DNA of 64,000 nucleotides, taken from NCBI RefSeq assembly GCF_000233715.2, contig NC_021184.1:434001-498000 (forward strand), read 5' to 3'. Numbering within the stretch: position 1 is the first letter of the stretch; each line of letters begins with the position of its first letter. Positions 1 to 64,000 of this stretch are shown in pieces. The stretch is from Desulfoscipio gibsoniae DSM 7213 (GTDB taxonomy: Bacteria; Bacillota; Desulfotomaculia; Desulfotomaculales; Desulfallaceae). A model generated the notes under the pieces. The model was not told the origin of the DNA and searched no databases. It saw only the letters and a list, made by a program, of their open reading frames with translations. Position numbers and translations under genes: made by a program.

Positions 1-596
1 GTTATGGCGCTACTGAAACCAGCGCGACCATCAGTTATGGCAGAATAGGCCACAGTGTACCAGGTTCCGTGGGGCAGGAGGCTAACGGTACCCGGATGAA
101 AGTGGTAGATGATTCGGGTAATGAGCTGCCGCCAGGAGAAGTGGGTGAAATATTGGTCAAAGGTCCGGGAATTTTTAAAGGTTACTGGGAGATGCCTGAG
201 GCGACCAAAGAAGCTTTCAGTGGAGAGTGGTACCACACTGGTGACTTGGGTAAGGTTAATGAAAACAGATGTTTTTACATCGTCGACCGAAAAAAAGACA
301 TGATCATTTGTGGTGGTTACAATGTTTATCCCAGAGAGGTGGAAGAAATTATTTACGAGAACCCGAAAGTTTTGGAAGTTGCCATAGTGGGATTCAAAGA
401 CACTGTTCGTGGCGAAATTCCGAAAGCATTCATCAAGTTAAGAGAAGGTGAAAAAATGACAAAACAAGAGGTGATCGATTATTGCGCGCTAAAATTAGCC
501 AAATATAAACTGCCGCGAGAAGTAGAGTTTTTGGATGAGTTTCCGAAAAACCCTACTGGCAAAATATTAAAGAGAATGCTGCAGGATAGAGCCTAA
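1..596 (+). CDS. AMP-dependent acyl/aryl-CoA ligase, C-terminal part (5' end outside window)
   Basis: The reading frame is open from the first bases of the window, so the gene starts upstream. It would activate a carboxylic acid to its CoA thioester through an acyl-adenylate. The visible part begins at the conserved YGATE-type adenylation motif, then shows WYHTGDLG, the hinge DRKKDMIICGG and the C-terminal PTGKILKR motif with the catalytic lysine. It resembles the full-length ligases at 34926 and 47490 in this window. The substrate cannot be read from the fragment; an aromatic or medium-chain acid is likely from the neighbourhood. It ends in TAA with no obvious terminator hairpin. Confidence 0.9.
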   Translation, partial: YGATETSATISYGRIGHSVPGSVGQEANGTRMKVVDDSGNELPPGEVGEILVKGPGIFKGYWEMPEATKEAFSGEWYHTGDLGKVNENRCFYIVDRKKDMIICGGYNVYPREVEEIIYENPKVLEVAIVGFKDTVRGEIPKAFIKLREGEKMTKQEVIDYCALKLAKYKLPREVEFLDEFPKNPTGKILKRMLQDRA

Positions 597-861
597 ATGT
601 AATGACGTAGCTCTATCAATATTAGACATAACTTAATTGAGTTATGCTTTTCTGAAATACAGGACTTGGCAACGAGAAACCACAATGTTCTGGCAGAACA
701 TCCGTGGTTTTGAATAGATGTCCTTATTTCGCAGGCTTCAAACTTTTATGGTCCGTCGAAAATTCCTTCCTTAACATAAATGTCAAACCAATTAAAGGGT
801 ACTATAGTTAAGACCAAAGTTACCTTTCAGTTTAAATCGTAATGGGTGTGATAGAAATCAT

Positions 862-1260
862 GATCTAATCAGGTTGGTTGCCTCTACCAGATAATAACTC
901 AAGTACTTATTGCCGGAATGAATGCGGCGGGTATTATGTGTCCGTTATTCACCGGACTGATGTTAATTCCAAAAAGGCCAGTAAATTTGGCAAGGGACTT
1001 ATGATTTTAAAAGCGGCTTATATCACCGACTTCTGCAAGAGTACCGGCAGCATAAACCTGGCCAACCCCTTTAATAGAAGTTAAAGTCTGGGGCATAGCC
1101 TCAGGGTGTTTGATAATCAACTTGTCCAACTTCTTAATCTTTAGCCTCCATACCAAGCACCACTTTCTATATCGAATGCTGGGCTACGATGTCAATAATA
1201 TTATCCACTAAAGCGTTTGCCCCGTCCAAGTTATTTAAAACATTAAACTTATCACAGAAC
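862..1260 (-). pseudogene. Decayed IS110-family transposase
   Basis: On the minus strand, in shifting frames, conserved pieces of an IS110/IS116/IS902 transposase can be read. They are NNLDGANALVDNIIDIVAQH near 1235-1160, KLDKLIIKHPEAMPQTLTSI and KGVGQVYAAGTLAEVGDISR near 1135-1030, a KSLAKFTGL stretch, and KYLSYYLVEATNLIR near 905-865. Several stops and frameshifts are present, and much of the DEDD catalytic region between the first two pieces is missing. No terminal repeats were identified. The 597-1552 interval holds only this relic, an orphan palindrome and a terminator. Confidence 0.75.
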
Positions 1261-1400
1261 AGCCATTGGCATTTTAAAAAATGTATGGTAGTGGCCGGCA
1301 TCGGCCTAGCCCTAGCCTTGACCCCATATGGCGTCTATTCAATATAGTTATAAAGTATACAATAGATAAAAGTTATCACTTAGTTTACTCACTCTATGTC

Positions 1401-1441
1401 AATTAGCAAATTTGCAGAATGTTTCTGTAAATTTGCTAATT
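1401..1441. promoter_or_regulatory. Orphan copy of the activator palindrome (UAS-1)
   Basis: The left arm AATTAGCAAATTTGCAG and the right arm CTGTAAATTTGCTAATT are separated by 7 nt and complement each other at 16 of 17 positions. The architecture is the same as that of the palindromes upstream of sigma-54 promoters elsewhere in the window. No -24/-12 promoter or gene start lies at the usual distance, so it appears stranded beside the transposase relic. Confidence 0.6.
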
Positions 1442-1453
1442 GATTATTTTAAC

Positions 1454-1490
1454 AAAGTGGCTTTCCTTTAATAGGGAAGCCACTTTTTTT
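1454..1490 (+). terminator. Rho-independent terminator
   Basis: A GC-containing stem (AAAGTGGCTT paired with AAGCCACTTT, extended by CC/GG) is followed by a run of seven T on the plus strand. It would stop plus-strand transcription and may insulate the convergent minus-strand genes at 1553-3173. Confidence 0.75.
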
Positions 1491-1552
1491 AAATTAATAT
1501 TACTTTTTAAAAATATTAGTTATTTTTCAATATTCTGAACTATTTCTCGTTA

Positions 1553-1741
1553 TTATTCTTTACTATATTCCAACTCCGGCACGATCTCGTCGATTTCTCC
1601 TTGAAGCCATTTGGCCCAATGAAGGTTCATGTCAGCCATTTTATAGCATTGGAGAAGCGCTGGAATATTTGTATCCCGGATTAACACCGATAGTTTAGCT
1701 CGAATATCAGCTAACACGGCAAGATGTTCTTCTTGTAACAT
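1553..1741 (-). CDS. Small hypothetical protein (62 aa) downstream of phenylacetate-CoA-ligase-like gene
   Basis: The gene starts at an ATG preceded by a purine-rich AAGGGGG ribosome binding site, 34 nt after the ligase stop, and so is probably cotranscribed with it. The product is short, probably mostly helical and soluble, with a WAKWLQGEIDE segment and an acidic C-terminus. No signal peptide, membrane segment or metal motif is visible. I do not recognise the family. The ribosome binding site and position favour a real gene, but its upstream partner is interrupted. Confidence 0.5.
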   Translation of the reverse strand: MLQEEHLAVLADIRAKLSVLIRDTNIPALLQCYKMADMNLHWAKWLQGEIDEIVPELEYSKE

Positions 1742-1775
1742 CCACGTTACCCCCTTGCAATGATATTAATGGTTA

Positions 1776-3173
1776 TTAATTTTGCGATCGATCCAGTTCC
1801 CGGCGGAATTCCTTTGGTCTTTTATCTATTACGCGTTTCATTTTGCCTGAGTCGGAACGAGGCAGGCTATTTGGTTCGCTTGCCACCACCTTCATCCGCA
1901 AGCCTATTTTATCTTTAACATTCTCTTGAATTTGACCCGCAATTTTACCCCAATCAGACTCGGGAATATCCTGCTTGGGCTCAAAAATAACTTCCATTTG
2001 GTCCAGACCGGCCGCATCTCGTGTTAAAACTAAATGGAAGTAATTGGTAGTTCCAGGCACCTGCAATACTATATTTTCCACAGCCGAAGGATAAACATTG
2101 GTGGCCTTTACAGTAATCATGTAGTCACTGCGCCCAAGTACCACACCGTCGAGGTAACGCCAGGTACAACTACACCCACAGTGGTTTTGATGGCTATATG
2201 ATCGAACCAAATCATGGGTCCTATAATTAATAAGAGGTTGGGCGTTATTTACATAAGTAGTTATAATGTTTTCGCCAACTTCTCCGTCCATTAATTCTTT
2301 GCCTGTGCTCGGATCCATCGTCCAGGAGTAATTATTCATTTCGTTCATGTGCACACCTTTTCGGTTAGGACAACCGGGGGCGATGGCATCAAGTTCCGCC
2401 ACTCCTAGTAATTCCCCGGAAATGGCGCCGTAAGCTTCGTCTAGTTGCATACGGATTGCTTCGATTGAACAAGGCCCTGGCTCACCCGCATGGTAAGTAT
2501 ACTTGATGGTTGAATTAGGCATGTCAAACCCCATTTTTTGTGCCTCTTCCGCTATTCGCAAAGCATAGCTGGGAGTACTGATAAGGACTGTGGGTTTCAT
2601 TTCCGCAATGTTTTTTACGTGTCCTTCAGTTGTTTGCCCCCCGCCCGGAATAATCCTCACCCCCAGGCGCCGGGCACCCCAATAGGCACTCTAGAACCCG
2701 GCATAAGAGCCGAAACTGAAAGCAAAGTAAAAAGAATCAGTGGGTCGGATACCTAATGCCCACCAACCGTAAACCCATGATTCTCCATAGCGTTCCGTGT
2801 CGTACATGGTAAAGGGTATTCTCAAGGGAGCACCTGTTGAACCGGAAGTATTGCAATGATGTGCCATGAAATCTTCCTGTACAGCACTGGTTAATCCATA
2901 AAGCGGGTTTTCACTCTGGAGATGTAAAAAGTCTTTTTTGTCAGTTAGGGGCACCTTGGTTTTGAAATCATCCAATGTTTTTACATCTTGCGGGTGAAAA
3001 CCAATACTGTCCCATTTTTCCCTGTAAAAGCGGCTATTTTGATAAGCATGATTTAAAAGGGATTTAAGACGTTGAAGATGAAAAGCATCCAGTTTTTCCC
3101 GGCTCATGATCTCGGCGGGCTCATTCCAAAATTTCTGTCCAATAAGCTCATATGTCCAATAACGTAGCGTCAT
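1776..3173 (-). pseudogene. Phenylacetate-CoA ligase (PaaK)-like gene interrupted by an in-frame TAG
   Basis: Read through the stop, the product is about 465 residues, normal for the PaaK branch of AMP-forming ligases, which make arylacetyl-CoA. The N-terminal 160 residues contain the P-loop CNTSGSTGAPLRIPF. Codon 161 is TAG (2691-2693), after SYAGF and before SAYWGARRLG, and the same frame continues to the end with TYVNNAQPLINYRTHDLV and a basic C-terminal part. The stop probably replaces a Trp codon (TGG to TAG). It may be a pseudogene, a sequencing error or a suppressed stop. It is probably transcribed with the small gene downstream. Confidence 0.8.
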
Positions 3174-3437
3174 CTTTTAACCCCCTAAAACGTATTCTTT
3201 TGTATTTTGTGGTTACCAATATATAGTGCTTACAAAGTTTTTTTGTAAATTCATACCATATAAATTACACCTCCCATATAAATTTTTGTCGAGTTTGGCT
3301 GACCTTTAATTCCCGTCCTCAGGTAACAGAAATTTATGTAATATTTGAACGAGAAACCGAACAATTAACTAAAAATAGAATTAAATTTAAATTGCTGGCC
3401 TAAAGTAAAACCTTTCAGCAAATTAAACTGATAAACA

Positions 3438-3453
3438 CGCAATATTTATACCA
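3438..3453 (-). promoter_or_regulatory. Candidate sigma-54 promoter for the PaaK-like gene
   Basis: The minus strand reads TGGTATaaataTTGCG, the correct 16-nt -24/-12 layout with a final G instead of A or T. It would give a leader of about 250 nt before the ligase start at 3173. The nearest palindrome (3820-3852) is about 370 nt upstream, farther than at the other promoters, so this is less certain. Confidence 0.45.
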
Positions 3454-3819
3454 AAGCGTAGGAGATTATTTATTTTAAACCTTAAAAAATCTCTCATTTT
3501 TGCTCATATTTTTGCTCATATGTGAATTTTTAGGTGTTATAAGACGCATAAAATTTAATTCTTAATCAATCCCAAACACTATTGCAAAAAAACAGTCTAG
3601 GGAAAATTATTATTACTGTTTAAGCGCGACGATTTGTTTTGCTGTTTTGCAGTTTACCAATGCCAAAACAACAAAAATATATGATGCTTGTACCTCTATT
3701 GTGCGGACATGCCTCCTAATGAAGCATGTCTTAATTATTTATCAATGGCTTATAACATTGGGTGGAGGATCCTATCAATATTATATTTTTAACTTGAGGA
3801 TGTGATTTTTAGGCAGAGT

Positions 3820-3852
3820 AGCAATTTTGCAGTAATGCTTTGCAAAAGCGCT
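3820..3852. promoter_or_regulatory. Activator palindrome UAS-2
   Basis: The arms AGCAATTTTGCAG and TTGCAAAAGCGCT, separated by 7 nt, match at 10 of 13 positions. It lies 142 nt upstream of the sigma-54 promoter at 3995 and belongs to the eight-copy family in this window. Confidence 0.65.
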
Positions 3853-3994
3853 GTACTAAAAGTGGGAAAAAGTAATGGTAAAAAAAGGATATTATCTGTT
3901 ACAGAGTATTAGTATGTGGTCATCCTGCAGAAAACGCAAAGGGGATTACCTAGATTGACTACTTTTTTTGCGCAATGCTGGGATGTTATTAAAC

Positions 3995-4010
3995 TGGTAT
4001 GCTTATTGCA
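3995..4010 (+). promoter_or_regulatory. Sigma-54 (-24/-12) promoter of the 4115-13450 operon
   Basis: TGGTATgcttaTTGCA has GG and GC at the required spacing and matches the TGGYRY-N5-TTGCW consensus. Transcription would begin near 4022 and run into the TTG start at 4115. Confidence 0.7.
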
Positions 4011-4114
4011 TGGCTAATTGCTTAACGTGGTCTTTTTGTGAAAAGCATCAGGTAATCATTTTCAACTTTCATTAAGGTTTCTACGAAAGTACAGACAAAG
4101 AAAGGGGTGGGCGT

Positions 4115-5617
4115 TTGGCAGGGATCATTGGATACGGGGCGTATATTCCCTCGTTACGTATCACAGCTAAAGAAATAAAAACGGTGTGGCCCATGGCCGG
4201 GAATGTCCCGGGGGTTAAGGAAAAGCCTGTTGCCGACCTTGACGAGGACACTGTAACAATGGCTGTTATGGCAGCAAAACGAGCTATAACACATGCCGGG
4301 GTGGAAGTGGAAAAAATAGAGGCTATTTATACAGCCAGCACTTCGGCCCCCTGTGAAGAAAAGTCTATGGCCGCGTTAATCCAAACAGCTATTGGGGCAC
4401 CGGCGGAAGTCCTTGCAGTTGATATGGGTCAATCCACCAGGGCCGGTGTTGCGGCTTTGGTTAATTGTATGGCTCAAGTGCGGGCCGGCGACATTAACCT
4501 TGGTCTGGTGATTGCAAGTGATAACCGGTTGGCCCGGGCGGGAGATATGTTGGAGCAGAGTTTAGGTGCCGGGGCAGTAGCCTTGGTGGTGGGAAAAGAA
4601 ACGGTGATTGCAGATTTTTTGGGAGCTGCATCATTTACCAGTGAGTTTGCTAATATATGGCGACCGCGTGGGGAAAAATCACTCCGGCGACATGAAGATA
4701 GCCGATTGGAAAAGGAGTATGGTTTTCAGCGGGCAGTTATAGGGGCGAGCCTGGCTTTGCTCACGCGGTTGGGGCTAACGGGAGAATCTATTAAATACCT
4801 GGCTACAGCCGAACCTGATGGGAAGAGCCTGCAAGCCGTAGCAAAAATATTGGGTATTCAGCCTGAAGCGGCAAAGACTGCTAACTTGGCACCACTTTTA
4901 GGGGATACCGGTACTGCTGCCCCGCTTTTAGGTTTGGTTACTGTTCTCGAGCAAGGTAAGCTGGGTGAAAGGGTACTTGTAGTCGGTTACGGCTCGGGGG
5001 CCGGTAGTGATGCCTTTGCTTTGGGATTAACGGATAATATTGCAGCTAAAATGGAACAAGCGATGACTCTGGCTGAGGTGACAGCTGAAAAAAATTACCT
5101 GAGTTATACAGCCTATGCAAAGAGGGTAGGGGTGCTAAATGTGCCTCCAGCCTTGCCTGATCCAATTTCCGGGTACAGTAGTCAGCCGGGAATGATCAGG
5201 GATGTAGAGTACTTGATCGGGCTTAAAGCCCTGGAGTGTGAGAAATGTGGTTCCTTAAATTACCCATACCGGGATTATTGCATTGACTGTCGCGGTCAAT
5301 CGTTTAAAAAAGTTAATTTGCCCCGTCGTGGTCGTATTGTAACTTATAATGTGCAATATGTTTCTCCCATCGGACCGGAAGAAGTACCGGTAGTAGTTTG
5401 CACGGTAAGGCTGGATGGTGCGAGTGGAGAGCGCGGGGGCAAGGTGAGCGGGGCGATGGTGGCGGTTGACCCGGCGCAGGTAAAAATAGGTTTGCCGGTT
5501 GAATTGGTTTTCCGGCGGTGTGGTGAGGAACTGGGAATGCCTAAATACGGCTATAAATTTAAGCCAATACCCGAACCAAAAAGTTGTGAAGGGGGGGTAC
5601 CTGACTGTGGCGCGTAA
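4115..5617 (+). CDS. HMG-CoA synthase-like domain fused to zinc-ribbon/OB-fold (DUF35) domain
   Basis: The start is TTG, chosen because AAAGGGGTGG lies just upstream and the product then begins at the first beta strand of the thiolase fold. Residues 1 to about 340 are HMG-CoA-synthase-like. Residues about 370-480 are a DUF35 domain with a zinc ribbon (Cys375, Cys378, Cys389, Cys392). At the position where HMG-CoA synthases carry the nucleophilic Cys (ACxAG) this protein has STRAG (Thr108), so it is unlikely to make HMG-CoA. It overlaps the thiolase gene by 11 nt. A plausible role is as a partner or scaffold of that thiolase, by analogy with thiolase/DUF35 pairs. The exact reaction is unknown. 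Confidence 0.75.
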   Translation: MAGIIGYGAYIPSLRITAKEIKTVWPMAGNVPGVKEKPVADLDEDTVTMAVMAAKRAITHAGVEVEKIEAIYTASTSAPCEEKSMAALIQTAIGAPAEVLAVDMGQSTRAGVAALVNCMAQVRAGDINLGLVIASDNRLARAGDMLEQSLGAGAVALVVGKETVIADFLGAASFTSEFANIWRPRGEKSLRRHEDSRLEKEYGFQRAVIGASLALLTRLGLTGESIKYLATAEPDGKSLQAVAKILGIQPEAAKTANLAPLLGDTGTAAPLLGLVTVLEQGKLGERVLVVGYGSGAGSDAFALGLTDNIAAKMEQAMTLAEVTAEKNYLSYTAYAKRVGVLNVPPALPDPISGYSSQPGMIRDVEYLIGLKALECEKCGSLNYPYRDYCIDCRGQSFKKVNLPRRGRIVTYNVQYVSPIGPEEVPVVVCTVRLDGASGERGGKVSGAMVAVDPAQVKIGLPVELVFRRCGEELGMPKYGYKFKPIPEPKSCEGGVPDCGA

Positions 5618-6785
5618 GAAGAACTTCAAAGTAGCTGTTGTAGGTGCTGGGATGAACAAATTTGGCGAATTATTCCATCAGAGCTATGAAGATATGATAG
5701 TTGAAGCCTACCGGGCATGTTTAAAAAGCGTTGATAAGGGGATTGACGAAAATGATATCCAGGCTGCCTGGTTGGGTACCGTCCAGGGAAGCCTGATCCG
5801 CCGCGAGCTGGTATCCGGGTCATCTTTGGCCGAACCCCTTGGGCTTTCTATACCGGTTACCAGAATTGAGAACGTTTGTGCAGCTGGAAGCGATGCCATT
5901 CGCAATGCGGCCTGCGCTATAATGGCGGGGCTGTACGAGACAGTGCTGGTTGTAGGTGCGGAAAAAATGCGCGATGTACCTTCCAGAGCCAGCCTGGTGG
6001 CTAACCGGGGGATTATGTCGCATCTATGGTGGCATCCCCGGGGCGCCTCAGCACCAATGGTCTTTGGTCAGATCGGTACTGCTCACATGCACGCCTATGG
6101 CACTACAAGGGAACATTTTGCCAAGGTGGCGGTCAAAAACCATCACAACGGAACATTAAACCCCCATGCATTTTTCCGGTTCGAAATTACCGTCGAGAAG
6201 GTTTTAAACGCTCCAATGGTATCCTGGCCGCTGGGTTTGTTAGACTGCTGTCCTACCACAGACGGCGCGGCAGCGGTTATTTTGACCACTCCGGAGCGTG
6301 CCCGCCAGTATACTGATAAGCCAATATACTTGATCGGTACAGGATTAGGAGTAGATGTGGCCAATTCACATTGGCGAAGCACTTATACGGAATGGCCGGC
6401 CAATATCCAGGCCGCCCGGCAGGCCTATGAAATGGCCGGTATTACACCCCAAGACATTAGCCTGGCGGAATTACACGACTGCTTTACCTGTACAGAGCTG
6501 GTTACTTACGAGGACCTCGGTTTTTGCGAAAAAGGCCGGGGAGGGAAGTGGATAGACAACGGCGGTCCCATGTTGGATGGTGAAAAGCCATGCAACGTTA
6601 GTGGCGGTTTAAAGGCCAAAGGCCACCCTGTTGGGGCGACCGGCGTAGCCCAGGCCAATGAAATTTTCTTACAGTTAAGAGGTGAAGCAGGTAAGCGCCA
6701 GGTGTCAAATGCCCGGTTGGGGTTGACCCATAATATCGGTGGGGCTGGTCAACTAAGTTGCGTGAATATTTACAGTAATGAATAA
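5607..6785 (+). CDS. Thiolase (SCP-2/BbsB-like acetyl-CoA acyltransferase)
   Basis: The GTG start at 5607 is preferred over upstream in-frame starts because of the G-rich ribosome binding site at 5591-5597; it overlaps the previous gene. The 392-residue protein has the nucleophilic Cys91 in ENVCAAGSDA, a histidine in ELHDCFT and the GHPVGATG motif, so the catalytic residues are complete. It should cleave a 3-oxoacyl-CoA with CoA as the last step of beta-oxidation. Tight coupling to the HMG-CoA-synthase-like/OB-fold gene suggests that the two products form one complex. It is related to the thiolase at 42754. Confidence 0.85.
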   Translation: MARKKNFKVAVVGAGMNKFGELFHQSYEDMIVEAYRACLKSVDKGIDENDIQAAWLGTVQGSLIRRELVSGSSLAEPLGLSIPVTRIENVCAAGSDAIRNAACAIMAGLYETVLVVGAEKMRDVPSRASLVANRGIMSHLWWHPRGASAPMVFGQIGTAHMHAYGTTREHFAKVAVKNHHNGTLNPHAFFRFEITVEKVLNAPMVSWPLGLLDCCPTTDGAAAVILTTPERARQYTDKPIYLIGTGLGVDVANSHWRSTYTEWPANIQAARQAYEMAGITPQDISLAELHDCFTCTELVTYEDLGFCEKGRGGKWIDNGGPMLDGEKPCNVSGGLKAKGHPVGATGVAQANEIFLQLRGEAGKRQVSNARLGLTHNIGGAGQLSCVNIYSNE

Positions 6786-6856
6786 CTTCTTATTTTTCAG
6801 TTTTATGCTATCCATTATAAGTATGCAATGGCAAATATTATCGGGGGCGGTGTCTA

Positions 6857-7993
6857 ATGTTTCAGTTAAATGACGAACAGTTGCAAATCCAGGCGATGGC
6901 CCGCAGGTTTGCCGAAAAGGAAGTGGCGCCTTACGTCGACGAGTGGGAGGATAGTGCGTACTTACCAAGGGAAGTTTTTAAAAAGATGGCTGAATTGGGC
7001 TTTACCGGTATGTACTGTTCCGAAGAATACGGTGGTTTGAATTTAGATAGAGTTTCCGCTGTTTTGATTGCGGAGGAATTTGGTAGAGTGCAAAGAGCCC
7101 TGGGTTTCATCTTTATTCATAACCTGGTGCTGGAACTGATTAATGATTTTGGGACCCAAGAGCAGAGAGAGTATTGGTTACCTTTATTGGCAAACGGTGA
7201 TATGCTGGCGGCGTTTGGGTTGACCGAACCGGGTGCCGGTTCAGATGCCGCCAATATTCGAACCAGGGCGGTCAAGGATGGTAACCGTTATATTTTAAAT
7301 GGGCAAAAATGTTTTATCACCAATGCTGATGTGGCAGACGTGCTTTCTATTGCAGCCAAAACTGACCCGGGGGCGGGAGCGCGGGGCGTAAGTATATTTA
7401 TTGTGCCCAAAGGTACACCGGGCCTGTCTGTGCCGAAGGTGGAAAAAACTATGGGGGTTAGAAGTACACACATTTGTGAAATAGTTCTGGAAGATTGCGC
7501 AGTACCGGCCGCTCAATTGTTGGGAGGCGTTGAAAACAAAGGTTTCCCGATGTTAATGAAGGGTCTTGAGGGCGGGCGACTAACCAACGGTTCACTGGCT
7601 GTGGGTGTTGCACAAGGAGCTTTCGAGATTGCCCGTGATTATGCCAAACAAAGAAATGCTTTCGGAAACCCGATCGCTAATTTACAGGCGATACAATTTA
7701 TGCTGGCTGATATGGCCACCGAAATTGAAGCGGCACGATGGCTGGTTCGGTATGCGGCCTGGCGTAAAGACCAGGGTTTACGGGCTGGTATGTACGCTTC
7801 CATGGGCAAGCGCTATGGAGCTGATATGGCTATGAAGGTTACAACCGACGCCGTGCAAGTACTGGGAGGCTATGGATACATTCAGGATTATAAGGTGGAG
7901 CGGATGATGCGCGATGCCAAAATGACCCAAATCGTTGAAGGTACAAGCCAGATTCAGAGAACTATTATCGCTCGAGAAATACTAAAGGACTAA
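6857..7993 (+). CDS. Acyl-CoA dehydrogenase
   Basis: A 378-residue FAD flavoprotein of the usual family length. It shows FGLTEPGAGSDA (FAD and substrate binding), the C-terminal helical FAD domain with QVLGGYGYIQDYKVER, and Glu361 in VEGTSQIQR at the normal catalytic-base position. It would introduce the alpha-beta double bond into an acyl-CoA intermediate and pass electrons to ETF. The 71-nt gap after the thiolase gene and the shared strand place it in the same operon. The substrate is not determinable; a ring-cleavage product such as pimelyl- or glutaryl-type CoA fits the neighbours. Confidence 0.88.
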   Translation: MFQLNDEQLQIQAMARRFAEKEVAPYVDEWEDSAYLPREVFKKMAELGFTGMYCSEEYGGLNLDRVSAVLIAEEFGRVQRALGFIFIHNLVLELINDFGTQEQREYWLPLLANGDMLAAFGLTEPGAGSDAANIRTRAVKDGNRYILNGQKCFITNADVADVLSIAAKTDPGAGARGVSIFIVPKGTPGLSVPKVEKTMGVRSTHICEIVLEDCAVPAAQLLGGVENKGFPMLMKGLEGGRLTNGSLAVGVAQGAFEIARDYAKQRNAFGNPIANLQAIQFMLADMATEIEAARWLVRYAAWRKDQGLRAGMYASMGKRYGADMAMKVTTDAVQVLGGYGYIQDYKVERMMRDAKMTQIVEGTSQIQRTIIAREILKD

Positions 7994-8033
7994 ATGTTTA
8001 GTTGATTTTTAGAGAAAGGAGGAAGGCCGCTTT

Positions 8034-8912
8034 TTGTTTCCGGCCGCAAGATATATGGAAATAAAAACGTTAACTGTTGTGGGAGCAGGTATCATGGGGC
8101 GTGGCATTGCCCAGGTGGCTGCTATGGGCGGTTATGATGTGACTTTAGTGGATACGGAAGAAAAAATCCTTCAAAACGCTTACCAGATAATCCAAAAAAA
8201 TTTACAAAAGGGGGTGGAACTGGGTAAAGTATCACCGGAACTGCAGGCAGCGAGCATTGACCGTCTTAATACTACCACTGATCGTGCACTGGCGGCAAGT
8301 AAGTCGGACTTTGTAATCGAGGCTGTCCCTGAAATTATTAGCCTGAAGATGGAAATATTCCAGGATCTTGATCGCCATTGTCCGCCTCACGCCATACTGG
8401 CAACCAACACATCAGGTTTAAGCATTACCGAGATTGCCGCGAGCACGCGGCGGCCGGATAAAGTTATTGGGATGCATTTCTTTAACCCGGTACACCTGAT
8501 GAAACTAATTGAAATCGTACGGGGCTTGGAAACCTCCAACGACACAGTGGCCGCCAGTGAAACCGTAGCCGCTAGAATGAATAAGGAAACAGTAGAGGTT
8601 AACGAATTTCCCGGCTTGGTTACGAGCCGTATCAACGCTATGATTGGTAACGAAGCTTTTTACATGCTGCAAGAAGGAGTGGCCAGTGCCGAAAATATCG
8701 ACAAGGCGATAAAACTGGGACTAAACCACCCCATGGGACCGCTGGAACTGGGCGACCTGGTGGGCCTGGACGCCCGCCTGCGAGTTTTGGAGCACCTGCA
8801 CGCAACCCTGGGAGAAAAATATCGACCCTGCCCGTTGATGGTGAAGTATGTAAAGGCAGGTCGGTTGGGTCGAAAGACCGGTCAGGGTGTTTATGACTAC
8901 AGCAGTAAATAA
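8034..8912 (+). CDS. 3-hydroxyacyl-CoA dehydrogenase
   Basis: The N-terminal Rossmann motif is VVGAGIMGRGIAQ, the catalytic histidine is in GMHFFNPVHLMKLIE, and the C-terminal domain ends with GRLGRKTGQGVYDY. At 292 residues it is a stand-alone enzyme of 3-hydroxybutyryl-CoA dehydrogenase type. An AAAGGAGG site at 8015-8022 supports the TTG start at 8034. An internal ATG at 8055 (MEIK..., as in the paralogues at 10633 and 41085) is a good alternative but lacks its own ribosome binding site. It oxidises 3-hydroxyacyl-CoA to 3-oxoacyl-CoA with NAD. Confidence 0.88.
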   Translation: MFPAARYMEIKTLTVVGAGIMGRGIAQVAAMGGYDVTLVDTEEKILQNAYQIIQKNLQKGVELGKVSPELQAASIDRLNTTTDRALAASKSDFVIEAVPEIISLKMEIFQDLDRHCPPHAILATNTSGLSITEIAASTRRPDKVIGMHFFNPVHLMKLIEIVRGLETSNDTVAASETVAARMNKETVEVNEFPGLVTSRINAMIGNEAFYMLQEGVASAENIDKAIKLGLNHPMGPLELGDLVGLDARLRVLEHLHATLGEKYRPCPLMVKYVKAGRLGRKTGQGVYDYSSK

Positions 8913-8943
8913 ATTACTGTGATTTTGGAGGTGCTGTAAAGGG

Positions 8944-9720
8944 ATGGGTTACTCTAACTTGCTGTTAGAAAAAGAAAATGGCATAGCCCTGCTTACCCTG
9001 AACCGGCCTGAGGTGAATAATGCCCTGGATCGACAGACCTGGCTCGAGTTAGGTGAGGCTATCAAAGAAGTTCAGGCAGATGTAAGCGTTCGGGTGCTGA
9101 TTATTACCGGCGCCGGAGAACGGGCGTTTGCCGCCGGGGCTGATGTTAGGTGGTTAAAAGAGCGTCCCCCGTTGGATCTGCTTGAACGCGGCCCACAGGC
9201 CATCATGTGTGAGTTGGAAAGGATGCCTAAACCGGTAATCGCTGCCATCAACGGTTATGCCCTTGGAGGCGGCTGCGAATTGGCCATGGCTTGTGACGTT
9301 CGCATAGCATGTGAAAAAGCCAAATTTGGTCAACCGGAGATTAACCTGGGAATTCTGCCCGGGGGCGGAGGCACACAACGCCTGTCACAATTAGTGGGCA
9401 AGGGCAAGGCCAAGGAACTTATTTTTACAGGGGATATAATTGATGCCCGTGAAGCCGAGAAAATTGGTCTGGTCAATAAAGTAGTGCCGGCGGAACAATT
9501 AATGAGTACGGCCATGGATATGGCCAGAAAAATGGCCGGCAAAAGTCCGGTGGCACTTCGTGTGGTCAAGTCGGTAATTGATGTGGGCACGGGAACTGAT
9601 TTTGTTACAGCACTGGCTTTTGAACAATTTGGGCAAACGATTTTATGGGGAACAGAGGACAGGGTAGAGGGCATGGAAGCTTTTTTATCAAAACGCTCAG
9701 CTAAGTTCACAGGTAAATAA
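8944..9720 (+). CDS. Enoyl-CoA hydratase (crotonase family)
   Basis: A 258-residue crotonase with the oxyanion-hole segments AFAAGADV and GYALGGGCE and both catalytic glutamates (in GGGCELAMACD and in GQPEINLGILPGGGG). It should therefore be a true hydratase making 3-hydroxyacyl-CoA. It sits 31 nt after the dehydrogenase at 8034, with a GGAGGTG ribosome binding site, so hydratase and dehydrogenase would be made together. The substrate may be an aliphatic or alicyclic enoyl-CoA. Confidence 0.88.
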   Translation: MGYSNLLLEKENGIALLTLNRPEVNNALDRQTWLELGEAIKEVQADVSVRVLIITGAGERAFAAGADVRWLKERPPLDLLERGPQAIMCELERMPKPVIAAINGYALGGGCELAMACDVRIACEKAKFGQPEINLGILPGGGGTQRLSQLVGKGKAKELIFTGDIIDAREAEKIGLVNKVVPAEQLMSTAMDMARKMAGKSPVALRVVKSVIDVGTGTDFVTALAFEQFGQTILWGTEDRVEGMEAFLSKRSAKFTGK

Positions 9721-9811
9721 CAGACCTTAAATAAGTATAAAGAATTTTTTGAATTAACAAAGTATTAAAAAATAATTTAACCGGGTTGGTTTTCTAAAGG
9801 AGGTGAAAACA

Positions 9812-10591
9812 TTGAGTAACATGCTTTTATATGAAGAATTAGAAAATAAAGTGGCCGTGCTGACAATTAACCGTCCGGACAAGTTAAACGCCCTAAATAT
9901 CAGTTTACTCCAGGAACTGGCTTCTACCCTGGAACGCATTGAGCAAAGCGATATACGGGTAGTTGTTATTACTGGAGCGGGAACAAAGGCCTTTGTGGCA
10001 GGCGCTGACCTGGAAGAGATTGCCGCTTGTTCACCTTTCGAATTATGGAGCTTTCTCCGGCAGGGACAGAATGTTTTGCGCCTTATTGAAGGATTGAGTA
10101 AACCAGTGATCACTGCCATTAACGGTATTGCTCTGGGTGGCGGTTTTGAGCTGGCCTTGGCCTGTTCGCTCCGCATTGCCGGGGAGAAGTCCTATTTTGC
10201 CTTTCCGGAGGCAAGTCTGGGTTTGATGCCGGGGTTTGGCGGAACCCAGAGACTACCAAAGGCTATCGGGAAAACAGTGGCTTTGGAATACCTTTTGACA
10301 GGGTCCAAATTAAGCGCGGAGGAGGCCTATCGCCTTGGTTTAATTAACAAAGTGGTTAAAATAGATGAACTTCGCTCTAAAGCGCTGGAAATGGCCAACA
10401 AAATTGCTAATCAGTCACCTGCGGCTGTGCGTTTTATTCTCCAGTCTGTCCAGGGCGGGTATGAACTGGCAGGGGAGCGTGGTGAACTGTTAGAGGCCGG
10501 ACTGACTGCTCTGTGTAGTGCTACGGAAGATAGTCGTGAAGGTTTGGCCGCTTTTAAAGAAAGAAGAAAGCCTGTTTTTACAGGATGTTAA
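9812..10591 (+). CDS. Enoyl-CoA hydratase (crotonase family), second copy
   Basis: The start is TTG at 9812, eight nt after AGGAGG. A GTG at 9803 lies inside that ribosome binding site and was rejected. The protein has AFVAGADLEEI, GIALGGGFELALAC and FPEASLGLMPGFGGTQ, so both catalytic glutamates are present. It is clearly diverged from the neighbour at 8944, which suggests a different acyl-CoA substrate, for example a cyclic dienoyl- or enoyl-CoA. A ring hydratase similar to BamR is possible but cannot be claimed from motifs alone. Confidence 0.85.
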   Translation: MSNMLLYEELENKVAVLTINRPDKLNALNISLLQELASTLERIEQSDIRVVVITGAGTKAFVAGADLEEIAACSPFELWSFLRQGQNVLRLIEGLSKPVITAINGIALGGGFELALACSLRIAGEKSYFAFPEASLGLMPGFGGTQRLPKAIGKTVALEYLLTGSKLSAEEAYRLGLINKVVKIDELRSKALEMANKIANQSPAAVRFILQSVQGGYELAGERGELLEAGLTALCSATEDSREGLAAFKERRKPVFTGC

Positions 10592-10632
10592 TGTAAGTTT
10601 ACATCTATAAAAAATTATTAGGAGGGTTAGTA

Positions 10633-11490
10633 ATGGAAATAAAAAGCGTATTGGTTGTTGGTGCGGGGCAAATGGGTAGCGGTATTGCCCAGGTATGTGT
10701 GCAAGGGGGTTGCCAGGTATTTTTCTATGATAGTAACCCAGACGCTATGAAAAAAGGTGTGGCTATCATCGACAAGTTTTTAACCAGTTCAATGAATAAA
10801 GGTAAGTACACACCTGAACAGAAACAAGCAATGATGGATAATATCAAGTTGATTGCCAATTATGAGGAAGCCAAGGAAGCTGACCTGGTCATTGAAGCAG
10901 TAGTCGAAAATATGGCGGCCAAACAGCAGGTTCACGCCGAACTTGACGCAGTTATGAAGCCGGAGGCAATCCTGTCCTCTTGTACCTCGGCGCTGCCCAT
11001 CAGCGAAATGGGATCAGTAACCAAGCGACAAAACAAATTTATCGGTATTCACTTCCATAACCCTGTGCCGGTCATGAAAATAGTGGAATTGATCAGAGGC
11101 CTTGAGACTGACGATGAGACTTATCAAATATCAGATAAATTCGTCCGCAAGCTAAATAAGACACCGGTGGTAGTCAAGGATGTGCCCGGTTTTATCACCA
11201 ACCGCGTAAAAATACCGGAACTGGTCGAAGCAATTCGTGCTTTATCCGAGGGGATTGCTACGGCGGAAGATATTGATACAGCCTTTAGGGAAGGGTTTAA
11301 CTACCCGTTTGGGCCACTTCAGTTATGTGATTTCATTGGTTTAGACACCTTGCTCCACATTATGGACGACTTATACGCCAACTATGCAGACACGCGTTAT
11401 TTTGCGCCGCCTTTGCTGAGAAAGAAGGTAGCACTTGGTCACTTGGGCCGCAAAACCGGTCGTGGTATTTATGATTACTCTGCAAAATAA
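10633..11490 (+). CDS. 3-hydroxyacyl-CoA dehydrogenase, second copy
   Basis: The protein begins MEIKSVLVVGAGQMGSGIAQ (NAD-binding), has IGIHFHNPVPVMKIVELI with the catalytic His, and ends GHLGRKTGRGIYDY. At 285 residues it matches the family. A GGAGGG ribosome binding site precedes the ATG. With the hydratase at 9812 it forms a second hydratase-dehydrogenase pair in the operon, so two different 3-hydroxyacyl-CoA species are probably oxidised in this pathway. Confidence 0.87.
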   Translation: MEIKSVLVVGAGQMGSGIAQVCVQGGCQVFFYDSNPDAMKKGVAIIDKFLTSSMNKGKYTPEQKQAMMDNIKLIANYEEAKEADLVIEAVVENMAAKQQVHAELDAVMKPEAILSSCTSALPISEMGSVTKRQNKFIGIHFHNPVPVMKIVELIRGLETDDETYQISDKFVRKLNKTPVVVKDVPGFITNRVKIPELVEAIRALSEGIATAEDIDTAFREGFNYPFGPLQLCDFIGLDTLLHIMDDLYANYADTRYFAPPLLRKKVALGHLGRKTGRGIYDYSAK

Positions 11491-11521
11491 GCCTAAACGT
11501 TCTTTTGACCATAAAACTATA

Positions 11522-11565
11522 ACCTATAACCAGTTGCCGGCAATATCCGGCAACTGGTTATAGGT
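11522..11565. terminator. Perfect 19-bp intercistronic hairpin
   Basis: ACCTATAACCAGTTGCCGG is followed by a 6-nt loop and its exact reverse complement. There is no T-run, so it may be an mRNA stabiliser or partial attenuator rather than a full terminator. It separates the second hydratase/dehydrogenase pair from the crotonase gene at 11620. Confidence 0.6.
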
Positions 11566-11579
11566 GGGGAAACAGTAGT

Positions 11580-11605
11580 AGTCAAAAACTAGTTAGTTTC
11601 TGACT
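11580..11605 (+). promoter_or_regulatory. Hairpin abutting the ribosome binding site of the 11620 gene
   Basis: AGTCA and AAACT pair with AGTTT and TGACT around a 4-nt loop with one A-C mismatch. The stem ends exactly where the AGGAGG site begins (11606). It could modulate translation or protect a processed 5' end. Confidence 0.4.
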
Positions 11606-11619
11606 AGGAGGTAGTTCTT

Positions 11620-12402
11620 GTGGATTTTAAAACCATTCAACTTGAGATAGTAGATTCTGTTGGGGTAATTTACCTAAACCAACCGGAATCCCGTAATGCC
11701 TTAAGTCTGGAGATGCGGGAAGAATTAAGGGTGGCAATGGAAGGCTGGGCACGGGAAGCAGGGGTAAAAGTAATTATAATTACCGGTAAGGGGGCGGCTT
11801 TTTGCGCCGGTGGGGACATACGGACGATGGGTAACTTTAAACCAACCCAAGGTCGCGAACGTATGAAAAACGTCCACCGGTTTGTAATGACTTTACGCAA
11901 TCTGGAAAAGCCAATCATTGCAGCGGTTAACGGGCCTGCTTTTGGCGCTGGATGGAGCTTGGCCTTATTGTGTGATTTAATTGTTGCTTCGGAAAAGGCC
12001 CGCTTTTCCCTTGCATTCGTCAAAGTAGGGCTAGTCCCTGATTGGGGAAGCATTTATCTGTTGCCCCGAATGATTGGTTTACTAAAGGCCAAGGAGTTAA
12101 TGATGACGGGACGCGCTATAGATGCTGCGGAGGCGTACAACTTGGGTTTGGTAAATAAAGTGGTTCCGCCGGAGCAACTCTTTACGTCGGCAATGGAGTT
12201 GGCACGTGAACTGGCCCAAGGTCCGCCCCTGGCCCTGGGTATGCTTAAGAACCTTGTAAACCGTAGCCCTGAAGTTGGTTTCTTAACATTGCTGGAAGAA
12301 GAGGCACTGGTTCAGGATATTTGCCTGCAAACCGAAGATCACCGTGAAGGGGTCAGAGCCTTTTTTGAAAAACGCAAGCCACGGTTTACCGGTACTTTGT
12401 AA
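11620..12402 (+). CDS. Crotonase-family enoyl-CoA isomerase/hydratase (PaaG-like)
   Basis: The GTG start lies behind AGGAGG. The 260-residue protein has AFCAGGDI and GPAFGAGWSLALLCD for the oxyanion hole, but neither hydratase glutamate is present: Ser stands in the first position and the second region reads FVKVGLVPDWGS. The Asp in VPDWGS is characteristic of PaaG-type and other isomerising crotonases. It is therefore more likely to shift a double bond or act on an unusual enoyl-CoA than to add water. It stands after two hairpins and before the amidohydrolase-like gene. Confidence 0.8.
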   Translation: MDFKTIQLEIVDSVGVIYLNQPESRNALSLEMREELRVAMEGWAREAGVKVIIITGKGAAFCAGGDIRTMGNFKPTQGRERMKNVHRFVMTLRNLEKPIIAAVNGPAFGAGWSLALLCDLIVASEKARFSLAFVKVGLVPDWGSIYLLPRMIGLLKAKELMMTGRAIDAAEAYNLGLVNKVVPPEQLFTSAMELARELAQGPPLALGMLKNLVNRSPEVGFLTLLEEEALVQDICLQTEDHREGVRAFFEKRKPRFTGTL

Positions 12403-12511
12403 CTTTATTTTTTTCGTTATCGCGAAGCACGAGCGTGGCATACCATGGCGTGTTAAATAAAATGCTGGTATTTAGAAGTTCAATGTAAATATTAGGAGGA
12501 GGTATCTTTAA

Positions 12512-13450
12512 ATGTCAGATAAAGATAAGAAGAAAGATATTTCATTGGAAGAAATAAAGGCAATTGATACTATGTGTCGTCCATTTTACCCCAGTACGGA
12601 ACACCTTAAGGCCATGTTTCAAAGTTATGAGTTCCAAACCATGGCGGCTACTACGTTTGGTGGTGTGCTGAAAAAAGCAGGCATAGATAAATTAGAAGAA
12701 GCATGGAAAGCTATGCTTGCCATGGGTGTTAAAGGCTCAATGGATGGTATGCTGGCAGAGATGGAGCAAGTAGGTGTGGAGTATGTATTTATTGACCAGA
12801 TGGTGCAATGGTCCCAGCGTGATCAGAAATATGTAAGCGGTTACGCCACCATTGAAGAGATTGCCGGATGGATTAAGGAATCCGGGGGCAAGGTTGTCGG
12901 TGGTGTGGGCTACAATCCCTTAAAGATAGAAGAAAGCCTTAAAGAAATAGACCGGGCGGTAAAAGATTATAACTTTAAGTATGTTTGGATCCAAACAGGT
13001 AGTTTTGGCTTAAAGTTAAATGATAAAAGATATTATCCCCTATATGCCAAATGCCTGGAATTAGGTATTCCAGTTTGTATGCAAACGGGTCAGTCAGCGG
13101 AACCTCTGCCAACTGATCAATTACGTCCCATGTTTGCCGATGAAGTAGCCATTCATTTCCCCAATCTTGTAATAGTGCTTACTCATACCGGTTGGCCCTG
13201 GGTAAGTGAGTGGATATCTATGGTTTGGCGGCACCCGAACGTTTATGGGAATATTGGTGCTTATATGCCGTCATCCCTTGATCCTGCCCTGGTTCGCTTT
13301 ATGGATGGTCCAGGTAGGCAGAAGGTTCTTTGGGGCACCAATGGTCTTGGACTTACCCGTTGTAAAAAAGAATTATTGGAACTGCCAATTAAAGATGCAT
13401 CTAAGAAAGCTGTTTTATACGATAATGCTCGTCGCGTATTTAGGGTTTAA
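12512..13450 (+). CDS. Amidohydrolase-2-like TIM-barrel protein with degenerate metal site
   Basis: A 312-residue protein of the amidohydrolase-2 (metal-dependent hydrolase/decarboxylase) fold. It can be followed from IDTMCRPF at the first strand through VGGVGYNP, VIVLTHTGWPWVSEW and LWGTNGLG to the C-terminal NARRVF. The first-strand HxH is absent (DTMC is seen) and the usual late Asp (as in FGSDWP) is Asn in GTNGLG; only the strand-6 His looks conserved. It follows the crotonase gene by 109 nt, with an AGGAGGAGG-like site. It could be an enzyme working without the usual metal, or a binding protein. Confidence 0.72.
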   Translation: MSDKDKKKDISLEEIKAIDTMCRPFYPSTEHLKAMFQSYEFQTMAATTFGGVLKKAGIDKLEEAWKAMLAMGVKGSMDGMLAEMEQVGVEYVFIDQMVQWSQRDQKYVSGYATIEEIAGWIKESGGKVVGGVGYNPLKIEESLKEIDRAVKDYNFKYVWIQTGSFGLKLNDKRYYPLYAKCLELGIPVCMQTGQSAEPLPTDQLRPMFADEVAIHFPNLVIVLTHTGWPWVSEWISMVWRHPNVYGNIGAYMPSSLDPALVRFMDGPGRQKVLWGTNGLGLTRCKKELLELPIKDASKKAVLYDNARRVFRV

Positions 13451-13503
13451 CATTTTAGCTAAGAAAATTTTAATATGGGGTTAACAAGGGCGGGGAGTAA
13501 CAG

Positions 13504-13557
13504 ATGGATTTAAAGTTAACGAAAGAACTCAAAATGACACAGGAAATGGTAAAGTAG
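13504..13557 (+). pseudogene. N-terminal stub of an acyl-CoA dehydrogenase
   Basis: After a GGGGAG ribosome binding site an ATG opens a 17-codon frame, MDLKLTKELKMTQEMVK, then TAG. It matches the beginning of the dehydrogenase at 58293 (MDFEFTKEQKMTQEMVR) almost residue for residue. The remainder of the gene is absent. The surrounding 13451-13780 interval holds no other gene, and I saw no sigma-54 promoter of correct spacing there. Confidence 0.7.
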
Positions 13558-13780
13558 AATTGGAAAAAGTATTAATAAAACTGATTTTAACCAAAAATGT
13601 TACATCCCATGCCCTGACTCCGCAAAAAAATAGTATTGATGCGTCGGAAGTGCAGCTCGGTTAGTATTGTTTAATTTGCAGGATGTAGTGTGTACCATCC
13701 TTATATGGGCTATTCTTGCAAATATGAACAAGCTGCGTTGCAAAGCTATGGCTGTGAGATACCCAGAGGGGGTGCAAAAA

Positions 13781-15787
13781 GTGAGGTATGCAGAGACAGG
13801 GTATAATCTGGAAATAGATTTATCCCAAGGAAACATTGAGAAAGTAGAAACCGACCCCAAATTGACCGAACTTCACCTTGGGGGGCTGGGTACTAATGCC
13901 AAAATACTATGGGATAGGGTTCCTCCTGAAGTCGAACCCTTTTCTCCTGATAATTTACTGATATTTGGTACCGGTCTTTTATGTGGCACACCGGCTCCTT
14001 GTGCTAATCGTACCATTGTTACTACCATTTCTCCTCAGACTTTATTAATGGCCTATTCAATGATGGGGGGATTTTTGGGACAGGAGCTGAAACATGCCGG
14101 TTGCGACAAAATAGTGATTCGTGGCAAGTCCCCTGGTCTTGTTTATTTATGGATAAACAATGACAAAGTGGAAATACGTGATGCCAGTCACCTTCAAGGG
14201 AAAGGCACTATTGAAACTGCAGAACTTATTCGACAGGAGTTGAAGGAGCCGGACGCCCAGGTAGCGGCCATTGGTCTGGCTGGTGAAAATAGGGTATTTT
14301 ATGCTTCCATCGAGTCAGACAAATCCAGCGCCAGCCGACAAGGGATAGGCGCTGTTATGGGAGATAAAAGGTTGAAGGCGATAGCAGTTCGTGGAACAAA
14401 GGACATCAATATTGCCCGGCCGGCTGAATTTATGGAGATAAGCAACGAAGTACTGGAATACATACGACACCGGTTGGAAAATCCACTTAAACTACCAGAG
14501 GGCATGCCGGTCATTTTAGGATATCTTGGGATACAAGAGATGTCATTACATGATGAGGAGTGGCATACCACCAATTTTGCCTGGGGTAATGCCCGCCATC
14601 GTAGAAAAGATTTTTGGACAAAGGAAATTGAAGAGAGTTGGAAGGAGACTCAGGAAAAAGCAGTAACACGGTTAGTTGGTTGCTATAACTGCCCGGTTAG
14701 ATGCGGTGGAGCCATATCTCAGCGGGGAATTCGCAGCTACATGATGAAATGTTACTCGAAACTTACTTATACCATGGCAGCCATGTCTGATCTGGATTTT
14801 GGTTTTAAAATTGTTGCTCAAGGCCAGGAGTATGGAGTGGACGGATACACAACCCCCCAGATTATGGCATTTGCCCTTGAGCTTTATGAAGCCGGCATTT
14901 TGACTGACCAGGATATGCCGGGAATGCCGTCCGATAACGAGGGAAGATTTTACTGGTTACTTGATAGAATTGTCCGTCGGGAGGGGATAGGAGATATTTT
15001 AGCAGACGGCACATATTGGGCGGCCAAAAAGATTGGCAAAGGTGCTGAAGCTTTTGCTCATAATAACATTAAGAAACATGAGCAGCTGCCTCTCAAGCTG
15101 GGGATACTGAATCCCATTTATTACCTCATGTATTGTACCAATGAGAAGATAAACATTACCCAAATTGAAGGGCAATTCCCTCAGTCCCCACATCTTAGCA
15201 GAGAGGACAGGGAGGAGTTCGTAAAGGATTGGACCCAGGTTCCTGACGAAAAGTTTAAGGAATATTTTGTAAATTGGGAACCGCGCACCTTCCCTCATTA
15301 TCCACCTCCTGAAGCAGTTTGTGATATCGTAGACTGGCAAGAGGCGATGCATTACATTGATGACGCCACCGGCATCTGCGCAGCTGTGTCATCATTTGTC
15401 CTGAAACCTCCCTATAATATACACAATTTATCGGCTTTAATCTCAACAGCGACCGGACTGGATATTGATAAAGATAAATTATGGGAAATAACCAGGCGAA
15501 ACCGAACTATGATTAGAGCCATTAACGTAAGAAGAGGCATGAGGAGAAAAGATGAGAAACCGCCGGAGGACCATTGGAAAAAGAGATTTCCAGAGCTTGA
15601 AGCCAAGCTCTTAGATGAGTATTACAAATACAAGGGGTGGGATAAAGAGGGTATTCCTACGAAAGAGTTTTTACATGAATTGGGTTTAGATTACGTTATC
15701 GAAGATTTCGAAAAGAGAAGAATCTATTCAAATAATGGTGATACACCTTCCGGAGAGATCCCGGCGGTAAAAGAGAGGGAGGTGTAG
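13781..15787 (+). CDS. bamB: Class II benzoyl-CoA reductase catalytic subunit BamB (tungsten AOR family)
   Basis: The GTG start at 13781 is chosen because GAGGGGG lies just upstream and because the paralogue at 54587 starts at the same residue (MRYAETGY). That gives 668 residues against 669 in the paralogue. The protein is AOR-like throughout. CYNCPVRC near residues 300-308 supplies iron-sulfur ligands, and the N-terminal domain binds the bis-pyranopterin. In known systems BamB carries the tungsten centre that reduces benzoyl-CoA to the cyclic dienoyl-CoA. The order bamB-bamC-bamD-fdhD-bamE-bamF supports this assignment over a simple aldehyde oxidoreductase. Two nt separate it from bamC. Confidence 0.85.
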   Translation: MRYAETGYNLEIDLSQGNIEKVETDPKLTELHLGGLGTNAKILWDRVPPEVEPFSPDNLLIFGTGLLCGTPAPCANRTIVTTISPQTLLMAYSMMGGFLGQELKHAGCDKIVIRGKSPGLVYLWINNDKVEIRDASHLQGKGTIETAELIRQELKEPDAQVAAIGLAGENRVFYASIESDKSSASRQGIGAVMGDKRLKAIAVRGTKDINIARPAEFMEISNEVLEYIRHRLENPLKLPEGMPVILGYLGIQEMSLHDEEWHTTNFAWGNARHRRKDFWTKEIEESWKETQEKAVTRLVGCYNCPVRCGGAISQRGIRSYMMKCYSKLTYTMAAMSDLDFGFKIVAQGQEYGVDGYTTPQIMAFALELYEAGILTDQDMPGMPSDNEGRFYWLLDRIVRREGIGDILADGTYWAAKKIGKGAEAFAHNNIKKHEQLPLKLGILNPIYYLMYCTNEKINITQIEGQFPQSPHLSREDREEFVKDWTQVPDEKFKEYFVNWEPRTFPHYPPPEAVCDIVDWQEAMHYIDDATGICAAVSSFVLKPPYNIHNLSALISTATGLDIDKDKLWEITRRNRTMIRAINVRRGMRRKDEKPPEDHWKKRFPELEAKLLDEYYKYKGWDKEGIPTKEFLHELGLDYVIEDFEKRRIYSNNGDTPSGEIPAVKEREV

Positions 15788-15789
15788 AT

Positions 15790-16323
15790 ATGGGTGAGAA
15801 AAAAAAGAAAATTATCAAAACAATAAAAATTGATGCTGATAAATGCAGTGGTTGTCGGGCATGTGAGGTAATTTGCTCCGCCTTTCACGCTGCGCCGAAA
15901 TATGGCACCACTAACCGGGCCAGGTCCCGTATCCGGCTGATTCGTGACCCGCTAAAAGATATATATGTTCCTGTATATGCGGGTGAGCTTGCTGCAGCCG
16001 AATGTATGGGCAGAGATAAATATGTAATTGATGGAAAGGAATACGACGAGTGTGCCTTTTGCAGGGCTTCCTGCCCATCCAGGGACATTTTCAAAGAACC
16101 CGATTCCGGTCTTCCTCTCAAATGCGATATGTGTGAAGGCGAAAGTGAGCCCTTGTGTGTTAAGTGGTGCTTGCCTAAAGCCCTGACTTACGAAGAGAGA
16201 GAAGAGGAAGTCGAAGAAGAAGTAAAACTGGGCGAGATGGAAATAGGATTGCAAGCATTGGTAGACAAATATGGCTTACAGAAGGTAGTGGAAACTGTTG
16301 TCCAAATGGCACAGAAGGTTTAA
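15790..16323 (+). CDS. bamC: BamC-like ferredoxin subunit
   Basis: A 177-residue polyferredoxin. A first cluster motif CSGCRACEVICSAFH sits near residues 18-32, followed by CAFCRASCPSRDIF and CDMC...CVKWC motifs, for about three [4Fe-4S] clusters. The C-terminal part is acidic and helical. In class II benzoyl-CoA reductases BamC forms the BamBC core and relays electrons between the tungsten site and BamDEF. It starts 2 nt after bamB. The paralogue at 52024-52575 is nearly identical in its cysteine pattern, also paired with a bamB. Confidence 0.85.
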   Translation: MGEKKKKIIKTIKIDADKCSGCRACEVICSAFHAAPKYGTTNRARSRIRLIRDPLKDIYVPVYAGELAAAECMGRDKYVIDGKEYDECAFCRASCPSRDIFKEPDSGLPLKCDMCEGESEPLCVKWCLPKALTYEEREEEVEEEVKLGEMEIGLQALVDKYGLQKVVETVVQMAQKV

Positions 16324-16354
16324 AACACTAATGTGAAGGGAGGGAGTAGAATTC

Positions 16355-17506
16355 GTGGAGATTGAAGCCCCGATCAAAGAGGTCGTCGAAGAAATAAAAG
16401 AGAGCGGTGGAGACGCCGTCAAATTCTGTTACCAATGCGGTAAATGCGATACTGTTTGCCCCTGGAACAAGGTAAGAAAGTTCAGTATGCGCAAACTAAT
16501 CCGGGAAGCGACATTTGGTTTGACCGAGATAGAACACGAAGAGATCTGGCGTTGTACCACCTGCGGCAAGTGCGTTCAGAGATGCCCCAGGGACGTACAG
16601 CAGATCCAAAATATGATTGCATTGCGCAGGATGGCCACGGGATACGGTGTATTTCCCACCGCCATCAAGCCTGTCCGCACCGTAAGCGCAGGCTTAACCG
16701 CAGATGGTAACCCTTTCGGTGAAGATCGCACCAAAAGGGCCCAATGGGCCAAGGGTCACTCTGTAAAAACCTTCGAAGAAGGGATGGAAATATTATATTT
16801 CCCCGGCTGTTACTTAAGCTATGACGCAAGATTAAAGAAAGTAGCTGTTGCCACAGCCAAAATCCTCAACAAGGCAGGGGTGAATTTTGGGATACTGGGA
16901 GCCGAGGAGAATTGCTGCGGTGAAAGCATCCGCAAGACAGGCAATGAGGATTTATTCAAGCAATTAGCCAGGGAAAATATCAAAACCTTTATCGACAACG
17001 GGGTCAAAAAAATCCTTGTTTCTTCCCCTCATTGCTATCACACCTTCAAGAATGAGTATCCCGAATTCAATGTGCACTTTGAGATAGTACATATCTCTCA
17101 GTATATATTCGAACTGATTAATGAGGGAAGGATTCAGATCAGTAAAGAATATGCCAAAAAAATCACCTATCATGACCCCTGTTACCTGGGCCGGCATAAT
17201 GGCATATATGACGAACCACGGGGAGTCTTACAGAAGATACCCGGTTTGGAACTGATCGAAATGCCTGAAGCTCGGGAAGATAGCCTTTGCTGCGGTATGG
17301 GCGGAGGCAGGATCTGGATGGAGACACCAATGTCTGAAAGGTTCGCCAACTTAAGATTAGAACAAGCTATTAGGGGTGGGGCTGAAGAATTGGTTACTGC
17401 CTGCCCATATTGCATTACCAACTTTGAGGATAGCAGGGTAGTCCTGAATTATGATGATGTTATCCAGATTAAGGACATCACGGAGGTCCTCCAAGAAGTT
17501 ATTTAG
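16355..17506 (+). CDS. bamD: BamD-like iron-sulfur protein (HdrBC/HdrD type)
   Basis: GTG start after GGGAGGGAG. The N-terminal ferredoxin domain has FCYQCGKCDTVCPW and CTTCGKCVQRCP. It is followed by two CCG domains (ENCCGESIRKTG and LCCGMGGGR), as in heterodisulfide reductase HdrB/HdrD, which hold noncubane clusters. The length of 383 residues fits BamD. In the class II complex it is proposed to connect BamBC with the flavin-based bifurcating HdrA-like BamE. It lies directly between bamC and fdhD in one operon. Confidence 0.83.
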   Translation: MEIEAPIKEVVEEIKESGGDAVKFCYQCGKCDTVCPWNKVRKFSMRKLIREATFGLTEIEHEEIWRCTTCGKCVQRCPRDVQQIQNMIALRRMATGYGVFPTAIKPVRTVSAGLTADGNPFGEDRTKRAQWAKGHSVKTFEEGMEILYFPGCYLSYDARLKKVAVATAKILNKAGVNFGILGAEENCCGESIRKTGNEDLFKQLARENIKTFIDNGVKKILVSSPHCYHTFKNEYPEFNVHFEIVHISQYIFELINEGRIQISKEYAKKITYHDPCYLGRHNGIYDEPRGVLQKIPGLELIEMPEAREDSLCCGMGGGRIWMETPMSERFANLRLEQAIRGGAEELVTACPYCITNFEDSRVVLNYDDVIQIKDITEVLQEVI

Positions 17507-17520
17507 AGGAGCGGCTAAAC

Positions 17521-18315
17521 ATGCAAAAAGCTGGAGTATCAAATATGAAAGGTGTCGCTACGGACATTGTCTGCTACCGCTTTTCGGAAGAAGGATGGTC
17601 AAGTACCACAGTTTACGTGCCCAGCGAGATAGAACTTACAATATATGTTAATCAACAGGAACTGGTTACCATCCTTTGCACTCCAACCAAGCTGAATAGT
17701 CTTGTCCTCGGATTCCTGTACGGAGAGGGAATCATCTCAGGCATCGGTGACGTTGTGAGCATGCGGATGTGTGAGGACGTATCGCTGGCCGATGTGAGGC
17801 TTAAAAATCCCGATTACAAGTTGCCAACGCAGCGGACAATTACCTCCGGTTGCGGTGGCGGTGCAACTTTCACAGCTCGCGGACAAAGGGTTGATTCGGA
17901 TTTTGTTGTCAAACCAAGGGAAGTGCTGTCATTGATGAAGCAGCTTCTAGAGCAGATGGAGCTGTATCGTCTCAGTGGTGGAGTGCACACTTCAGCCCTG
18001 TCCGATACCAGGAACTTGCTGGTAATAGCTGAGGATATTGGACGACATAACACATTGGATAAAATACAGGGCGAATGTCTGTTGAGGGAATTATCAACCA
18101 GAGACCGACTGCTATTAACGACCGGTCGCATATCATCGGAGATGTTACTCAAGGCAGCTAAGATGCAAACCCCGGTTGTTGTTTCGCGGCACTCACCGAC
18201 AGGGAGCGCCGTTTCGCTTGCTCAGGATCTGGGCATTGTCCTGGTCTGCCATGCGCGCGGAGGCCGGCTGCAGGTGTACACCCACCCGGAGCGACTTGAC
18301 TGCTTAACAGATTAA
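17521..18315 (+). CDS. fdhD: FdhD-family sulfurtransferase
   Basis: A 264-residue FdhD protein. In formate dehydrogenase maturation this family transfers sulfur from a cysteine desulfurase to the Mo/W-bis-pyranopterin cofactor. The reactive-loop Cys111 is visible in TSGCGGGATF; the second Cys of the classical CxxC is Gly here. Conserved GGVHTSAL and DIGRHNTLDK segments are present. It starts 14 nt after bamD with a good AGAGGAG site. No formate dehydrogenase lies nearby, so a role in finishing the BamB or another tungsten/molybdenum centre of this island is a reasonable inference. Confidence 0.85.
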   Translation: MQKAGVSNMKGVATDIVCYRFSEEGWSSTTVYVPSEIELTIYVNQQELVTILCTPTKLNSLVLGFLYGEGIISGIGDVVSMRMCEDVSLADVRLKNPDYKLPTQRTITSGCGGGATFTARGQRVDSDFVVKPREVLSLMKQLLEQMELYRLSGGVHTSALSDTRNLLVIAEDIGRHNTLDKIQGECLLRELSTRDRLLLTTGRISSEMLLKAAKMQTPVVVSRHSPTGSAVSLAQDLGIVLVCHARGGRLQVYTHPERLDCLTD

Positions 18316-18332
18316 GTACTGTAAAAATGACA

Positions 18333-18387
18333 GGGGACACACATCATTTTTTTGAGTACAAGTTTGGGTAGCCGGAGGAATGTCCCC
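18333..18387. repeat. Inverted repeat GGGGACA ... TGTCCCC
   Basis: Seven-base perfect arms enclose 41 nt with a T-rich centre, between fdhD and bamE. It could form a weak hairpin or be the footprint of a small palindromic element. It lies just before the bamE ribosome binding site. Confidence 0.35.
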
Positions 18388-18407
18388 AATTAGTGAGGTG
18401 ATAGAAA

Positions 18408-21400
18408 GTGGAAGAACTATTGCTAAAAGAAAAAATCGAGCAACTCTGCAAAAGCCGAGGCGACAGTAATTTTGGCGACGTAATGATAGTAGGCGGCGGA
18501 ATCAGCGGCATACAGGCCTCCCTAGACCTGGCCACCGCCGGTTTTAAAGTCTACCTGGTGGAAAAAGCGCCGAGCATCGGCGGCCATATGGCCCAGCTGG
18601 ACAAAACCTTTCCCACTAACGACTGCTCCATGTGAATACTCTCGCCCAAGCTGGTCGAGGTCGGCCGGCATCAAAACATAGAAGTCTTCACCTATACCGA
18701 AGTAGAAAAAGTAGTGGGAGAAGCGGGCAACTTCAAAGTAACACTGAATAAAAAGCCCAAATATATCGACGAGAGCCAATGCACCGGCTGTACAACCTGC
18801 GTAGAATACTGCCCGGTCCAATACCCGGACCAATTCAACCAGGAAATATCAAAAAACAAAGCAGTCCATATCTACTTCCCGCAGGCTATACCACTCGTCG
18901 CCTATATAGACGAAAGCTGTCTATACCTTAAAGAAAATAAATGCCGTATCTGCGAAGGCGTATGTAAAAACAACGCCATCGACTTTAATCAAACGGCGGA
19001 GACAAAAGAAATAAACGTAGGCGCGATAATCCTGGCCACCGGCTTTGAACCCTATGATCCAAAAGAGCGTGCGGAATATCGCTACGGCGAATTCGAGAAC
19101 GTCATAACCAGCATGGACTTTGAACGTCTGCTGAGCTCCACCGGGCCATACTCAGGTGAAATACTGCGCAACTCGGACAAAAAACATCCCCATAAAATAG
19201 CCTGGATCCAATGCGTCGGCTCCAGACAAGTAACCCCGGGCGGCAACAGCTATTGTTCAGGAGTATGCTGTACCTATGCCCAAAAACAAGTAATCTTAAC
19301 CAAAGACCACGACGCAGAAGCCGAATGTGCCATATTCCATAACGACATTCGCTCCTACGGCAAGGACTTTGAGCAGTTCTATGAAAGAACAGCCAACCTG
19401 CCCGGAGTCCGGTTTATCAGAAGCTACACATCAATAGTGCGCGAAGACCCGGAAACCAAAAACGTCACAGTACGTTACTCCACCCCCGACGACGGAGTAA
19501 AAGAGGAAGAATTCGACATGGTAGTATTATCCGTCGGATTGAATCCTCCAATTAACGCACAGGGCATAGCAAAGAAATTCGGCATAGAACTCACAGCCCA
19601 TGACTTTGCTAAAATCAACCCCGTCAACCCAATGGAAACCAACAGACCCGGTATATTTATAAGCGGAGCCTTCCAGGGCCCCACAGACATACCCGAATCG
19701 GTTTTCAGCGCCAGCGGAGCCGGCTCCCAATGCGGAGAACTCCTGGACTACAGGCGTGGTAAACTGGCCAAAGAAAGGATATACCCGGAAGAAAGAGACG
19801 TCTCCCGGGAGGAACCACGGATAGGAGTCTTTGTATGCCATTGTGGAGCTAACATCTCAAGAATAGTAAACGTACCATCTACAGTTGAATATGCCTTAAC
19901 CTTACCCAATGTAATCCACTCCCAGCAGCAGCTGTTCTCATGTGCAACCAACTCCGCCCAAGAAATAACAGACATGATCAAAGAAAAAGGACTCAACCGG
20001 GTAGTAGTCGCCGCCTGCTCCCCCAGAACCCTGGAACCATTATTCAGAGACACCCTGCGGGAAGCTGGAATCAACCAATATTACTACGAAATGGCCAACA
20101 TCAGAGAACACAACTCCTGGGTCCACGCCAAAGAAAAGGAAGAAGCCACCCGGAAGGCCAAGGACATCATCCGCATGTCCGTAGCAAGGGTTCGCCATTT
20201 GGAGCCCTTACAGGAATTTGACCTGCCGGTAAACAAAACCGCGTTAGTAGTAGGCGGCGGAATAGCCGGCATGAACTGTGCACTCTCCATAGCCAACCAG
20301 GGACATGAAGTATGCCTGGTTGAAAAAGACACAGACCTGGGTGGAATCGCACGTAAACTACATTCCACCCTGGAAGGACTGGATGTACAGGCGTATATAC
20401 GTGACCTTGAACGCAAAATATATCAAAACCCACTGATACACGTATATACCAGCGCCACCATCCTCGAAGCCACCGGCTATATCGGCAACTTCGTAACTAA
20501 AGTTAAATCCGACCGGGGAGAAACAGAAATAAAACATGGCGCAGCCGTCATCGCCATCGGTGCAGATTTATACAAACCCACCGAATACCTTTACGGAGAA
20601 GATGACCGGGTAATAACCCACCTGGAACTGGAGGAAAAAACCGCCAAACAAGACGAAAACCTCATCAACTCCGAAAGCTTAGTCATGATCCAATGCGTAG
20701 GCTGCAGAAACGAAGACAGAAAATACTGCAGCCGGGTATGCTGCAGCGAATCTATAAAGAACGCCTTAAAACTAAGAGAACTAAACCCCGAAATGGACAT
20801 CTATATTCTCTTTAGAGACATGAGAACATATGGTCTCAAAGAAGACTACTACCGTGAAGCAGCAAGCAAAGACATACGCTTCATTCGCTACGAGCCGGAT
20901 GACAAACCTGAAGTAGAAGCCGGTGAATCGGAAGAAGGCCGGCCCGTACTAAAAGTAACTGTAACCGATCTCATTTTAGGCAAAAAACTTGAAATAGATG
21001 CCGATACAGTTACCTTGGCTGCCGCCGTCATACCCTCTGCAGCAACCAAAGAAATAGCCGATTTATTCAAAGTAACCCTGAGCCCGGACGGCTTCTTCAA
21101 AGAAGCCCACGTCAAATTAAGACCTGTCGAATTTGCTACAGACGGCGTTTATCTATGTGGCTTGGCTCACTACCCCAAGCTGATACCGGAAACCATAAAC
21201 CAAGCTTACGGCGCAGCCGGCCGGGTCTTAACGCTTCTCTCACGTGATACAGTCGTCGCCTCAGGCTCTGTTTGCGAAGTCAATGAAAAGAAATGTATGG
21301 GCTGCGGGGCATGTGTCTCAGTCTGTACCTATGGAGCCATAGAGCTTCGTAAGAAAAAGGCAGTAGTAAATCCTGTGCTCTGCAAAGGAGACGGACTCTG

Positions 21401-21530
21401 TAACTCCAAGTGTCCAACAGGGGCTATTACACTCAAGCACTTTACCGATCAAACGCTCTTAAGCCAAATTGACGCCGTAATCCCAGAAGAAGAAATCATC
21501 CGACAAATTGATGCAGCGGCTGGAGAATAA
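18408..21530 (+). CDS. bamE: BamE: HdrA-like flavin/iron-sulfur protein, selenoprotein (in-frame UGA at codon 76)
   Basis: GTG start after a GAGGTGATAG site. Read through TGA at 18633-18635, the product is 1040 residues. The first HdrA-like part has [12 protein letters not shown] (FAD) and then NDCSM[15 protein letters not shown], where HdrA proteins normally have Cys; the frame and homology continue unbroken. A ferredoxin segment follows ([12 protein letters not shown]). A second HdrA-like FAD unit begins near residue 610 ([14 protein letters not shown]), and the protein ends in a 2x[4Fe-4S] domain ([17 protein letters not shown]). It probably couples low-potential benzoyl-CoA reduction to a second acceptor by flavin-based bifurcation. 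Codons look more C- and A-ending than in bamB or bamC. Confidence 0.88.
18633..18659 (+). promoter_or_regulatory. UGA codon with SECIS-like hairpin in bamE
   Basis: Starting six nt after the TGA, CTCGCC pairs with GG and CGAG around a CAAGCT loop, with a single bulged T. A short stem with a bulged U at this distance is what bacterial SelB-recognised SECIS elements look like. The pairing was done by eye. Confidence 0.55.
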
Positions 21531-21561
21531 AGCGGCCTTATTGATAAGGAGGTGAGAACGA

Positions 21562-22395
21562 ATGAGTACAATAAAATTTAAACCAAGAATATTAGGTTTT
21601 GTATGCCACTGGTGAGCATACGGCGCTGCTGACTTGGCTGGCGTGTCCAGACTACAATATACAACAGAAATGAGACTTATTCGCGTTATGTGCTCCGGTA
21701 GAGTCGACCTGGCACATGTACTCAGGGCCTTCTCAAAAGGAATAGATGGAGTATTTATTGGTGGCTGCCATTTAAATGAATGTAACTACATTACACATGG
21801 AAATTACCATGCACTGAACATGGTGCTGCTATGCAAAAAAATAATGGAACACCTGGGGCTGAACCCAAAAAGGCTAAGGATGCAATTTGTATCCGGCGCT
21901 GAAGGAAACCTTTTTGCCGAAAGTGTTAATGATTTTGTCAAAAATATAAAAGGTTTAGGACCACTAGGCAAAGGGGAAGGCATAGACGAAAAAGAACTTC
22001 AGGCCAAACTTGCAGAAGTTACAAAGCTAGTCCCCTACATTAAAGTGGTCAAGCAGGAAAAACTGGCAGCACGTCTTGAAAACCCGGAAGAATATGAAGG
22101 GCATTTTACGAGTGAAGAAATAGATAAGTTATTGAATGAAGTCGTCTCGTACTATATTGATCCGTCGAAATGCCAGGCCTGTATGACTTGCGCGAGAAGA
22201 TGCCCCGCAGAGGCGATTATAAGTGCCAAGAACCAGATCCATGTAATTGATCAGGATAAATGCATAAAATGCGGAACTTGTTTTGAAGCTTGCCCCACTA
22301 AATTTGGCGCGGTGACGAAGATTTCCGGCGGGCCTGTTCCGCCTCCTATTCCTGAAGAAGAAAGAACTATAATTAGGAAGAGTAAAGAAAAATGA
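21562..22395 (+). CDS. bamF: BamF: MvhD-like iron-sulfur protein, selenoprotein (in-frame UGA at codon 18)
   Basis: The ATG at 21562 follows AAGGAGGTGAG. The frame reads ILGFVCHW, then TGA (21613-21615), then AYGAADLAGVSR. This is the MvhD N-terminus, in which the UGA position is usually Cys and is Sec in some archaeal and bacterial homologues. Ending at 22395, the product is 277 residues. The MvhD domain (about 1-140, with GGCHLNECNY) is followed by two [4Fe-4S] motifs (CQACMTCARRCP and CIKCGTCFEACP). It would mediate electron transfer with BamE. An ATG-less reading beginning after the UGA would lose the cluster-binding N-terminus and is rejected. Confidence 0.87.
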
Positions 22396-22461
22396 GAGTA
22401 ATCCCTTTGCCGTTGATTGAAAAGAAAGTTAGTTCAAGCAAGGGAAGGGATGATTATATTG

Positions 22462-22509
22462 GAGGCAGCATAAAATGTCGGAATAAAACCCGACATTTTA
22501 TGCTGCCTC
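22462..22509. terminator. Perfect 20-bp hairpin after bamF
   Basis: GAGGCAGCATAAAATGTCGG and its exact reverse complement flank an 8-nt A-rich loop. Only a weak AT-rich stretch follows, so termination is inferred mainly from stem strength and from its place at the end of the bam operon. Confidence 0.65.
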
Positions 22510-22573
22510 TAATAATTTGCCACCACTTTTAATTCTTTATCCCAGCTTAAATCTTAACTAACTAAAAAGGAAA

Positions 22574-22905
22574 CTAAGGAATCAAACCAAGTATCTTCCA
22601 CCAGGGGATGCTCGCAACTATAGCTATTATATTAATTATCATATACGCTAGAGACATTCTTACGGCATGAGATTGTTTCACCGCATCTTTACCTGTGGCC
22701 ACCATGGCGGCAATATGAGTTGTATTCTGGTAACTAACCGTCCATACATTTGCGCTAGCTACAATTATTATGCCTATAACCCACGGGTTAACTCCCGCTT
22801 TTAAAGCAAATGGTGTCAGTAATACGTAACAATTGATATGGTAGATGCCTGGGCGACCAAAACAAAACGTATTATATATCGTCCCGGGTATTAAATTTTG
22901 ATACT
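22574..22905 (-). pseudogene. C-terminal fragment of a DASS-family transporter
   Basis: The final part matches the C-terminus of the transporter at 49399-50847, including GVNPWVIG, NVWTVSYQNTTHIAAM and the ending PWWKILGLIP. Before the match at LLTPFAL the frame shifts: IRFVLVAQASTISIV, matching the same transporter, can be read in another frame at about 22895-22850. The rest of the gene is absent. It is a dead duplicate of about 110 residues. Confidence 0.8.
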
Positions 22906-23038
22906 CAACAAGCAGCATATTTGACTCGATTTTTTTGTTGCAAAATTACCTATTTTGCCCTTTGAAATAGATGCGGTAATTTAGTTATACCGGATTTGTT
23001 CATTGTGATAGACTCCTTTTAATAAAGTTTTAAAATAA

Positions 23039-23599
23039 TTAAACGAGTGTTGTTACTTTACTTGCCAGATCTTTTTTGTGAGGTCTAGGTGATGAGTCAT
23101 TTCCATAGCCAATACAAATCAGGGCAATAGTCCTTTTGGGGGTTGAAACACCAATAATTTTACTTATTTCTTGTTGGTCAAATAGTGTAAACCACAGACT
23201 GTCTAAACCTAAGGCGTTGCTGGCTAAAAGCATGTTTTCTATAGCGGCGGCACAAGCATGCTGGTAACTTTCCTTGCCATCCAATCCGCTTTTATTTGGA
23301 TCACCTACAACGGCAATAATTACAGGTGCCTGAATAAGAAAATCAACTTTATAATGGCTTAGCCAGCGTTTGCCGCTGACCTCAGCTAGCTTATTAGTGG
23401 ATTGGCATGAACTCTCAAAGATCTGTTTTTTAAGCTGTTTATTCTTAATTACTATAAACTCCCATGGTTGTAAATTAAGAGGGCAAGGTGCCCAATTAGC
23501 ACATTCCAGAATAGTATTGAGGTCAGAATCATTTATCAAATCTTCCTTGTATTGACGGCAGCTTCTTCTGGTCATCACAACCTCCAAGAAATCCATCAT
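23039..23599 (-). CDS. Nitroreductase-family flavoprotein
   Basis: A 186-residue protein beginning MMDFLEVVMTRRSCRQY, the typical FMN-binding start, with NWAPCPLNLQPWEFIVIKN and the ALGLDSLWFTLF and GYGN segments of the nitroreductase fold. It would reduce an electrophilic substrate with NAD(P)H or ferredoxin-derived electrons. It is monocistronic by position. A perfect 7-bp inverted repeat lies upstream. The substrate is unknown. Confidence 0.82.
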   Translation of the reverse strand: MMDFLEVVMTRRSCRQYKEDLINDSDLNTILECANWAPCPLNLQPWEFIVIKNKQLKKQIFESSCQSTNKLAEVSGKRWLSHYKVDFLIQAPVIIAVVGDPNKSGLDGKESYQHACAAAIENMLLASNALGLDSLWFTLFDQQEISKIIGVSTPKRTIALICIGYGNDSSPRPHKKDLASKVTTLV

Positions 23600-23655
23600 T
23601 TTATCCCTCCGGATTATTATTTTTTAGTTTAATCATTCAAAAGTGCCTATGATTT

Positions 23656-23676
23656 AGTGTAAGTAGTTATTACACT
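23656..23676. promoter_or_regulatory. Palindromic operator-like site upstream of nitroreductase gene
   Basis: AGTGTAA and TTACACT, separated by 7 nt, form a perfect inverted repeat 57 nt upstream of the gene start at 23599. The geometry is that of a dimeric repressor site. It is unrelated to the activator palindromes elsewhere. Confidence 0.4.
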
Positions 23677-23706
23677 TATGCATCAAGTATACCCGATATG
23701 AAGTAA

Positions 23707-25555
23707 TTAAAATTCCCATCCCCGTGCCATGAAGTACTGCTGTACAGTTTCTTTTATATTTTGATAGGACAATGGCGGTCTGATGCCACCTTGAAATGGT
23801 AATGGCTCCTTATAAAAACGCTGGGGGAATACATATTCATCAAGATTTTCGCCTTCACGTACGTTAAACTGGTGTTGTAAATTCCAGATTTTTACCGCTG
23901 CTTCCAAAACTTCTTCAGCTGTAAATGGGTAACCTAGTATTGCTGAAAGCGTTCGCGCGTAAAAATCGGGACCCAACGATCTATGAGAGGGTGGTCTGAT
24001 GCAAAGCCCGGTAGAATTAATGATTGTGATTAAATCTTCAGCATACTTGGCCATTCGGGGAATATTTACTTTGGCTGGTGGCTCACCAAAAATTTGGCTT
24101 TTTAAATCCTCAGGCATATCCAGATCGTGAACAACTTCTTCGGCAACGTCCAATTTTTTGTTCCAGGTGATTGTGCCCCGGGCTTAACAGCGCATCGACC
24201 GTTGACCTGGTGCGCAGATGATCTCCGCCCCGGGTATTGGTAAGGTTACCTAACGTCCAGACATCCCATTTCCCCCGGGGATCTCGGACCGGTATTTCCA
24301 CTCCTTTGACGTGCATGGCATAATAAGCACTATTAGGGATCCGGGCAGAAGCTATCTTTACTCCTTCTGCTAAAAGATCGCCAATACCCTGTCTTTTCCC
24401 GATTTGATCAAGAAGGCTTGTAATACCTGGAAAATCGCCCCATTGCACAGGAACTTCCCGGCTTAATTCTTTCAATAAGCCGTGCTGGTTGGCTTCAATA
24501 GCAAATGCAATTACACCCGCGGCTGAGACTACATCCATACCATAACGATTACAGATCTCCGCACACTTTAATATCTCTGCAATTTCCTTAATGCCCAACT
24601 TGGCTCCGAATTCAAATGTATAAGTTACCTCAAGCCCCTTGGCTTCGTATCCTTCGTATTGGCCATATTTCACCCGCGACCAATGGGCGCAAGCCACTGG
24701 GCACGAAAAACAAGCCAGGTCTTTTTCTTTATAGTTCTTGGCAAAAAAACCTCGGCCTCTGGTTTCAACCCAATCAGGAAATGAACCACAGGTAAAGTTA
24801 AGACCGGGAAGAGCGCCAATTTTGTTATAAGGATCAGCTACTACCATGCTTCCGTAACACCTGGTATAACCAAAGTGGTCATTGCTTAGTACTTTTTTGA
24901 AGGCTTCTGTCATAATGCGGGCAAAGGCCAGATGGTCGGCCACCCGTGCTATACCCGTTCCACGAACGGCAATAGCTTTGAGATTCTTACTGCCCATCAC
25001 CGCGCCCATACCGGTTCTGCCCCAGGCACCGTGATAATTGTTTATTACTGAGGCAAAACGCACCAGCTTTTCCCCTGCGGGCCCGATGCTGGCAATTTGG
25101 AAGTCACTGCCTTTTTCTTGTTTTATTTTTTCAACAGTGGCCCAAGTATCCAGACCCCAAAGATGAGTTGCATTTTCTACTTTAATTTGACCATCGTCAA
25201 TCATAAGATAGACAGGAATAGAACTTTTCCCCGTTATAACGAGGTGGCTGTAACCCGCAAACTTAAGGGCCGCCCCCCACAGTCCACCGCTATTTGCAGT
25301 TCCGAAGCGGTTACTCAAAGGCGACTTGGCAGTAAGTTCAGTCCGGGCGGCGGTGGGCAGCAAAGTCCCCACAAATGAGCCTGCTCCAAAGATTAAAACG
25401 TTATCGGGACCAAGCGGTTCACTGTCAGGAGGTATAAGATCAACCATCAGTTTTGTATTTACACCCAGCCCCCCTAAAAATTCCTTATGCAGATTCATAC
25501 CATCAACAACATCAATCTTTTGATTAATAAGGTCAATTTTAATTATTTTAAACAA
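23707..25555 (-). pseudogene. Third AOR-family gene, frameshifted near its 3' end
   Basis: Residues 1 to about 470 form a tungsten AOR: MFKIIKIDLINQ, FLGGLGVNTKLMVDL, CFSCPVACAHW for the cluster, and DPRGKWDVWTLGN in the C-terminal domain. After CTG GAA CAA the frame enters a run of six A (24147-24152) and ends at a spurious stop (24110). The +1 frame continues LDVAEEVVHDLDMPEDLKS to 23707. One extra A explains it. Corrected, the protein is about 616 residues. It diverges from BamB and pairs with the small ferredoxin gene at 25796, so an aldehyde oxidoreductase role is as likely as ring reduction. It is preceded by a sigma-54 promoter. Confidence 0.82.
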
Positions 25556-25796
25556 CGTTAGGCACCTGCCTTTCCTTTACCAGTGCCCCGCTTGAGCAGT
25601 AACTAGCGCACAAGCCACACTTTTTACAACGATTAACGAACGTAATATCAAATTGAGCTTCTTTCCCATCCCTGCTTTTTACTTGGATATAGGCATGAAG
25701 CGGCTGAAAATTTTTTTCGCTAGCCCAAGAACAAATCATTTGGCATATTTGACATCCTGTACAACGTTCTGCAAAAACGTTAATCTTCCAACTCAT
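25548..25796 (-). CDS. Small 2x[4Fe-4S] ferredoxin partner of the third AOR
   Basis: The ATG at 25796 is preferred because AGGAAGTG lies 7 nt upstream; a GTG at 25805 is possible. The 82-residue protein has CTGCQICQMICSWASEK and CKKCGLCASYCSSGAL, two ferredoxin clusters. It overlaps the AOR gene start by 8 nt, so the two are translationally coupled. It should shuttle electrons to or from the tungsten subunit. Confidence 0.85.
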   Translation of the reverse strand: MSWKINVFAERCTGCQICQMICSWASEKNFQPLHAYIQVKSRDGKEAQFDITFVNRCKKCGLCASYCSSGALVKERQVPNVV

Positions 25797-26006
25797 ATAC
25801 GTCACTTCCTCGAAAAAAATGGTTATTCACACGGCTCCATTAAGGATCAATCGCTATGAACGCTAAAAATAGCAATCAGTATCCCGCTAATTGTTTATTG
25901 ATGCAATAGTGATACTCTTGTTTGCGCAGTTCAGAATATTCAAAATAAGTTAATGATAGTGATGTGTATTAATTGGAATAGAATGAATATGCTAGAGTTT
26001 TGCTAA

Positions 26007-26022
26007 TGCAATATATATACCA
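26007..26022 (-). promoter_or_regulatory. Sigma-54 promoter of the ferredoxin-AOR pair
   Basis: The minus strand reads TGGTATatataTTGCA, an excellent -24/-12 element. It lies 85 nt downstream of the perfect palindrome at 26107-26139 and about 210 nt upstream of the ferredoxin start. Confidence 0.7.
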
Positions 26023-26106
26023 GGTGGTTGGGATTAATTTATTAGGTTGATTCAGCGTTTTCATAATATGGCATATTTATTTGTATTATTAAATCTCCTG
26101 AAAACT

Positions 26107-26139
26107 AGCGATATTGCAGTAGTGCTCTGCAATATCGCT
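26107..26139. promoter_or_regulatory. Activator palindrome UAS-3 (perfect)
   Basis: AGCGATATTGCAG and CTGCAATATCGCT are perfect 13-nt arms with a 7-nt spacer. The site sits immediately downstream of the activator gene and upstream of the minus-strand sigma-54 promoter. Confidence 0.75.
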
Positions 26140-26169
26140 GTATTAATAGCAGGAAGTAGTACTTGCCAC

Positions 26170-27633
26170 TCATGCTTCGTTGTCATTTGATTGTTTTTGA
26201 TCCTTGAGTTGCCTTACATTATTTGTTTTTTTACTCTTATTAACTTTTGCTATCTTGCGAATTACTGTGGTTTGATGAACACCTAATATTTTGGCGACTT
26301 TGTATGTGCTATTAAATTTGGCCATGCCCTGCTCTATTAACTGGCGCTCAACTTCTAATACTGCTTGTCTCATCGGCATAATTCCATCGACTATAATCCT
26401 CCCGTCACCTGAAGCTGGGAGCATATCATGAGGTAGATCATCTACTGTGATTGTGTTTCCTATAGAAATAATAAGTAACCTTTCAACTGCGTTTTGTAAT
26501 TCGCGCACGTTACCTGGCCAATCGTAAGCGTAAAAATGATTAAGGACTTTTCCGGAGAACTCCTTTTTTATTTTGTATTTTTTAGAAATTAAATCCTTAA
26601 AATGGTAGACTAAGGGTATAATATCATCCTTCCTTTCCCGTAATGGAGGGATTAAAATTGGTACGACATTTAAACGGAAAAATAAATCTTCCCGGAAAAG
26701 ATTTTGATTCACTAGTTCTTTTAGGTCCTTGTTAGTTGCTGTTATGACCCTTACATCTACTTTTCGTGGCTTTGCTCCTCCTACGCGTATTACTTCTTTT
26801 TCCTGAAGTACTCTCAATAATTTTGGCTGTAAGGATAAGGATAAATCGCCAATCTCATCTAAAAAAATGTCGCCATTGTGGGCTAATTCAAATAGGCCGG
26901 CTTTACCCTCCTTGTTGCCACCGGTAAAAGTGCCTGATTCGTAACCAAAAAGCTCCGATTCAATAAGACTTTCCGGAATAGCGCTGCAGTTTACCTTTAT
27001 AAACGGTCCTAGTTTGCGTTCACCGTGGTCGTGAATTAGTTTCGCAATAACTTCTTTGCCTGTACCGGATTCACCAAGTATTAGAACTGTTGTATCTACT
27101 CGAGCTAATCTGAGGGTTAAGTCGATTATTTTTTTCATCTTTATTGATTTGGCAACAATATCAATGTTTTCTTGGCTTTGAACACGCATTTCATTAATTT
27201 CTAAAGAATATTTCTGAGTGAGAAGCTTGGTCTGTTCCAACTGCTGTTGCAACTGGTTTAATTCGGTAACGTCCTTTGAATAAAGAACTACATAAGCAAT
27301 TTCATTATTATCGTCAATTACCGGTGCACCAGTGACCAGTAAACAAGTATTAAAGGGTGTATACTGCATTAAGGTAACAGACTGTCGCCTCTTCAATGCT
27401 AGATCAATTACCGGGTCATTATATATACCTTTCTGTACTAAACTAAATATGGTCTGGCCGATTATTTCCTTATTTGACAAACCAGTTAGCCTTTCCTGAA
27501 CGTTGTTAGCCATTTTAATAATCCCGTCTACTGTCAAAATCATAATGCCGTCCGGTAGACTATCTAGTAAAGATTGGAGTATTTTCCTAAAACCGGGCTT
27601 TAGCTTTATAGCCAATAATCTCGTCACCCCCAA
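26170..27633 (-). CDS. Sigma-54-dependent PAS/AAA+/Fis-HTH transcriptional activator
   Basis: The 487-residue protein has a PAS sensor domain (about 15-125), a coiled linker, an AAA+ domain with Walker A GESGTGKE (187-194) and Walker B DIFLDEIGD, and a C-terminal Fis-type helix-turn-helix (STYKVAKILGVHQTTVIRKI). The sigma-54 contact loop, normally GAFTGA, is GTFTGG (234-239). The PAS domain suggests direct sensing of a small ligand without a kinase. The TTG start is tentative because no clear ribosome binding site precedes it. The gene is flanked by two perfect copies of the palindrome found at sigma-54 promoters across the window, so it is the best candidate for their binder. Confidence 0.88.
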   Translation of the reverse strand: MGVTRLLAIKLKPGFRKILQSLLDSLPDGIMILTVDGIIKMANNVQERLTGLSNKEIIGQTIFSLVQKGIYNDPVIDLALKRRQSVTLMQYTPFNTCLLVTGAPVIDDNNEIAYVVLYSKDVTELNQLQQQLEQTKLLTQKYSLEINEMRVQSQENIDIVAKSIKMKKIIDLTLRLARVDTTVLILGESGTGKEVIAKLIHDHGERKLGPFIKVNCSAIPESLIESELFGYESGTFTGGNKEGKAGLFELAHNGDIFLDEIGDLSLSLQPKLLRVLQEKEVIRVGGAKPRKVDVRVITATNKDLKELVNQNLFREDLFFRLNVVPILIPPLRERKDDIIPLVYHFKDLISKKYKIKKEFSGKVLNHFYAYDWPGNVRELQNAVERLLIISIGNTITVDDLPHDMLPASGDGRIIVDGIMPMRQAVLEVERQLIEQGMAKFNSTYKVAKILGVHQTTVIRKIAKVNKSKKTNNVRQLKDQKQSNDNEA

Positions 27634-27724
27634 TGCATTTTAGCAAAGTATTATATTAATTTTAACCTTTCTGAAGGAATGAGTCTTTGCAAGTTAGCTT
27701 ACATGTAATAAATAGGAGATGGGC

Positions 27725-27766
27725 GGTTAAAAATTATAGTTTAATGGTTGAAAATTATGGTTTAAT
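27725..27766. repeat. Two tandem 21-bp repeats
   Basis: Two adjacent 21-nt units, each starting GGTT and ending GTTTAAT, differ at two positions. They lie about 90 nt upstream of the activator start and may be a binding site for its own control. Confidence 0.5.
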
Positions 27767-27908
27767 GGATATATATTTACATCGTCAACCAATGTTACCA
27801 TGCAAAAATAATGAAACCATGTAAAAAAATGCATAAAGTTTATATTAACATTTACTAGTAAGTAAATTTGCCAAAAGATCTAAAGCCAATTGATTGATTG
27901 TAATTATC

Positions 27909-27935
27909 AAATTTGCAGTAGACCACTGCAAATTT
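27909..27935. promoter_or_regulatory. Activator palindrome UAS-4 (perfect)
   Basis: AAATTTGCAG and CTGCAAATTT are perfect arms around a 7-nt spacer, 112 nt upstream of the promoter at 28048. Confidence 0.75.
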
Positions 27936-28047
27936 ATTTATTTGTGATGCTAGAAAATTACAAGGTATTCAAATCATTATCTCTTTCTATTGATGTTAGA
28001 ATGGCCTTTTCGTTAATATCAAAGTGATAACTTTAAATTTTACATAT

Positions 28048-28063
28048 TGGCACAAACATTGCA
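28048..28063 (+). promoter_or_regulatory. Sigma-54 promoter of the molybdopterin oxidoreductase gene
   Basis: TGGCACaaacaTTGCA is a full match to the -24/-12 consensus, about 90 nt before the gene start. Confidence 0.8.
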
Positions 28064-28157
28064 TGGTTAAAACGAGACAATAAATTTTTTAAATTTCATA
28101 TTTTTGTTGACTTCTCACACAAAGGCAAAAATTTAAAAAAATTAAGGGGAGTGAATG

Positions 28158-30206
28158 ATGGCTATTGAAACAATAAATAGCGATTGCATGCTATGTGTTT
28201 GGGATTGTGGGATTAAAGCTACTGTTGAGGATGGACGCTTAACAGAGGTGAAAGGCTTGCCGGAGCATCCGATCAGTAAAGGGTATCTTTGTCCGCGGGG
28301 AGAGGCTCTGCCCAGTTATGTATACTCGGCCAGTCGTTTAACAACCCCAATGCGGCGTGAAAAAGGCCGCTGGCAAAAGGTTAGCTGGGACGATGCCTTA
28401 GACTATTGCGCGGAAAAACTTAATGCAGTTAAGGCTAAGTATGGTGCACGTGCCCTGGCTGTTTTTTGCGGTTCTGTGGGTGTGGAAAGCTATGAGGTAG
28501 CTACCTTTGCCCGCCGTTTCAAAGGTGCTTTCGGTACTCCTAACCTCCTTTCAGTGGAGAACATTTGCTTCCGTGCCCGGATCCTGGCCCGACAGTTGAC
28601 CTATGGCCGTTACCCGATTGAAGACCCCAATTCCGCCCGGTGTATTATTCTGTGGGGGCACAACCCAGTTGGTTCTAAAGGCATGCTTGGCGAATTGATC
28701 AAGAAAAAGTTAGATAATGACAACTGCGAATTAATTGTTGTGAATCCAAAGCAGATACCGTTGTCTGAAAAGGGTTATCAATTATTGATCCGCCCGGGCA
28801 CTGATGCCGCCCTTGCTTTAGCAATGCTAAACGTAATTATCAATGAAGATCTTTACGATAAAGAGTTTGTTAATAATTATACCGTTGGTTTTCCGGAGCT
28901 AGTGGAGCATGTCCAGCAATATACCCCTGAATGGGCCCAGGAAATCACTTGGTTATCTGCGTTCGACATCAAAAATGTGGCTAGAATCTTTGCCCGGGCT
29001 AAACCGAGTTGCATTATTCAGGGAATAAATAGTCTTGACCAGCATAAAAACGGCCTGCAGAACTCTCGCCTTTTGTCTATCCTGCAGGCAGTCACTGGTA
29101 ATTTTGCTGCCCCAGGGAGTTGGGTAACCGTGCCCCGGATTCCTTTGGCGAACTTAAGTCTGAAAGATCAGGAGACCCCGATCGGGTCTGAAGATTACCC
29201 TATTTTCAGTAACTTATGGGGTCGACAGGCACCGTTTGGGATAGCTACTCTTTTCCCACAGGCAGTACTGGAAGGAAAACCTTATCCAATTAGAGCCAGT
29301 ATCGTTACCGCGGCTAACCCAGCTGTCTCTTTCCCCGCTGCACAGCAATTTAAAGAAGCCCTGTCCAGCCTTGATTTTTTGGCTGTGATCGACCCGTTCC
29401 TTACCGAAACGGCTGAGCTGGCGGACGTTGTTTTGCCGGCCTGCACCTTCTTAGAGAAAGGCGGTCTCTCACACGTTTACGGTGTTGTTTTCGGTGAACC
29501 ATATGCCATGCTTCGCCGTAAAGTAATCGAACCGGTGGGCGAGAGCTGGCCCGACTGGAAGATTTGGAGTGAACTAGGTCTGCGTCTCGGTATGGAGGAA
29601 TATTTCCCTTGGCATAACGAGGAAGAGGTAATTGATGCTTATCTAAAGGGTGAACTAAAAGATAAGTTAAAGTCTAATCCTTTAGGCACTTACTATGGGG
29701 AAAAGGAATATTGGGTTTATAAAAATAAAAAACTAAACACTCCCAGCGGAAAAGTAGAAATCTATTCGCAGACATTAAAAGATGCGGGCTTCGATCCCAT
29801 CCCAATATATATGGAGCCAGGCCAAAGCCAGTATAGCACTCCTGAACTTTACCAGGAGTACCCGCTCATTCTTATCAGCGGCGAACGGGCGCAGGAATAT
29901 ACCCATACCCAATTGCGCCAGGTACCAGTATTACGCAATAGCAACCCGATGCCCTTGGCAGAAATTAACCCGGCTACTGCAGCAAAGTACGGGTTAACGG
30001 ACGGCTGTTTAGCGCTAATCGAGACGAAAAGAGGAACAATCCAAATGGTCGTACGTATTACAGAAAAAATAACACCAGGTGTGGTAAGTGTTCCACATGG
30101 TTGGGCGAGCGCAAACGCGAATTTATTAGTTGATATGGATGTTATTGATCCAATTACAGCATACCCCGATTTTAAGACTGTACTTTGCCGCATGAAACCG
30201 GCATAA
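28158..30206 (+). CDS. Molybdopterin/tungsten oxidoreductase (DMSO reductase family)
   Basis: The 682-residue protein begins with a [4Fe-4S] motif (CMLCVWDCGIKA ... CPRG) and then shows the bis-MGD-binding domains of the DMSO reductase superfamily. These include WGHNPVGSKG, LLIRPGTDAALALAMLNVI and a C-terminal cofactor-capping barrel (LISGERAQEYTHTQLR). A Cys in VENICFRARI is the likely metal ligand. Adjacent ATGs at 28155 and 28158 follow AGGGGAGTGA. No TAT signal is present, so it is cytoplasmic. The length suits formate dehydrogenase-like or acetylene hydratase-like members. Its position in the palindrome/sigma-54 regulon suggests a role in the aromatic pathway, but the substrate is not identifiable. 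Confidence 0.82.
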   Translation: MAIETINSDCMLCVWDCGIKATVEDGRLTEVKGLPEHPISKGYLCPRGEALPSYVYSASRLTTPMRREKGRWQKVSWDDALDYCAEKLNAVKAKYGARALAVFCGSVGVESYEVATFARRFKGAFGTPNLLSVENICFRARILARQLTYGRYPIEDPNSARCIILWGHNPVGSKGMLGELIKKKLDNDNCELIVVNPKQIPLSEKGYQLLIRPGTDAALALAMLNVIINEDLYDKEFVNNYTVGFPELVEHVQQYTPEWAQEITWLSAFDIKNVARIFARAKPSCIIQGINSLDQHKNGLQNSRLLSILQAVTGNFAAPGSWVTVPRIPLANLSLKDQETPIGSEDYPIFSNLWGRQAPFGIATLFPQAVLEGKPYPIRASIVTAANPAVSFPAAQQFKEALSSLDFLAVIDPFLTETAELADVVLPACTFLEKGGLSHVYGVVFGEPYAMLRRKVIEPVGESWPDWKIWSELGLRLGMEEYFPWHNEEEVIDAYLKGELKDKLKSNPLGTYYGEKEYWVYKNKKLNTPSGKVEIYSQTLKDAGFDPIPIYMEPGQSQYSTPELYQEYPLILISGERAQEYTHTQLRQVPVLRNSNPMPLAEINPATAAKYGLTDGCLALIETKRGTIQMVVRITEKITPGVVSVPHGWASANANLLVDMDVIDPITAYPDFKTVLCRMKPA

Positions 30207-30396
30207 ATAGCAGGGACTATAAATTAAGTGGATTACATTGAGTGGATCGGGCACAAAAGCAAAAACTAACGTCTTGCGCCAGATCGGCCTGGCCTTTTTA
30301 GGCCAGTCGTGATGGCGACACGCCCATGGTTTTATTAGGATTATGTGGGTATTTACTACACTTCTTGACCAGGTTCCTGGAATGGAGGTTATTGTT

Positions 30397-31332
30397 ATGA
30401 CAATAGGAGTTTCTAACATAGTTAATCAAAAGCTTAAAGGAAGAATTTTTAATATTCAGAGGTTCTCTCTAAACGATGGGCCTGGAATTAGAACAACGGT
30501 CTTTTTTAAAGGTTGTCCTTTGCGTTGCCTTTGGTGTAGTAATCCTGAATCTCAACAAGGAGCCCCGCAATTGTTCCACTTGAGCAACTTATGCACAAGA
30601 TGTTATCGTTGTATATCTGTTTGTCCTACAGGAAGCACTCAAGTTGGCTCAGGGGGAGAAGTAGTAATAGATCGTGAGAAATGTAAGGTTTGTGGTAAGT
30701 GTGTTGAAGCTTGTCCTAATGAAGCACGAGTTGTCATGGGTAAGGAAATGTCGTTAGAGGAAGTATTTGACACAATTAAAAAGGACTCACTTTTTTTCCG
30801 AAATTCTGGTGGAGGAGTAACTTTTTCAGGTGGCGAGCCAACCCAACAGATAGTCTATCTTCGCTCTTTGCTTAAACTATGCGGGGCATACGGGTTTCAT
30901 ATAGCTCTTGAAACCTGTGGATATGTAGCATGGGAGGTGCTCAAAAGTATATTGGGGGACGTGGATCTAATATTATATGACCTAAAACATATTGACCCGA
31001 TAAAACATAAGCAACTAACTGGTGTAGAAAACCAAATTATATTAAGCAACTTGCAACAAATTGTTAAACTTGGCCAAGATGTAGTTGTAAGAATACCATT
31101 TATACCGGGCTGTAATGATTCTCATGAAAACATAGAGGCAGTAGGCATGTACTTGCGCGAAATCGGGCAGAAGCGAGTGGATCTCATCCCTTATCACCGA
31201 TTAGGTGAGGGTAAATATAGGTCATTAGGTTTGCATTATAAATTAGAGGGCGTAGCCATAAATACCGAGGAAAATGTTCAAAGGGCGGTAATGGCATTAA
31301 AAAATTTTGGTTTGGATGTAGAGGTGATTTAA
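30397..31332 (+). CDS. Glycyl-radical enzyme activating enzyme (radical SAM)
   Basis: The ATG at 30397 follows TGGAGG; an earlier in-frame ATG at 30343 lacks a site. The 311-residue protein has the radical SAM cysteines in GCPLRCLWCSNPE, preceded by NDGPGIRTTVFFKG as in PFL-activase-type enzymes. Two extra ferredoxin clusters follow (CTRCYRCISVCP, CKVCGKCVEACP), typical of activases for non-PFL glycyl radical enzymes. It would generate the glycyl radical on a partner; the only candidate in the window is the enzyme at 44798, 13.5 kb downstream. It lies between the molybdopterin enzyme and a dead ligase gene. Confidence 0.88.
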   Translation: MTIGVSNIVNQKLKGRIFNIQRFSLNDGPGIRTTVFFKGCPLRCLWCSNPESQQGAPQLFHLSNLCTRCYRCISVCPTGSTQVGSGGEVVIDREKCKVCGKCVEACPNEARVVMGKEMSLEEVFDTIKKDSLFFRNSGGGVTFSGGEPTQQIVYLRSLLKLCGAYGFHIALETCGYVAWEVLKSILGDVDLILYDLKHIDPIKHKQLTGVENQIILSNLQQIVKLGQDVVVRIPFIPGCNDSHENIEAVGMYLREIGQKRVDLIPYHRLGEGKYRSLGLHYKLEGVAINTEENVQRAVMALKNFGLDVEVI

Positions 31333-31353
31333 GTAAACAGGAGGAGGTTTTAT

Positions 31354-31768
31354 ATGGCCTATTCAAATGCTAAGGCGATAGTAAGAAACGCAAGACTATA
31401 TCTTGACAAAATTGCGGTAGTGGACTGGTAATATGGGGTAAGAAAAACTTTTAAGCAATTAAAAGAACGAATCAATCAATTGGGAAATGCCTTGGTGGCC
31501 ATGGGTTGTAACTTGGGGGACAGAGTTGGCTATATTTCACAGAATGATTATATTTATACAGAATTAATGTTGGGAGTTCCGTACTGTAGAATGATTGGCA
31601 GCAATACGAAAATTTGCTGGCGAAAAGTTCTTGTGAGGATCCAGGAATGGGAGAACCGGAAGAGGATGAAACAGCACTAATCCAATATACGAGTGGAACC
31701 ACAGGCTTTCCTAAAGGAGTGATGCAGACCTACAGAAATTATTATGGCAATGGAAGGTGCAAATGTAT
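31354..31768 (+). pseudogene. Degenerate copy of the CoA ligase at 47490
   Basis: After GGAGGAGG an ATG starts MAYSNAKAIVRNARLY, matching MASFATAKSIVKRNAKLY of the intact gene. The copy has an in-frame TAA after AVVDW, a deletion of about 180 nt relative to 47739-47921 that shifts the frame after CRMI, and then [19 protein letters not shown] and the adenylation motif [14 protein letters not shown]. Similarity ends near 31765, where a 39-nt repeat begins. Only about the first 200 of 522 codons remain. Confidence 0.85.
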
Positions 31769-31771
31769 GTG

Positions 31772-31810
31772 GGTATTAGCAATTTTGCAGGATATTTTTA
31801 CGAGAAGGCA
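31772..31810 (+). repeat. 39-nt direct repeat, copy A (contains palindrome half-site)
   Basis: The sequence is identical to 40619-40657. It contains TTAGCAATTTTGCAG (31776-31790), one arm of the activator palindrome. Similarity between the two regions continues, less perfectly, through the full palindrome and promoter downstream. Confidence 0.85.
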
Positions 31811-31868
31811 TCTGTTAACAAGTAAAACTATCGCGTATAAATAAAAAAAGAAGAACTATGCAAGGGAC

Positions 31869-31904
31869 TTAGCATATTTGCAGTTCCCATTGCAAAAAGG
31901 CTAA
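31869..31904. promoter_or_regulatory. Activator palindrome UAS-5
   Basis: The arms TTAGCATATTTGCAG and TTGCAAAAAGGCTAA around a 6-nt spacer match at 12 of 15 positions. It lies 75 nt upstream of the promoter at 31980 and is a close copy of UAS-6. Confidence 0.7.
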
Positions 31905-31979
31905 TAATAGCTTAAATCTTTTACAGAAAAAGTATAACAAATATCTTTAAAAAAGTTTGCATGGCTGAATTTAGCCACC

Positions 31980-31995
31980 TGGTATAGATTTTGCT
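31980..31995 (+). promoter_or_regulatory. Sigma-54 promoter of the 32200 operon
   Basis: TGGTATagattTTGCT fits the -24/-12 consensus. It is the duplicate of the promoter at 40876 and is followed by a leader of about 190 nt. Confidence 0.7.
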
Positions 31996-32199
31996 TAAGT
32001 TTTAGTAGTGAGTAGTGGCACAAACAATAACTTCTTTGATTAAGTAGGGTGACAATAGATTGATAAATGCCAATATTGATAATTATAAGAATTGTCAAAA
32101 CTATGTAAATATATACAATCCAAGGTCTATGGGAAAAGGGGGTAATCGGATTCCCAGTAACATAAATGATTGGCATAAAAGTTAGGAGGAAATAAAACT

Positions 32200-33339
32200 A
32201 TGAATTTTGACTTAACCGGAGAACAAAAACTGCTTCAGGAAACGGCCTATAAGTTTGCTCTCAAAGAATTCGAGCCGATCTCCAAAGAGTGTGATAGAGA
32301 AGAAAAATACCCTAAAGAACTTGTAAAAAAAGCTTGCGAGACAGGTCTGGTCGGTTGTTTTATTCCCGAGGGGTATGATGGGCCGGGATTCGGTTTTCTT
32401 GAGGTGGCTCTTATTACTGAGCAATTAAGCAGGGTGGACCTGGGTTTAGATCTCGTTCTTGTATCCGCAAGTTTTGGTTCAGAGAACATATTGTTATTCG
32501 GAACCGAAAAGCAAAAGTTAAAATACCTACCCTTGCTGGTGAGTGGTCGGGCTATGGCAGCCGGCGCATACACGGAACCTAACGCGGGTACTGACGTAGC
32601 CAATATTAGGACCACCGCTGTGAAAGACGGCGACGAATATATAATTAACGGCAGTAAGATGTTTGTTACCAACGGGACAGTTTGTGATTTTATGGTTGTT
32701 TTATGTGTAACCAATCCTAAAGAAGAGAAAAAGCACCAGAGATTTAGCTTGATTCTGGTAGAGACGGATCGCGAAGGGATTACCAGAAACAAGATTAAAG
32801 GAAAAATGGGGGTAAGAGCGAGCGATACTGCGGAAGTAATTTTCGAGGATGTTCGTGTACCCTGCGAAAACTTGATCGGGGAAGAAGGAAAAGGGTTTTA
32901 CCAGCTAATGCATTTCTTTGATATCACCAGAACGATAGTTGCAGCACAGGGAGTCGGCTTGGCTCAGGGAGCGCTGGATAAAACCATTAAATATGTTCAG
33001 GAAAGAACGACATTTGGAAAGCCCCTTGCCACTTATCAAGGCGTGCAGTTTCAGCTGGCAGAAATGGCGACAAAAATTGAGCTTGCCCGCAATATTACTT
33101 ATAAAGCTGCGTGGAAAATTGACAACGGACAATTAGATCCTGCATTGAATGCCATGGCCAAGTATTATGCCGGAGAAACAGCGGTCTGGGTATGTGACAA
33201 AGCCTTACAATTACATGGGGGTTATGGATATATAGATGAGTATGACGTCCAGAGGTTTTATAGGGACGCAAAAATATTGGAGATTTACGAAGGCGCCAAG
33301 GAAGCTGAGAAGATGACAATTGCCAGGAGATTATTATAA
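32200..33339 (+). CDS. Acyl-CoA dehydrogenase
   Basis: A 379-residue flavoprotein starting MNFDLTGEQKLLQE after TAGGAGG. It shows AGAYTEPNAGTDVANIRT, the QLHGGYGYIDEYDVQRFYRD segment, and Glu364 in IYEGAKEAEKM at the catalytic-base position (A replaces the usual T or S after G). The family role is alpha-beta dehydrogenation of an acyl-CoA with electrons to ETF. It is the first gene behind a palindrome/sigma-54 promoter. Just behind it lies a broken piece of a 3-hydroxyacyl-CoA dehydrogenase, so this operon has been rearranged. Confidence 0.88.
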   Translation: MNFDLTGEQKLLQETAYKFALKEFEPISKECDREEKYPKELVKKACETGLVGCFIPEGYDGPGFGFLEVALITEQLSRVDLGLDLVLVSASFGSENILLFGTEKQKLKYLPLLVSGRAMAAGAYTEPNAGTDVANIRTTAVKDGDEYIINGSKMFVTNGTVCDFMVVLCVTNPKEEKKHQRFSLILVETDREGITRNKIKGKMGVRASDTAEVIFEDVRVPCENLIGEEGKGFYQLMHFFDITRTIVAAQGVGLAQGALDKTIKYVQERTTFGKPLATYQGVQFQLAEMATKIELARNITYKAAWKIDNGQLDPALNAMAKYYAGETAVWVCDKALQLHGGYGYIDEYDVQRFYRDAKILEIYEGAKEAEKMTIARRLL

Positions 33340-33356
33340 CTATACCCGAAACGTAC

Positions 33357-33488
33357 CCTACCACTAACACTTCTTCCATGTCCAAACCATGATAGCGATT
33401 GCCACAAAGCGTCCTGACAAAGTTGTCGGGATGCATTTTTTCAACCCTGCACCTATAATGAGGCTGGTGGAGGTTATTCGCGGTTTCT
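33357..33488 (+). pseudogene. Internal fragment of a 3-hydroxyacyl-CoA dehydrogenase
   Basis: About 130 nt are nearly identical to 41438-41553 inside the intact gene at 41085, including [15 protein letters not shown] and [12 protein letters not shown]. Neither end of the gene is present. The fragment ends directly before the ribosome binding site of the MFS gene. Confidence 0.85.
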
Positions 33489-33515
33489 CATATGTTCAAG
33501 AAGGGGGATTTATGT

Positions 33516-34853
33516 ATGACTCAAAAACCGGTATGGCGTTCCGGTTATATTGTTGTATTTGTTTTATTTATGGCCTTGCTTATAGCCTATCTTGATCGTG
33601 TTAACATGGCAATATTAATTGCCGACAGCAATTTCTTGAAGGACATGGGTATTGCGGACAGACCGGATCTCCGTGGTCTGCTCATGTCGGTATTTTTATG
33701 GACATATGGCTGCGCAGCTCTCCTGCTATCATTTGCACTGGATAAAGTAGGCGCGCGCAGGGGGCTTGTCTTTCTGGCACTGGTTTGCTCCATTTCCATG
33801 TTTTTTGGTGGCATAGCCTGGTCTTTTATGGTTCTTATTCTGTCTAGAATTATTCTTGGCATAGGAGAGGGCATTCAGTTGCCTTTAAACAGTATGGTTG
33901 TTAAAAATTGGGCTCCGCCCAGGGAACGTGGTATTGCCAATTCCATATGGGGCTCGGGTCTTGTTGTGGGTTCGGCCATAACTATGCCCTTAGTTGCAGC
34001 AATTATTGCTTCACTAGGGTGGCGGGCGTCATTCTTTATATTAGGAATAACAACGATAGCTGTTACCATACCACTGGTTCTCATTTTTGTTTATAACCAC
34101 CCCAAAGATTCACCCTGGGTCAAAAAGGATGAACTTGATTATATAGAAAAAGGTCTTGCAGTTGAAAATTCTATTCAGAAAAATGATATCAATGGAGCGA
34201 CAGCTCATTCTAAATCTGAGTGGAGTAATGTATTAAAGAATGCCGATTACTGGCTAGTGGTAGCGTGGTAGATGTTCAATACATGGAATTTTTGGGGTTT
34301 GCTGTCATGGCTGCCTTCATATTTAAAAATGGCTAGGGGCTTTACGTGGGTGGAAATGGGCAGTCTTTCCGCTTTGCCTTACTTGGTTGGGGCAGTGTCG
34401 ATGATTTTAAGCGGATATTTGATGTTTCGAGTTAAACGCAACACATTATTTATGTGGACGGGAGGTCTCGTAATTGCCATTGGCATGACTCTTGCCGTAA
34501 TATCGAAAAACAACCTAGCTAGTGCGCTTTGGTTAGTTGTAGCTATGGGAGGAATATGTTGGGGGTTTGGAGCATCATTTGCCGTTCTCCAGAAGATTGT
34601 TAGCGCCCCAATAATCGCCAGGGCAACCGGTCTATATCAGGGGATTGCTAGTATATCCTCCGGGTTTGTTCCTTATATTATCGGTGCTTTAATAACTATA
34701 AATAACGGATCTTTCACTGTCGGCTTCTTTTTCTTGGTTATAGTTGCACTTATTGAATTTTGTATAGCAATGATTTTGTTCACACGGGAAGGCCGCACTT
34801 TTGGCAAACTGAATGTCCAGCCTGCTACAGACGGTTTAGCGGTTAATAAATAA
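33516..34853 (+). pseudogene. MFS transporter gene with an in-frame TAG
   Basis: The ATG at 33516 follows AAGGGGG. The reading frame encodes 445 codons, about 12 hydrophobic segments, with the MFS signature near the first loop (LDRVNMAIL, and DKVGARRGL between helices 2 and 3). Codon 252 is TAG (34269-34271), after DYWLVVAW and before MFNTWNFWGLLSWLPSYL, with no frame change. Homologous MFS proteins run straight through this point, so the stop is a substitution in a sense codon. The transporter would take up an organic acid, probably the substrate of the ligases that follow. It may be inactive or a sequencing error. Confidence 0.8.
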
Positions 34854-34925
34854 AAATAAACTTCTGTCTGCCTAAAGGCGGAGGTTAAACAGGGACATGG
34901 AAGGCAAAAAAGGAGGTTTAAGAGT

Positions 34926-36476
34926 TTGATTATCGGAGATCTGTTGGATCGTAATGCTCGCCGTTACCCCAAAAAAACAGCAGTTTTCTTTCGGGAAACC
35001 CGTTATACTTTCGGGGAATTGAAAAACCGAGTTTGTCGTTTAAGCAATGCTTTTTGGGAAATGGGGATACGGAAAGGCGACCGGGTGGCCTTGCTCCTGG
35101 AGAATTGTCACCAATACCTAGAACTCTACTTGGCGGTAACCAGTAAAGGAGCTATTGCTGTCCCGCTAAATTACCGGCAGGCTGGTAGAGAATTGACTTA
35201 TATAATAAATGACGCACAGGTTAAGGCCGTAGTGAGCTGTAAAGCCTACTTACCGGTCCTGAATGCTATTGAAAAAGATCTTCAGGGTGTGAAGTATTAT
35301 ATCAGTATTGACGGGGGAGAAAAAGTTTTAGATTATGAACAACTAATCACCGCTGCCTCTGCCGCAGAAAAGGCCCCGGTGACCGTATCCGACAGTGATG
35401 TAGCCTATTTGATGTATACCAGTGGGACTACCGGTTATCCCAAGGGAGTTATATTGACCCATAAAAATATTATCATGACTTCAATGAATTTAAGCTGGTC
35501 CTACCACTATATCGAACCAGATGATGTAACAATTAACTTCGCTCCGTTATTCCATAGTGGTCAGGCTTCAATATCCATGTGCCATTTCTATTCCGGCGCG
35601 ACCAACATAATTATGGAAAAATTTAACCCTCAATCGATCCTGGAAACAATCCAAAAAGAAAAAGTAACCAACTTTTGGGCGGCACCCACTATGATCAATA
35701 TGTTGATAAAGTATCCGGAATTTGCTCGATACGATTTGAGCAGCCTCCGACAAATTGCCTATTCAGGGGCCCCGATGCCGGTGCCCTTGCTAAAAGAGTG
35801 CTTGGCATTAATCGGGCCCAAATTTATTCAGATGTACGGTCTTACTGAAGCCGGCCCCCATTTAACGTCGTTGGCACAGGAAGACCACGTCGCGGAGGGG
35901 CCGCCGGAGAAAGTGAGGCGTCTGGGTTCGGTTGGAAAGGAAGTGCTGAATACCCAGGTTCGGGTAGTTAACGAACGGGGCGAGGATGTTGCGCCGGGTG
36001 AGGTGGGTGAGATTATCGGCAAGGGAGACAATATTATGCAGGGCTACTGGAACCTTCCCAAGGCGACAGCCGAAGCTCTGAGGGACGGTTGGCTATATAC
36101 AGGGGATCTGGCGACGGTAGACGAAGATGGTTATATCTATATTGTGGATTGCAAAAAGGATATGATCATCAGCGGCGGGGAAAACATTTATCCCAAGGAA
36201 TTGGAAAATGTAATTTACGAGCACCCGGCTGTTTTAGAAGCGGCAGTTATCGGTTTACCCGACACCCACTGGGGTGAGTTAGTAATGGCTTTGATCGTTT
36301 TGAAACAGGGACAACAGGTCACGGAGGAAGAGATTATCGAATACTGCAAAAAAAATCTGGCCAGCTATAAAAAACCCAAGCGCGTGAAGTTTATCGATGA
36401 ATTACCCAAAAACCCAAGTGGTAAAGTTCTAAAAACCGTACTGCGGCAAAAGTTTGGTGAAAAGAAACCGATATAA
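34926..36476 (+). CDS. AMP-dependent acyl/aryl-CoA ligase
   Basis: The TTG start is set by AAAGGAGG at 34911-34918. The 516-residue enzyme has the phosphate loop YTSGTTGYPKGV, the A5 motif QMYGLTEAGPH, YTGDLATVDEDGY, the hinge DCKKDMIISGGENIYP and the C-terminal lysine in NPSGKVLK, so it is complete. It belongs to the fatty-acid/aryl-CoA ligase group and resembles the enzyme at 47490. It is probably cotranscribed with the transporter gene before it, which suggests import followed by activation of the same acid. Confidence 0.88.
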   Translation: MIIGDLLDRNARRYPKKTAVFFRETRYTFGELKNRVCRLSNAFWEMGIRKGDRVALLLENCHQYLELYLAVTSKGAIAVPLNYRQAGRELTYIINDAQVKAVVSCKAYLPVLNAIEKDLQGVKYYISIDGGEKVLDYEQLITAASAAEKAPVTVSDSDVAYLMYTSGTTGYPKGVILTHKNIIMTSMNLSWSYHYIEPDDVTINFAPLFHSGQASISMCHFYSGATNIIMEKFNPQSILETIQKEKVTNFWAAPTMINMLIKYPEFARYDLSSLRQIAYSGAPMPVPLLKECLALIGPKFIQMYGLTEAGPHLTSLAQEDHVAEGPPEKVRRLGSVGKEVLNTQVRVVNERGEDVAPGEVGEIIGKGDNIMQGYWNLPKATAEALRDGWLYTGDLATVDEDGYIYIVDCKKDMIISGGENIYPKELENVIYEHPAVLEAAVIGLPDTHWGELVMALIVLKQGQQVTEEEIIEYCKKNLASYKKPKRVKFIDELPKNPSGKVLKTVLRQKFGEKKPI

Positions 36477-36573
36477 CAATAATTTATTTAATTTGTCGTA
36501 AACCAAAATGTGTGCTCTGTTTTTAAAATTCAAAATTGTATGAAAAAAGTGATTCGAGGAAGGATGATGAGGT

Positions 36574-38211
36574 ATGTTACAGGGTTGCGTTCCTTGGCCT
36601 GAAGAATATGCCAAGTATTACCGTGAGCAGGGATATTGGGAAGATAAAACGCTTAGCGAAGTTTTGGATTTGTCTATTAATAAACATGGTTCAAAAGAAG
36701 CACTTGTATTTAACAAAATGCGCCTTAGTTATACCCAACTTGGTGAAATTATTGACAGGTTGGCCTACCAGTTTTTACAAATTGGTTTAAAACCTTTAGA
36801 CCGAGTAGTTATCCAGTTACCCAATGGACCCGAGTTTATTTATTCATATTTCGCTTTGATTAAGATTGGAGTCATTCCAATTTTAGCACTTGCGCCTCAC
36901 AGAAAAGGAGAAATCAGCCACTTTATTAAGTTTTCTGGTACGGTTGGCTATATAATCCCGGATATCTATCGAAAATTTAATTATATTGCTATGGCTCGGG
37001 AAATTAAGAACCTAAACCAAAAATTAAAATATGTTTTCGTAAGTGGTAGTTCTCCATCGGAGTTTATTTCTTTAAATAAACTTCTAGAGGCTCCAATAGA
37101 TAAGAAGGAGATCCAGGAAACTTTGGCCAAATACCGCCCGGATCCGGACGAAGTAGCTTTGATGGTGCTCTCCGGAGGGACCACGGCGCTTCCCAAAATG
37201 ATCCCGCGGACACACAATGATTATGTTTGTATAACTAAGTATGCTAGTCGGGTTGGTAGATTTGACGAACACACACGCATGCTGGTTACTTTGCCTATAG
37301 CGCACAACTATATGGTGTGTTCACCAGGTTTTCAGGGAGTCCTATTCTCCGGAGGAAAAGTTGTTATCAGCCCCGGTACAGACATTAATACAATTTTTTC
37401 ATTGGTGGAAAAAGAACAGATTACTTTTTTGTCAGTCGCTCCACCTATTATTACCAATTGGCTCAAATCTAACATATTGTCACATTATAACTATTCATCT
37501 ATAAAAGTTGTTCAGACTGGTGGCGCTAGACTTGCGCCCGAATTGCGCGCTCAAGTACGTGAACGGTTTGGCTGTTTCGTGATGGAATCATACGGCTCGG
37601 GTGAGGGTGTGTTGAATATGGTTAGGTTAGATGCTAGTGAGCACGCGATATTAAATAGTTCTGGAAAACCGGTTTGCCCGGCGGACGAAACTAAAATTAT
37701 TGACGAAAACGGTAATGAACTTCCCGATGGGGAAACGGGTGAGTTGCTTATCAGAGGACCTTATACCATTCGGGGTTATTATAATTCACCCGCTTTAAAT
37801 GCCGTAGCCTTTACACCTGACGGTTTTTATAGAATGGGTGATAGATGCCGTAAGGATAAAGATGGTTATATCTATTTCGAAAGTCGCATCAAAGAACTTA
37901 TCAACCGGGGAGGTGAAAAAATTAGTTGTGAAGAGATCGAAACCCTTATTTTTGCTCATCCTAAAGTAAAAGCTGTATGCCTTGTGGCAGTGCCAGATGA
38001 GGTATATGGGGAAAAGGCTTGCGCGTGTGTCCAGCTAAATCCTGGAGAAGAATTATCCTTTGAAGAATTAATCAAATTCCTGATGACATGCAACCTCGCC
38101 AAATTTAAGTTACCAGAGAAATTGCTGATAATAGATGAATTTCCAATGACCGCATCAGGGAAAGTGCTGAAACGAAAGTTAAAGGAGATTGCTGTTGAAC
38201 AGAGTAACTGA
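36574..38211 (+). CDS. Aryl-acid AMP/CoA ligase (DhbE/EntE-like)
   Basis: A 545-residue adenylating enzyme with the DhbE/EntE-type phosphate loop LSGGTTALPKMIPRTHNDY, the A5 region ESYGSGEG, YRMGDRCRKDKDGY, the KELINRGGEKIS hinge and the C-terminal lysine in TASGKVLKRK. Enzymes of this branch activate benzoate-type acids such as 2,3-dihydroxybenzoate or salicylate. No siderophore genes are near, so a catabolic (hydroxy)benzoate-CoA ligase is the better reading. ATG follows a GAGGAAGGATGATGAGG stretch. It is followed by a DUF3311/SSS uptake pair, likely for the same acid. Confidence 0.85.
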   Translation: MLQGCVPWPEEYAKYYREQGYWEDKTLSEVLDLSINKHGSKEALVFNKMRLSYTQLGEIIDRLAYQFLQIGLKPLDRVVIQLPNGPEFIYSYFALIKIGVIPILALAPHRKGEISHFIKFSGTVGYIIPDIYRKFNYIAMAREIKNLNQKLKYVFVSGSSPSEFISLNKLLEAPIDKKEIQETLAKYRPDPDEVALMVLSGGTTALPKMIPRTHNDYVCITKYASRVGRFDEHTRMLVTLPIAHNYMVCSPGFQGVLFSGGKVVISPGTDINTIFSLVEKEQITFLSVAPPIITNWLKSNILSHYNYSSIKVVQTGGARLAPELRAQVRERFGCFVMESYGSGEGVLNMVRLDASEHAILNSSGKPVCPADETKIIDENGNELPDGETGELLIRGPYTIRGYYNSPALNAVAFTPDGFYRMGDRCRKDKDGYIYFESRIKELINRGGEKISCEEIETLIFAHPKVKAVCLVAVPDEVYGEKACACVQLNPGEELSFEELIKFLMTCNLAKFKLPEKLLIIDEFPMTASGKVLKRKLKEIAVEQSN

Positions 38212-38304
38212 TTCTCGAACTCACTCAATTACCAAAAAATGCACTTTAACCGGGGTTTGGTTTATTTTGTGGCTTTAATATTATGATATGAGGGAGGTAT
38301 ATAA

Positions 38305-38514
38305 ATGAAAGCACGGAAAAGCGGTATCGTATGGTTTATTATTTTTTTTATCCTTTATCTTTCATTTGTAGATTTTTGGCAATGGAATTCTATTACCCCA
38401 ATGATCTTTGGGTGGATACCTTGGCATGTTTTTTACCAAGTGCTGTTGAATATTGCCCTAAGTATAGCTTTTACATTGTTTGCAATTTATTATTGGCCTA
38501 AAGAACCGGATTAA
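38305..38514 (+). CDS. Small membrane protein, DUF3311-like
   Basis: A 69-residue protein with two hydrophobic helices (IVWFIIFFILYLSFVDF and VLLNIALSIAFTLFAIYYW), the second ending in a WPKEPD tail. Such small proteins typically precede sodium:solute symporter genes and are thought to be accessory subunits. ATG follows GGGAGG. It ends about 95 nt before the symporter start. Confidence 0.75.
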   Translation: MKARKSGIVWFIIFFILYLSFVDFWQWNSITPMIFGWIPWHVFYQVLLNIALSIAFTLFAIYYWPKEPD

Positions 38515-38609
38515 TGATAATTGAATTATGCTTAAAATTTAGCAAATATTCAAAAAAAATAAAAAATTTAAAAATATACAGGTTTCTTAATAATAAGGAG
38601 GGATATTTG

Positions 38610-40142
38610 ATGAACCCTGCGATTATCGGTGCGATCTTTGTTATTGTTTTATATCTTACTGCCTCTATTTCTATAGGATTATACTCAGGCAGGCAGAACT
38701 TAAATACTTCAGAAGATTATTTTGTTGCAAACAGAAGCTTGGGGCTTACAGTGATGTTCTTTACCTTATTTGCAACGAACATAAGCGCTTTTGCTTACAT
38801 GGGAGCACCAGGTGGTGCTTATCATTTGGGAACAGGATTTTTTGGTTATCTGGCAACCACTACTAGCCTATCGGCAATATTTTTTTACTTAATCGGCTAC
38901 CGCTGCTGGCTTTTGGGTAAGAAATATAGCTTTATGACACCTGCGGAACTTTTTGGGAAAAGATATGAAAGTAAAGCTTTAAGTGTTGTTATCTTTTTAG
39001 TATATATATTTTTTACAGTGCCCTATATGGCTGTTCAACCTATTGGGGCGGGCTATATTCTTAGTGGTTTAACAAAAGGAACAATACCACTATGGGTTGG
39101 AGTATTGATGATTGTGGTGTTCGTTGGCGTTTATGTTTATATAGGTGGCTTGAGAGCTGTAGCCTGGACCGACCTTTTTCAAGGAATTGTCATGATAGCT
39201 TGTGTTATGTTAGCATTCTTTTTAATAACATCGAAAATTGGAGGCCCCGTAGTAGTTACCCAAGATGTAATGAGCAATTACCCGGAACTACTTACTAGAC
39301 AAAAATTTACAATTAAGAGTTGGATTAACTTCGGATTAATGATCATGCTATGTATATCCGTTTTCCCTCAAATGTTTACAAAATTTTTCGCCGCTAAGAG
39401 TTCGAAAGCATTAAAGTTGAGCGCTTCCTTATACCCGCTTGCCATGGTTGTGATTTATATTCCCGTATTATTTATAGGAGTATATGGTCATACTATTTTC
39501 CCAAATTTGCAGGGAAAAGAGTCCGACCAGATAATACCAATGGTATTAGGGAATTATTATGCCCTGTGGATTGGTGCTATATTATTGTCTGCGGTATTTG
39601 CAGCCATTATGTCGTCGTTTAGTTCTCAATTGATTACAATTAGTACTCTATTTACCAAAGATATTTATATCCGTTATATTGATAAAAAGGCTAATAATGC
39701 CAAACAAATTGCCATCGGGCGTATTTGTACATGTGTATTAGTTATTCTTACTGTCATTATTGCATTAAAACCACCAGCAACCATTTTAGCCATTGTAACA
39801 TGGGCTTTTAGTGGGTATGCGCTTCTTGCGCCGGCATTCCTGGCAGGTTTATACTGGAAAAGGAGCACCTCTATCGGAGCGATTGCTTCGATCCTATCGG
39901 GTGAATCGGTATTGTTATTATGTGGGATAGGAATATTTCCAAAAAGCTTAATGTTTGGGTTTGATGCATTTGTTCCATCTTTAATAGTAAGCATCATTAC
40001 TCTTGTTTTAGTTAGTTTTTGTACACGTGCCAGCGAAGTAGAAAAGAAAACAGCGACAGAGCTCCATAATTACCTTGATCCAATTTTCACGGATAATCGA
40101 ATTAAAAATCCTAAAAGTAGAGATGAATCATTTTCTGTTTAG
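38610..40142 (+). CDS. Sodium:solute symporter (SSS family)
   Basis: The ATG at 38610 is chosen because AAGGAGGG precedes it; the open frame extends 32 codons upstream without a site. The 510-residue protein has about 13 membrane helices and typical SSS features: SEDYFVANRSLG after helix 1, the GGLRAVAWTDLFQG segment, and SAVFAAIMSSFSSQLITIS for sodium binding. With the DUF3311 protein it should import an organic acid with Na+. Aryl-acid ligase genes upstream suggest an aromatic acid. A terminator follows. Confidence 0.87.
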   Translation: MNPAIIGAIFVIVLYLTASISIGLYSGRQNLNTSEDYFVANRSLGLTVMFFTLFATNISAFAYMGAPGGAYHLGTGFFGYLATTTSLSAIFFYLIGYRCWLLGKKYSFMTPAELFGKRYESKALSVVIFLVYIFFTVPYMAVQPIGAGYILSGLTKGTIPLWVGVLMIVVFVGVYVYIGGLRAVAWTDLFQGIVMIACVMLAFFLITSKIGGPVVVTQDVMSNYPELLTRQKFTIKSWINFGLMIMLCISVFPQMFTKFFAAKSSKALKLSASLYPLAMVVIYIPVLFIGVYGHTIFPNLQGKESDQIIPMVLGNYYALWIGAILLSAVFAAIMSSFSSQLITISTLFTKDIYIRYIDKKANNAKQIAIGRICTCVLVILTVIIALKPPATILAIVTWAFSGYALLAPAFLAGLYWKRSTSIGAIASILSGESVLLLCGIGIFPKSLMFGFDAFVPSLIVSIITLVLVSFCTRASEVEKKTATELHNYLDPIFTDNRIKNPKSRDESFSV

Positions 40143-40230
40143 GTCCTTCATAAGTTTTAAGTGATCCTGAAGACTATTTGTGTATAGCGTTCTAAGAGTC
40201 AGAGATTATTAAAGTAAAAAAGAGAGTGTA

Positions 40231-40266
40231 AAAAGGCACTTACCTTGCGGAAGGTGCTTTTTTTTA
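40231..40266 (+). terminator. Rho-independent terminator after the symporter gene
   Basis: GCACTTACC pairs with GGAAGGTGC around a 4-nt loop (one A-A mismatch), followed by a run of eight T. Confidence 0.8.
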
Positions 40267-40456
40267 CTTTTTGCAGCAAAACTAGGAGTTTAAAATTAAT
40301 AGCGGAATTTGGATACAGAAATTAGCAAGCCGCTTGCAATCATTTTAAAGCACATTAAAATTATGAAGTGCAGTCATAGGTTATGAGTCATAGGTGTGAC
40401 CGATCCCCTGTGGGTGGAACAGTAATTGCGTTAGTTTGCCAATAGGATGGGTAAGT

Positions 40457-40610
40457 TTTAACTCCTGAGGAAATCATCTGTTTCTAAAGAGAAAGATAGC
40501 TGGTTATAAAACTTCCAAAATCTATTGATTGCACGAACCTTATTTAAAGTATCGGGAAAGTAACCCTTATCAAGTAAGAGGCAATAGATGAGGATGCGTA
40601 AATATGAAAT
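40457..40610 (-). pseudogene. Remnant of an unidentified coding sequence
   Basis: The minus strand reads YQSLISYLRILIYCLLLDKG followed by YFPDTLNKVRAINRFWKFY and a short tail to TAA, with protein-like composition but no start. It ends abruptly against the 39-nt repeat at 40619. I do not recognise the family. The rest of 40143-41084 holds a terminator, repeat copy B, palindrome and promoter. Confidence 0.35.
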
Positions 40611-40618
40611 TAAGGATT

Positions 40619-40657
40619 GGTATTAGCAATTTTGCAGGATATTTTTACGAGAAGGCA
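40619..40657 (+). repeat. 39-nt direct repeat, copy B (contains palindrome half-site)
   Basis: The sequence is identical to 31772-31810. The half-site TTAGCAATTTTGCAG lies at 40623-40637. Looser similarity extends for about 400 nt downstream to the gene start in both copies. Confidence 0.85.
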
Positions 40658-40764
40658 ATAGTTAACTATAAAATTATCGCGTATAAAAATATATATTAAC
40701 CTGTTGCCTCAGTTGACTAGATAACATATTATAGCTGGCTTTGTGGCAGAACTATAAAAAAGTC

Positions 40765-40800
40765 TTAGCATATTTGCAGTTTCCTTTGCAAAAGGGCTAA
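40765..40800. promoter_or_regulatory. Activator palindrome UAS-6
   Basis: The left arm TTAGCATATTTGCAG is identical to UAS-5; the right arm is TTGCAAAAGGGCTAA and the spacer is 6 nt. It lies 75 nt upstream of the promoter at 40876. Confidence 0.7.
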
Positions 40801-40875
40801 TAAGAGCTTACAGTTTTTACAGAAAAATTATGATAAATACCTTTAAAAAGTTCTTAATGGTTGAATTTAGCTACC

Positions 40876-40891
40876 TGGTATAAATTTTGCA
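40876..40891 (+). promoter_or_regulatory. Sigma-54 promoter of the 41085-44393 operon
   Basis: TGGTATaaattTTGCA matches the -24/-12 consensus. Its spacing to the palindrome is identical to that in the duplicate at 31980. Confidence 0.75.
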
Positions 40892-41084
40892 CAAGTTCTA
40901 GTTCCATAATAATTAGTGGCAAAAAACAACCTACCGTTTATGCTGATTAGGATAGCAATGAATTGACGAGTTGGGATCTTACGAATTGATGGAATTATTA
41001 GAACTGCGGTAATATATACAATAAATTGCTAATTAAATGGTTGAAAAAAATCTTGGATTAATTAATAAACAGGAGGCGATAATT

Positions 41085-41948
41085 ATGGAAATAAAAAAGA
41101 TTGCGGTGCTGGGAGCTGGCTCTATGGGTGGTGGTATAGCTCAAGTGGCGGCGCAGGCCGGGTTTGATGTGATTTTGAGCGATATCGACCGGGTTTTTGT
41201 GGATCGTGCCATTGGCAGGATAGACAGTTTCCTGTCTAAGAGCGTGGAAAAGGGCAAAATGTCGGCGGAGCAAAAAGATGCGGTAATAGGTAGGATTATT
41301 CCGACCACCGGAATGGATTTATTTGTTGATGCTGATTTGGTTATTGAGGCCATCATTGAAGACCTGGAAATGAAGAAAGAAGCCTTTTCTAAGATGGATC
41401 AGGTTTGTAAGCCCGAAACCTATCTTACTACAAACACCTCTTCCATGTCTATAACCATGATAGCAGCTATCACAAAGCGTCCTGACAAAGTTGCCGGGAT
41501 GCACTTTTTCAACCCGGCACCCATCATGAGGCTGGTGGAGGTTATTCGCGGTTATTATACCAGCAATGAGACGGTCCAAGTTGTTTCCGAAGTGGCGGCA
41601 AAAATGGGCAAGACTACTGTGGAAGTTAAAAAGGACTCGCCGGGCTTTATCGTGAACCGGGTCTTCATGGCCCATCTTATTGAGTCAATGCGTCTGGTGG
41701 AGGAAGGCGTAGCAACAATGGAGGATATTGATACAGCGATTAAGCTGGGCTTGAATTATCCTATGGGACCTTTTGAATTACAAGATTTTGCCGGTGTTGA
41801 AATTACCCACCATGTTGCCAATTACTTTTGCGAAGAGTTTAAAGATATGCGCTGGAACTCGCCGCAGATACTGAAGGATTTGGTCCGCGCCGGCCGTCTC
41901 GGGCGCAAGACCGGCGCAGGGTTTTATGATTATAATGACAAAAAATAG
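41085..41948 (+). CDS. 3-hydroxyacyl-CoA (3-hydroxybutyryl-CoA) dehydrogenase
   Basis: The ATG at 41085 follows AGGAGG; the frame is open upstream without a site. The 287-residue enzyme has VLGAGSMGGGIAQ, the catalytic His in [16 protein letters not shown] and the C-terminal GRLGRKTGAGFYDY. It is close to classical Hbd, so 3-hydroxybutyryl-CoA or a related intermediate is likely. It is the first gene of a palindrome-controlled operon with crotonase, thiolase and DUF35 genes. Pieces of the same gene family lie at 33357 and possibly 49170. Confidence 0.9.
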   Translation: MEIKKIAVLGAGSMGGGIAQVAAQAGFDVILSDIDRVFVDRAIGRIDSFLSKSVEKGKMSAEQKDAVIGRIIPTTGMDLFVDADLVIEAIIEDLEMKKEAFSKMDQVCKPETYLTTNTSSMSITMIAAITKRPDKVAGMHFFNPAPIMRLVEVIRGYYTSNETVQVVSEVAAKMGKTTVEVKKDSPGFIVNRVFMAHLIESMRLVEEGVATMEDIDTAIKLGLNYPMGPFELQDFAGVEITHHVANYFCEEFKDMRWNSPQILKDLVRAGRLGRKTGAGFYDYNDKK

Positions 41949-41962
41949 GGAGGAGGGTATTA

Positions 41963-42742
41963 ATGTCGTTTGAGACAATTCTACTTGGCATTGAGGATGG
42001 CATTGCTACAATTACTTTAAATCGCCCTCCTGTAAACCCGCTAAACAGTAAACTCTTCCGAGAACTGAGTCAGGCGGTTGGAGATCTAGACGCAGATTCC
42101 TCAGTGCGGGCAGTGATTATTACTGGATCCGGAGAGAAAGCATTCGCTGCCGGTGCGGACATAAGCGAGATGAAAAACTTGACATCAGTGGAGATGTATA
42201 GGTTCTGCCAAGTTTCACTGCATACATCCAACCAAATTGAAAACATGAAAAAGCCAACCATTGCTGCAATAAACGGGTTGGCTTTAGGAGGTGGCTGTGA
42301 ACTGGCTCTTACGTGTGACTTAAGGCTGGCATCGGATAAGGCCAAGTTTGGGCTGCCTGAGATCACGTTGGGTATTATTCCCGGCGGCGGAGGTACGCAG
42401 CGTTTACCAAGGCTGATCGGTGTATCTAGGGCTAAGGAGCTGCTCTTTCTAGGGGAAATGATCGATGCGGTCCGTGCCGAACAAATCGGCTTGGTTAACA
42501 GGGTAGTCCCTTACGCCGAGCTAATGCAGGAAGCAAAGAAATTGGCCCGGAAATTGGCTGCCTGGTCGGGGCACGCCTTAGGCGTACTAAAGGGTTCAGT
42601 GAATAAAGGAATAAATATGAATCTGCATGATGCGCTTGATTTTGAAATGAAGAATTTTATACTGGCATTTTCCAGCGAAGATCGCCGGGAAGGGTTCGAT
42701 GCCTTCATGGAAAAGCGCAAGCCAAAGTTTAATGATAGGTAG
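41963..42742 (+). CDS. Enoyl-CoA hydratase (crotonase)
   Basis: 259 residues with AFAAGADISEM, GLALGGGCELALTCD and GLPEITLGIIPGGGGTQRLP; both catalytic glutamates are present, as in true hydratases such as crotonase. It starts 14 nt after the dehydrogenase with a GGGAGGAGGG site. The pair would convert an enoyl-CoA to the 3-oxoacyl-CoA that is then cleaved by the thiolase encoded next. Confidence 0.9.
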   Translation: MSFETILLGIEDGIATITLNRPPVNPLNSKLFRELSQAVGDLDADSSVRAVIITGSGEKAFAAGADISEMKNLTSVEMYRFCQVSLHTSNQIENMKKPTIAAINGLALGGGCELALTCDLRLASDKAKFGLPEITLGIIPGGGGTQRLPRLIGVSRAKELLFLGEMIDAVRAEQIGLVNRVVPYAELMQEAKKLARKLAAWSGHALGVLKGSVNKGINMNLHDALDFEMKNFILAFSSEDRREGFDAFMEKRKPKFNDR

Positions 42743-42753
42743 GGGGGATAAAT

Positions 42754-43926
42754 ATGAGAAATGTTTGTGTAATTGCCGGTGGACAGTGCCAGTGGGGTGT
42801 GCGCCAGGCGACGGAAAGAGATTTATTTCAAGAGGCCGGAAAGGCATGCTTTGAAGACAACAAAATAATAACCAATAAGGACATAGACGGTTTGATCGTC
42901 GGTTCAGCTTTTACCGAACGCTGTTCCTTTCAAACTCACCTTGCTCCGTTGGTGGCGGAACATTTGGGTATTAAGCCCAAAAATATATGTGCACGCGTGG
43001 AGCTCCTGTGTGCTACCGGCAGCACAGGCATCATCATGGCGGCTGCCCTGATTAAAAGCGGTGAGGCCGATGTGGTTATGGTTATCGGTGGTGAGAAGTT
43101 ATATACGCCACAGCGCTGGGAGGTCAACTATACCGCACTGGCAGCATCGGATCACGACTTTGATACCGGCATGGGACTGGGTTTGCCACCGCCGGCATTC
43201 GCTGCGGTGGCAAAGCAGCACATGAAACTATACGGCACAACCGAAGAACAACTGGCAATGGTTTCAATAAAAAACCGCAGAAACGGTTTGAACAACTCCA
43301 AGGGGCAGTATAAGGAAGAGATTACCTTGGAAGTGGCGATGAATGCCAGAGCTATCGTGCGCCCCTTGAAGCTTTTTGACTGCTGTCCGGTTACTGACGG
43401 TGCTGCCGCAATTATCCTGGCGGCGGAGGAAAAAGCTAAATACCTTACCGATAAACCACTGGTTTATTTCAGGGGATCGGCACAAGCCTCCTTGCATAAC
43501 ATGTCGGCCAACATGCCCAGTTGGACTACCTGGGAGGCTCTTAAGATAGCGGCCCAGCAGGCATATAATAAAGCGCGGGTAACACCGCAGGATATTGACG
43601 TGGCTCAAACACACGATTGCTTTACCATCTCTGAGATTATCGAGTACGAAGACCTGGGCTTTTGCCAAAAAGGTGAGGGTGGCTGGTTCATAGAGGAAGG
43701 GAAATCCGACTTTGGCGGGCAGGTGCCGGTAAATACAGACGGAGGTCTTCTAAGCAGCGGTCACCCCTTTGGTGCCACCGGAATCAGACAGGGGATCGAG
43801 ATCATACGCCAGTTGCGAGGTGATGCCGTTAGGCAGGTGGAAGGAGCTCGCATTGGTCTTACTCACAACCTGAGCGGTTTGATGGCCGCACATACTGTAC
43901 TGATTTACGGGAGGGATTTAGAATGA
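42754..43926 (+). CDS. Thiolase, BbsB-like catalytic subunit
   Basis: A 390-residue SCP-2/BbsB-type thiolase. Cys86 lies in ELLCATGSTG, with a His in QTHDCFTISE and GHPFGATG near the end. It overlaps the following DUF35 gene by 4 nt (ATGA), a tight pairing like that of BbsB with BbsA in benzoylsuccinyl-CoA thiolase, where a zinc-finger subunit completes the active site. The substrate is therefore probably a branched or aryl 3-oxoacyl-CoA, though simple 3-oxoacyl-CoA cannot be excluded. It is paralogous to the thiolase at 5607. Confidence 0.85.
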   Translation: MRNVCVIAGGQCQWGVRQATERDLFQEAGKACFEDNKIITNKDIDGLIVGSAFTERCSFQTHLAPLVAEHLGIKPKNICARVELLCATGSTGIIMAAALIKSGEADVVMVIGGEKLYTPQRWEVNYTALAASDHDFDTGMGLGLPPPAFAAVAKQHMKLYGTTEEQLAMVSIKNRRNGLNNSKGQYKEEITLEVAMNARAIVRPLKLFDCCPVTDGAAAIILAAEEKAKYLTDKPLVYFRGSAQASLHNMSANMPSWTTWEALKIAAQQAYNKARVTPQDIDVAQTHDCFTISEIIEYEDLGFCQKGEGGWFIEEGKSDFGGQVPVNTDGGLLSSGHPFGATGIRQGIEIIRQLRGDAVRQVEGARIGLTHNLSGLMAAHTVLIYGRDLE

Positions 43927-44393
43927 TGGGAATGATGGAAGGCAAATACGCTGTAACCATGGATTTGTACCCGCTGGAAAGTAAAGAGTGGAACAGGATT
44001 TATCCGTTTTATGACCACCTAAAGGAAGGACGCCTTACCACAACCGTCTGTAAGGATTGTGGTAAAAAGGCATACCCGCCGCGGGTCATTTGCCCGGAGT
44101 GTTTGTCAGAAAACCTTGAGTGGGTGGATTTACCTACCCGTGGGCGGGTATTAGTAGTGACAGAGGAAGAAGTAGGGGCCCCATTGGGTTTTAAGACGCC
44201 GCTCATTCACGCTATAGTAGACCTTGGGGAACTTATTCTATTTACCAAGATGACAGGCGTAAAGATGGGTGAATTGAAAGAAGGAGATGAAGCTAAACTC
44301 CATGTTTTTCCGGTGGACTCCGTGCCCGTAGATGGTAAAAAAGGTACTGTAATTTGGCAAGAGAGAGTGTTTTATGCCTTTACAAAGGCTTAA
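43923..44393 (+). CDS. Zinc-ribbon/OB-fold (DUF35) thiolase partner, BbsA-like
   Basis: A 156-residue protein with a zinc ribbon of Cys43, Cys46, Cys57 and Cys60, followed by an OB-fold (LPTRGRVLVVTEEEV). DUF35 proteins bind SCP-2-type thiolases and position CoA. Start ATG overlaps the thiolase stop. It is the stand-alone version of the domain fused to the C-terminus of the protein at 4115, which supports a thiolase-partner role for both. Confidence 0.85.
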   Translation: MMGMMEGKYAVTMDLYPLESKEWNRIYPFYDHLKEGRLTTTVCKDCGKKAYPPRVICPECLSENLEWVDLPTRGRVLVVTEEEVGAPLGFKTPLIHAIVDLGELILFTKMTGVKMGELKEGDEAKLHVFPVDSVPVDGKKGTVIWQERVFYAFTKA

Positions 44394-44797
44394 CAGAAAA
44401 AGAAATTAATAAAAAACATGAACCAACTTCAACTAAATACTAGATAAACCGTTCTTGAAAGAATCCTTATAATAGAGATGGGGAGATTTGCCCAAGTCTC
44501 TATTATCAAGTCCCTATTATAAGGAGAATTCAAACAGGACAAAAGAAAAATCCCTCCGGCCATAATAAACGGTTTATAAATCTGAATAAAACGCAAATCA
44601 AACGGGTTATGTAATTTAAAAGCAGTAAGCAAGTAGAAACAGGCGAGGGAAGCGAAGTAATTAATCTGGAAAATTATAAAATTAAGGGGGAGTTAAATGT
44701 AAAATACTAGCATTAATAAATAGATTTTTCAGAATAAATGAACTCTTAAGAAAAAATAAACAATGGCCTTTTGAAAGCCTAAGGAGGTATCCAATTC
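44394..44797. other. Intergenic region with nested inverted repeats before the glycyl radical gene
   Basis: CCTTATAATAG (44465-44475) can pair with CTATTATAAGG (44514-44524) as an 11-bp outer stem. Alternatively ATAATAGAGA (44469-44478) can pair with TCTCTATTAT (44497-44506). The two stems share bases and are mutually exclusive, as in an attenuator. No T-run follows. No gene and no sigma-54 promoter were found in the 404-nt interval. Confidence 0.5.
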
Positions 44798-47191
44798 ATG
44801 TCTACCGAGAATATAAACCAGGTGAGAGACCAGGTGCTTTCGGAGAGGGTCAAAAAAGAAAAGGAAGAATTGCTTTCAGCCGTCCCCTGTATTGATACAG
44901 AATATATTGAGTTTATGCTCGATGTGTATAAGGAAAATAAAACGGATCCTTTTATTATCCGGCGGGCTAAGTTATTTAATAAGCTGTGCTCCGAAAAGAC
45001 CTTATTTATTGATAACAACCCGATTATTGGGACTCTTACCAAGTACAAATATGGGTCTTATCCACTTTTTGAGGAAGGTTGCGGGTGGATGAAAAGGACA
45101 GAAGAGTTCGCCCTTCCACGAGGTAAGGTCAAAATAACCCCAGAACTCAGAAAATATATAGATAAAGGTGTGGAAGCTTGGAAAGACTCAACATTATTTA
45201 GTATGACACGCAAACTTGTCTCTGAAATATATGACGTCGATTTGCGTGTTTTTACAAGATGTGGTGTGTGGCTGGAAGCTACTCCTGGTAGTGCCGCCCA
45301 TGGTATCCTTCCTGATTACGCTAAAGTGTTGAGCAAGGGATTAAACGGATTACTCGCGGAAATAGAGGAAACGGAAGCAAGACTCAACACCAGTGAACTA
45401 GACGGTATAAACAAGTGGTATTTTTGCAAAGCAGCTAAAACCACGCTTAACGGAATGATAACTTTGGCTGGAAGATATGCTGCGCTGGCCAGGGAAATGG
45501 CTGAAAACGAAAAGGATGCAGTAAGAAAACAGGAGTTAGAAGAGATAGCTGATATCTGCCAATGGGTTCCGGCCAATCCCGCTCGAAATTTCCGTGAGGC
45601 CATTCAATCTTTTTGGTTTGCGACATTAGGAGTATGGATGGAGTCACCTAAAGGCCTTAATAGTCCACCAACTAATTTTACTAAGGTATTGTATCCTTAT
45701 TATCGCAAAGATAAGGATGAAGGTAGAATCGTTGAATCTGAGGCAATTGAAATGATTCAGTACTATTTCTTAAAAATTAACCAACTGGCATACGTTTTAT
45801 CACCGCATGCTTACCGGTGGAATCAAAGCCGGTTAGGTATGCAACTAAGTGTAGGTGGCTTAACGCCTGATGCGGAGGATGCTACGAATGAGTTAGATTG
45901 GCTGGTGTTAGAAGCACAACAACAGATTAGGCTGCCGGAACCTTTGGTTAACCTTGTATATCACGATAAACTTTCGGAGGATTTTTTGTTAAAGTGTGTT
46001 GACTTAATTCGAACTGGAATAGGTCAGCCGGCATTTCATAATAGCCAGGTGGTCATTGAGCGTCATTTGCTCCACCATAAAATGCCGCTGGAAGAGGCTA
46101 GGACATTTATTATTTGTGGCTGTGTACAAAGCGCTATACCTGGCTGTACGGATAATTATTGGGAAACGAGATTTAATGTTGCCAAGATGATTGAGCTAAC
46201 CATGGAAAATGGTAAAGACCCTCTAACTGGAAACCAGCTTGGTCTTCAAACTGGAGATGTGGAAAGCTTTACTAGCTTTGACGAATTTTATCAGGCATTT
46301 TGCAAGCAACTGGATTATTTCATTCGGCTAACACATAATGTTTCCAGAACAGCTTGGAGTTTACAACGTAACTTTCCTACTCCATATGGTTCATCCCTTG
46401 TTAATGACTGTATAGAAAAAGGTATAGATATTTCAGATGGAGGAGCTAGATATAGTTTTGGTGATGGGGTTTGTTTTGCCGGAGTAATTGACGTAGCTAA
46501 TTCACTGGCAGCAATAAAGAAGTTGATCTTTGAGGATAAAAAGCTGACGATGCGTCAATTGAAGGAGGCCATTGCCGCTGATTTCGAGGGTTATGAAGAA
46601 GTGTTACGGTTGTGTCTGGATGCTCCCAAGTATGGAAATGATGACGACTATGCAGATTTAATAGCAAAAGATATTTATAACATTGGTTATGATTCCCATT
46701 CAAAAGTTGATCATTTAGGTAGACCGGTAATGCCATCAGCTTATTCGGTAACAGCTCATGCAGCTTTTGGTGAATTTACCGGGGCGTTGCCCAATGGCAA
46801 AAAGGCGAGAAAACCTTTATGTGACGGCAGTATATCGGCTCAGAGCGGCACGGATAAAAATGGTGTTACAGCACTGGTCAAGTCCGCGACCAGAGTAATC
46901 GATACCGTGAAATATGGCTCGAGTCACCTTAATATGAAGTTTCATCCCGTTGCCTTAAAAGGTATCAATGGAGCAAGGAATTTGCTTTCTCTTATTAAGA
47001 CTTATTTTGATTTAGGAGGGTATCACGTTCAGTTTAACTGTGTAAGTGGTGAAACCTTGAGGGATGCACAGCTTCATCCCGAAAACTATAAAGACCTGGT
47101 AGTAAGGGTGGCCGGGTTTAGCGCATTTTTTGTTACCCTTGAAAAGGATGTTCAAGAAGAAATTATCGATAGAACTGAATTGATGATGTAA
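44798..47191 (+). CDS. Glycyl radical enzyme of unassigned specificity
   Basis: A 797-residue enzyme of the PFL/diol dehydratase/decarboxylase superfamily. The glycyl radical is Gly773 in RVAGFSAFF near the C-terminus, and the thiyl residue is Cys442 in ICGCVQSAIPGC. Most lyases and dehydratases of the family have GCVE; here the Glu is Gln444, so substrate handling should differ. PLCDGSISAQSGTDKNG precedes the C-terminal region. Neither the small subunits of benzylsuccinate-type synthases nor the HpdC subunit of hydroxyphenylacetate decarboxylase is adjacent. The activase is probably the protein encoded at 30397. Flanking genes suggest an aryl- or cycloalkyl-acid substrate. Confidence 0.88.
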   Translation: MSTENINQVRDQVLSERVKKEKEELLSAVPCIDTEYIEFMLDVYKENKTDPFIIRRAKLFNKLCSEKTLFIDNNPIIGTLTKYKYGSYPLFEEGCGWMKRTEEFALPRGKVKITPELRKYIDKGVEAWKDSTLFSMTRKLVSEIYDVDLRVFTRCGVWLEATPGSAAHGILPDYAKVLSKGLNGLLAEIEETEARLNTSELDGINKWYFCKAAKTTLNGMITLAGRYAALAREMAENEKDAVRKQELEEIADICQWVPANPARNFREAIQSFWFATLGVWMESPKGLNSPPTNFTKVLYPYYRKDKDEGRIVESEAIEMIQYYFLKINQLAYVLSPHAYRWNQSRLGMQLSVGGLTPDAEDATNELDWLVLEAQQQIRLPEPLVNLVYHDKLSEDFLLKCVDLIRTGIGQPAFHNSQVVIERHLLHHKMPLEEARTFIICGCVQSAIPGCTDNYWETRFNVAKMIELTMENGKDPLTGNQLGLQTGDVESFTSFDEFYQAFCKQLDYFIRLTHNVSRTAWSLQRNFPTPYGSSLVNDCIEKGIDISDGGARYSFGDGVCFAGVIDVANSLAAIKKLIFEDKKLTMRQLKEAIAADFEGYEEVLRLCLDAPKYGNDDDYADLIAKDIYNIGYDSHSKVDHLGRPVMPSAYSVTAHAAFGEFTGALPNGKKARKPLCDGSISAQSGTDKNGVTALVKSATRVIDTVKYGSSHLNMKFHPVALKGINGARNLLSLIKTYFDLGGYHVQFNCVSGETLRDAQLHPENYKDLVVRVAGFSAFFVTLEKDVQEEIIDRTELMM

Positions 47192-47489
47192 TTGCTTATT
47201 ACTGCAAAAGCCCTTGTGTTAAACAAAATGGAAATGCAATAAAAAAGAAGGCGCAGAATAAGTCCTCCCCAGTGCGAAATGGCCAGGTACTTATTCAACG
47301 CCAATCAGTGGATTTGCTGTTGTGACAACAGATCCAAGTATATTATGACACAACTGGTGACCGGTTTCAAAGGTTTAAGAAAAAATTACAACCGCCATAT
47401 CCTTTTTGCGGTAACGTGATCGGTGTTACTTACCTGTAACTATTTAGCTAATTTAATTATTTTATAACTTATAGATAAGGGGGATTATT

Positions 47490-49058
47490 ATGGCTTCATT
47501 TGCGACTGCTAAATCAATAGTGAAGAGGAATGCAAAATTATACCCTGAGAAAATTGCCTATGTAGACCGTTTTAATGGGGTAAGAAGAACTTTTAAACAA
47601 TTAGGAGAGCGGATAAATCAATTAGGAAATGCCTTAGTTAATATGGGGTGTAGCTTGGGTGACAGGATAGGCTATATTGCGATGAATGATTATGTTTGTA
47701 TAGAGCTAATGTTAGGCATCCCATGTAACAGAATGATTTATGTTCCACTTAACTTTAGGCTGGCGGGTCCGGAATTGGTCCGGATAATTAATGATTCGGA
47801 AATAAAAGTGCTTCTTGTTAGTGAGGAATTTCAGTCAACCATTATGTCTATAGCTCCAGAGTTAAATACTGTAACTAATTATATATTTACTGTCGGAGAT
47901 CAGTCCAAGGTACCCGAGGGGTGGCAGCAATACGAAGATTTACTGGCAAAAAGCTCTTGCCAGGATCCGGGAATGGGGGAGCCGGATGAAGATGAAACAG
48001 CGGTTATCCAATATACAAGTGGTACCACAGGTATCCCTAAAGGAGTTATGCAGACCCACCGAAATTACTATGCTTGTGCCAGGGCGCAAGTAATAACTAC
48101 AGATTTCCGGTTTCACGATATAGGGGTAATCGTCACACCATGTTATCATTCGTTTGCTACTGTACCTATTTATGCATACTATTGGAGAGGATGTACTATC
48201 GTTATATTAAAAAAGTGGGATATAGTGGAATTCTGTCGAGCTATCGAAGAGGAACGTATTTCTGCAGGGAAGATTGTTACCCCTATGCTCAATGAATACT
48301 TACAGTATCCGGATAAAGATAAATTTGATCTATCAAGTCTTAAGAAAATTGGATTCGCCGGTGGTCCAATGCCTCCGGCAATTTGGGTAAAGTGTGTTGA
48401 AGAATTTGGTAAAATTTTTAGTACTGCCCTGGGACTTACTGAAACTACAGGAACAGTTACTGCTTTAACTAGAGAAGAACTGGAGAATGTAGAACCAGGA
48501 TCAAAATTATATAGATCTGTTGGCAAGGAAGTCTTTGGTATGGAAGTCAGAGTAATAAACGGCGCAGGAGAAGATGTTGCCCCGGGCGAGGTGGGGGAAA
48601 TTATTACCAGAGGCGAGCATGTAATGAAAGGATACTGGAAAAATCCAGAGGAAACTGCCAAGGTATTGAGAGATGGCTGGATCTATACTGGTGATGCCGC
48701 CACAATAGACGAGGAAGGATATATATACATTGTAGATAGACTCAAGGACATGATTATCACCGGCGGAGAAAACGTTTACCCGGCGGAGGTGGAAGCTGCA
48801 CTCTACGAACACCCTGCAATTAAGGAGGCAGCAGTCATAGGTGTGCCGGATCCCCGTTGGATAGAAGCAGTAAAGGCTGTGGTTTGTCTTAAGGAGGGGT
48901 ATGAGGCAACTGCTGAAGAAATCATTCAGTTTTGCAAGGGAAAGATAGCGAGGTACAAAGTTCCGAAATCCGTTGATTTTATTAAAGAGTTACCCAGGAA
49001 CCCAAGCGGAAAGATTCTTAAATTTGAATTGCGAAATTATTACTCCAAAAATGCGTAA
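47490..49058 (+). CDS. AMP-dependent acyl/aryl-CoA ligase
   Basis: 522 residues, complete: YTSGTTGIPKGVMQTH, LGLTETTG, YTGDAATIDEEGY, the DRLKDMIITGGENVYP hinge and NPSGKILKFE with the catalytic lysine. ATG follows AAGGGGG. It follows the glycyl radical gene by 298 nt; that gap contains only a weak hairpin at 47310-47335. It may activate the product of the radical reaction or an imported acid. A dead copy lies at 31354. Confidence 0.88.
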   Translation: MASFATAKSIVKRNAKLYPEKIAYVDRFNGVRRTFKQLGERINQLGNALVNMGCSLGDRIGYIAMNDYVCIELMLGIPCNRMIYVPLNFRLAGPELVRIINDSEIKVLLVSEEFQSTIMSIAPELNTVTNYIFTVGDQSKVPEGWQQYEDLLAKSSCQDPGMGEPDEDETAVIQYTSGTTGIPKGVMQTHRNYYACARAQVITTDFRFHDIGVIVTPCYHSFATVPIYAYYWRGCTIVILKKWDIVEFCRAIEEERISAGKIVTPMLNEYLQYPDKDKFDLSSLKKIGFAGGPMPPAIWVKCVEEFGKIFSTALGLTETTGTVTALTREELENVEPGSKLYRSVGKEVFGMEVRVINGAGEDVAPGEVGEIITRGEHVMKGYWKNPEETAKVLRDGWIYTGDAATIDEEGYIYIVDRLKDMIITGGENVYPAEVEAALYEHPAIKEAAVIGVPDPRWIEAVKAVVCLKEGYEATAEEIIQFCKGKIARYKVPKSVDFIKELPRNPSGKILKFELRNYYSKNA

Positions 49059-49398
49059 AACAAGCTGAATTGATATATATTCGATAATCACTGCTTTTCT
49101 TAATTTTGGTAATGGTTTATTGGTAATTATTAGACATGCTTTGGCATCTGTTACAATCTTTGAAATCCCTGACCTATGCCGCCCGCCTAGTGCGTAAGAC
49201 CGGTGCCGGGCGGTGCGGTGTTGGGGACAGCGCACTAGTCAGCAGAGACGTTATTCCATCCACCTGACCAAATCTTAATCTCACTACACTTTTAAGTCCC
49301 AACAATTTTTATATAATTAATCTTTTGCCGTATAAGGGGAACGGTCTAAATATTAAGTATTGTCTAAATATTACAAAATATAAGGAGGAATAATTTAA
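49059..49398. other. Intergenic region with a possible 3-hydroxyacyl-CoA dehydrogenase relic
   Basis: At 49171-49213 the plus strand reads AARLVRKTGAG, resembling the AGRLGRKTGAG tail of the dehydrogenase at 41085. It lies inside an inverted repeat (CTAGTGCG ... CGCACTAG). The match is short and could be chance. No promoter of sigma-54 type was found; a GGAGGAA site precedes the transporter. Confidence 0.35.
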
Positions 49399-50847
49399 AT
49401 GAGTGGGACTGGAACGTCAACCAAGGTAAAAACCCCGACTAAACAGGGGCCTCCAAATTTGAAACTTGTCTGTGCCTTATTGTCAGTGATTGCTGGTATA
49501 GCTATAGCGCTAATACCTCCTCCAGATGGACTATCGGTGCAAGCCATGCATGCGTTGGGTATTATGTTAGGGGCAATCTTATTTTGGGTTTTTAATATTT
49601 TACCAGAACACGTAACAGGAATATTAATGTGTACTTTGTGGGTTATTGTTGGCGCCGTTCCCTTTCAGAAAGCTTTTGCAGCATATAGCACAGATACTCC
49701 ATGGTTACTAATTCCTGCCTTTGCTATAGGTATCGCTGCTCAAAAAGCCGGGTTGCTAAAACGGGTGGCACTTAACGTAATGAAAGTCTTTCCGCCTACT
49801 TTTAAAGGCCAGACCCTAGCATTATTAAGTGCAGGTACAATTATTTCTCCGGCTATTCCCTCCGTAACTGCAAAAGCCGTTTTTGCATCACAGCTCACCA
49901 AAGCAATTGGTGATAGGATGGAATATGAGGAAAAAAGCGCCGGGGCTGCTGGTTTATATGCCGCTATGTATCAAGGTTTTGTGACTATGTTCCCTTTATT
50001 TCTTACGGCAGGTATATTTTCTATTATAATGAGAAGTTGTCTTCCCACTGAAATTCAGGCGCAATTTACTTGGGTAAATTGGTTATGGTCTGCTCTCCCC
50101 TGGGGGATAGCTGTCTTTATTGGCAGCTATTTAGCTATACAGTTTCTTTATAAACCTGAGCAAAAACAAGAGCTATCAAAAGAATATTTTATAACTCAAC
50201 TTAAGGAACTTGGTCCTATGAATAGGGACGAAAAGATTATTGCAGTAATAGTAGCATGTTGCTTGTTGCTATGGATGACTGAAAAAATACATCATCTTAC
50301 AGCTGCACAGGTTGCTTTACTGGCATTAGTTGCATTGTTTGTGTTCAAGATATTAAGTACTTCGGATTTTCGTACAAAGATTCCCTGGGAAATGATTGTG
50401 TTTATTGGCGGAGTAATGGCTTTGGGCAGTGTGATTACCTTCCTTGAAATTGATACTTGGATGGGAACAGTTCTAGGGCCTGTAATTACTCCACTTATTG
50501 GCAATATGTTTATTTTTGCTCCATTATTAGCAATTGCCATATACCTAATACGATTTGTTTTGGTCGCACAGTCATCTACTGTTATGATTTTTACCGTTAT
50601 GTTAACACCATTTGCTTTGCAGGTTGGAGTTAATCCATGGATTGTGGGCCTAATCATTCTAACTAGCGCAAATGTATGGACGGTGAAATACCAGAACACA
50701 ACTCACATTGCTGCTATGTCGGCAACAGGTAACGAGTTTATAAAACAATCCCAGGCCGCCAAGATGTCTATAGCGTATATGCTAATTAACATTATAGCTA
50801 TAGTTGTGAGTTTACCATGGTGGAAGATGCTTGGTTTGATTCCTTAA
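49399..50847 (+). CDS. DASS-family anion/sodium symporter
   Basis: A 482-residue, very hydrophobic protein with about 11-13 helices, of the divalent anion:sodium symporter (CitT/SLC13) group. GTIISPAIPSVTAKAVF and VLVAQSSTVMIFTVML contain the paired Ser/Thr signatures of its binding sites. It would import a carboxylate, probably a di- or aromatic acid used by the adjacent ligase. A fragment of a sister gene remains at 22574-22905 on the other strand. Confidence 0.85.
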   Translation: MSGTGTSTKVKTPTKQGPPNLKLVCALLSVIAGIAIALIPPPDGLSVQAMHALGIMLGAILFWVFNILPEHVTGILMCTLWVIVGAVPFQKAFAAYSTDTPWLLIPAFAIGIAAQKAGLLKRVALNVMKVFPPTFKGQTLALLSAGTIISPAIPSVTAKAVFASQLTKAIGDRMEYEEKSAGAAGLYAAMYQGFVTMFPLFLTAGIFSIIMRSCLPTEIQAQFTWVNWLWSALPWGIAVFIGSYLAIQFLYKPEQKQELSKEYFITQLKELGPMNRDEKIIAVIVACCLLLWMTEKIHHLTAAQVALLALVALFVFKILSTSDFRTKIPWEMIVFIGGVMALGSVITFLEIDTWMGTVLGPVITPLIGNMFIFAPLLAIAIYLIRFVLVAQSSTVMIFTVMLTPFALQVGVNPWIVGLIILTSANVWTVKYQNTTHIAAMSATGNEFIKQSQAAKMSIAYMLINIIAIVVSLPWWKMLGLIP

Positions 50848-50930
50848 ATTAGTTTAGGAAAGGGCTTAATTATATCCCGGGTCTTTTCAAAAGGGGATAA
50901 CCATAGCCATCCCGGAAGAAGGTTTTTTTA

Positions 50931-51815
50931 ATGTTAATCAAACTTACGGAAAAGCTCTATTTTATAGCTGGAGAACGGAAAGGTATGTTTCCCTTTTGTC
51001 ACGGGTTGCTAGTTAATGCCGATATCAAAGTCTTGATAGACAGCAGTTTTGGCCGGAGCAGGTTGGAGCCTATTCAAGCTTTTGGTAATGTAGATGTGAT
51101 TATTAATACCCACTACCATCCGGATCATACTTACGGCAACCGGTTGTTTCCTAATGCAAAAATTTGGGCCCACCATTTGGATGCTCCGGCTTTGTTTTCG
51201 AGGGAAGTTTTTTTAACCTATACAGGATTAAATAGGATTGAAAACCGGATTTCGCTGGAAGATCAATTCCCCGGTCGTTTTGCGAAAAGGCACGTAGCTC
51301 GGGTGTTGTCCGATGGGGAATTATTGGATTTCGGTGGTATTTCTCTCCAGGTTGTCCACCTCCCCGGACACACACCGGGTCATATAGGTTTTTACCAATC
51401 AGATGAGGGAATCTTATTTAGCAGTGATATTGACCTATCCCCGTTCGGGCCATGGTACGGAAATGCGCGTTCTGACTTGGAGGATTTTATTGTTTCCATT
51501 CGTAAAGTAGCCAATTTTAATCCGAGAGTTTTGGTTACGAGCCATACCGGTATTATTGTTGACCGGATTCCCGAGAGAGTTAAAGTATACGAAGAGATAA
51601 TTGAGAAACGTGACGAGCGTATATTAAATGCTCTGTCAGCTGAGAAAAGCATGACAGAACTTGTGAATATGAAACTAATTAGTAAGCGGTTTTCAGAACC
51701 TGAGGAGATTGCTCGCTTTTTTGAACAGGTTATGCTGGAAAAACATTTGGAGCGTCTGATAAGTCAGGGGAAGGTTGTTTCTAAAGCAAATGGTTATTAT
51801 AAAGTCTGCTTTTAG
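50931..51815 (+). CDS. Metallo-beta-lactamase-fold hydrolase
   Basis: A 294-residue MBL-fold protein with the metal motif NTHYHPDHTYGN (HxHxDH), a second His in HLPGHTPGHIGFY, Asp in LFSSDIDLS and a late His in TSHTG. The C-terminal 70 residues are helical and may be a separate domain. Members hydrolyse thioesters, lactones or nucleotides; in this setting an acyl-CoA thioesterase or ring-lactone hydrolase is possible. It follows the transporter gene by about 80 nt on the same strand. An ATG start at 50931 is used; the upstream GGAAGAAGG serves as ribosome binding site. Confidence 0.8.
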   Translation: MLIKLTEKLYFIAGERKGMFPFCHGLLVNADIKVLIDSSFGRSRLEPIQAFGNVDVIINTHYHPDHTYGNRLFPNAKIWAHHLDAPALFSREVFLTYTGLNRIENRISLEDQFPGRFAKRHVARVLSDGELLDFGGISLQVVHLPGHTPGHIGFYQSDEGILFSSDIDLSPFGPWYGNARSDLEDFIVSIRKVANFNPRVLVTSHTGIIVDRIPERVKVYEEIIEKRDERILNALSAEKSMTELVNMKLISKRFSEPEEIARFFEQVMLEKHLERLISQGKVVSKANGYYKVCF

Positions 51816-51903
51816 GAAGAGATCGGAGGGATCAGCAAAATTGTTTAGCAGCAGCTACGATGATAAACAAAATGGAATATAACCGGAAAAAGGATACAAA
51901 AAA

Positions 51904-51936
51904 GATCATGTGGCAGCTAGCACCTGCCACATGATC
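51904..51936 (-). terminator. Terminator of the second bamBC operon
   Basis: GATCATGTGGCAG and its exact complement form a 13-bp stem around 7 nt. On the minus strand it is followed by TTTTTT, so it terminates transcription coming from 52024. Confidence 0.8.
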
Positions 51937-52023
51937 CCTAAAAATTAATACCCAAAAACAAATGAATATAACACTGGTTCAGGCCAAATACAAGCCTTTC
52001 GAAAAAATTTCAACTATAATCTC

Positions 52024-52575
52024 TTAGTCCTTCCGCGACATTCGAATGATGGTATCCACTAGGTTCTGTAAGCCATATTTGTCTACCAATGATTGCAACC
52101 CTGTCTCCATATCGCTCATATTTGCTTCTTCTTCCTCGACTTCCTCTTCTCTTTCTTCGTAAGTCAGTGCTTCGGCTAAGCACCACTGAACACACAAGGG
52201 CTCTTTTTGGGGCGGATCGTCTTCACACATATCGCATTTAAGGGGGAGGCCGGAATCGGGTTCTTTGAAAATGTTTCTCGATGGGCAAGATGCTCTGCAG
52301 AAAGCACACTCATCGTATTCCTTTCCATCAATGACATATTTGTCCCTGCCCATACATTCTGCAGTAGCAATCTCGCCCGCATATACAGGAACATATATAT
52401 CTTTTAGTGGGTCACGAATTACCCGGATTCGGGACCTCGCTATATTATTACTGCTATATTTTGGCGTAGCATGAAATGCGGAGCAAATTATCTCACATGC
52501 TCGACAACCATTGCATTTATCTGGATCAATTTTTATTGTCTTAATGATTTTCTTTTTTTTATCACCACAACTCAT
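52024..52575 (-). CDS. bamC: BamC-like ferredoxin subunit, second copy
   Basis: 183 residues, with the same order of cysteine motifs as the protein at 15790: CNGCRACEIICSAFH, CAFCRASCPSRNIF, and CDMC ... CVQWC. The helical acidic C-terminus is also shared. It begins 2 nt after the bamB copy (52578), so gene order and spacing equal those of the first locus. It would form a BamBC core unit; bamDEF are not duplicated here, so it must share those of the first locus or use other donors. Confidence 0.85.
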   Translation of the reverse strand: MSCGDKKKKIIKTIKIDPDKCNGCRACEIICSAFHATPKYSSNNIARSRIRVIRDPLKDIYVPVYAGEIATAECMGRDKYVIDGKEYDECAFCRASCPSRNIFKEPDSGLPLKCDMCEDDPPQKEPLCVQWCLAEALTYEEREEEVEEEEANMSDMETGLQSLVDKYGLQNLVDTIIRMSRKD

Positions 52576-52577
52576 GT

Positions 52578-54587
52578 TTACACCTCCTTCTTTTCTCCTG
52601 CAGAGATCTCTGCGGAAGGTGTATTACCATTATCTGAATAGATTCCTCTCATTTCGAAATCTTCAAAAACGTAATCCATACCCAACTCATGTAAAAACTC
52701 TTTTGTAGGAATACCCTGATTATCCCACCCCTTGAATTTGTAATACTCATCCAAAAGCTTGGCTTCAAGCTCGGGAAATCTATGCTTCCAATGGTTTTCC
52801 GGTGGCTTCTCATCAGCTTTCCTCATGCCTCTTCTTATATTGATGGCCCTAACTAGATTTCGGGTTCTCTTGGTTACCTTTACCAGCTCGGCTTCATCAA
52901 TATCTAACCCAGTTGCAGCTGAAATGATATGCGGGAAATTGTGTATATGGTAGGGAGGTTTCATAGCAAAGGATGAGACAAGGGTACAAATGCCTGTGCA
53001 GTCATCGATATAGTGCATCATCTCCATCCAGTCAACAATTTCGCAACATGCTTGAATGGGTGGGTTATATGGAAAGGAGCGCGGTTCCCAGTTCAAAAAA
53101 TACTCCTTGATCCTTTCATTAGGAACCTGGATCCAATCCTTTATAAAGTCTTCCCGTTCTTCCCTTGTTTCCGGAGGGTTCTGCGGGAACTGTCCTTCAA
53201 TCTGGGTGATATTAATCTTCTCACCGGTGCAATACATAAGATAATAAAAGGGATTCATCATGCCCAGCTTAAGAGGTGCCTGCTCATGTTTTTTGATGCT
53301 ATTATGATCGTACGCTTCTGCTCCTTCGCCGATTTGACGGGCTGCCGCATATGTGCCATTGGCCAAAATATCCCCTATTCCTTCTCTCCGAACGATTTTT
53401 TCAAGTAAATAGAAAAATCTGTCCTCATCATTAGAAGGAAATCCCGGCATGTCTTTGTCGGTCAAAATGCCATCCTCGTAAAGTTCAATGGCAAAAGCCA
53501 TAAGTGTCGGTGCCGAGAACCCATCAATTCCATACTCATCACCAAGACAAGAGATTTTAAAACCAAAATTATAGTTGTCTGACCTTGCTGCTGCTATATA
53601 CCTGACGTGCTGGGAACATTTCAGCATATGTCTTCTTTTAATCTCCGGGTGAGAAACTAGTCCACCGCATTTAACTGGACAGTTATAACAACTTACCAAC
53701 CGTTCCAACCGTTCTTCATGAATCCTTTTCCACTCTTCTGCGATTTCTTTGGTCCAAAAGTCTTTTCTCCTATACCGGGCATTTCCCGCGGCAAACATGC
53801 TCATGTGCCATCCTTCATCAGGATCTGCAAACTCTTGAACTCCTAATGTGGCAAGTTGGGATGTGGGTACCCCTTTATCGAGAGGATTTTTTAGCCGGTG
53901 ATCTATATATTTGAGCAATTCATTACAAAGCTCCATAAACTCAGCCGGTCTGGCGATATGAATGTCTTTTGTTCCACGAACAGCTATCGCCTTTAAATTT
54001 TTATCTCCCATAATGGCGCCTACTCCCAATCTGCTGCAGCTGCCCTTACCTGCCTGGATGGAAGCGTGATAAACCCTATTTTCACCGGCCAGGCCAATTG
54101 CAGCCACCTGGGCCTCTGGTTCCTTTATCTCCCTGCAAATAAGTTCTGCAGTTTCAATAGTTCCTTTTCCCTGAAGATGACGGGCATCACGTATCTCTAC
54201 TTTGTCGTTGTTTATCCACAAATAAACCAGATGGGGGGACTTGCCGCGAATGATTATTTTGTCATAGCCGGCACGCTTCAATTCTGGTGCCCAAAATCCC
54301 CCCATCATTGAAAAGGCCATTAACCGCGTCTGAGGAGAAATGGTAGAAACAATGGTGCGATTAGCACAAAAAGCTGGTGTGCCACATAAAAGACCAGCGC
54401 TAAATATTAGTAAATTATCAGGAGAAAAGGGTTCAACTTCAGGGGGAACCCTATCCCATAATATCTTGGCGTTAGTGCCTAGCCCTCCAAGATAAAGTTC
54501 GGTTAATCTTAGGTCGGTTTCTACTCTCTCAATGTTTCCTCGGGATAGATCAATTTCTAAATGGTACCCTGTCTCTGCGTACCTCAT
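52578..54587 (-). CDS. bamB: Class II benzoyl-CoA reductase catalytic subunit BamB, second copy
   Basis: 669 residues starting MRYAETGYHLEIDLSRGN after GAGGGGG. It is closely similar to the protein at 13781 over its whole length, including CYNCPVKC, YLMYCTGEKINITQIEGQFP and the C-terminal HELGMDYVFEDFE. As a tungsten AOR-family enzyme with a BamC partner it should reduce benzoyl-CoA or a substituted analogue. Unlike the first copy it has its own palindrome and sigma-54 promoter, so the two are probably induced differently and may differ in substrate. Confidence 0.87.
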   Translation of the reverse strand: MRYAETGYHLEIDLSRGNIERVETDLRLTELYLGGLGTNAKILWDRVPPEVEPFSPDNLLIFSAGLLCGTPAFCANRTIVSTISPQTRLMAFSMMGGFWAPELKRAGYDKIIIRGKSPHLVYLWINNDKVEIRDARHLQGKGTIETAELICREIKEPEAQVAAIGLAGENRVYHASIQAGKGSCSRLGVGAIMGDKNLKAIAVRGTKDIHIARPAEFMELCNELLKYIDHRLKNPLDKGVPTSQLATLGVQEFADPDEGWHMSMFAAGNARYRRKDFWTKEIAEEWKRIHEERLERLVSCYNCPVKCGGLVSHPEIKRRHMLKCSQHVRYIAAARSDNYNFGFKISCLGDEYGIDGFSAPTLMAFAIELYEDGILTDKDMPGFPSNDEDRFFYLLEKIVRREGIGDILANGTYAAARQIGEGAEAYDHNSIKKHEQAPLKLGMMNPFYYLMYCTGEKINITQIEGQFPQNPPETREEREDFIKDWIQVPNERIKEYFLNWEPRSFPYNPPIQACCEIVDWMEMMHYIDDCTGICTLVSSFAMKPPYHIHNFPHIISAATGLDIDEAELVKVTKRTRNLVRAINIRRGMRKADEKPPENHWKHRFPELEAKLLDEYYKFKGWDNQGIPTKEFLHELGMDYVFEDFEMRGIYSDNGNTPSAEISAGEKKEV

Positions 54588-54851
54588 TTTAAACCCCCTC
54601 TTGTATCTTTTATTCTAGTTTGAATTAGAACTCTGAATATACCACTTTTACTAAAAAGAATTACTATTCCTTTTTATTAACAGTACCGCCGGGAGCAAAT
54701 ATAGAAGGCCGGGCCATTTAGCCGGCAGCACTGATAACCACAACCTCATTCAAAATTTAACTTTCAATTTTTGATTGATTCTCTTACAATAAAAAATATT
54801 GAGATGTTGCAAGAGTAAACTATTTATTCAAAATTGTTTGTCTTTTTAATA

Positions 54852-54867
54852 AGCAATATCTGTGCCA
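54852..54867 (-). promoter_or_regulatory. Sigma-54 promoter of the second bamBC operon
   Basis: The minus strand reads TGGCACagataTTGCT, a full consensus match. It leaves an untranslated leader of about 250 nt. Confidence 0.75.
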
Positions 54868-54995
54868 GTTAGGATTTATTGTTTTTATCAAAAGCCATAT
54901 CATGTTGTTAGCATATTTTATAGGCGAAATGCTTTTGACTATTAACTAGTTACCCATAAGTTGCATTGTTTACTTATAAATATCAATTACTAAAA

Positions 54996-55028
54996 AGTAA
55001 ATATGCAGCGGTTTACTGCAAATTTACT
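54996..55028. promoter_or_regulatory. Activator palindrome UAS-7
   Basis: AGTAAATATGCAG and CTGCAAATTTACT around a 7-nt spacer match at 12 of 13 positions. The site is 128 nt upstream of the bamBC-2 promoter. Confidence 0.7.
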
Positions 55029-55242
55029 AATAGTTTCTTAAAGAATTCCTTTCATTAAAACTTGATACGTTATTAATTATTTACTTAATTGACACTTAGG
55101 GAGGAGTGGTTGGTGCTGGAAATCTTGTCATAAGACTAATGGTGTCAGCACTAGCTTGGTAAGGCAGATGATGATATGTATGCGGTAGCCAACAAAGTAT
55201 TTAATCATGTTTGTTTTTTTATTTGCATGGTTACTATGTCTA

Positions 55243-55258
55243 TGGCATGTTTCATGCA
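55243..55258 (+). promoter_or_regulatory. Weak plus-strand sigma-54-like element
   Basis: TGGCATgtttcATGCA has GG and GC at correct spacing but ATGCA instead of TTGCA. It may be a secondary or vestigial promoter for the bcrC-like operon. Confidence 0.35.
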
Positions 55259-55357
55259 ATAAATAAACTTACAGCCTGTTTAATAAATTCCAGTAATTTA
55301 GAGAGCAAGGTATAAATTTAGAATTCGGCTTTTCGTGGTTAGGGATTTCCGCGAAAT

Positions 55358-55398
55358 AATTAGCATTTTTGCAGTGGTCCTCTGCAATTGCGAAAATT
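55358..55398. promoter_or_regulatory. Activator palindrome UAS-8
   Basis: The arms AATTAGCATTTTTGCAG and CTGCAATTGCGAAAATT around a 7-nt spacer match at 11 of 17 positions, with a perfect TTGCAG/CTGCAA core. It lies 120 nt upstream of the promoter at 55519. Confidence 0.6.
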
Positions 55399-55518
55399 AA
55401 GAGTAGAAGCTAGACCAGCAAACGGGAATTACCTGTCCCAAAGGATGTGGAAGGTGGTAGTCATTGTAAAAAGTAAAGATTATCACTGCTTTTTATCGGG
55501 GGAAACTTGTTATTATAC

Positions 55519-55534
55519 TGGTACATATTTTGCA
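55519..55534 (+). promoter_or_regulatory. Sigma-54 promoter of the bcrC-like operon
   Basis: TGGTACatattTTGCA matches the consensus. Transcription would start about 145 nt before the ATG at 55691. Confidence 0.75.
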
Positions 55535-55690
55535 GTGCCTATATTCTAAATTTATAAAATATTTTACAAAAGGGCAAATGTTTATTTCTCTGCGGCATGA
55601 TGATATCCAACTGTATTTTATTGCGTAAAGTACCGGACCATTTAATTTTGGATTTATAAGAAACTACAATTTAATTAGGAGGACGAGGTT

Positions 55691-56803
55691 ATGGAGGTCT
55701 ATAAGAACTGGTATGAAAACCGTCACCAGTACGCTAAAGAGTGGAAAAAGAAAACGGGCGGTAAGGTAGTGGGTTATCTATGTACCTATGTGCCAGAGGA
55801 AATCCTTTATGCCGCAGATATATTGCCTGTACGGATCTTGGGCAGCCACGAAGCTCAGGATGTAACCGAACCCCATATCTTCGATATGTACTGTCCTTTC
55901 TGCCGTGACTGCCTGGCCCAGGGACTCGAAGGGCGTTACGACTACCTGGACGGTATTGTGATTGCTCAGTCCTGCCTGCATATCCGTAATACGTTTGCGA
56001 GCTGGGATTTACATATACCTATAGATTTCAGCTATTACCTGCCTGTGCCCCAACACGTTCAAAGTGCCAGCTCCTATTCCTTTTTAAGGGAAGAATTGGC
56101 TCTTTTCAAAAAGGCCATTGAAGACTGGACCGGTAAACCCATTAGTAATGCCGACCTGGATAAGGGTATTGAAGTGATGAATACTAACCGTCGTTTAATG
56201 CGGGAGTTATATGAATTTAGAAAGCAACCGGAAACACCGATTACCGGTCTGGAGTCCCTGTATATGGTTGTGTCCGGTCAGATGACTGATAAGCGTGAAC
56301 ACAATCGGGCTTTAGAAAAAAAATTAAAAGAAATCCCAGGCCACAACCTTAACCGTGAAACGGGTGAACGGTTAATGATCATTGGAAGCGAGGGTGACGA
56401 TACTGCATTTATCAGTATGGTTGAAGGTCTCTTGGGAGCTACCTTCGTGATCGAAGATCACTGCACCGGAAGCCGTTACTTCTGGAACCAAGTAGTACCT
56501 CAGGAAGACCGTCTGGCGGCCATTGCTGCCCGTTACGTCGACCGCACACCCTGTTCTTCAAAGGATTGGCCGGATAGAAAGAGGTTAACCAATGCTTTAG
56601 AGTTAGCCAGGGAATGGAATGTGAAAGGCGCAGTTCTGGCGCAGCAAAAGTTTTGTGATTCTCATGAGTTTGACATTCCGGCTTTCAAAAAAGCTTTTGA
56701 GGAAAATGGAATACCCACTCTATTACTGGAATTTGACTCTCTTAACCCGCTGAATCCTTTCCGGGTTCGGGCAGAGGCTTTTCTAAAAATGTTAGGACAA
56801 TAG
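55691..56803 (+). CDS. BcrC/BadD/HgdB-like subunit (class I benzoyl-CoA reductase/2-hydroxyacyl-CoA dehydratase family)
   Basis: 370 residues starting after TAGGAGG. The N-terminus (AKEWKKKTGGKVVGYLCTYV, then PEEILYAADILPVRILG) follows the BcrC/BadD pattern. Candidate cluster cysteines lie in FDMYCPFCRDC, AQSCLHIRNT and QQKFCDSHEFD. In the family two such subunits each bind an iron-sulfur cluster and the CoA ester, and electrons come from an ATP-driven activator. Length and gene order (C then B) fit benzoyl-CoA reductase better than hydroxyglutaryl-CoA dehydratase. No BcrA/BcrD or HgdC activator gene is in the window. Confidence 0.82.
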   Translation: MEVYKNWYENRHQYAKEWKKKTGGKVVGYLCTYVPEEILYAADILPVRILGSHEAQDVTEPHIFDMYCPFCRDCLAQGLEGRYDYLDGIVIAQSCLHIRNTFASWDLHIPIDFSYYLPVPQHVQSASSYSFLREELALFKKAIEDWTGKPISNADLDKGIEVMNTNRRLMRELYEFRKQPETPITGLESLYMVVSGQMTDKREHNRALEKKLKEIPGHNLNRETGERLMIIGSEGDDTAFISMVEGLLGATFVIEDHCTGSRYFWNQVVPQEDRLAAIAARYVDRTPCSSKDWPDRKRLTNALELAREWNVKGAVLAQQKFCDSHEFDIPAFKKAFEENGIPTLLLEFDSLNPLNPFRVRAEAFLKMLGQ

Positions 56804-56888
56804 GATTTTTCTAGAAAAAAGGCATTAGATGGTTAAGTGATTGAATTAAGAAATTCTAATTAAGCATTATCAAGGGAGGAATTGGCAT

Positions 56889-58202
56889 ATGGCTACTTTG
56901 AAGCAAAAATATCCTACTGAGTCCCTGAAATGTTGGAATAAAGCAAAAGAGCTACGTGAGGAGTATTACCTCAACTACCGTGATGCAAAGAAAAATGGCG
57001 GCATTCGCTGGGCCGGTGGCGCATGGTCTTTTGACGCCGTTCCCCAGGGTTTGGGTGATGACGTATATAATATTACCAGTGAGCCTTACGCAGCGTCGAT
57101 CGCTGCTAACAAGGAACTGGCCGTACAGTGCATGGAAGCCACGGAAAAGGCCGGTTACGCCCGGGATCTTTGTGCCTATATGAGAATTTACGTTGGTTCG
57201 ATCCTGCTCGATAAATACCTGTGGGGTGGCGCTTACCCTAAACCCGACTTTATCTGGCAGGATCATATTTGCTGCGGTCATTCCAAATTGTATCAGGTGG
57301 TGCGCGACCTGGAACCTGATGTTCCAATGTTCAGCATTGACGTATCGGCAGGTCCTTACGATGTTATAAAGGATCACCAGATCAAGTATATAGTAGACCA
57401 ACTGTCAGAAGGAATTGAGTGGCTGGAGAAGGTCACCGGGCGGAAGTTTGATGACGAGAAGTATATCAAAGCAGTTAAAAATGAATGTTTGACTACCTCA
57501 TTGTGGGCGGAAATTTGCTCCTTGAACAGGGCAACGCCTGCCCCCCTCGATGAGAAGTCAATGTATACACTTTATGTTTTTGGCACCTTAGGAAAGTCAA
57601 ATGAAAAATATGTAGAGTTCTATCGTGAGTTGCTAGATGAAGTGAAAGACCGGGTGGCCAGAGGGATAGCCGCTGTGGGCAATGAGCAGTGCCGCCTGAT
57701 CTCTGATAGTCAGCCACCATGGGGTTTCCTGAAGGTTTTTCGCTATTTGGAAAGCTATGGGGCAGTATCAATTGGTTCGATCTATACCTTTGGCCTGGGA
57801 GGGATCTGGGAGGATAAGCCGGACGGCACTTGGGGAGCCCGTACTACCCCGATGGAGAATGGGATTGAGATTAAGACACGGGAGCAGGCGCTGTGGATCA
57901 ATGCTGAGTGGAACCTCAGTAAGCCGCTATGGCAACATTTTTATCACCCCAAATATAAAACAGAGATAATGAAACGAATCTACGATGAATGGAATGCAAA
58001 TGGGATCATTCTGCACTACAACCGCGGCTGTGAGGGGACTTCCCTGGGGGTCGCGGAGAACCGCCTCGGTCTTATGAAAGCAGGTTGTCCAGTTATGACT
58101 TATGAGGGAAACATGGGAGACGAGCGCGAGTTTGACGAGGTTGCGACCATGTCCCGTATTGATACATTTATGGAAAACCTCGGGGTTAAAAAGCTTTATT
58201 AG
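56889..58202 (+). CDS. BcrB/BadE/HgdA-like subunit (class I benzoyl-CoA reductase/2-hydroxyacyl-CoA dehydratase family)
   Basis: 437 residues, the length of BcrB. Recognisable segments are [20 protein letters not shown] in the first half, [15 protein letters not shown] in the middle and [20 protein letters not shown] near the C-terminus, with cysteines suited to cluster binding. It follows the bcrC-like gene by 85 nt with a GGGAGGA site, and pairs with it as the heterodimeric core. It would reduce or dehydrate an aromatic or cyclic acyl-CoA if an activase is encoded elsewhere. Confidence 0.82.
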
Positions 58203-58292
58203 CCAAAATGCATATCCTCTTTAAATAGTTGTAAATAAGAATACCTAGTATTAAAATTAAATAAATTATTTTCCAATAGCGTGGAGGAAAAA

Positions 58293-59489
58293 ATGGATTT
58301 TGAGTTTACTAAAGAACAAAAAATGACACAAGAAATGGTGAGGGAGTTTGCCCTAAAGGAGATTGCCCCTAAAGTCCAAAAAAATGACGAATTTGCCTCT
58401 TATAACAGGTCTTTTTTATCGAAGATGGGCCAAATGGGGATATTTGGTCTTTGTATCCCTAAGCGATATGGGGGTAGTGGTTTTGACTATAACTCTCTTG
58501 CGATAACCTGTGAAGAACTGGAGAAGGTTGACACGGGAGCAAGGTTGACCATTACCACTCATGTGGCCTCCTTTGCCTTGACCCTGCTTCAGTGGGGTAC
58601 TACGGAACAAAAATGTAAATACCTGGTCCCCGCTACTAAAGGCCAATTATTCGGAGCTTTTGCTTTAAGTGAAAGCCAGGCTGGAACGGATCTTAGCAAC
58701 CTCACGGTCACGGCTCGTAAAGAGGGTGATTACTACATCTTGAACGGGACTAAAATGTGGGTTGCCCTAATCGATATTGCCGATGTATTTTTAGTTTTTG
58801 CCCGTATGGATGACCCGGACAAAAAACAAAAAATAACCTGTTTTATTGTCGAGCGCAGTTTTGCCGGGGTACAAACAGAAAATATTTATGGCAAAATGTA
58901 TGTTCGGCTGGCTAACACTGGCCAATTATCTTTGGACAACGTACAGGTTCCCCTCGAAAACCGACTGGGTTTTGAAGGCGAAGGCATGTCAATCGCTTTA
59001 AGCGGTATTGATAACGGTCGCTTTTCCTCTGCAGCGGGGGCCGTTGGGGTGATTCAGGGTTGTCTGGAAGCTAGCGTGAAATACGCTCAAAAAAGACATG
59101 CTTTTGGGCAACCAATTGGAAAATTCCAGCTTATTCAGTCCAAAATTTCGGAGATGTACTCCAGTGCCGAGATTTCTAGATTGCTGGTGCATAAAGTTGG
59201 CTGGCTGAAAAATGAAGGACGGTACTGTACTAAAGAAACAGCTCTAGCCAAGTTGTATGCCTGTGATATGGCATTTAAAGCGGCGGCTGACGCTATGCAG
59301 ATTCATGGAGCACAAGCTTATCTTGACAGCTTTCCATTAGAAAGGTATTTGCGTAATGCGAAAGGGGCGATGATTTACACCGGTACCAGCGAGATTCAGG
59401 AAATTATCCTGGCGGAATATGCTCTTGGCTACAGAAAAGATAAACCACTAAGGAAAGAATTGCCGCCCTGGAATAGTGAGGAAGAATAA
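58293..59489 (+). CDS. Acyl-CoA dehydrogenase lacking the usual catalytic glutamate
   Basis: The ATG at 58293 is set by GTGGAGG at 58281-58287; a GTG inside that site was rejected. The 398-residue protein has the full fold (FALSESQAGTDLSNL, QIHGAQAYLDSFPLERYLRN). At the base position, normally IYEGTSEIQ, it reads IYTGTSEIQ (Thr363). The alternative helix-G position is also not Glu (NGRFSS). Loss of this Glu is known from cyclohex-1-ene-1-carboxyl-CoA dehydrogenases, which form cyclic dienes using an Asp elsewhere; I could not identify that Asp here. Its place after the bcrCB-like genes fits alicyclic ring chemistry. A 17-residue stub of a sister gene lies at 13504. Confidence 0.85.
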   Translation: MDFEFTKEQKMTQEMVREFALKEIAPKVQKNDEFASYNRSFLSKMGQMGIFGLCIPKRYGGSGFDYNSLAITCEELEKVDTGARLTITTHVASFALTLLQWGTTEQKCKYLVPATKGQLFGAFALSESQAGTDLSNLTVTARKEGDYYILNGTKMWVALIDIADVFLVFARMDDPDKKQKITCFIVERSFAGVQTENIYGKMYVRLANTGQLSLDNVQVPLENRLGFEGEGMSIALSGIDNGRFSSAAGAVGVIQGCLEASVKYAQKRHAFGQPIGKFQLIQSKISEMYSSAEISRLLVHKVGWLKNEGRYCTKETALAKLYACDMAFKAAADAMQIHGAQAYLDSFPLERYLRNAKGAMIYTGTSEIQEIILAEYALGYRKDKPLRKELPPWNSEEE

Positions 59490-59518
59490 AATTAGTTTGG
59501 CGATGGGATGTTACGTTA

Positions 59519-59558
59519 ATAGTAATCAGCGGGGTTGGTACACCCCGCTGATTACTAT
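59519..59558. terminator. Strong hairpin after the dehydrogenase gene
   Basis: ATAGTAATCAGCGGGGT and its exact reverse complement enclose a 6-nt loop. It lies between convergent genes. The T-run is poor, so it is called from stem strength and position. Confidence 0.7.
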
Positions 59559-59599
59559 CAGGACTGTCATTGCGGCGGGTTTGTCATTATTTTTTACGG

Positions 59600-61219
59600 T
59601 TATTTGGTAATAACCACAGTTCCATGGACCAGTTCAGTTTTAGCCCCTAATTCCTCAATTATCAAGTCTACCGGAATCATGGTATAACCTGCTTCAAGGT
59701 AAGCCGGTACACTCAAAGCTTTTTCCAGTCCATTGGCCGTATAGGTGGTTTCATTAATTATTACTAAAATAGTTTTGTCGCCGTAGATGATCTGCACCTC
59801 ATTGGGCTTGATCCACTTAACCTCACAGCCCAGTGCCTCCAGAACGGCTCTGGCCGGTACCATGATAAGTTTGTTCTCTTTAATAGAAGGGGTCACATCA
59901 GTCTTTAGGGTGTTTCCGTTGACCACTACTTTTAACTCGGCTTCCTCAACAATGGGTGGTGTAACGATAATCTCCTGTTGCGGGCCCGGGATTAACGATG
60001 TTATATCGGTGCTGTTGGCAGCATTCAATGCCGGGGCATTGACCACCAAGTTAGTATCTACTTTGGTGGTGGAATTAGCTGTGGCGCCAAAGTTTAGTAA
60101 CACTTCTCCGGTGGTATTATCCTTCGCTCCCGCTTGGACGGTGGTGTCGGCATAAGCGATCTCTGCCTCGTAATTATACAAACAAGCTAATGAAAAATCA
60201 AACTGGGGACCGTTTAGGGCATTAAAGTTACCTGAAATATTGTAAGAGCCTTCCAGGTTGTCTTTAGTCCCGACACTTTTTACAGTAATAGTGAGTTGTC
60301 CTTCAACTGAGCCATCGGGAGCTTTGAAGCCCAGGTCCATATTAAAGTTTTTGGGCCCGCCGGGCAAAAGGGATACTTCATAGGTAAAATCATTGACTTT
60401 TACAAAGCTGCCAAACAGCTTAATTTGCTCCCGGGATATAGCCGGCATACTATCAATGCCAGAGATGATATCTTGTTTCATTTGCTCCGGGGATATGCCC
60501 ATCTGTTCGAAATTATATTTGTTTAAGTTAACGATTATATCGGCGACTCTTTCTTGCTCACCTTTTACTTTTGCTAACAGGTTATATATAAATTCTTCAA
60601 CACCGTTCTGGTCTAATTGCAAAGTAACCTTATTATTGGATAGGTTAAAATACTGATCCGGTATGGCTTCCACCAGGAAAAGCAATAGCTCTTTGTATTC
60701 CCCTGGCAGCTGCTGGTTTTGATAGCTGATCATCTGTTCCCAGACGCTTTTAAGCTGTTCATTAGATGAATACAGGTATTCATTGCTTTGTTCCAATAAA
60801 GACGGGTTATTCTTAAAGGCGTCAAATCCCAATTCTTTCAGCAAGGAAAAGAAGTCTTTCGTTAAGATAACCTTGTCATCCTTTAAATAAATATGGCCGT
60901 TGTGTTTATTACCTTTAATGTCTGTGGTATAGCTTATTTTAATTGCATTATTAGATGCGTCCAGTTGTGACAAAAGGTCAATGGAAGCACCTTTAACATG
61001 GCCCAACTCTTTTACAAGGCTTCCGTCAAAATCGGTAATCTTAATACTGGTTTCGTCCTGAGACTTCTCATAAAACCCTTTGTCAACACCCAGGTCAAAG
61101 TTTTTGATGCTGTCTATAACCAGGTCCTTTGCAGTGGGCTGTGCGGCTTCGGCGGCAAGAACTACAGTGAAGCATAAAACTAATGCCAGCACTACATTAA
61201 ATAAGGATTTTCTGAGCAA
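59600..61219 (-). CDS. Secreted protein with copper-amine-oxidase-like N-terminal (stalk) domain
   Basis: 539 residues with a clear signal peptide (MLRKSLFNVVLALVLCFTVV, cleavage after LAAEAA). The middle part is a large beta-rich, Asn- and Thr-rich region of unknown fold. The last 110 residues are the copper amine oxidase N-terminal-type domain (LKVVVNGNTLKTDV, MVPARAVLEALGCEVKW, MIPVDLIIEELGA), common in clostridial and Desulfotomaculum cell-envelope proteins. A role at the cell surface is inferred; no catalytic motif is seen. It is on the opposite strand from the catabolic genes and is probably core genome. Confidence 0.8.
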   Translation of the reverse strand: MLRKSLFNVVLALVLCFTVVLAAEAAQPTAKDLVIDSIKNFDLGVDKGFYEKSQDETSIKITDFDGSLVKELGHVKGASIDLLSQLDASNNAIKISYTTDIKGNKHNGHIYLKDDKVILTKDFFSLLKELGFDAFKNNPSLLEQSNEYLYSSNEQLKSVWEQMISYQNQQLPGEYKELLLFLVEAIPDQYFNLSNNKVTLQLDQNGVEEFIYNLLAKVKGEQERVADIIVNLNKYNFEQMGISPEQMKQDIISGIDSMPAISREQIKLFGSFVKVNDFTYEVSLLPGGPKNFNMDLGFKAPDGSVEGQLTITVKSVGTKDNLEGSYNISGNFNALNGPQFDFSLACLYNYEAEIAYADTTVQAGAKDNTTGEVLLNFGATANSTTKVDTNLVVNAPALNAANSTDITSLIPGPQQEIIVTPPIVEEAELKVVVNGNTLKTDVTPSIKENKLIMVPARAVLEALGCEVKWIKPNEVQIIYGDKTILVIINETTYTANGLEKALSVPAYLEAGYTMIPVDLIIEELGAKTELVHGTVVITK

Positions 61220-61336
61220 GCGACCACCTCCATAAAATTTATAATTAACTATTATGATTGATTATATCATAATTAAATAAACGACTATATAGTATAAAAA
61301 GCGTTTTATGCATAAATTACTGTGGTATTAATAAAA

Positions 61337-61377
61337 AAACCAAGAGCGGGGCCGTTTACTGGCCCCGCTCTTGGTTT
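61337..61377 (-). terminator. Rho-independent terminator of the TraB-family gene
   Basis: AAACCAAGAGCGGGGCC and its exact complement form a 17-bp stem around 7 nt, followed on the minus strand by a run of T. Confidence 0.88.
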
Positions 61378-61386
61378 ACGGGAATA

Positions 61387-62598
61387 CTAAAAAAAAGCAT
61401 TGAAAAACCGCCTGAGCACGTCTGCTCCCCCGATAAAAGCGCCTATGCTGCTGCCAATGTTGGCCAGCACCACCACCAGTAGAATATGGGTGACTTTATT
61501 GCGCCAGAAGCCCTTGAGGGAATAAATATCCTCGGACATATTTTCAAAGTCCTGAACATTTGGTTTTCTAATGTAAGCCTCGGTGATGCCGGCAAACCAG
61601 CCCGCTGCCAGCATGGGACTCAGGGAACTGATGGGTGAGGCAATAAAGGCTGTCAGCACGGCAAGGGGGTGGGCGAAGGCGATTAAAGCACCTAGCGCGG
61701 ATAAGGTGCCGTTCCAGAGAACCCAACTTACCATTTGGTCAACCCCCGCTGCCCTGTCCACAGTGAATGTGGAGGCAATGATCGCCAGTATCAGAAGCGG
61801 TATGCCCCAGGCTATGATTTTTATGATTTTGGAGGTTGGTGGAACCTGGGACAGTTGGGCCAGGTCGTGTTTGTGATACAGTTCCTTTTTAATGCCCGGC
61901 ACATGGCCGGCCCCCAGTACAGCCACCACCTTGTTCCCCGGAGCTGTTTTAATCTTCTCGGCCAGGTATTGATCCCTTTCATCGATCAATATAGACTTAA
62001 ACTTGGGGGAAACCTGGGACAATTCGTTTAAAGCCGCGGTCAGCATATCCTGGCTTTTCATTTTTTCCAGTTCTTCCTCGCTGACATCTTCCGTGTCGAA
62101 CATAGTCAAGACGATTTGAAAAAACAATTTAATTTTACCCCAAAAGCTTACCCCTCGCCATAACCGCAGCAAGGTGGTATGAATTTCCCGGTCGGCCAGA
62201 CAGAGGTTCGCACCTATGTCATTAGCTGATGCAATACCCTGAATCATTTCCTGACCCGGTTGAATGCCAAACTGCCGGGCCAGTCTTTTCTGGTAGGAGG
62301 AAAGCACTAAGTTGATTAACAGCAGCATTGCTTTGCCATCTTTAATAATCTTAAAAATGTCTGTGTTTTTCCACTTATCGGCATCAGTTACGGACTGGTA
62401 GCGAGGCTGGCATAGCTCCACGCATACTGTATCGGGTTTTTCCCGTTCAATGACCTCTTTAACCTCCTCGGCGCTTCTTTTGGAGACATGGGCGGTGCCG
62501 ATAAGAATTATTTCCCTGCCGTCCAGCTTTATGCGGTGTACATTGTCACTGTAAGTGTCCAAATTATCACTTCCTAAAGTAGTTTGCTTATAAAACAA
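61387..62598 (-). CDS. TraB/PrgY-family membrane protein
   Basis: 403 residues. The N-terminal TraB domain has LIGTAHVSKRSAEEV, VCVELCQPRY and VLGAGHVPGIKKEL with the conserved His and Glu residues, thought to form a protease- or EreA-like site. The C-terminal third contains about four membrane helices (IAWGIPLLILAIIAS, LSALGALIAFAHPLAVL, MLAAGWFAGIT, HILLVVVLANIGSSI). The family is linked to pheromone shutdown in enterococci but its general role is unknown. It is monocistronic with its own terminator. Confidence 0.85.
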   Translation of the reverse strand: MFYKQTTLGSDNLDTYSDNVHRIKLDGREIILIGTAHVSKRSAEEVKEVIEREKPDTVCVELCQPRYQSVTDADKWKNTDIFKIIKDGKAMLLLINLVLSSYQKRLARQFGIQPGQEMIQGIASANDIGANLCLADREIHTTLLRLWRGVSFWGKIKLFFQIVLTMFDTEDVSEEELEKMKSQDMLTAALNELSQVSPKFKSILIDERDQYLAEKIKTAPGNKVVAVLGAGHVPGIKKELYHKHDLAQLSQVPPTSKIIKIIAWGIPLLILAIIASTFTVDRAAGVDQMVSWVLWNGTLSALGALIAFAHPLAVLTAFIASPISSLSPMLAAGWFAGITEAYIRKPNVQDFENMSEDIYSLKGFWRNKVTHILLVVVLANIGSSIGAFIGGADVLRRFFNAFF

Positions 62599-62781
62599 CT
62601 ATAATAATATCATATTTGCGGACGGTTTTAATCTCAATAAGGTGAAACTCTATGATGGCTTTTTTTCTCAAGACACATCGAAAGGTAAAAGACCATTCCG
62701 CAAGAATATAGTATGTTGGGCTTTCGAAGCTAAACCAAAATGCTTATTTTTATCAGAATGCGCCATAACGAGGTGTTTGGG

Positions 62782-64000
62782 ATGCTGGAAAACAACGGTT
62801 TGCCTGAAAATGAAATTAATCAATTGAAATTATCTAATTTTTTAGAGTCCCTTTATAATGGTGTGGTGATCATAGATAAAGAAGAAAAAATAATTTATTT
62901 CAACCAGGCAGCATGTAAAATTTTCAACATAAAAAGAAGCTATGCCATGGGAAAACCTGTTTTAGATGTGCTGCCAAAGACCGAACTGATTTATGCCTTG
63001 CAGTACGAAAAACCCCGCATAGGGATCAAGTATAAATGGGGTGAAACTTTTATACTGGCCAACCACACACCAATAATTGTTAATCAAAAAGTTGCTGCTG
63101 CGGCCTCCATTTTTCAGGATATATCTGATTTTGAAAAAGTTTCGAATCAGCTGGAAACTGTTCAGGAACTTGCGGCCGAGCTTAATGGCATATTTGATCA
63201 TTCATATGATGGTATTTATGTTACTGACGGAAAGGGAAAAACCCTGCGGGTTAACAAGGCCTATCAGCGTATTACCGGTCTTTCCCTGGAACAGTTGGTG
63301 GGTGAAAATATGAAAGATATCGTTAACCAGGGACTGATCAGTGAATCCATTACCTTTAAAATTTTAAAGGAGAAAAAGGCTTTAACTATTAAACAAACCA
63401 TTAGCACAGGTAAAGATATTTTAGTTACAGGGGTTCCTATTGTTAATAACCAGGGTGATATTGTCAGGGTGGTTACCAACGTTCGTGATATGACCGAATT
63501 GAACAATTTGCATAAGAAACTAGATCAATCCCTTAAATTAAAGGCCCACTTTGAAAAAGAACTTTCCCAGTTAAAGAGAAAATATGAAGGAAACCACCGA
63601 ATAATTGCCCAGAGTAAATTAATGCAAAATGTTTTGGAGCTGGCCTACCGGCTGGCCAAAGTAGATGTTACCGTTTTAATAACCGGGGAATCCGGGGTGG
63701 GAAAAGAGCTTATCGCCCAACTTATTCATGATAACAGTCCCCGGGCCGGTAGAAAGGGAACATTAATAAAAATAAACTGTGGGGCTATACCTGTTGATTT
63801 GCTGGAATCTGAATTATTTGGTTATGAAGAGGGTGCCTTTAGCGGGGCTAAAAAAGGAGGCAAAGCAGGGCTTTTTGAAATTGCCGATGAGGGTACATTG
63901 TTTTTAGATGAAGTTGCGGACCTGCCTATGAGTTTACAGGTTAAATTACTAAGAGTACTACAGGAAGGGGAATTTACGCGTCTTGGCGGTACTAAACCAA
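62782..64000 (+). CDS. Sigma-54-dependent activator with two PAS domains (3' end outside window)
   Basis: The frame is open to the end of the window. ATG at 62782 follows GAGGTG; an in-frame ATG at 62758 lacks a good site. Two PAS-like domains (about 15-115 and 125-245) and a coiled linker precede an AAA+ domain with Walker A GESGVGKE, the sigma-54 loop GAFSGA and Walker [10 protein letters not shown]. The C-terminal DNA-binding part is not in the window. It differs from the activator at 26170 in its second PAS domain and its near-canonical sigma-54 loop. Its targets may lie to the right. Confidence 0.87.

Follow-up and report, generated by a model that had tools for sequence, protein, structure and literature searches.

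The gene at 58293–59489 (+ strand) encodes an acyl-CoA dehydrogenase in which a threonine, Thr363, occupies the place of the catalytic glutamate (IYTGT), as identified by alignments, Pfam and AlphaFold2. A substitute acid is apparently absent as well, and this protein, referred to here as the 'Thr enzyme', probably performs unusual chemistry, to judge from sequence comparison. We propose, tentatively and at somewhat less than an even chance, that it acts as a dehydrogenase or reductase on a ring-derived acyl-CoA and works without a carboxylate base. No publication on this enzyme was found in the literature searched. If two separate lineages made the same Glu-to-Thr exchange at the same residue and differ in the changes that go with it, the fold would repeatedly have escaped its textbook mechanism; the enzyme would also stand for a step, so far unassigned, in the anaerobic degradation of aromatics by Gram-positive bacteria. 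The window, by which we mean the whole stretch of DNA analyzed (64,000 nucleotides from Desulfoscipio gibsoniae DSM 7213), is part of a single contig of 4,855,529 bases.

The catalytic position and its surroundings

The open reading frame specifies 398 amino acids and starts with ATG at 58293, preceded immediately by GGAGGA, a ribosome-binding-site-like motif read from the sequence (58283–58288, + strand). The Pfam domains Acyl-CoA_dh_N, _M and _1 are all matched, and the protein is a full-length acyl-CoA dehydrogenase. Its AlphaFold2 model, made with six aligned sequences, has a pLDDT of 82.5 and a pTM of 0.86, and falls below a pLDDT of 50 at residues 202–205, where Gly is replaced by Tyr203. 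The best structural matches of the model are ordinary acyl-CoA dehydrogenases (4l1f, Z 52.2). Judged as a member of the acyl-CoA dehydrogenase superfamily, the protein has the N-terminal, middle and C-terminal domains and the fold; the catalytic Glu, whether of loop JK or of helix G, is missing. Directly 3' of the gene, between two convergent genes, lies a strong hairpin with a 17-pair stem and without a clear T-run (59519–59558, + strand; –30.4 kcal/mol, z –5.98).

IYTGT spans residues 361–365. A search of the genome returned 15 acyl-CoA dehydrogenase matches, the Thr enzyme itself included, and Glu is kept at the catalytic column in all 14 of the others, which bears out the change from IYEGT reported in the preliminary description of this DNA. 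That description also held the alternative, helix-G Glu to be absent, and correctly: the column that we take to be the helix-G Glu site of isovaleryl- and long-chain acyl-CoA dehydrogenases has Gly242 in the Thr enzyme and Ala in its orthologue, L016. A further claim, that the Asp91 used as a base by another Glu-less enzyme (7p98, discussed below) is missing and replaced by Val, stands in its first part, since residues 81–104 of the Thr enzyme include no Asp or Glu. The counterpart was placed one residue off, however; both alignment modes tried set Asp91 of 7p98, presumably the catalytic base of that enzyme, opposite Ala92.

Could an acid have been gained elsewhere? At 51 positions the Thr enzyme and L016 share a residue that is absent from all nine of the more distant cousins described in the next section (L039–L047). 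The only acids among these are E14 and E287, and neither column is peculiar to the pair: of eight other paralogues and relatives shown, four have an acid at the first and six at the second. Sequence comparison thus found no newly gained acid among the 51 positions that would explain the loss of Glu, although an acid might still reach the active site from a remote part of the chain or from another subunit. Eight of the 51 fall within residues 82–94 (82, 83, 85–89 and 94), and others include 203, 206, 342, 344 and 363; because many lie outside the active site too, not every change need bear on catalysis. Residue 203 is Gly in all nine cousins and Tyr in the Thr enzyme, and Ala158, Tyr203 and Ala342 all deviate from conserved positions. 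Tyr362 is retained, as are many family-conserved residues, Arg243 and Lys320 among them. The column of Ala158 is, we assume, that of the flavin-contacting Thr of acyl-CoA dehydrogenases; the orthologue has Ser there, and the Ala may weaken catalysis.

Relatives, ancestry and origin of the threonine

Orthologues were sought at E 1e-110 in the order, for which the collection has 113 genomes and which makes up the whole class there. The Thr gene occurs in two of them, the source genome and a second, G049, whose protein (L016) is 71% identical and also reads IYTGT. Sequencing error or gene decay was considered and is ruled out by this shared motif and by the pattern of codon changes. Among 397 codons, the two genes differ at 91 first, 47 second and 226 third positions, and the predominance of third-position differences indicates that the protein is under selection (dN 0.18 by NG86; dS not computable).

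An even sample of the phylum, 398 genomes, gave ten with matches at E 1e-102: the source genome and nine others, whose proteins (L039–L047) are 43–54% identical to the Thr enzyme and all have Glu. Eight of these, L039–L046 (48–54% identical), are the closest relatives found after the orthologue. They resemble the Thr enzyme in possessing Arg84 and a similar C-terminal extension, and differ from it in that all eight retain IYEGT. Other collections gave more distant matches: one in genome_contigs (36%), two among viral contigs (38% and 25%), and 304 plasmid records, all below 60% identity. In a tree of 26 rows, which took in 10 of the 14 paralogues and five of nine further loci from the order, the Thr pair branches together (100/100) and groups with eight of the Glu-bearing cousins in a clade that likewise has 100/100 support.

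The nearest precedent is 7p98, which we take to be the known ring-oxidizing Thr acyl-CoA dehydrogenase, an enzyme of ring dienoyl chemistry. It has the acyl-CoA dehydrogenase fold and the identical IYTGT, in which the Thr is likewise residue 363 (its catalytic stretch is RDAKLTQIYTGTNQ), and it matches the Thr enzyme structurally with Z 47.2 (best structure, 52.2). The recovered fragment, residues 54–377, has Asp at 91, unlike the Thr enzyme with its Ala92; 7p98 also lacks an Arg at position 84, is only ~30% identical, and acquired its Thr separately. A second tree, again of 26 rows, covered seven of the 14 paralogues along with 7p98, represented by its fragment, and five of the twelve relatives of 7p98 that were retrieved. 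It places 7p98 elsewhere, with Glu-bearing relatives (98/98), and requires two changes to explain the Thr label; a single change suffices in none of 200 bootstrap trees. With two changes forced, Thr would have arisen separately in the lineages of the two enzymes, each time within a Glu-bearing clade. That the Thr enzyme is simply an enzyme of the 7p98 type is therefore highly improbable, and already disfavoured, in spite of the identical motif: the identity is low, the clade is another one, Asp91 is missing and Arg84 is present. The absence of Arg at position 84 in 7p98 indicates, rather, that the two enzymes probably differ in substrate. The parallel drawn earlier with cyclohex-1-ene-1-carboxyl-CoA dehydrogenases was accordingly right in kind and wrong as to family, at ~30% identity and in different clades.

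The 7p98 fragment has matches in 44 of the 113 genomes of the order (E 1e-88), and the best 12 of these, 55–58% identical, all have Glu363, with Leu at the Asp91 column. The best match in the source genome is a gene other than the Thr gene (L004 at C1:1954372, 51%), with Glu present. 7p98 ranked 12th and 22nd in searches made with two paralogues from the window, and was not among the matches to a helix-E fragment taken from a further gene of the window.

The ancestry of the Thr enzyme points instead toward glutaryl-CoA dehydrogenase. Arg84 is invariant in an alignment of 11 rows, and aligns with an Arg of the D. multivorans enzyme (PDB 3mpi/3mpj; the alignment is to 3mpi), which suggests an ancestor of the dicarboxyl-CoA type. 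The two proteins are 35% identical in structure alignment, and differ in that the D. multivorans enzyme has its catalytic Glu. Glutaryl-CoA dehydrogenase is also the second-best NCBIfam model for the Thr enzyme, at 302.2 bits and below the cut-off of 470. According to excerpts of PMC3169403, the terminal carboxylate of the substrate is contacted in the Burkholderia and human glutaryl-CoA dehydrogenases by a Tyr that precedes the catalytic Glu and is bonded to an Arg; Arg84 was aligned to 3mpi, rather than to these two enzymes whose Arg the excerpts describe. Among the nine cousin loci, inspected with flanks of ~1.5 kb, at least two lie beside a gene that resembles succinate-glutarate CoA-transferase (412 and 388 bits; cut-off 750) and at least two beside one for a 2-oxoacid:acceptor oxidoreductase subunit. 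Descent of the Thr enzyme from a dicarboxyl-CoA dehydrogenase seems likely from these comparisons.

Proposed chemistry without a carboxylate base

Since Glu has been lost and nothing was found in its place, the alpha carbon of the substrate most likely needs no deprotonation. We picture the Thr enzyme as an FAD-type acyl-CoA dehydrogenase, derived from a glutaryl-CoA-dehydrogenase-like ancestor, that gave up the carboxylate that removes the alpha proton. Hydride would pass, in one direction or the other, between FAD and an acyl-CoA already unsaturated at the alpha carbon, such as a ring-derived enoyl- or dienoyl-CoA whose oxygen or carboxylate is bound by Arg84. The reaction would recall the ring dienoyl chemistry of 7p98, with Arg84 added and Asp91 missing. 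C-alpha would then need no protein base. The remaining proton might be accounted for by the substrate's own acidity, by water, or by the side chain of a Thr, Tyr or His; candidates are Thr88, Thr89, His90 and Tyr203. A more specific version, in which this is a second, independently evolved, carboxylate-free Thr enzyme that oxidizes or reduces an oxygenated, ring-derived dienoyl-CoA (e.g. from 3-hydroxybenzoyl-CoA), with Arg84 holding the enolate or carboxylate, is unlikely as it stands.

The strongest competing explanation has decarboxylation take over from deprotonation. In such a decarboxylating or eliminating dehydrogenase, the departure of a carboxylate or other group would replace proton abstraction, as proposed for the benzylmalonyl-CoA dehydrogenase IaaF. 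Like the Thr enzyme, IaaF lacks the catalytic Glu, and excerpts of PMC8360864 give it a base-free mechanism as a proposal; the glutaryl-CoA-dehydrogenase-like lineage, with Arg84 and Tyr362 kept and no replacement acid found, agrees with this reading too. IaaF differs, however, in having a GGG motif without Tyr rather than YTG, and in forming a subclass of its own that belongs to iaa operons. Its authors suggest, in the same excerpts, that loss of the Tyr makes space for the alpha-carboxylate, whereas Tyr362 is kept in the Thr enzyme. The pathway, moreover, is not known to include a malonyl-type intermediate. We consider decarboxylation somewhat unlikely for these reasons. Those excerpts list several acyl-CoA dehydrogenase subfamilies without Glu, so loss of the Glu is not new in itself; the Thr form is not mentioned in them.

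Alternatively, the Thr enzyme might be an ordinary alpha,beta-dehydrogenase of a dicarboxyl-CoA that employs an unorthodox base: His90, Tyr203 or water. Such an enzyme would be expected to have the domains and fold intact and to keep most family-conserved residues, as this one does, and in G049 its gene stands beside two sets of beta-oxidation genes. Thr at the Glu position supplies no base, however, and in the published work on the 7p98 enzyme the same Thr reportedly accompanies loss of the ordinary alpha,beta-dehydrogenation. This makes an ordinary dehydrogenase rather unlikely.

Neighbouring genes and sigma-54-type sites

The Thr gene directly follows two genes for subunits of a class I (Azoarcus-type) benzoyl-CoA reductase, a bzdN-like gene at 55691–56803 (+ strand; TIGR03190, 464.2 bits, cut-off 453.8) and a bzdO-like gene at 56889–58202 (+ strand; TIGR03191, 659 bits, cut-off 448.6). 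The preliminary description called these neighbours bcrCB-like; adjoining reductase genes are indeed present, and the above-cut-off scores make them bzd-type instead. A BzdQ-family gene, also above cut-off (459.6 bits), occurs at C1:1448257, ~956 kb from bzdNO, so that the genome encodes BzdN, BzdO and BzdQ of a class I (bzd) benzoyl-CoA reductase, each above its cut-off. This scatter agrees with the genome paper, excerpts of which state that the class I genes bzdNOPQ are not grouped as one unit, and leave open which reductase acts on 3-hydroxybenzoyl-CoA and how this compound is degraded (PMC4148979).

Adjacency to bzd genes was considered as proof of function and dropped. G049, the only other genome found with the Thr gene, has no bzdO (best match, 28%), which renders the adjacency weak functional evidence, and at bzdO loci of 16–20 kb in four other genomes no match to a window acyl-CoA dehydrogenase appeared among the two best listed for each open reading frame. 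Three genes of the aldehyde:ferredoxin oxidoreductase family also occur in the window, at 13667–22395 (+ strand), 24110–25555 (– strand) and 52024–54587 (– strand), two of them with Fe-S partners. HdrA/FlpD-like genes accompany them, and together they resemble what we take to be class II benzoyl-CoA reductase (bam) sets.

The gene run in G049 is stronger functional evidence than the bzdNO neighbours. It begins with genes for a 3-hydroxyacyl-CoA dehydrogenase, an enoyl-CoA hydratase, the Thr enzyme, a fusion of HMG-CoA synthase with an OB-fold domain, and a thiolase, and continues with a Glu-bearing acyl-CoA dehydrogenase, a 3-hydroxyacyl-CoA dehydrogenase, a hydratase and an amidohydrolase. 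Apart from the Thr gene, counterparts of this run, 61–85% identical, lie in the window at 4115–13450 (+ strand): the fusion, the thiolase, acyl-CoA dehydrogenase 2 (with Glu kept), two 3-hydroxyacyl-CoA dehydrogenases, enoyl-CoA hydratases (three, versus two in G049) and the amidohydrolase. Several ring-cleavage schemes would accommodate the HMG-CoA synthase/thiolase pair, the amidohydrolase and the two sets of beta-oxidation genes. Within ~20 kb of the G049 Thr gene there is also a cluster like that of the benzylsuccinate pathway (bbs-like), with a BbsB-like thiolase (397 bits, below the cut-off of 750), CoA transferases and a glycyl radical activase. A gene of the benzoate-CoA-ligase family, above cut-off, lies within the same distance; the next model for it, 3-hydroxybenzoate-CoA ligase, is below cut-off.

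The run contains both the Thr gene and the gene for the Glu-bearing acyl-CoA dehydrogenase (6857–7993 in the window), and this raises a further alternative, that the Thr enzyme is a non-catalytic or partner subunit, e.g. of that dehydrogenase. The deviations at Ala158, Tyr203 and Ala342 are compatible with such a role. Against it, many family positions, such as Arg243 and Lys320, are kept in a protein under selection, and the Thr enzyme and the product of 6857–7993 are ~34% identical. A partner role is quite improbable, and a catalytic Thr enzyme free of a carboxylate base is the reading that we retain.

The first gene of the window cluster, at 4115–5617 (+ strand), is one open reading frame that joins an HMG-CoA synthase domain to a ChsH2-type OB-fold domain, beside the thiolase; such a fusion in a degradation cluster is unusual. 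The HMG-CoA-synthase marker occurs in three of the 113 genomes of the order, both of the Thr-gene genomes among them. In another genome, G083, which is 83% complete, the core of the cluster is present and the contig ends soon after; no orthologue of the Thr gene was found in this incomplete genome with its cluster cut by the contig end. The window amidohydrolase, present in the G049 run as well, was found at E 1e-75 in only one of the 398 genomes drawn from the phylum, the source genome. Upstream of the cluster, 1776–2660 and 2691–3173 (– strand) correspond to two fragments of a single, intact phenylacetate-CoA-ligase-like open reading frame of 495 amino acids in G083 (L060, 5076–6563), and hence look like a broken gene. 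Elsewhere, the window encodes a glycyl radical enzyme (44798–47191, + strand) and an activase (30343–31332, + strand). Among solved structures the former comes closest to glycerol dehydratase and choline lyase; a chain labelled benzylsuccinate synthase, 8iof, ranks lower among the matches.

Sigma-54-type (–24/–12) sites, which are consensus matches and predicted promoters, occur 11 times in the window where 2.62 would be expected, a count that none of 100 shuffles reaches. By the list of open reading frames, eight lie between genes and three inside them. One, with a single mismatch, is 5' of the bzdN–bzdO–acyl-CoA dehydrogenase genes (55519–55534, + strand), and another, also with one mismatch, is 5' of the genes that begin at 4115 (3995–4010, + strand). 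Immediately before the window, a stretch of the source genome has two such sites and no excess (59 of 200 shuffles). The excess in the window suggests that aromatic catabolism may form a sigma-54 regulon here. The G049 locus has two sites in all, a count reached by 47 of 200 shuffles, and one of these, a perfect match, lies ~100 bases 5' of the first gene of the Thr-gene run. In G083, a site precedes the cluster, and the locus has four, reached by one of 200 shuffles. The window also encodes a sigma-54-dependent activator (26170–27633, – strand), ~13 kb from the 4115–13450 cluster; a relative, 67% identical, stands directly before the G049 run, and in G083 another, partial and 74% identical, is separated from the cluster by ~12 kb.
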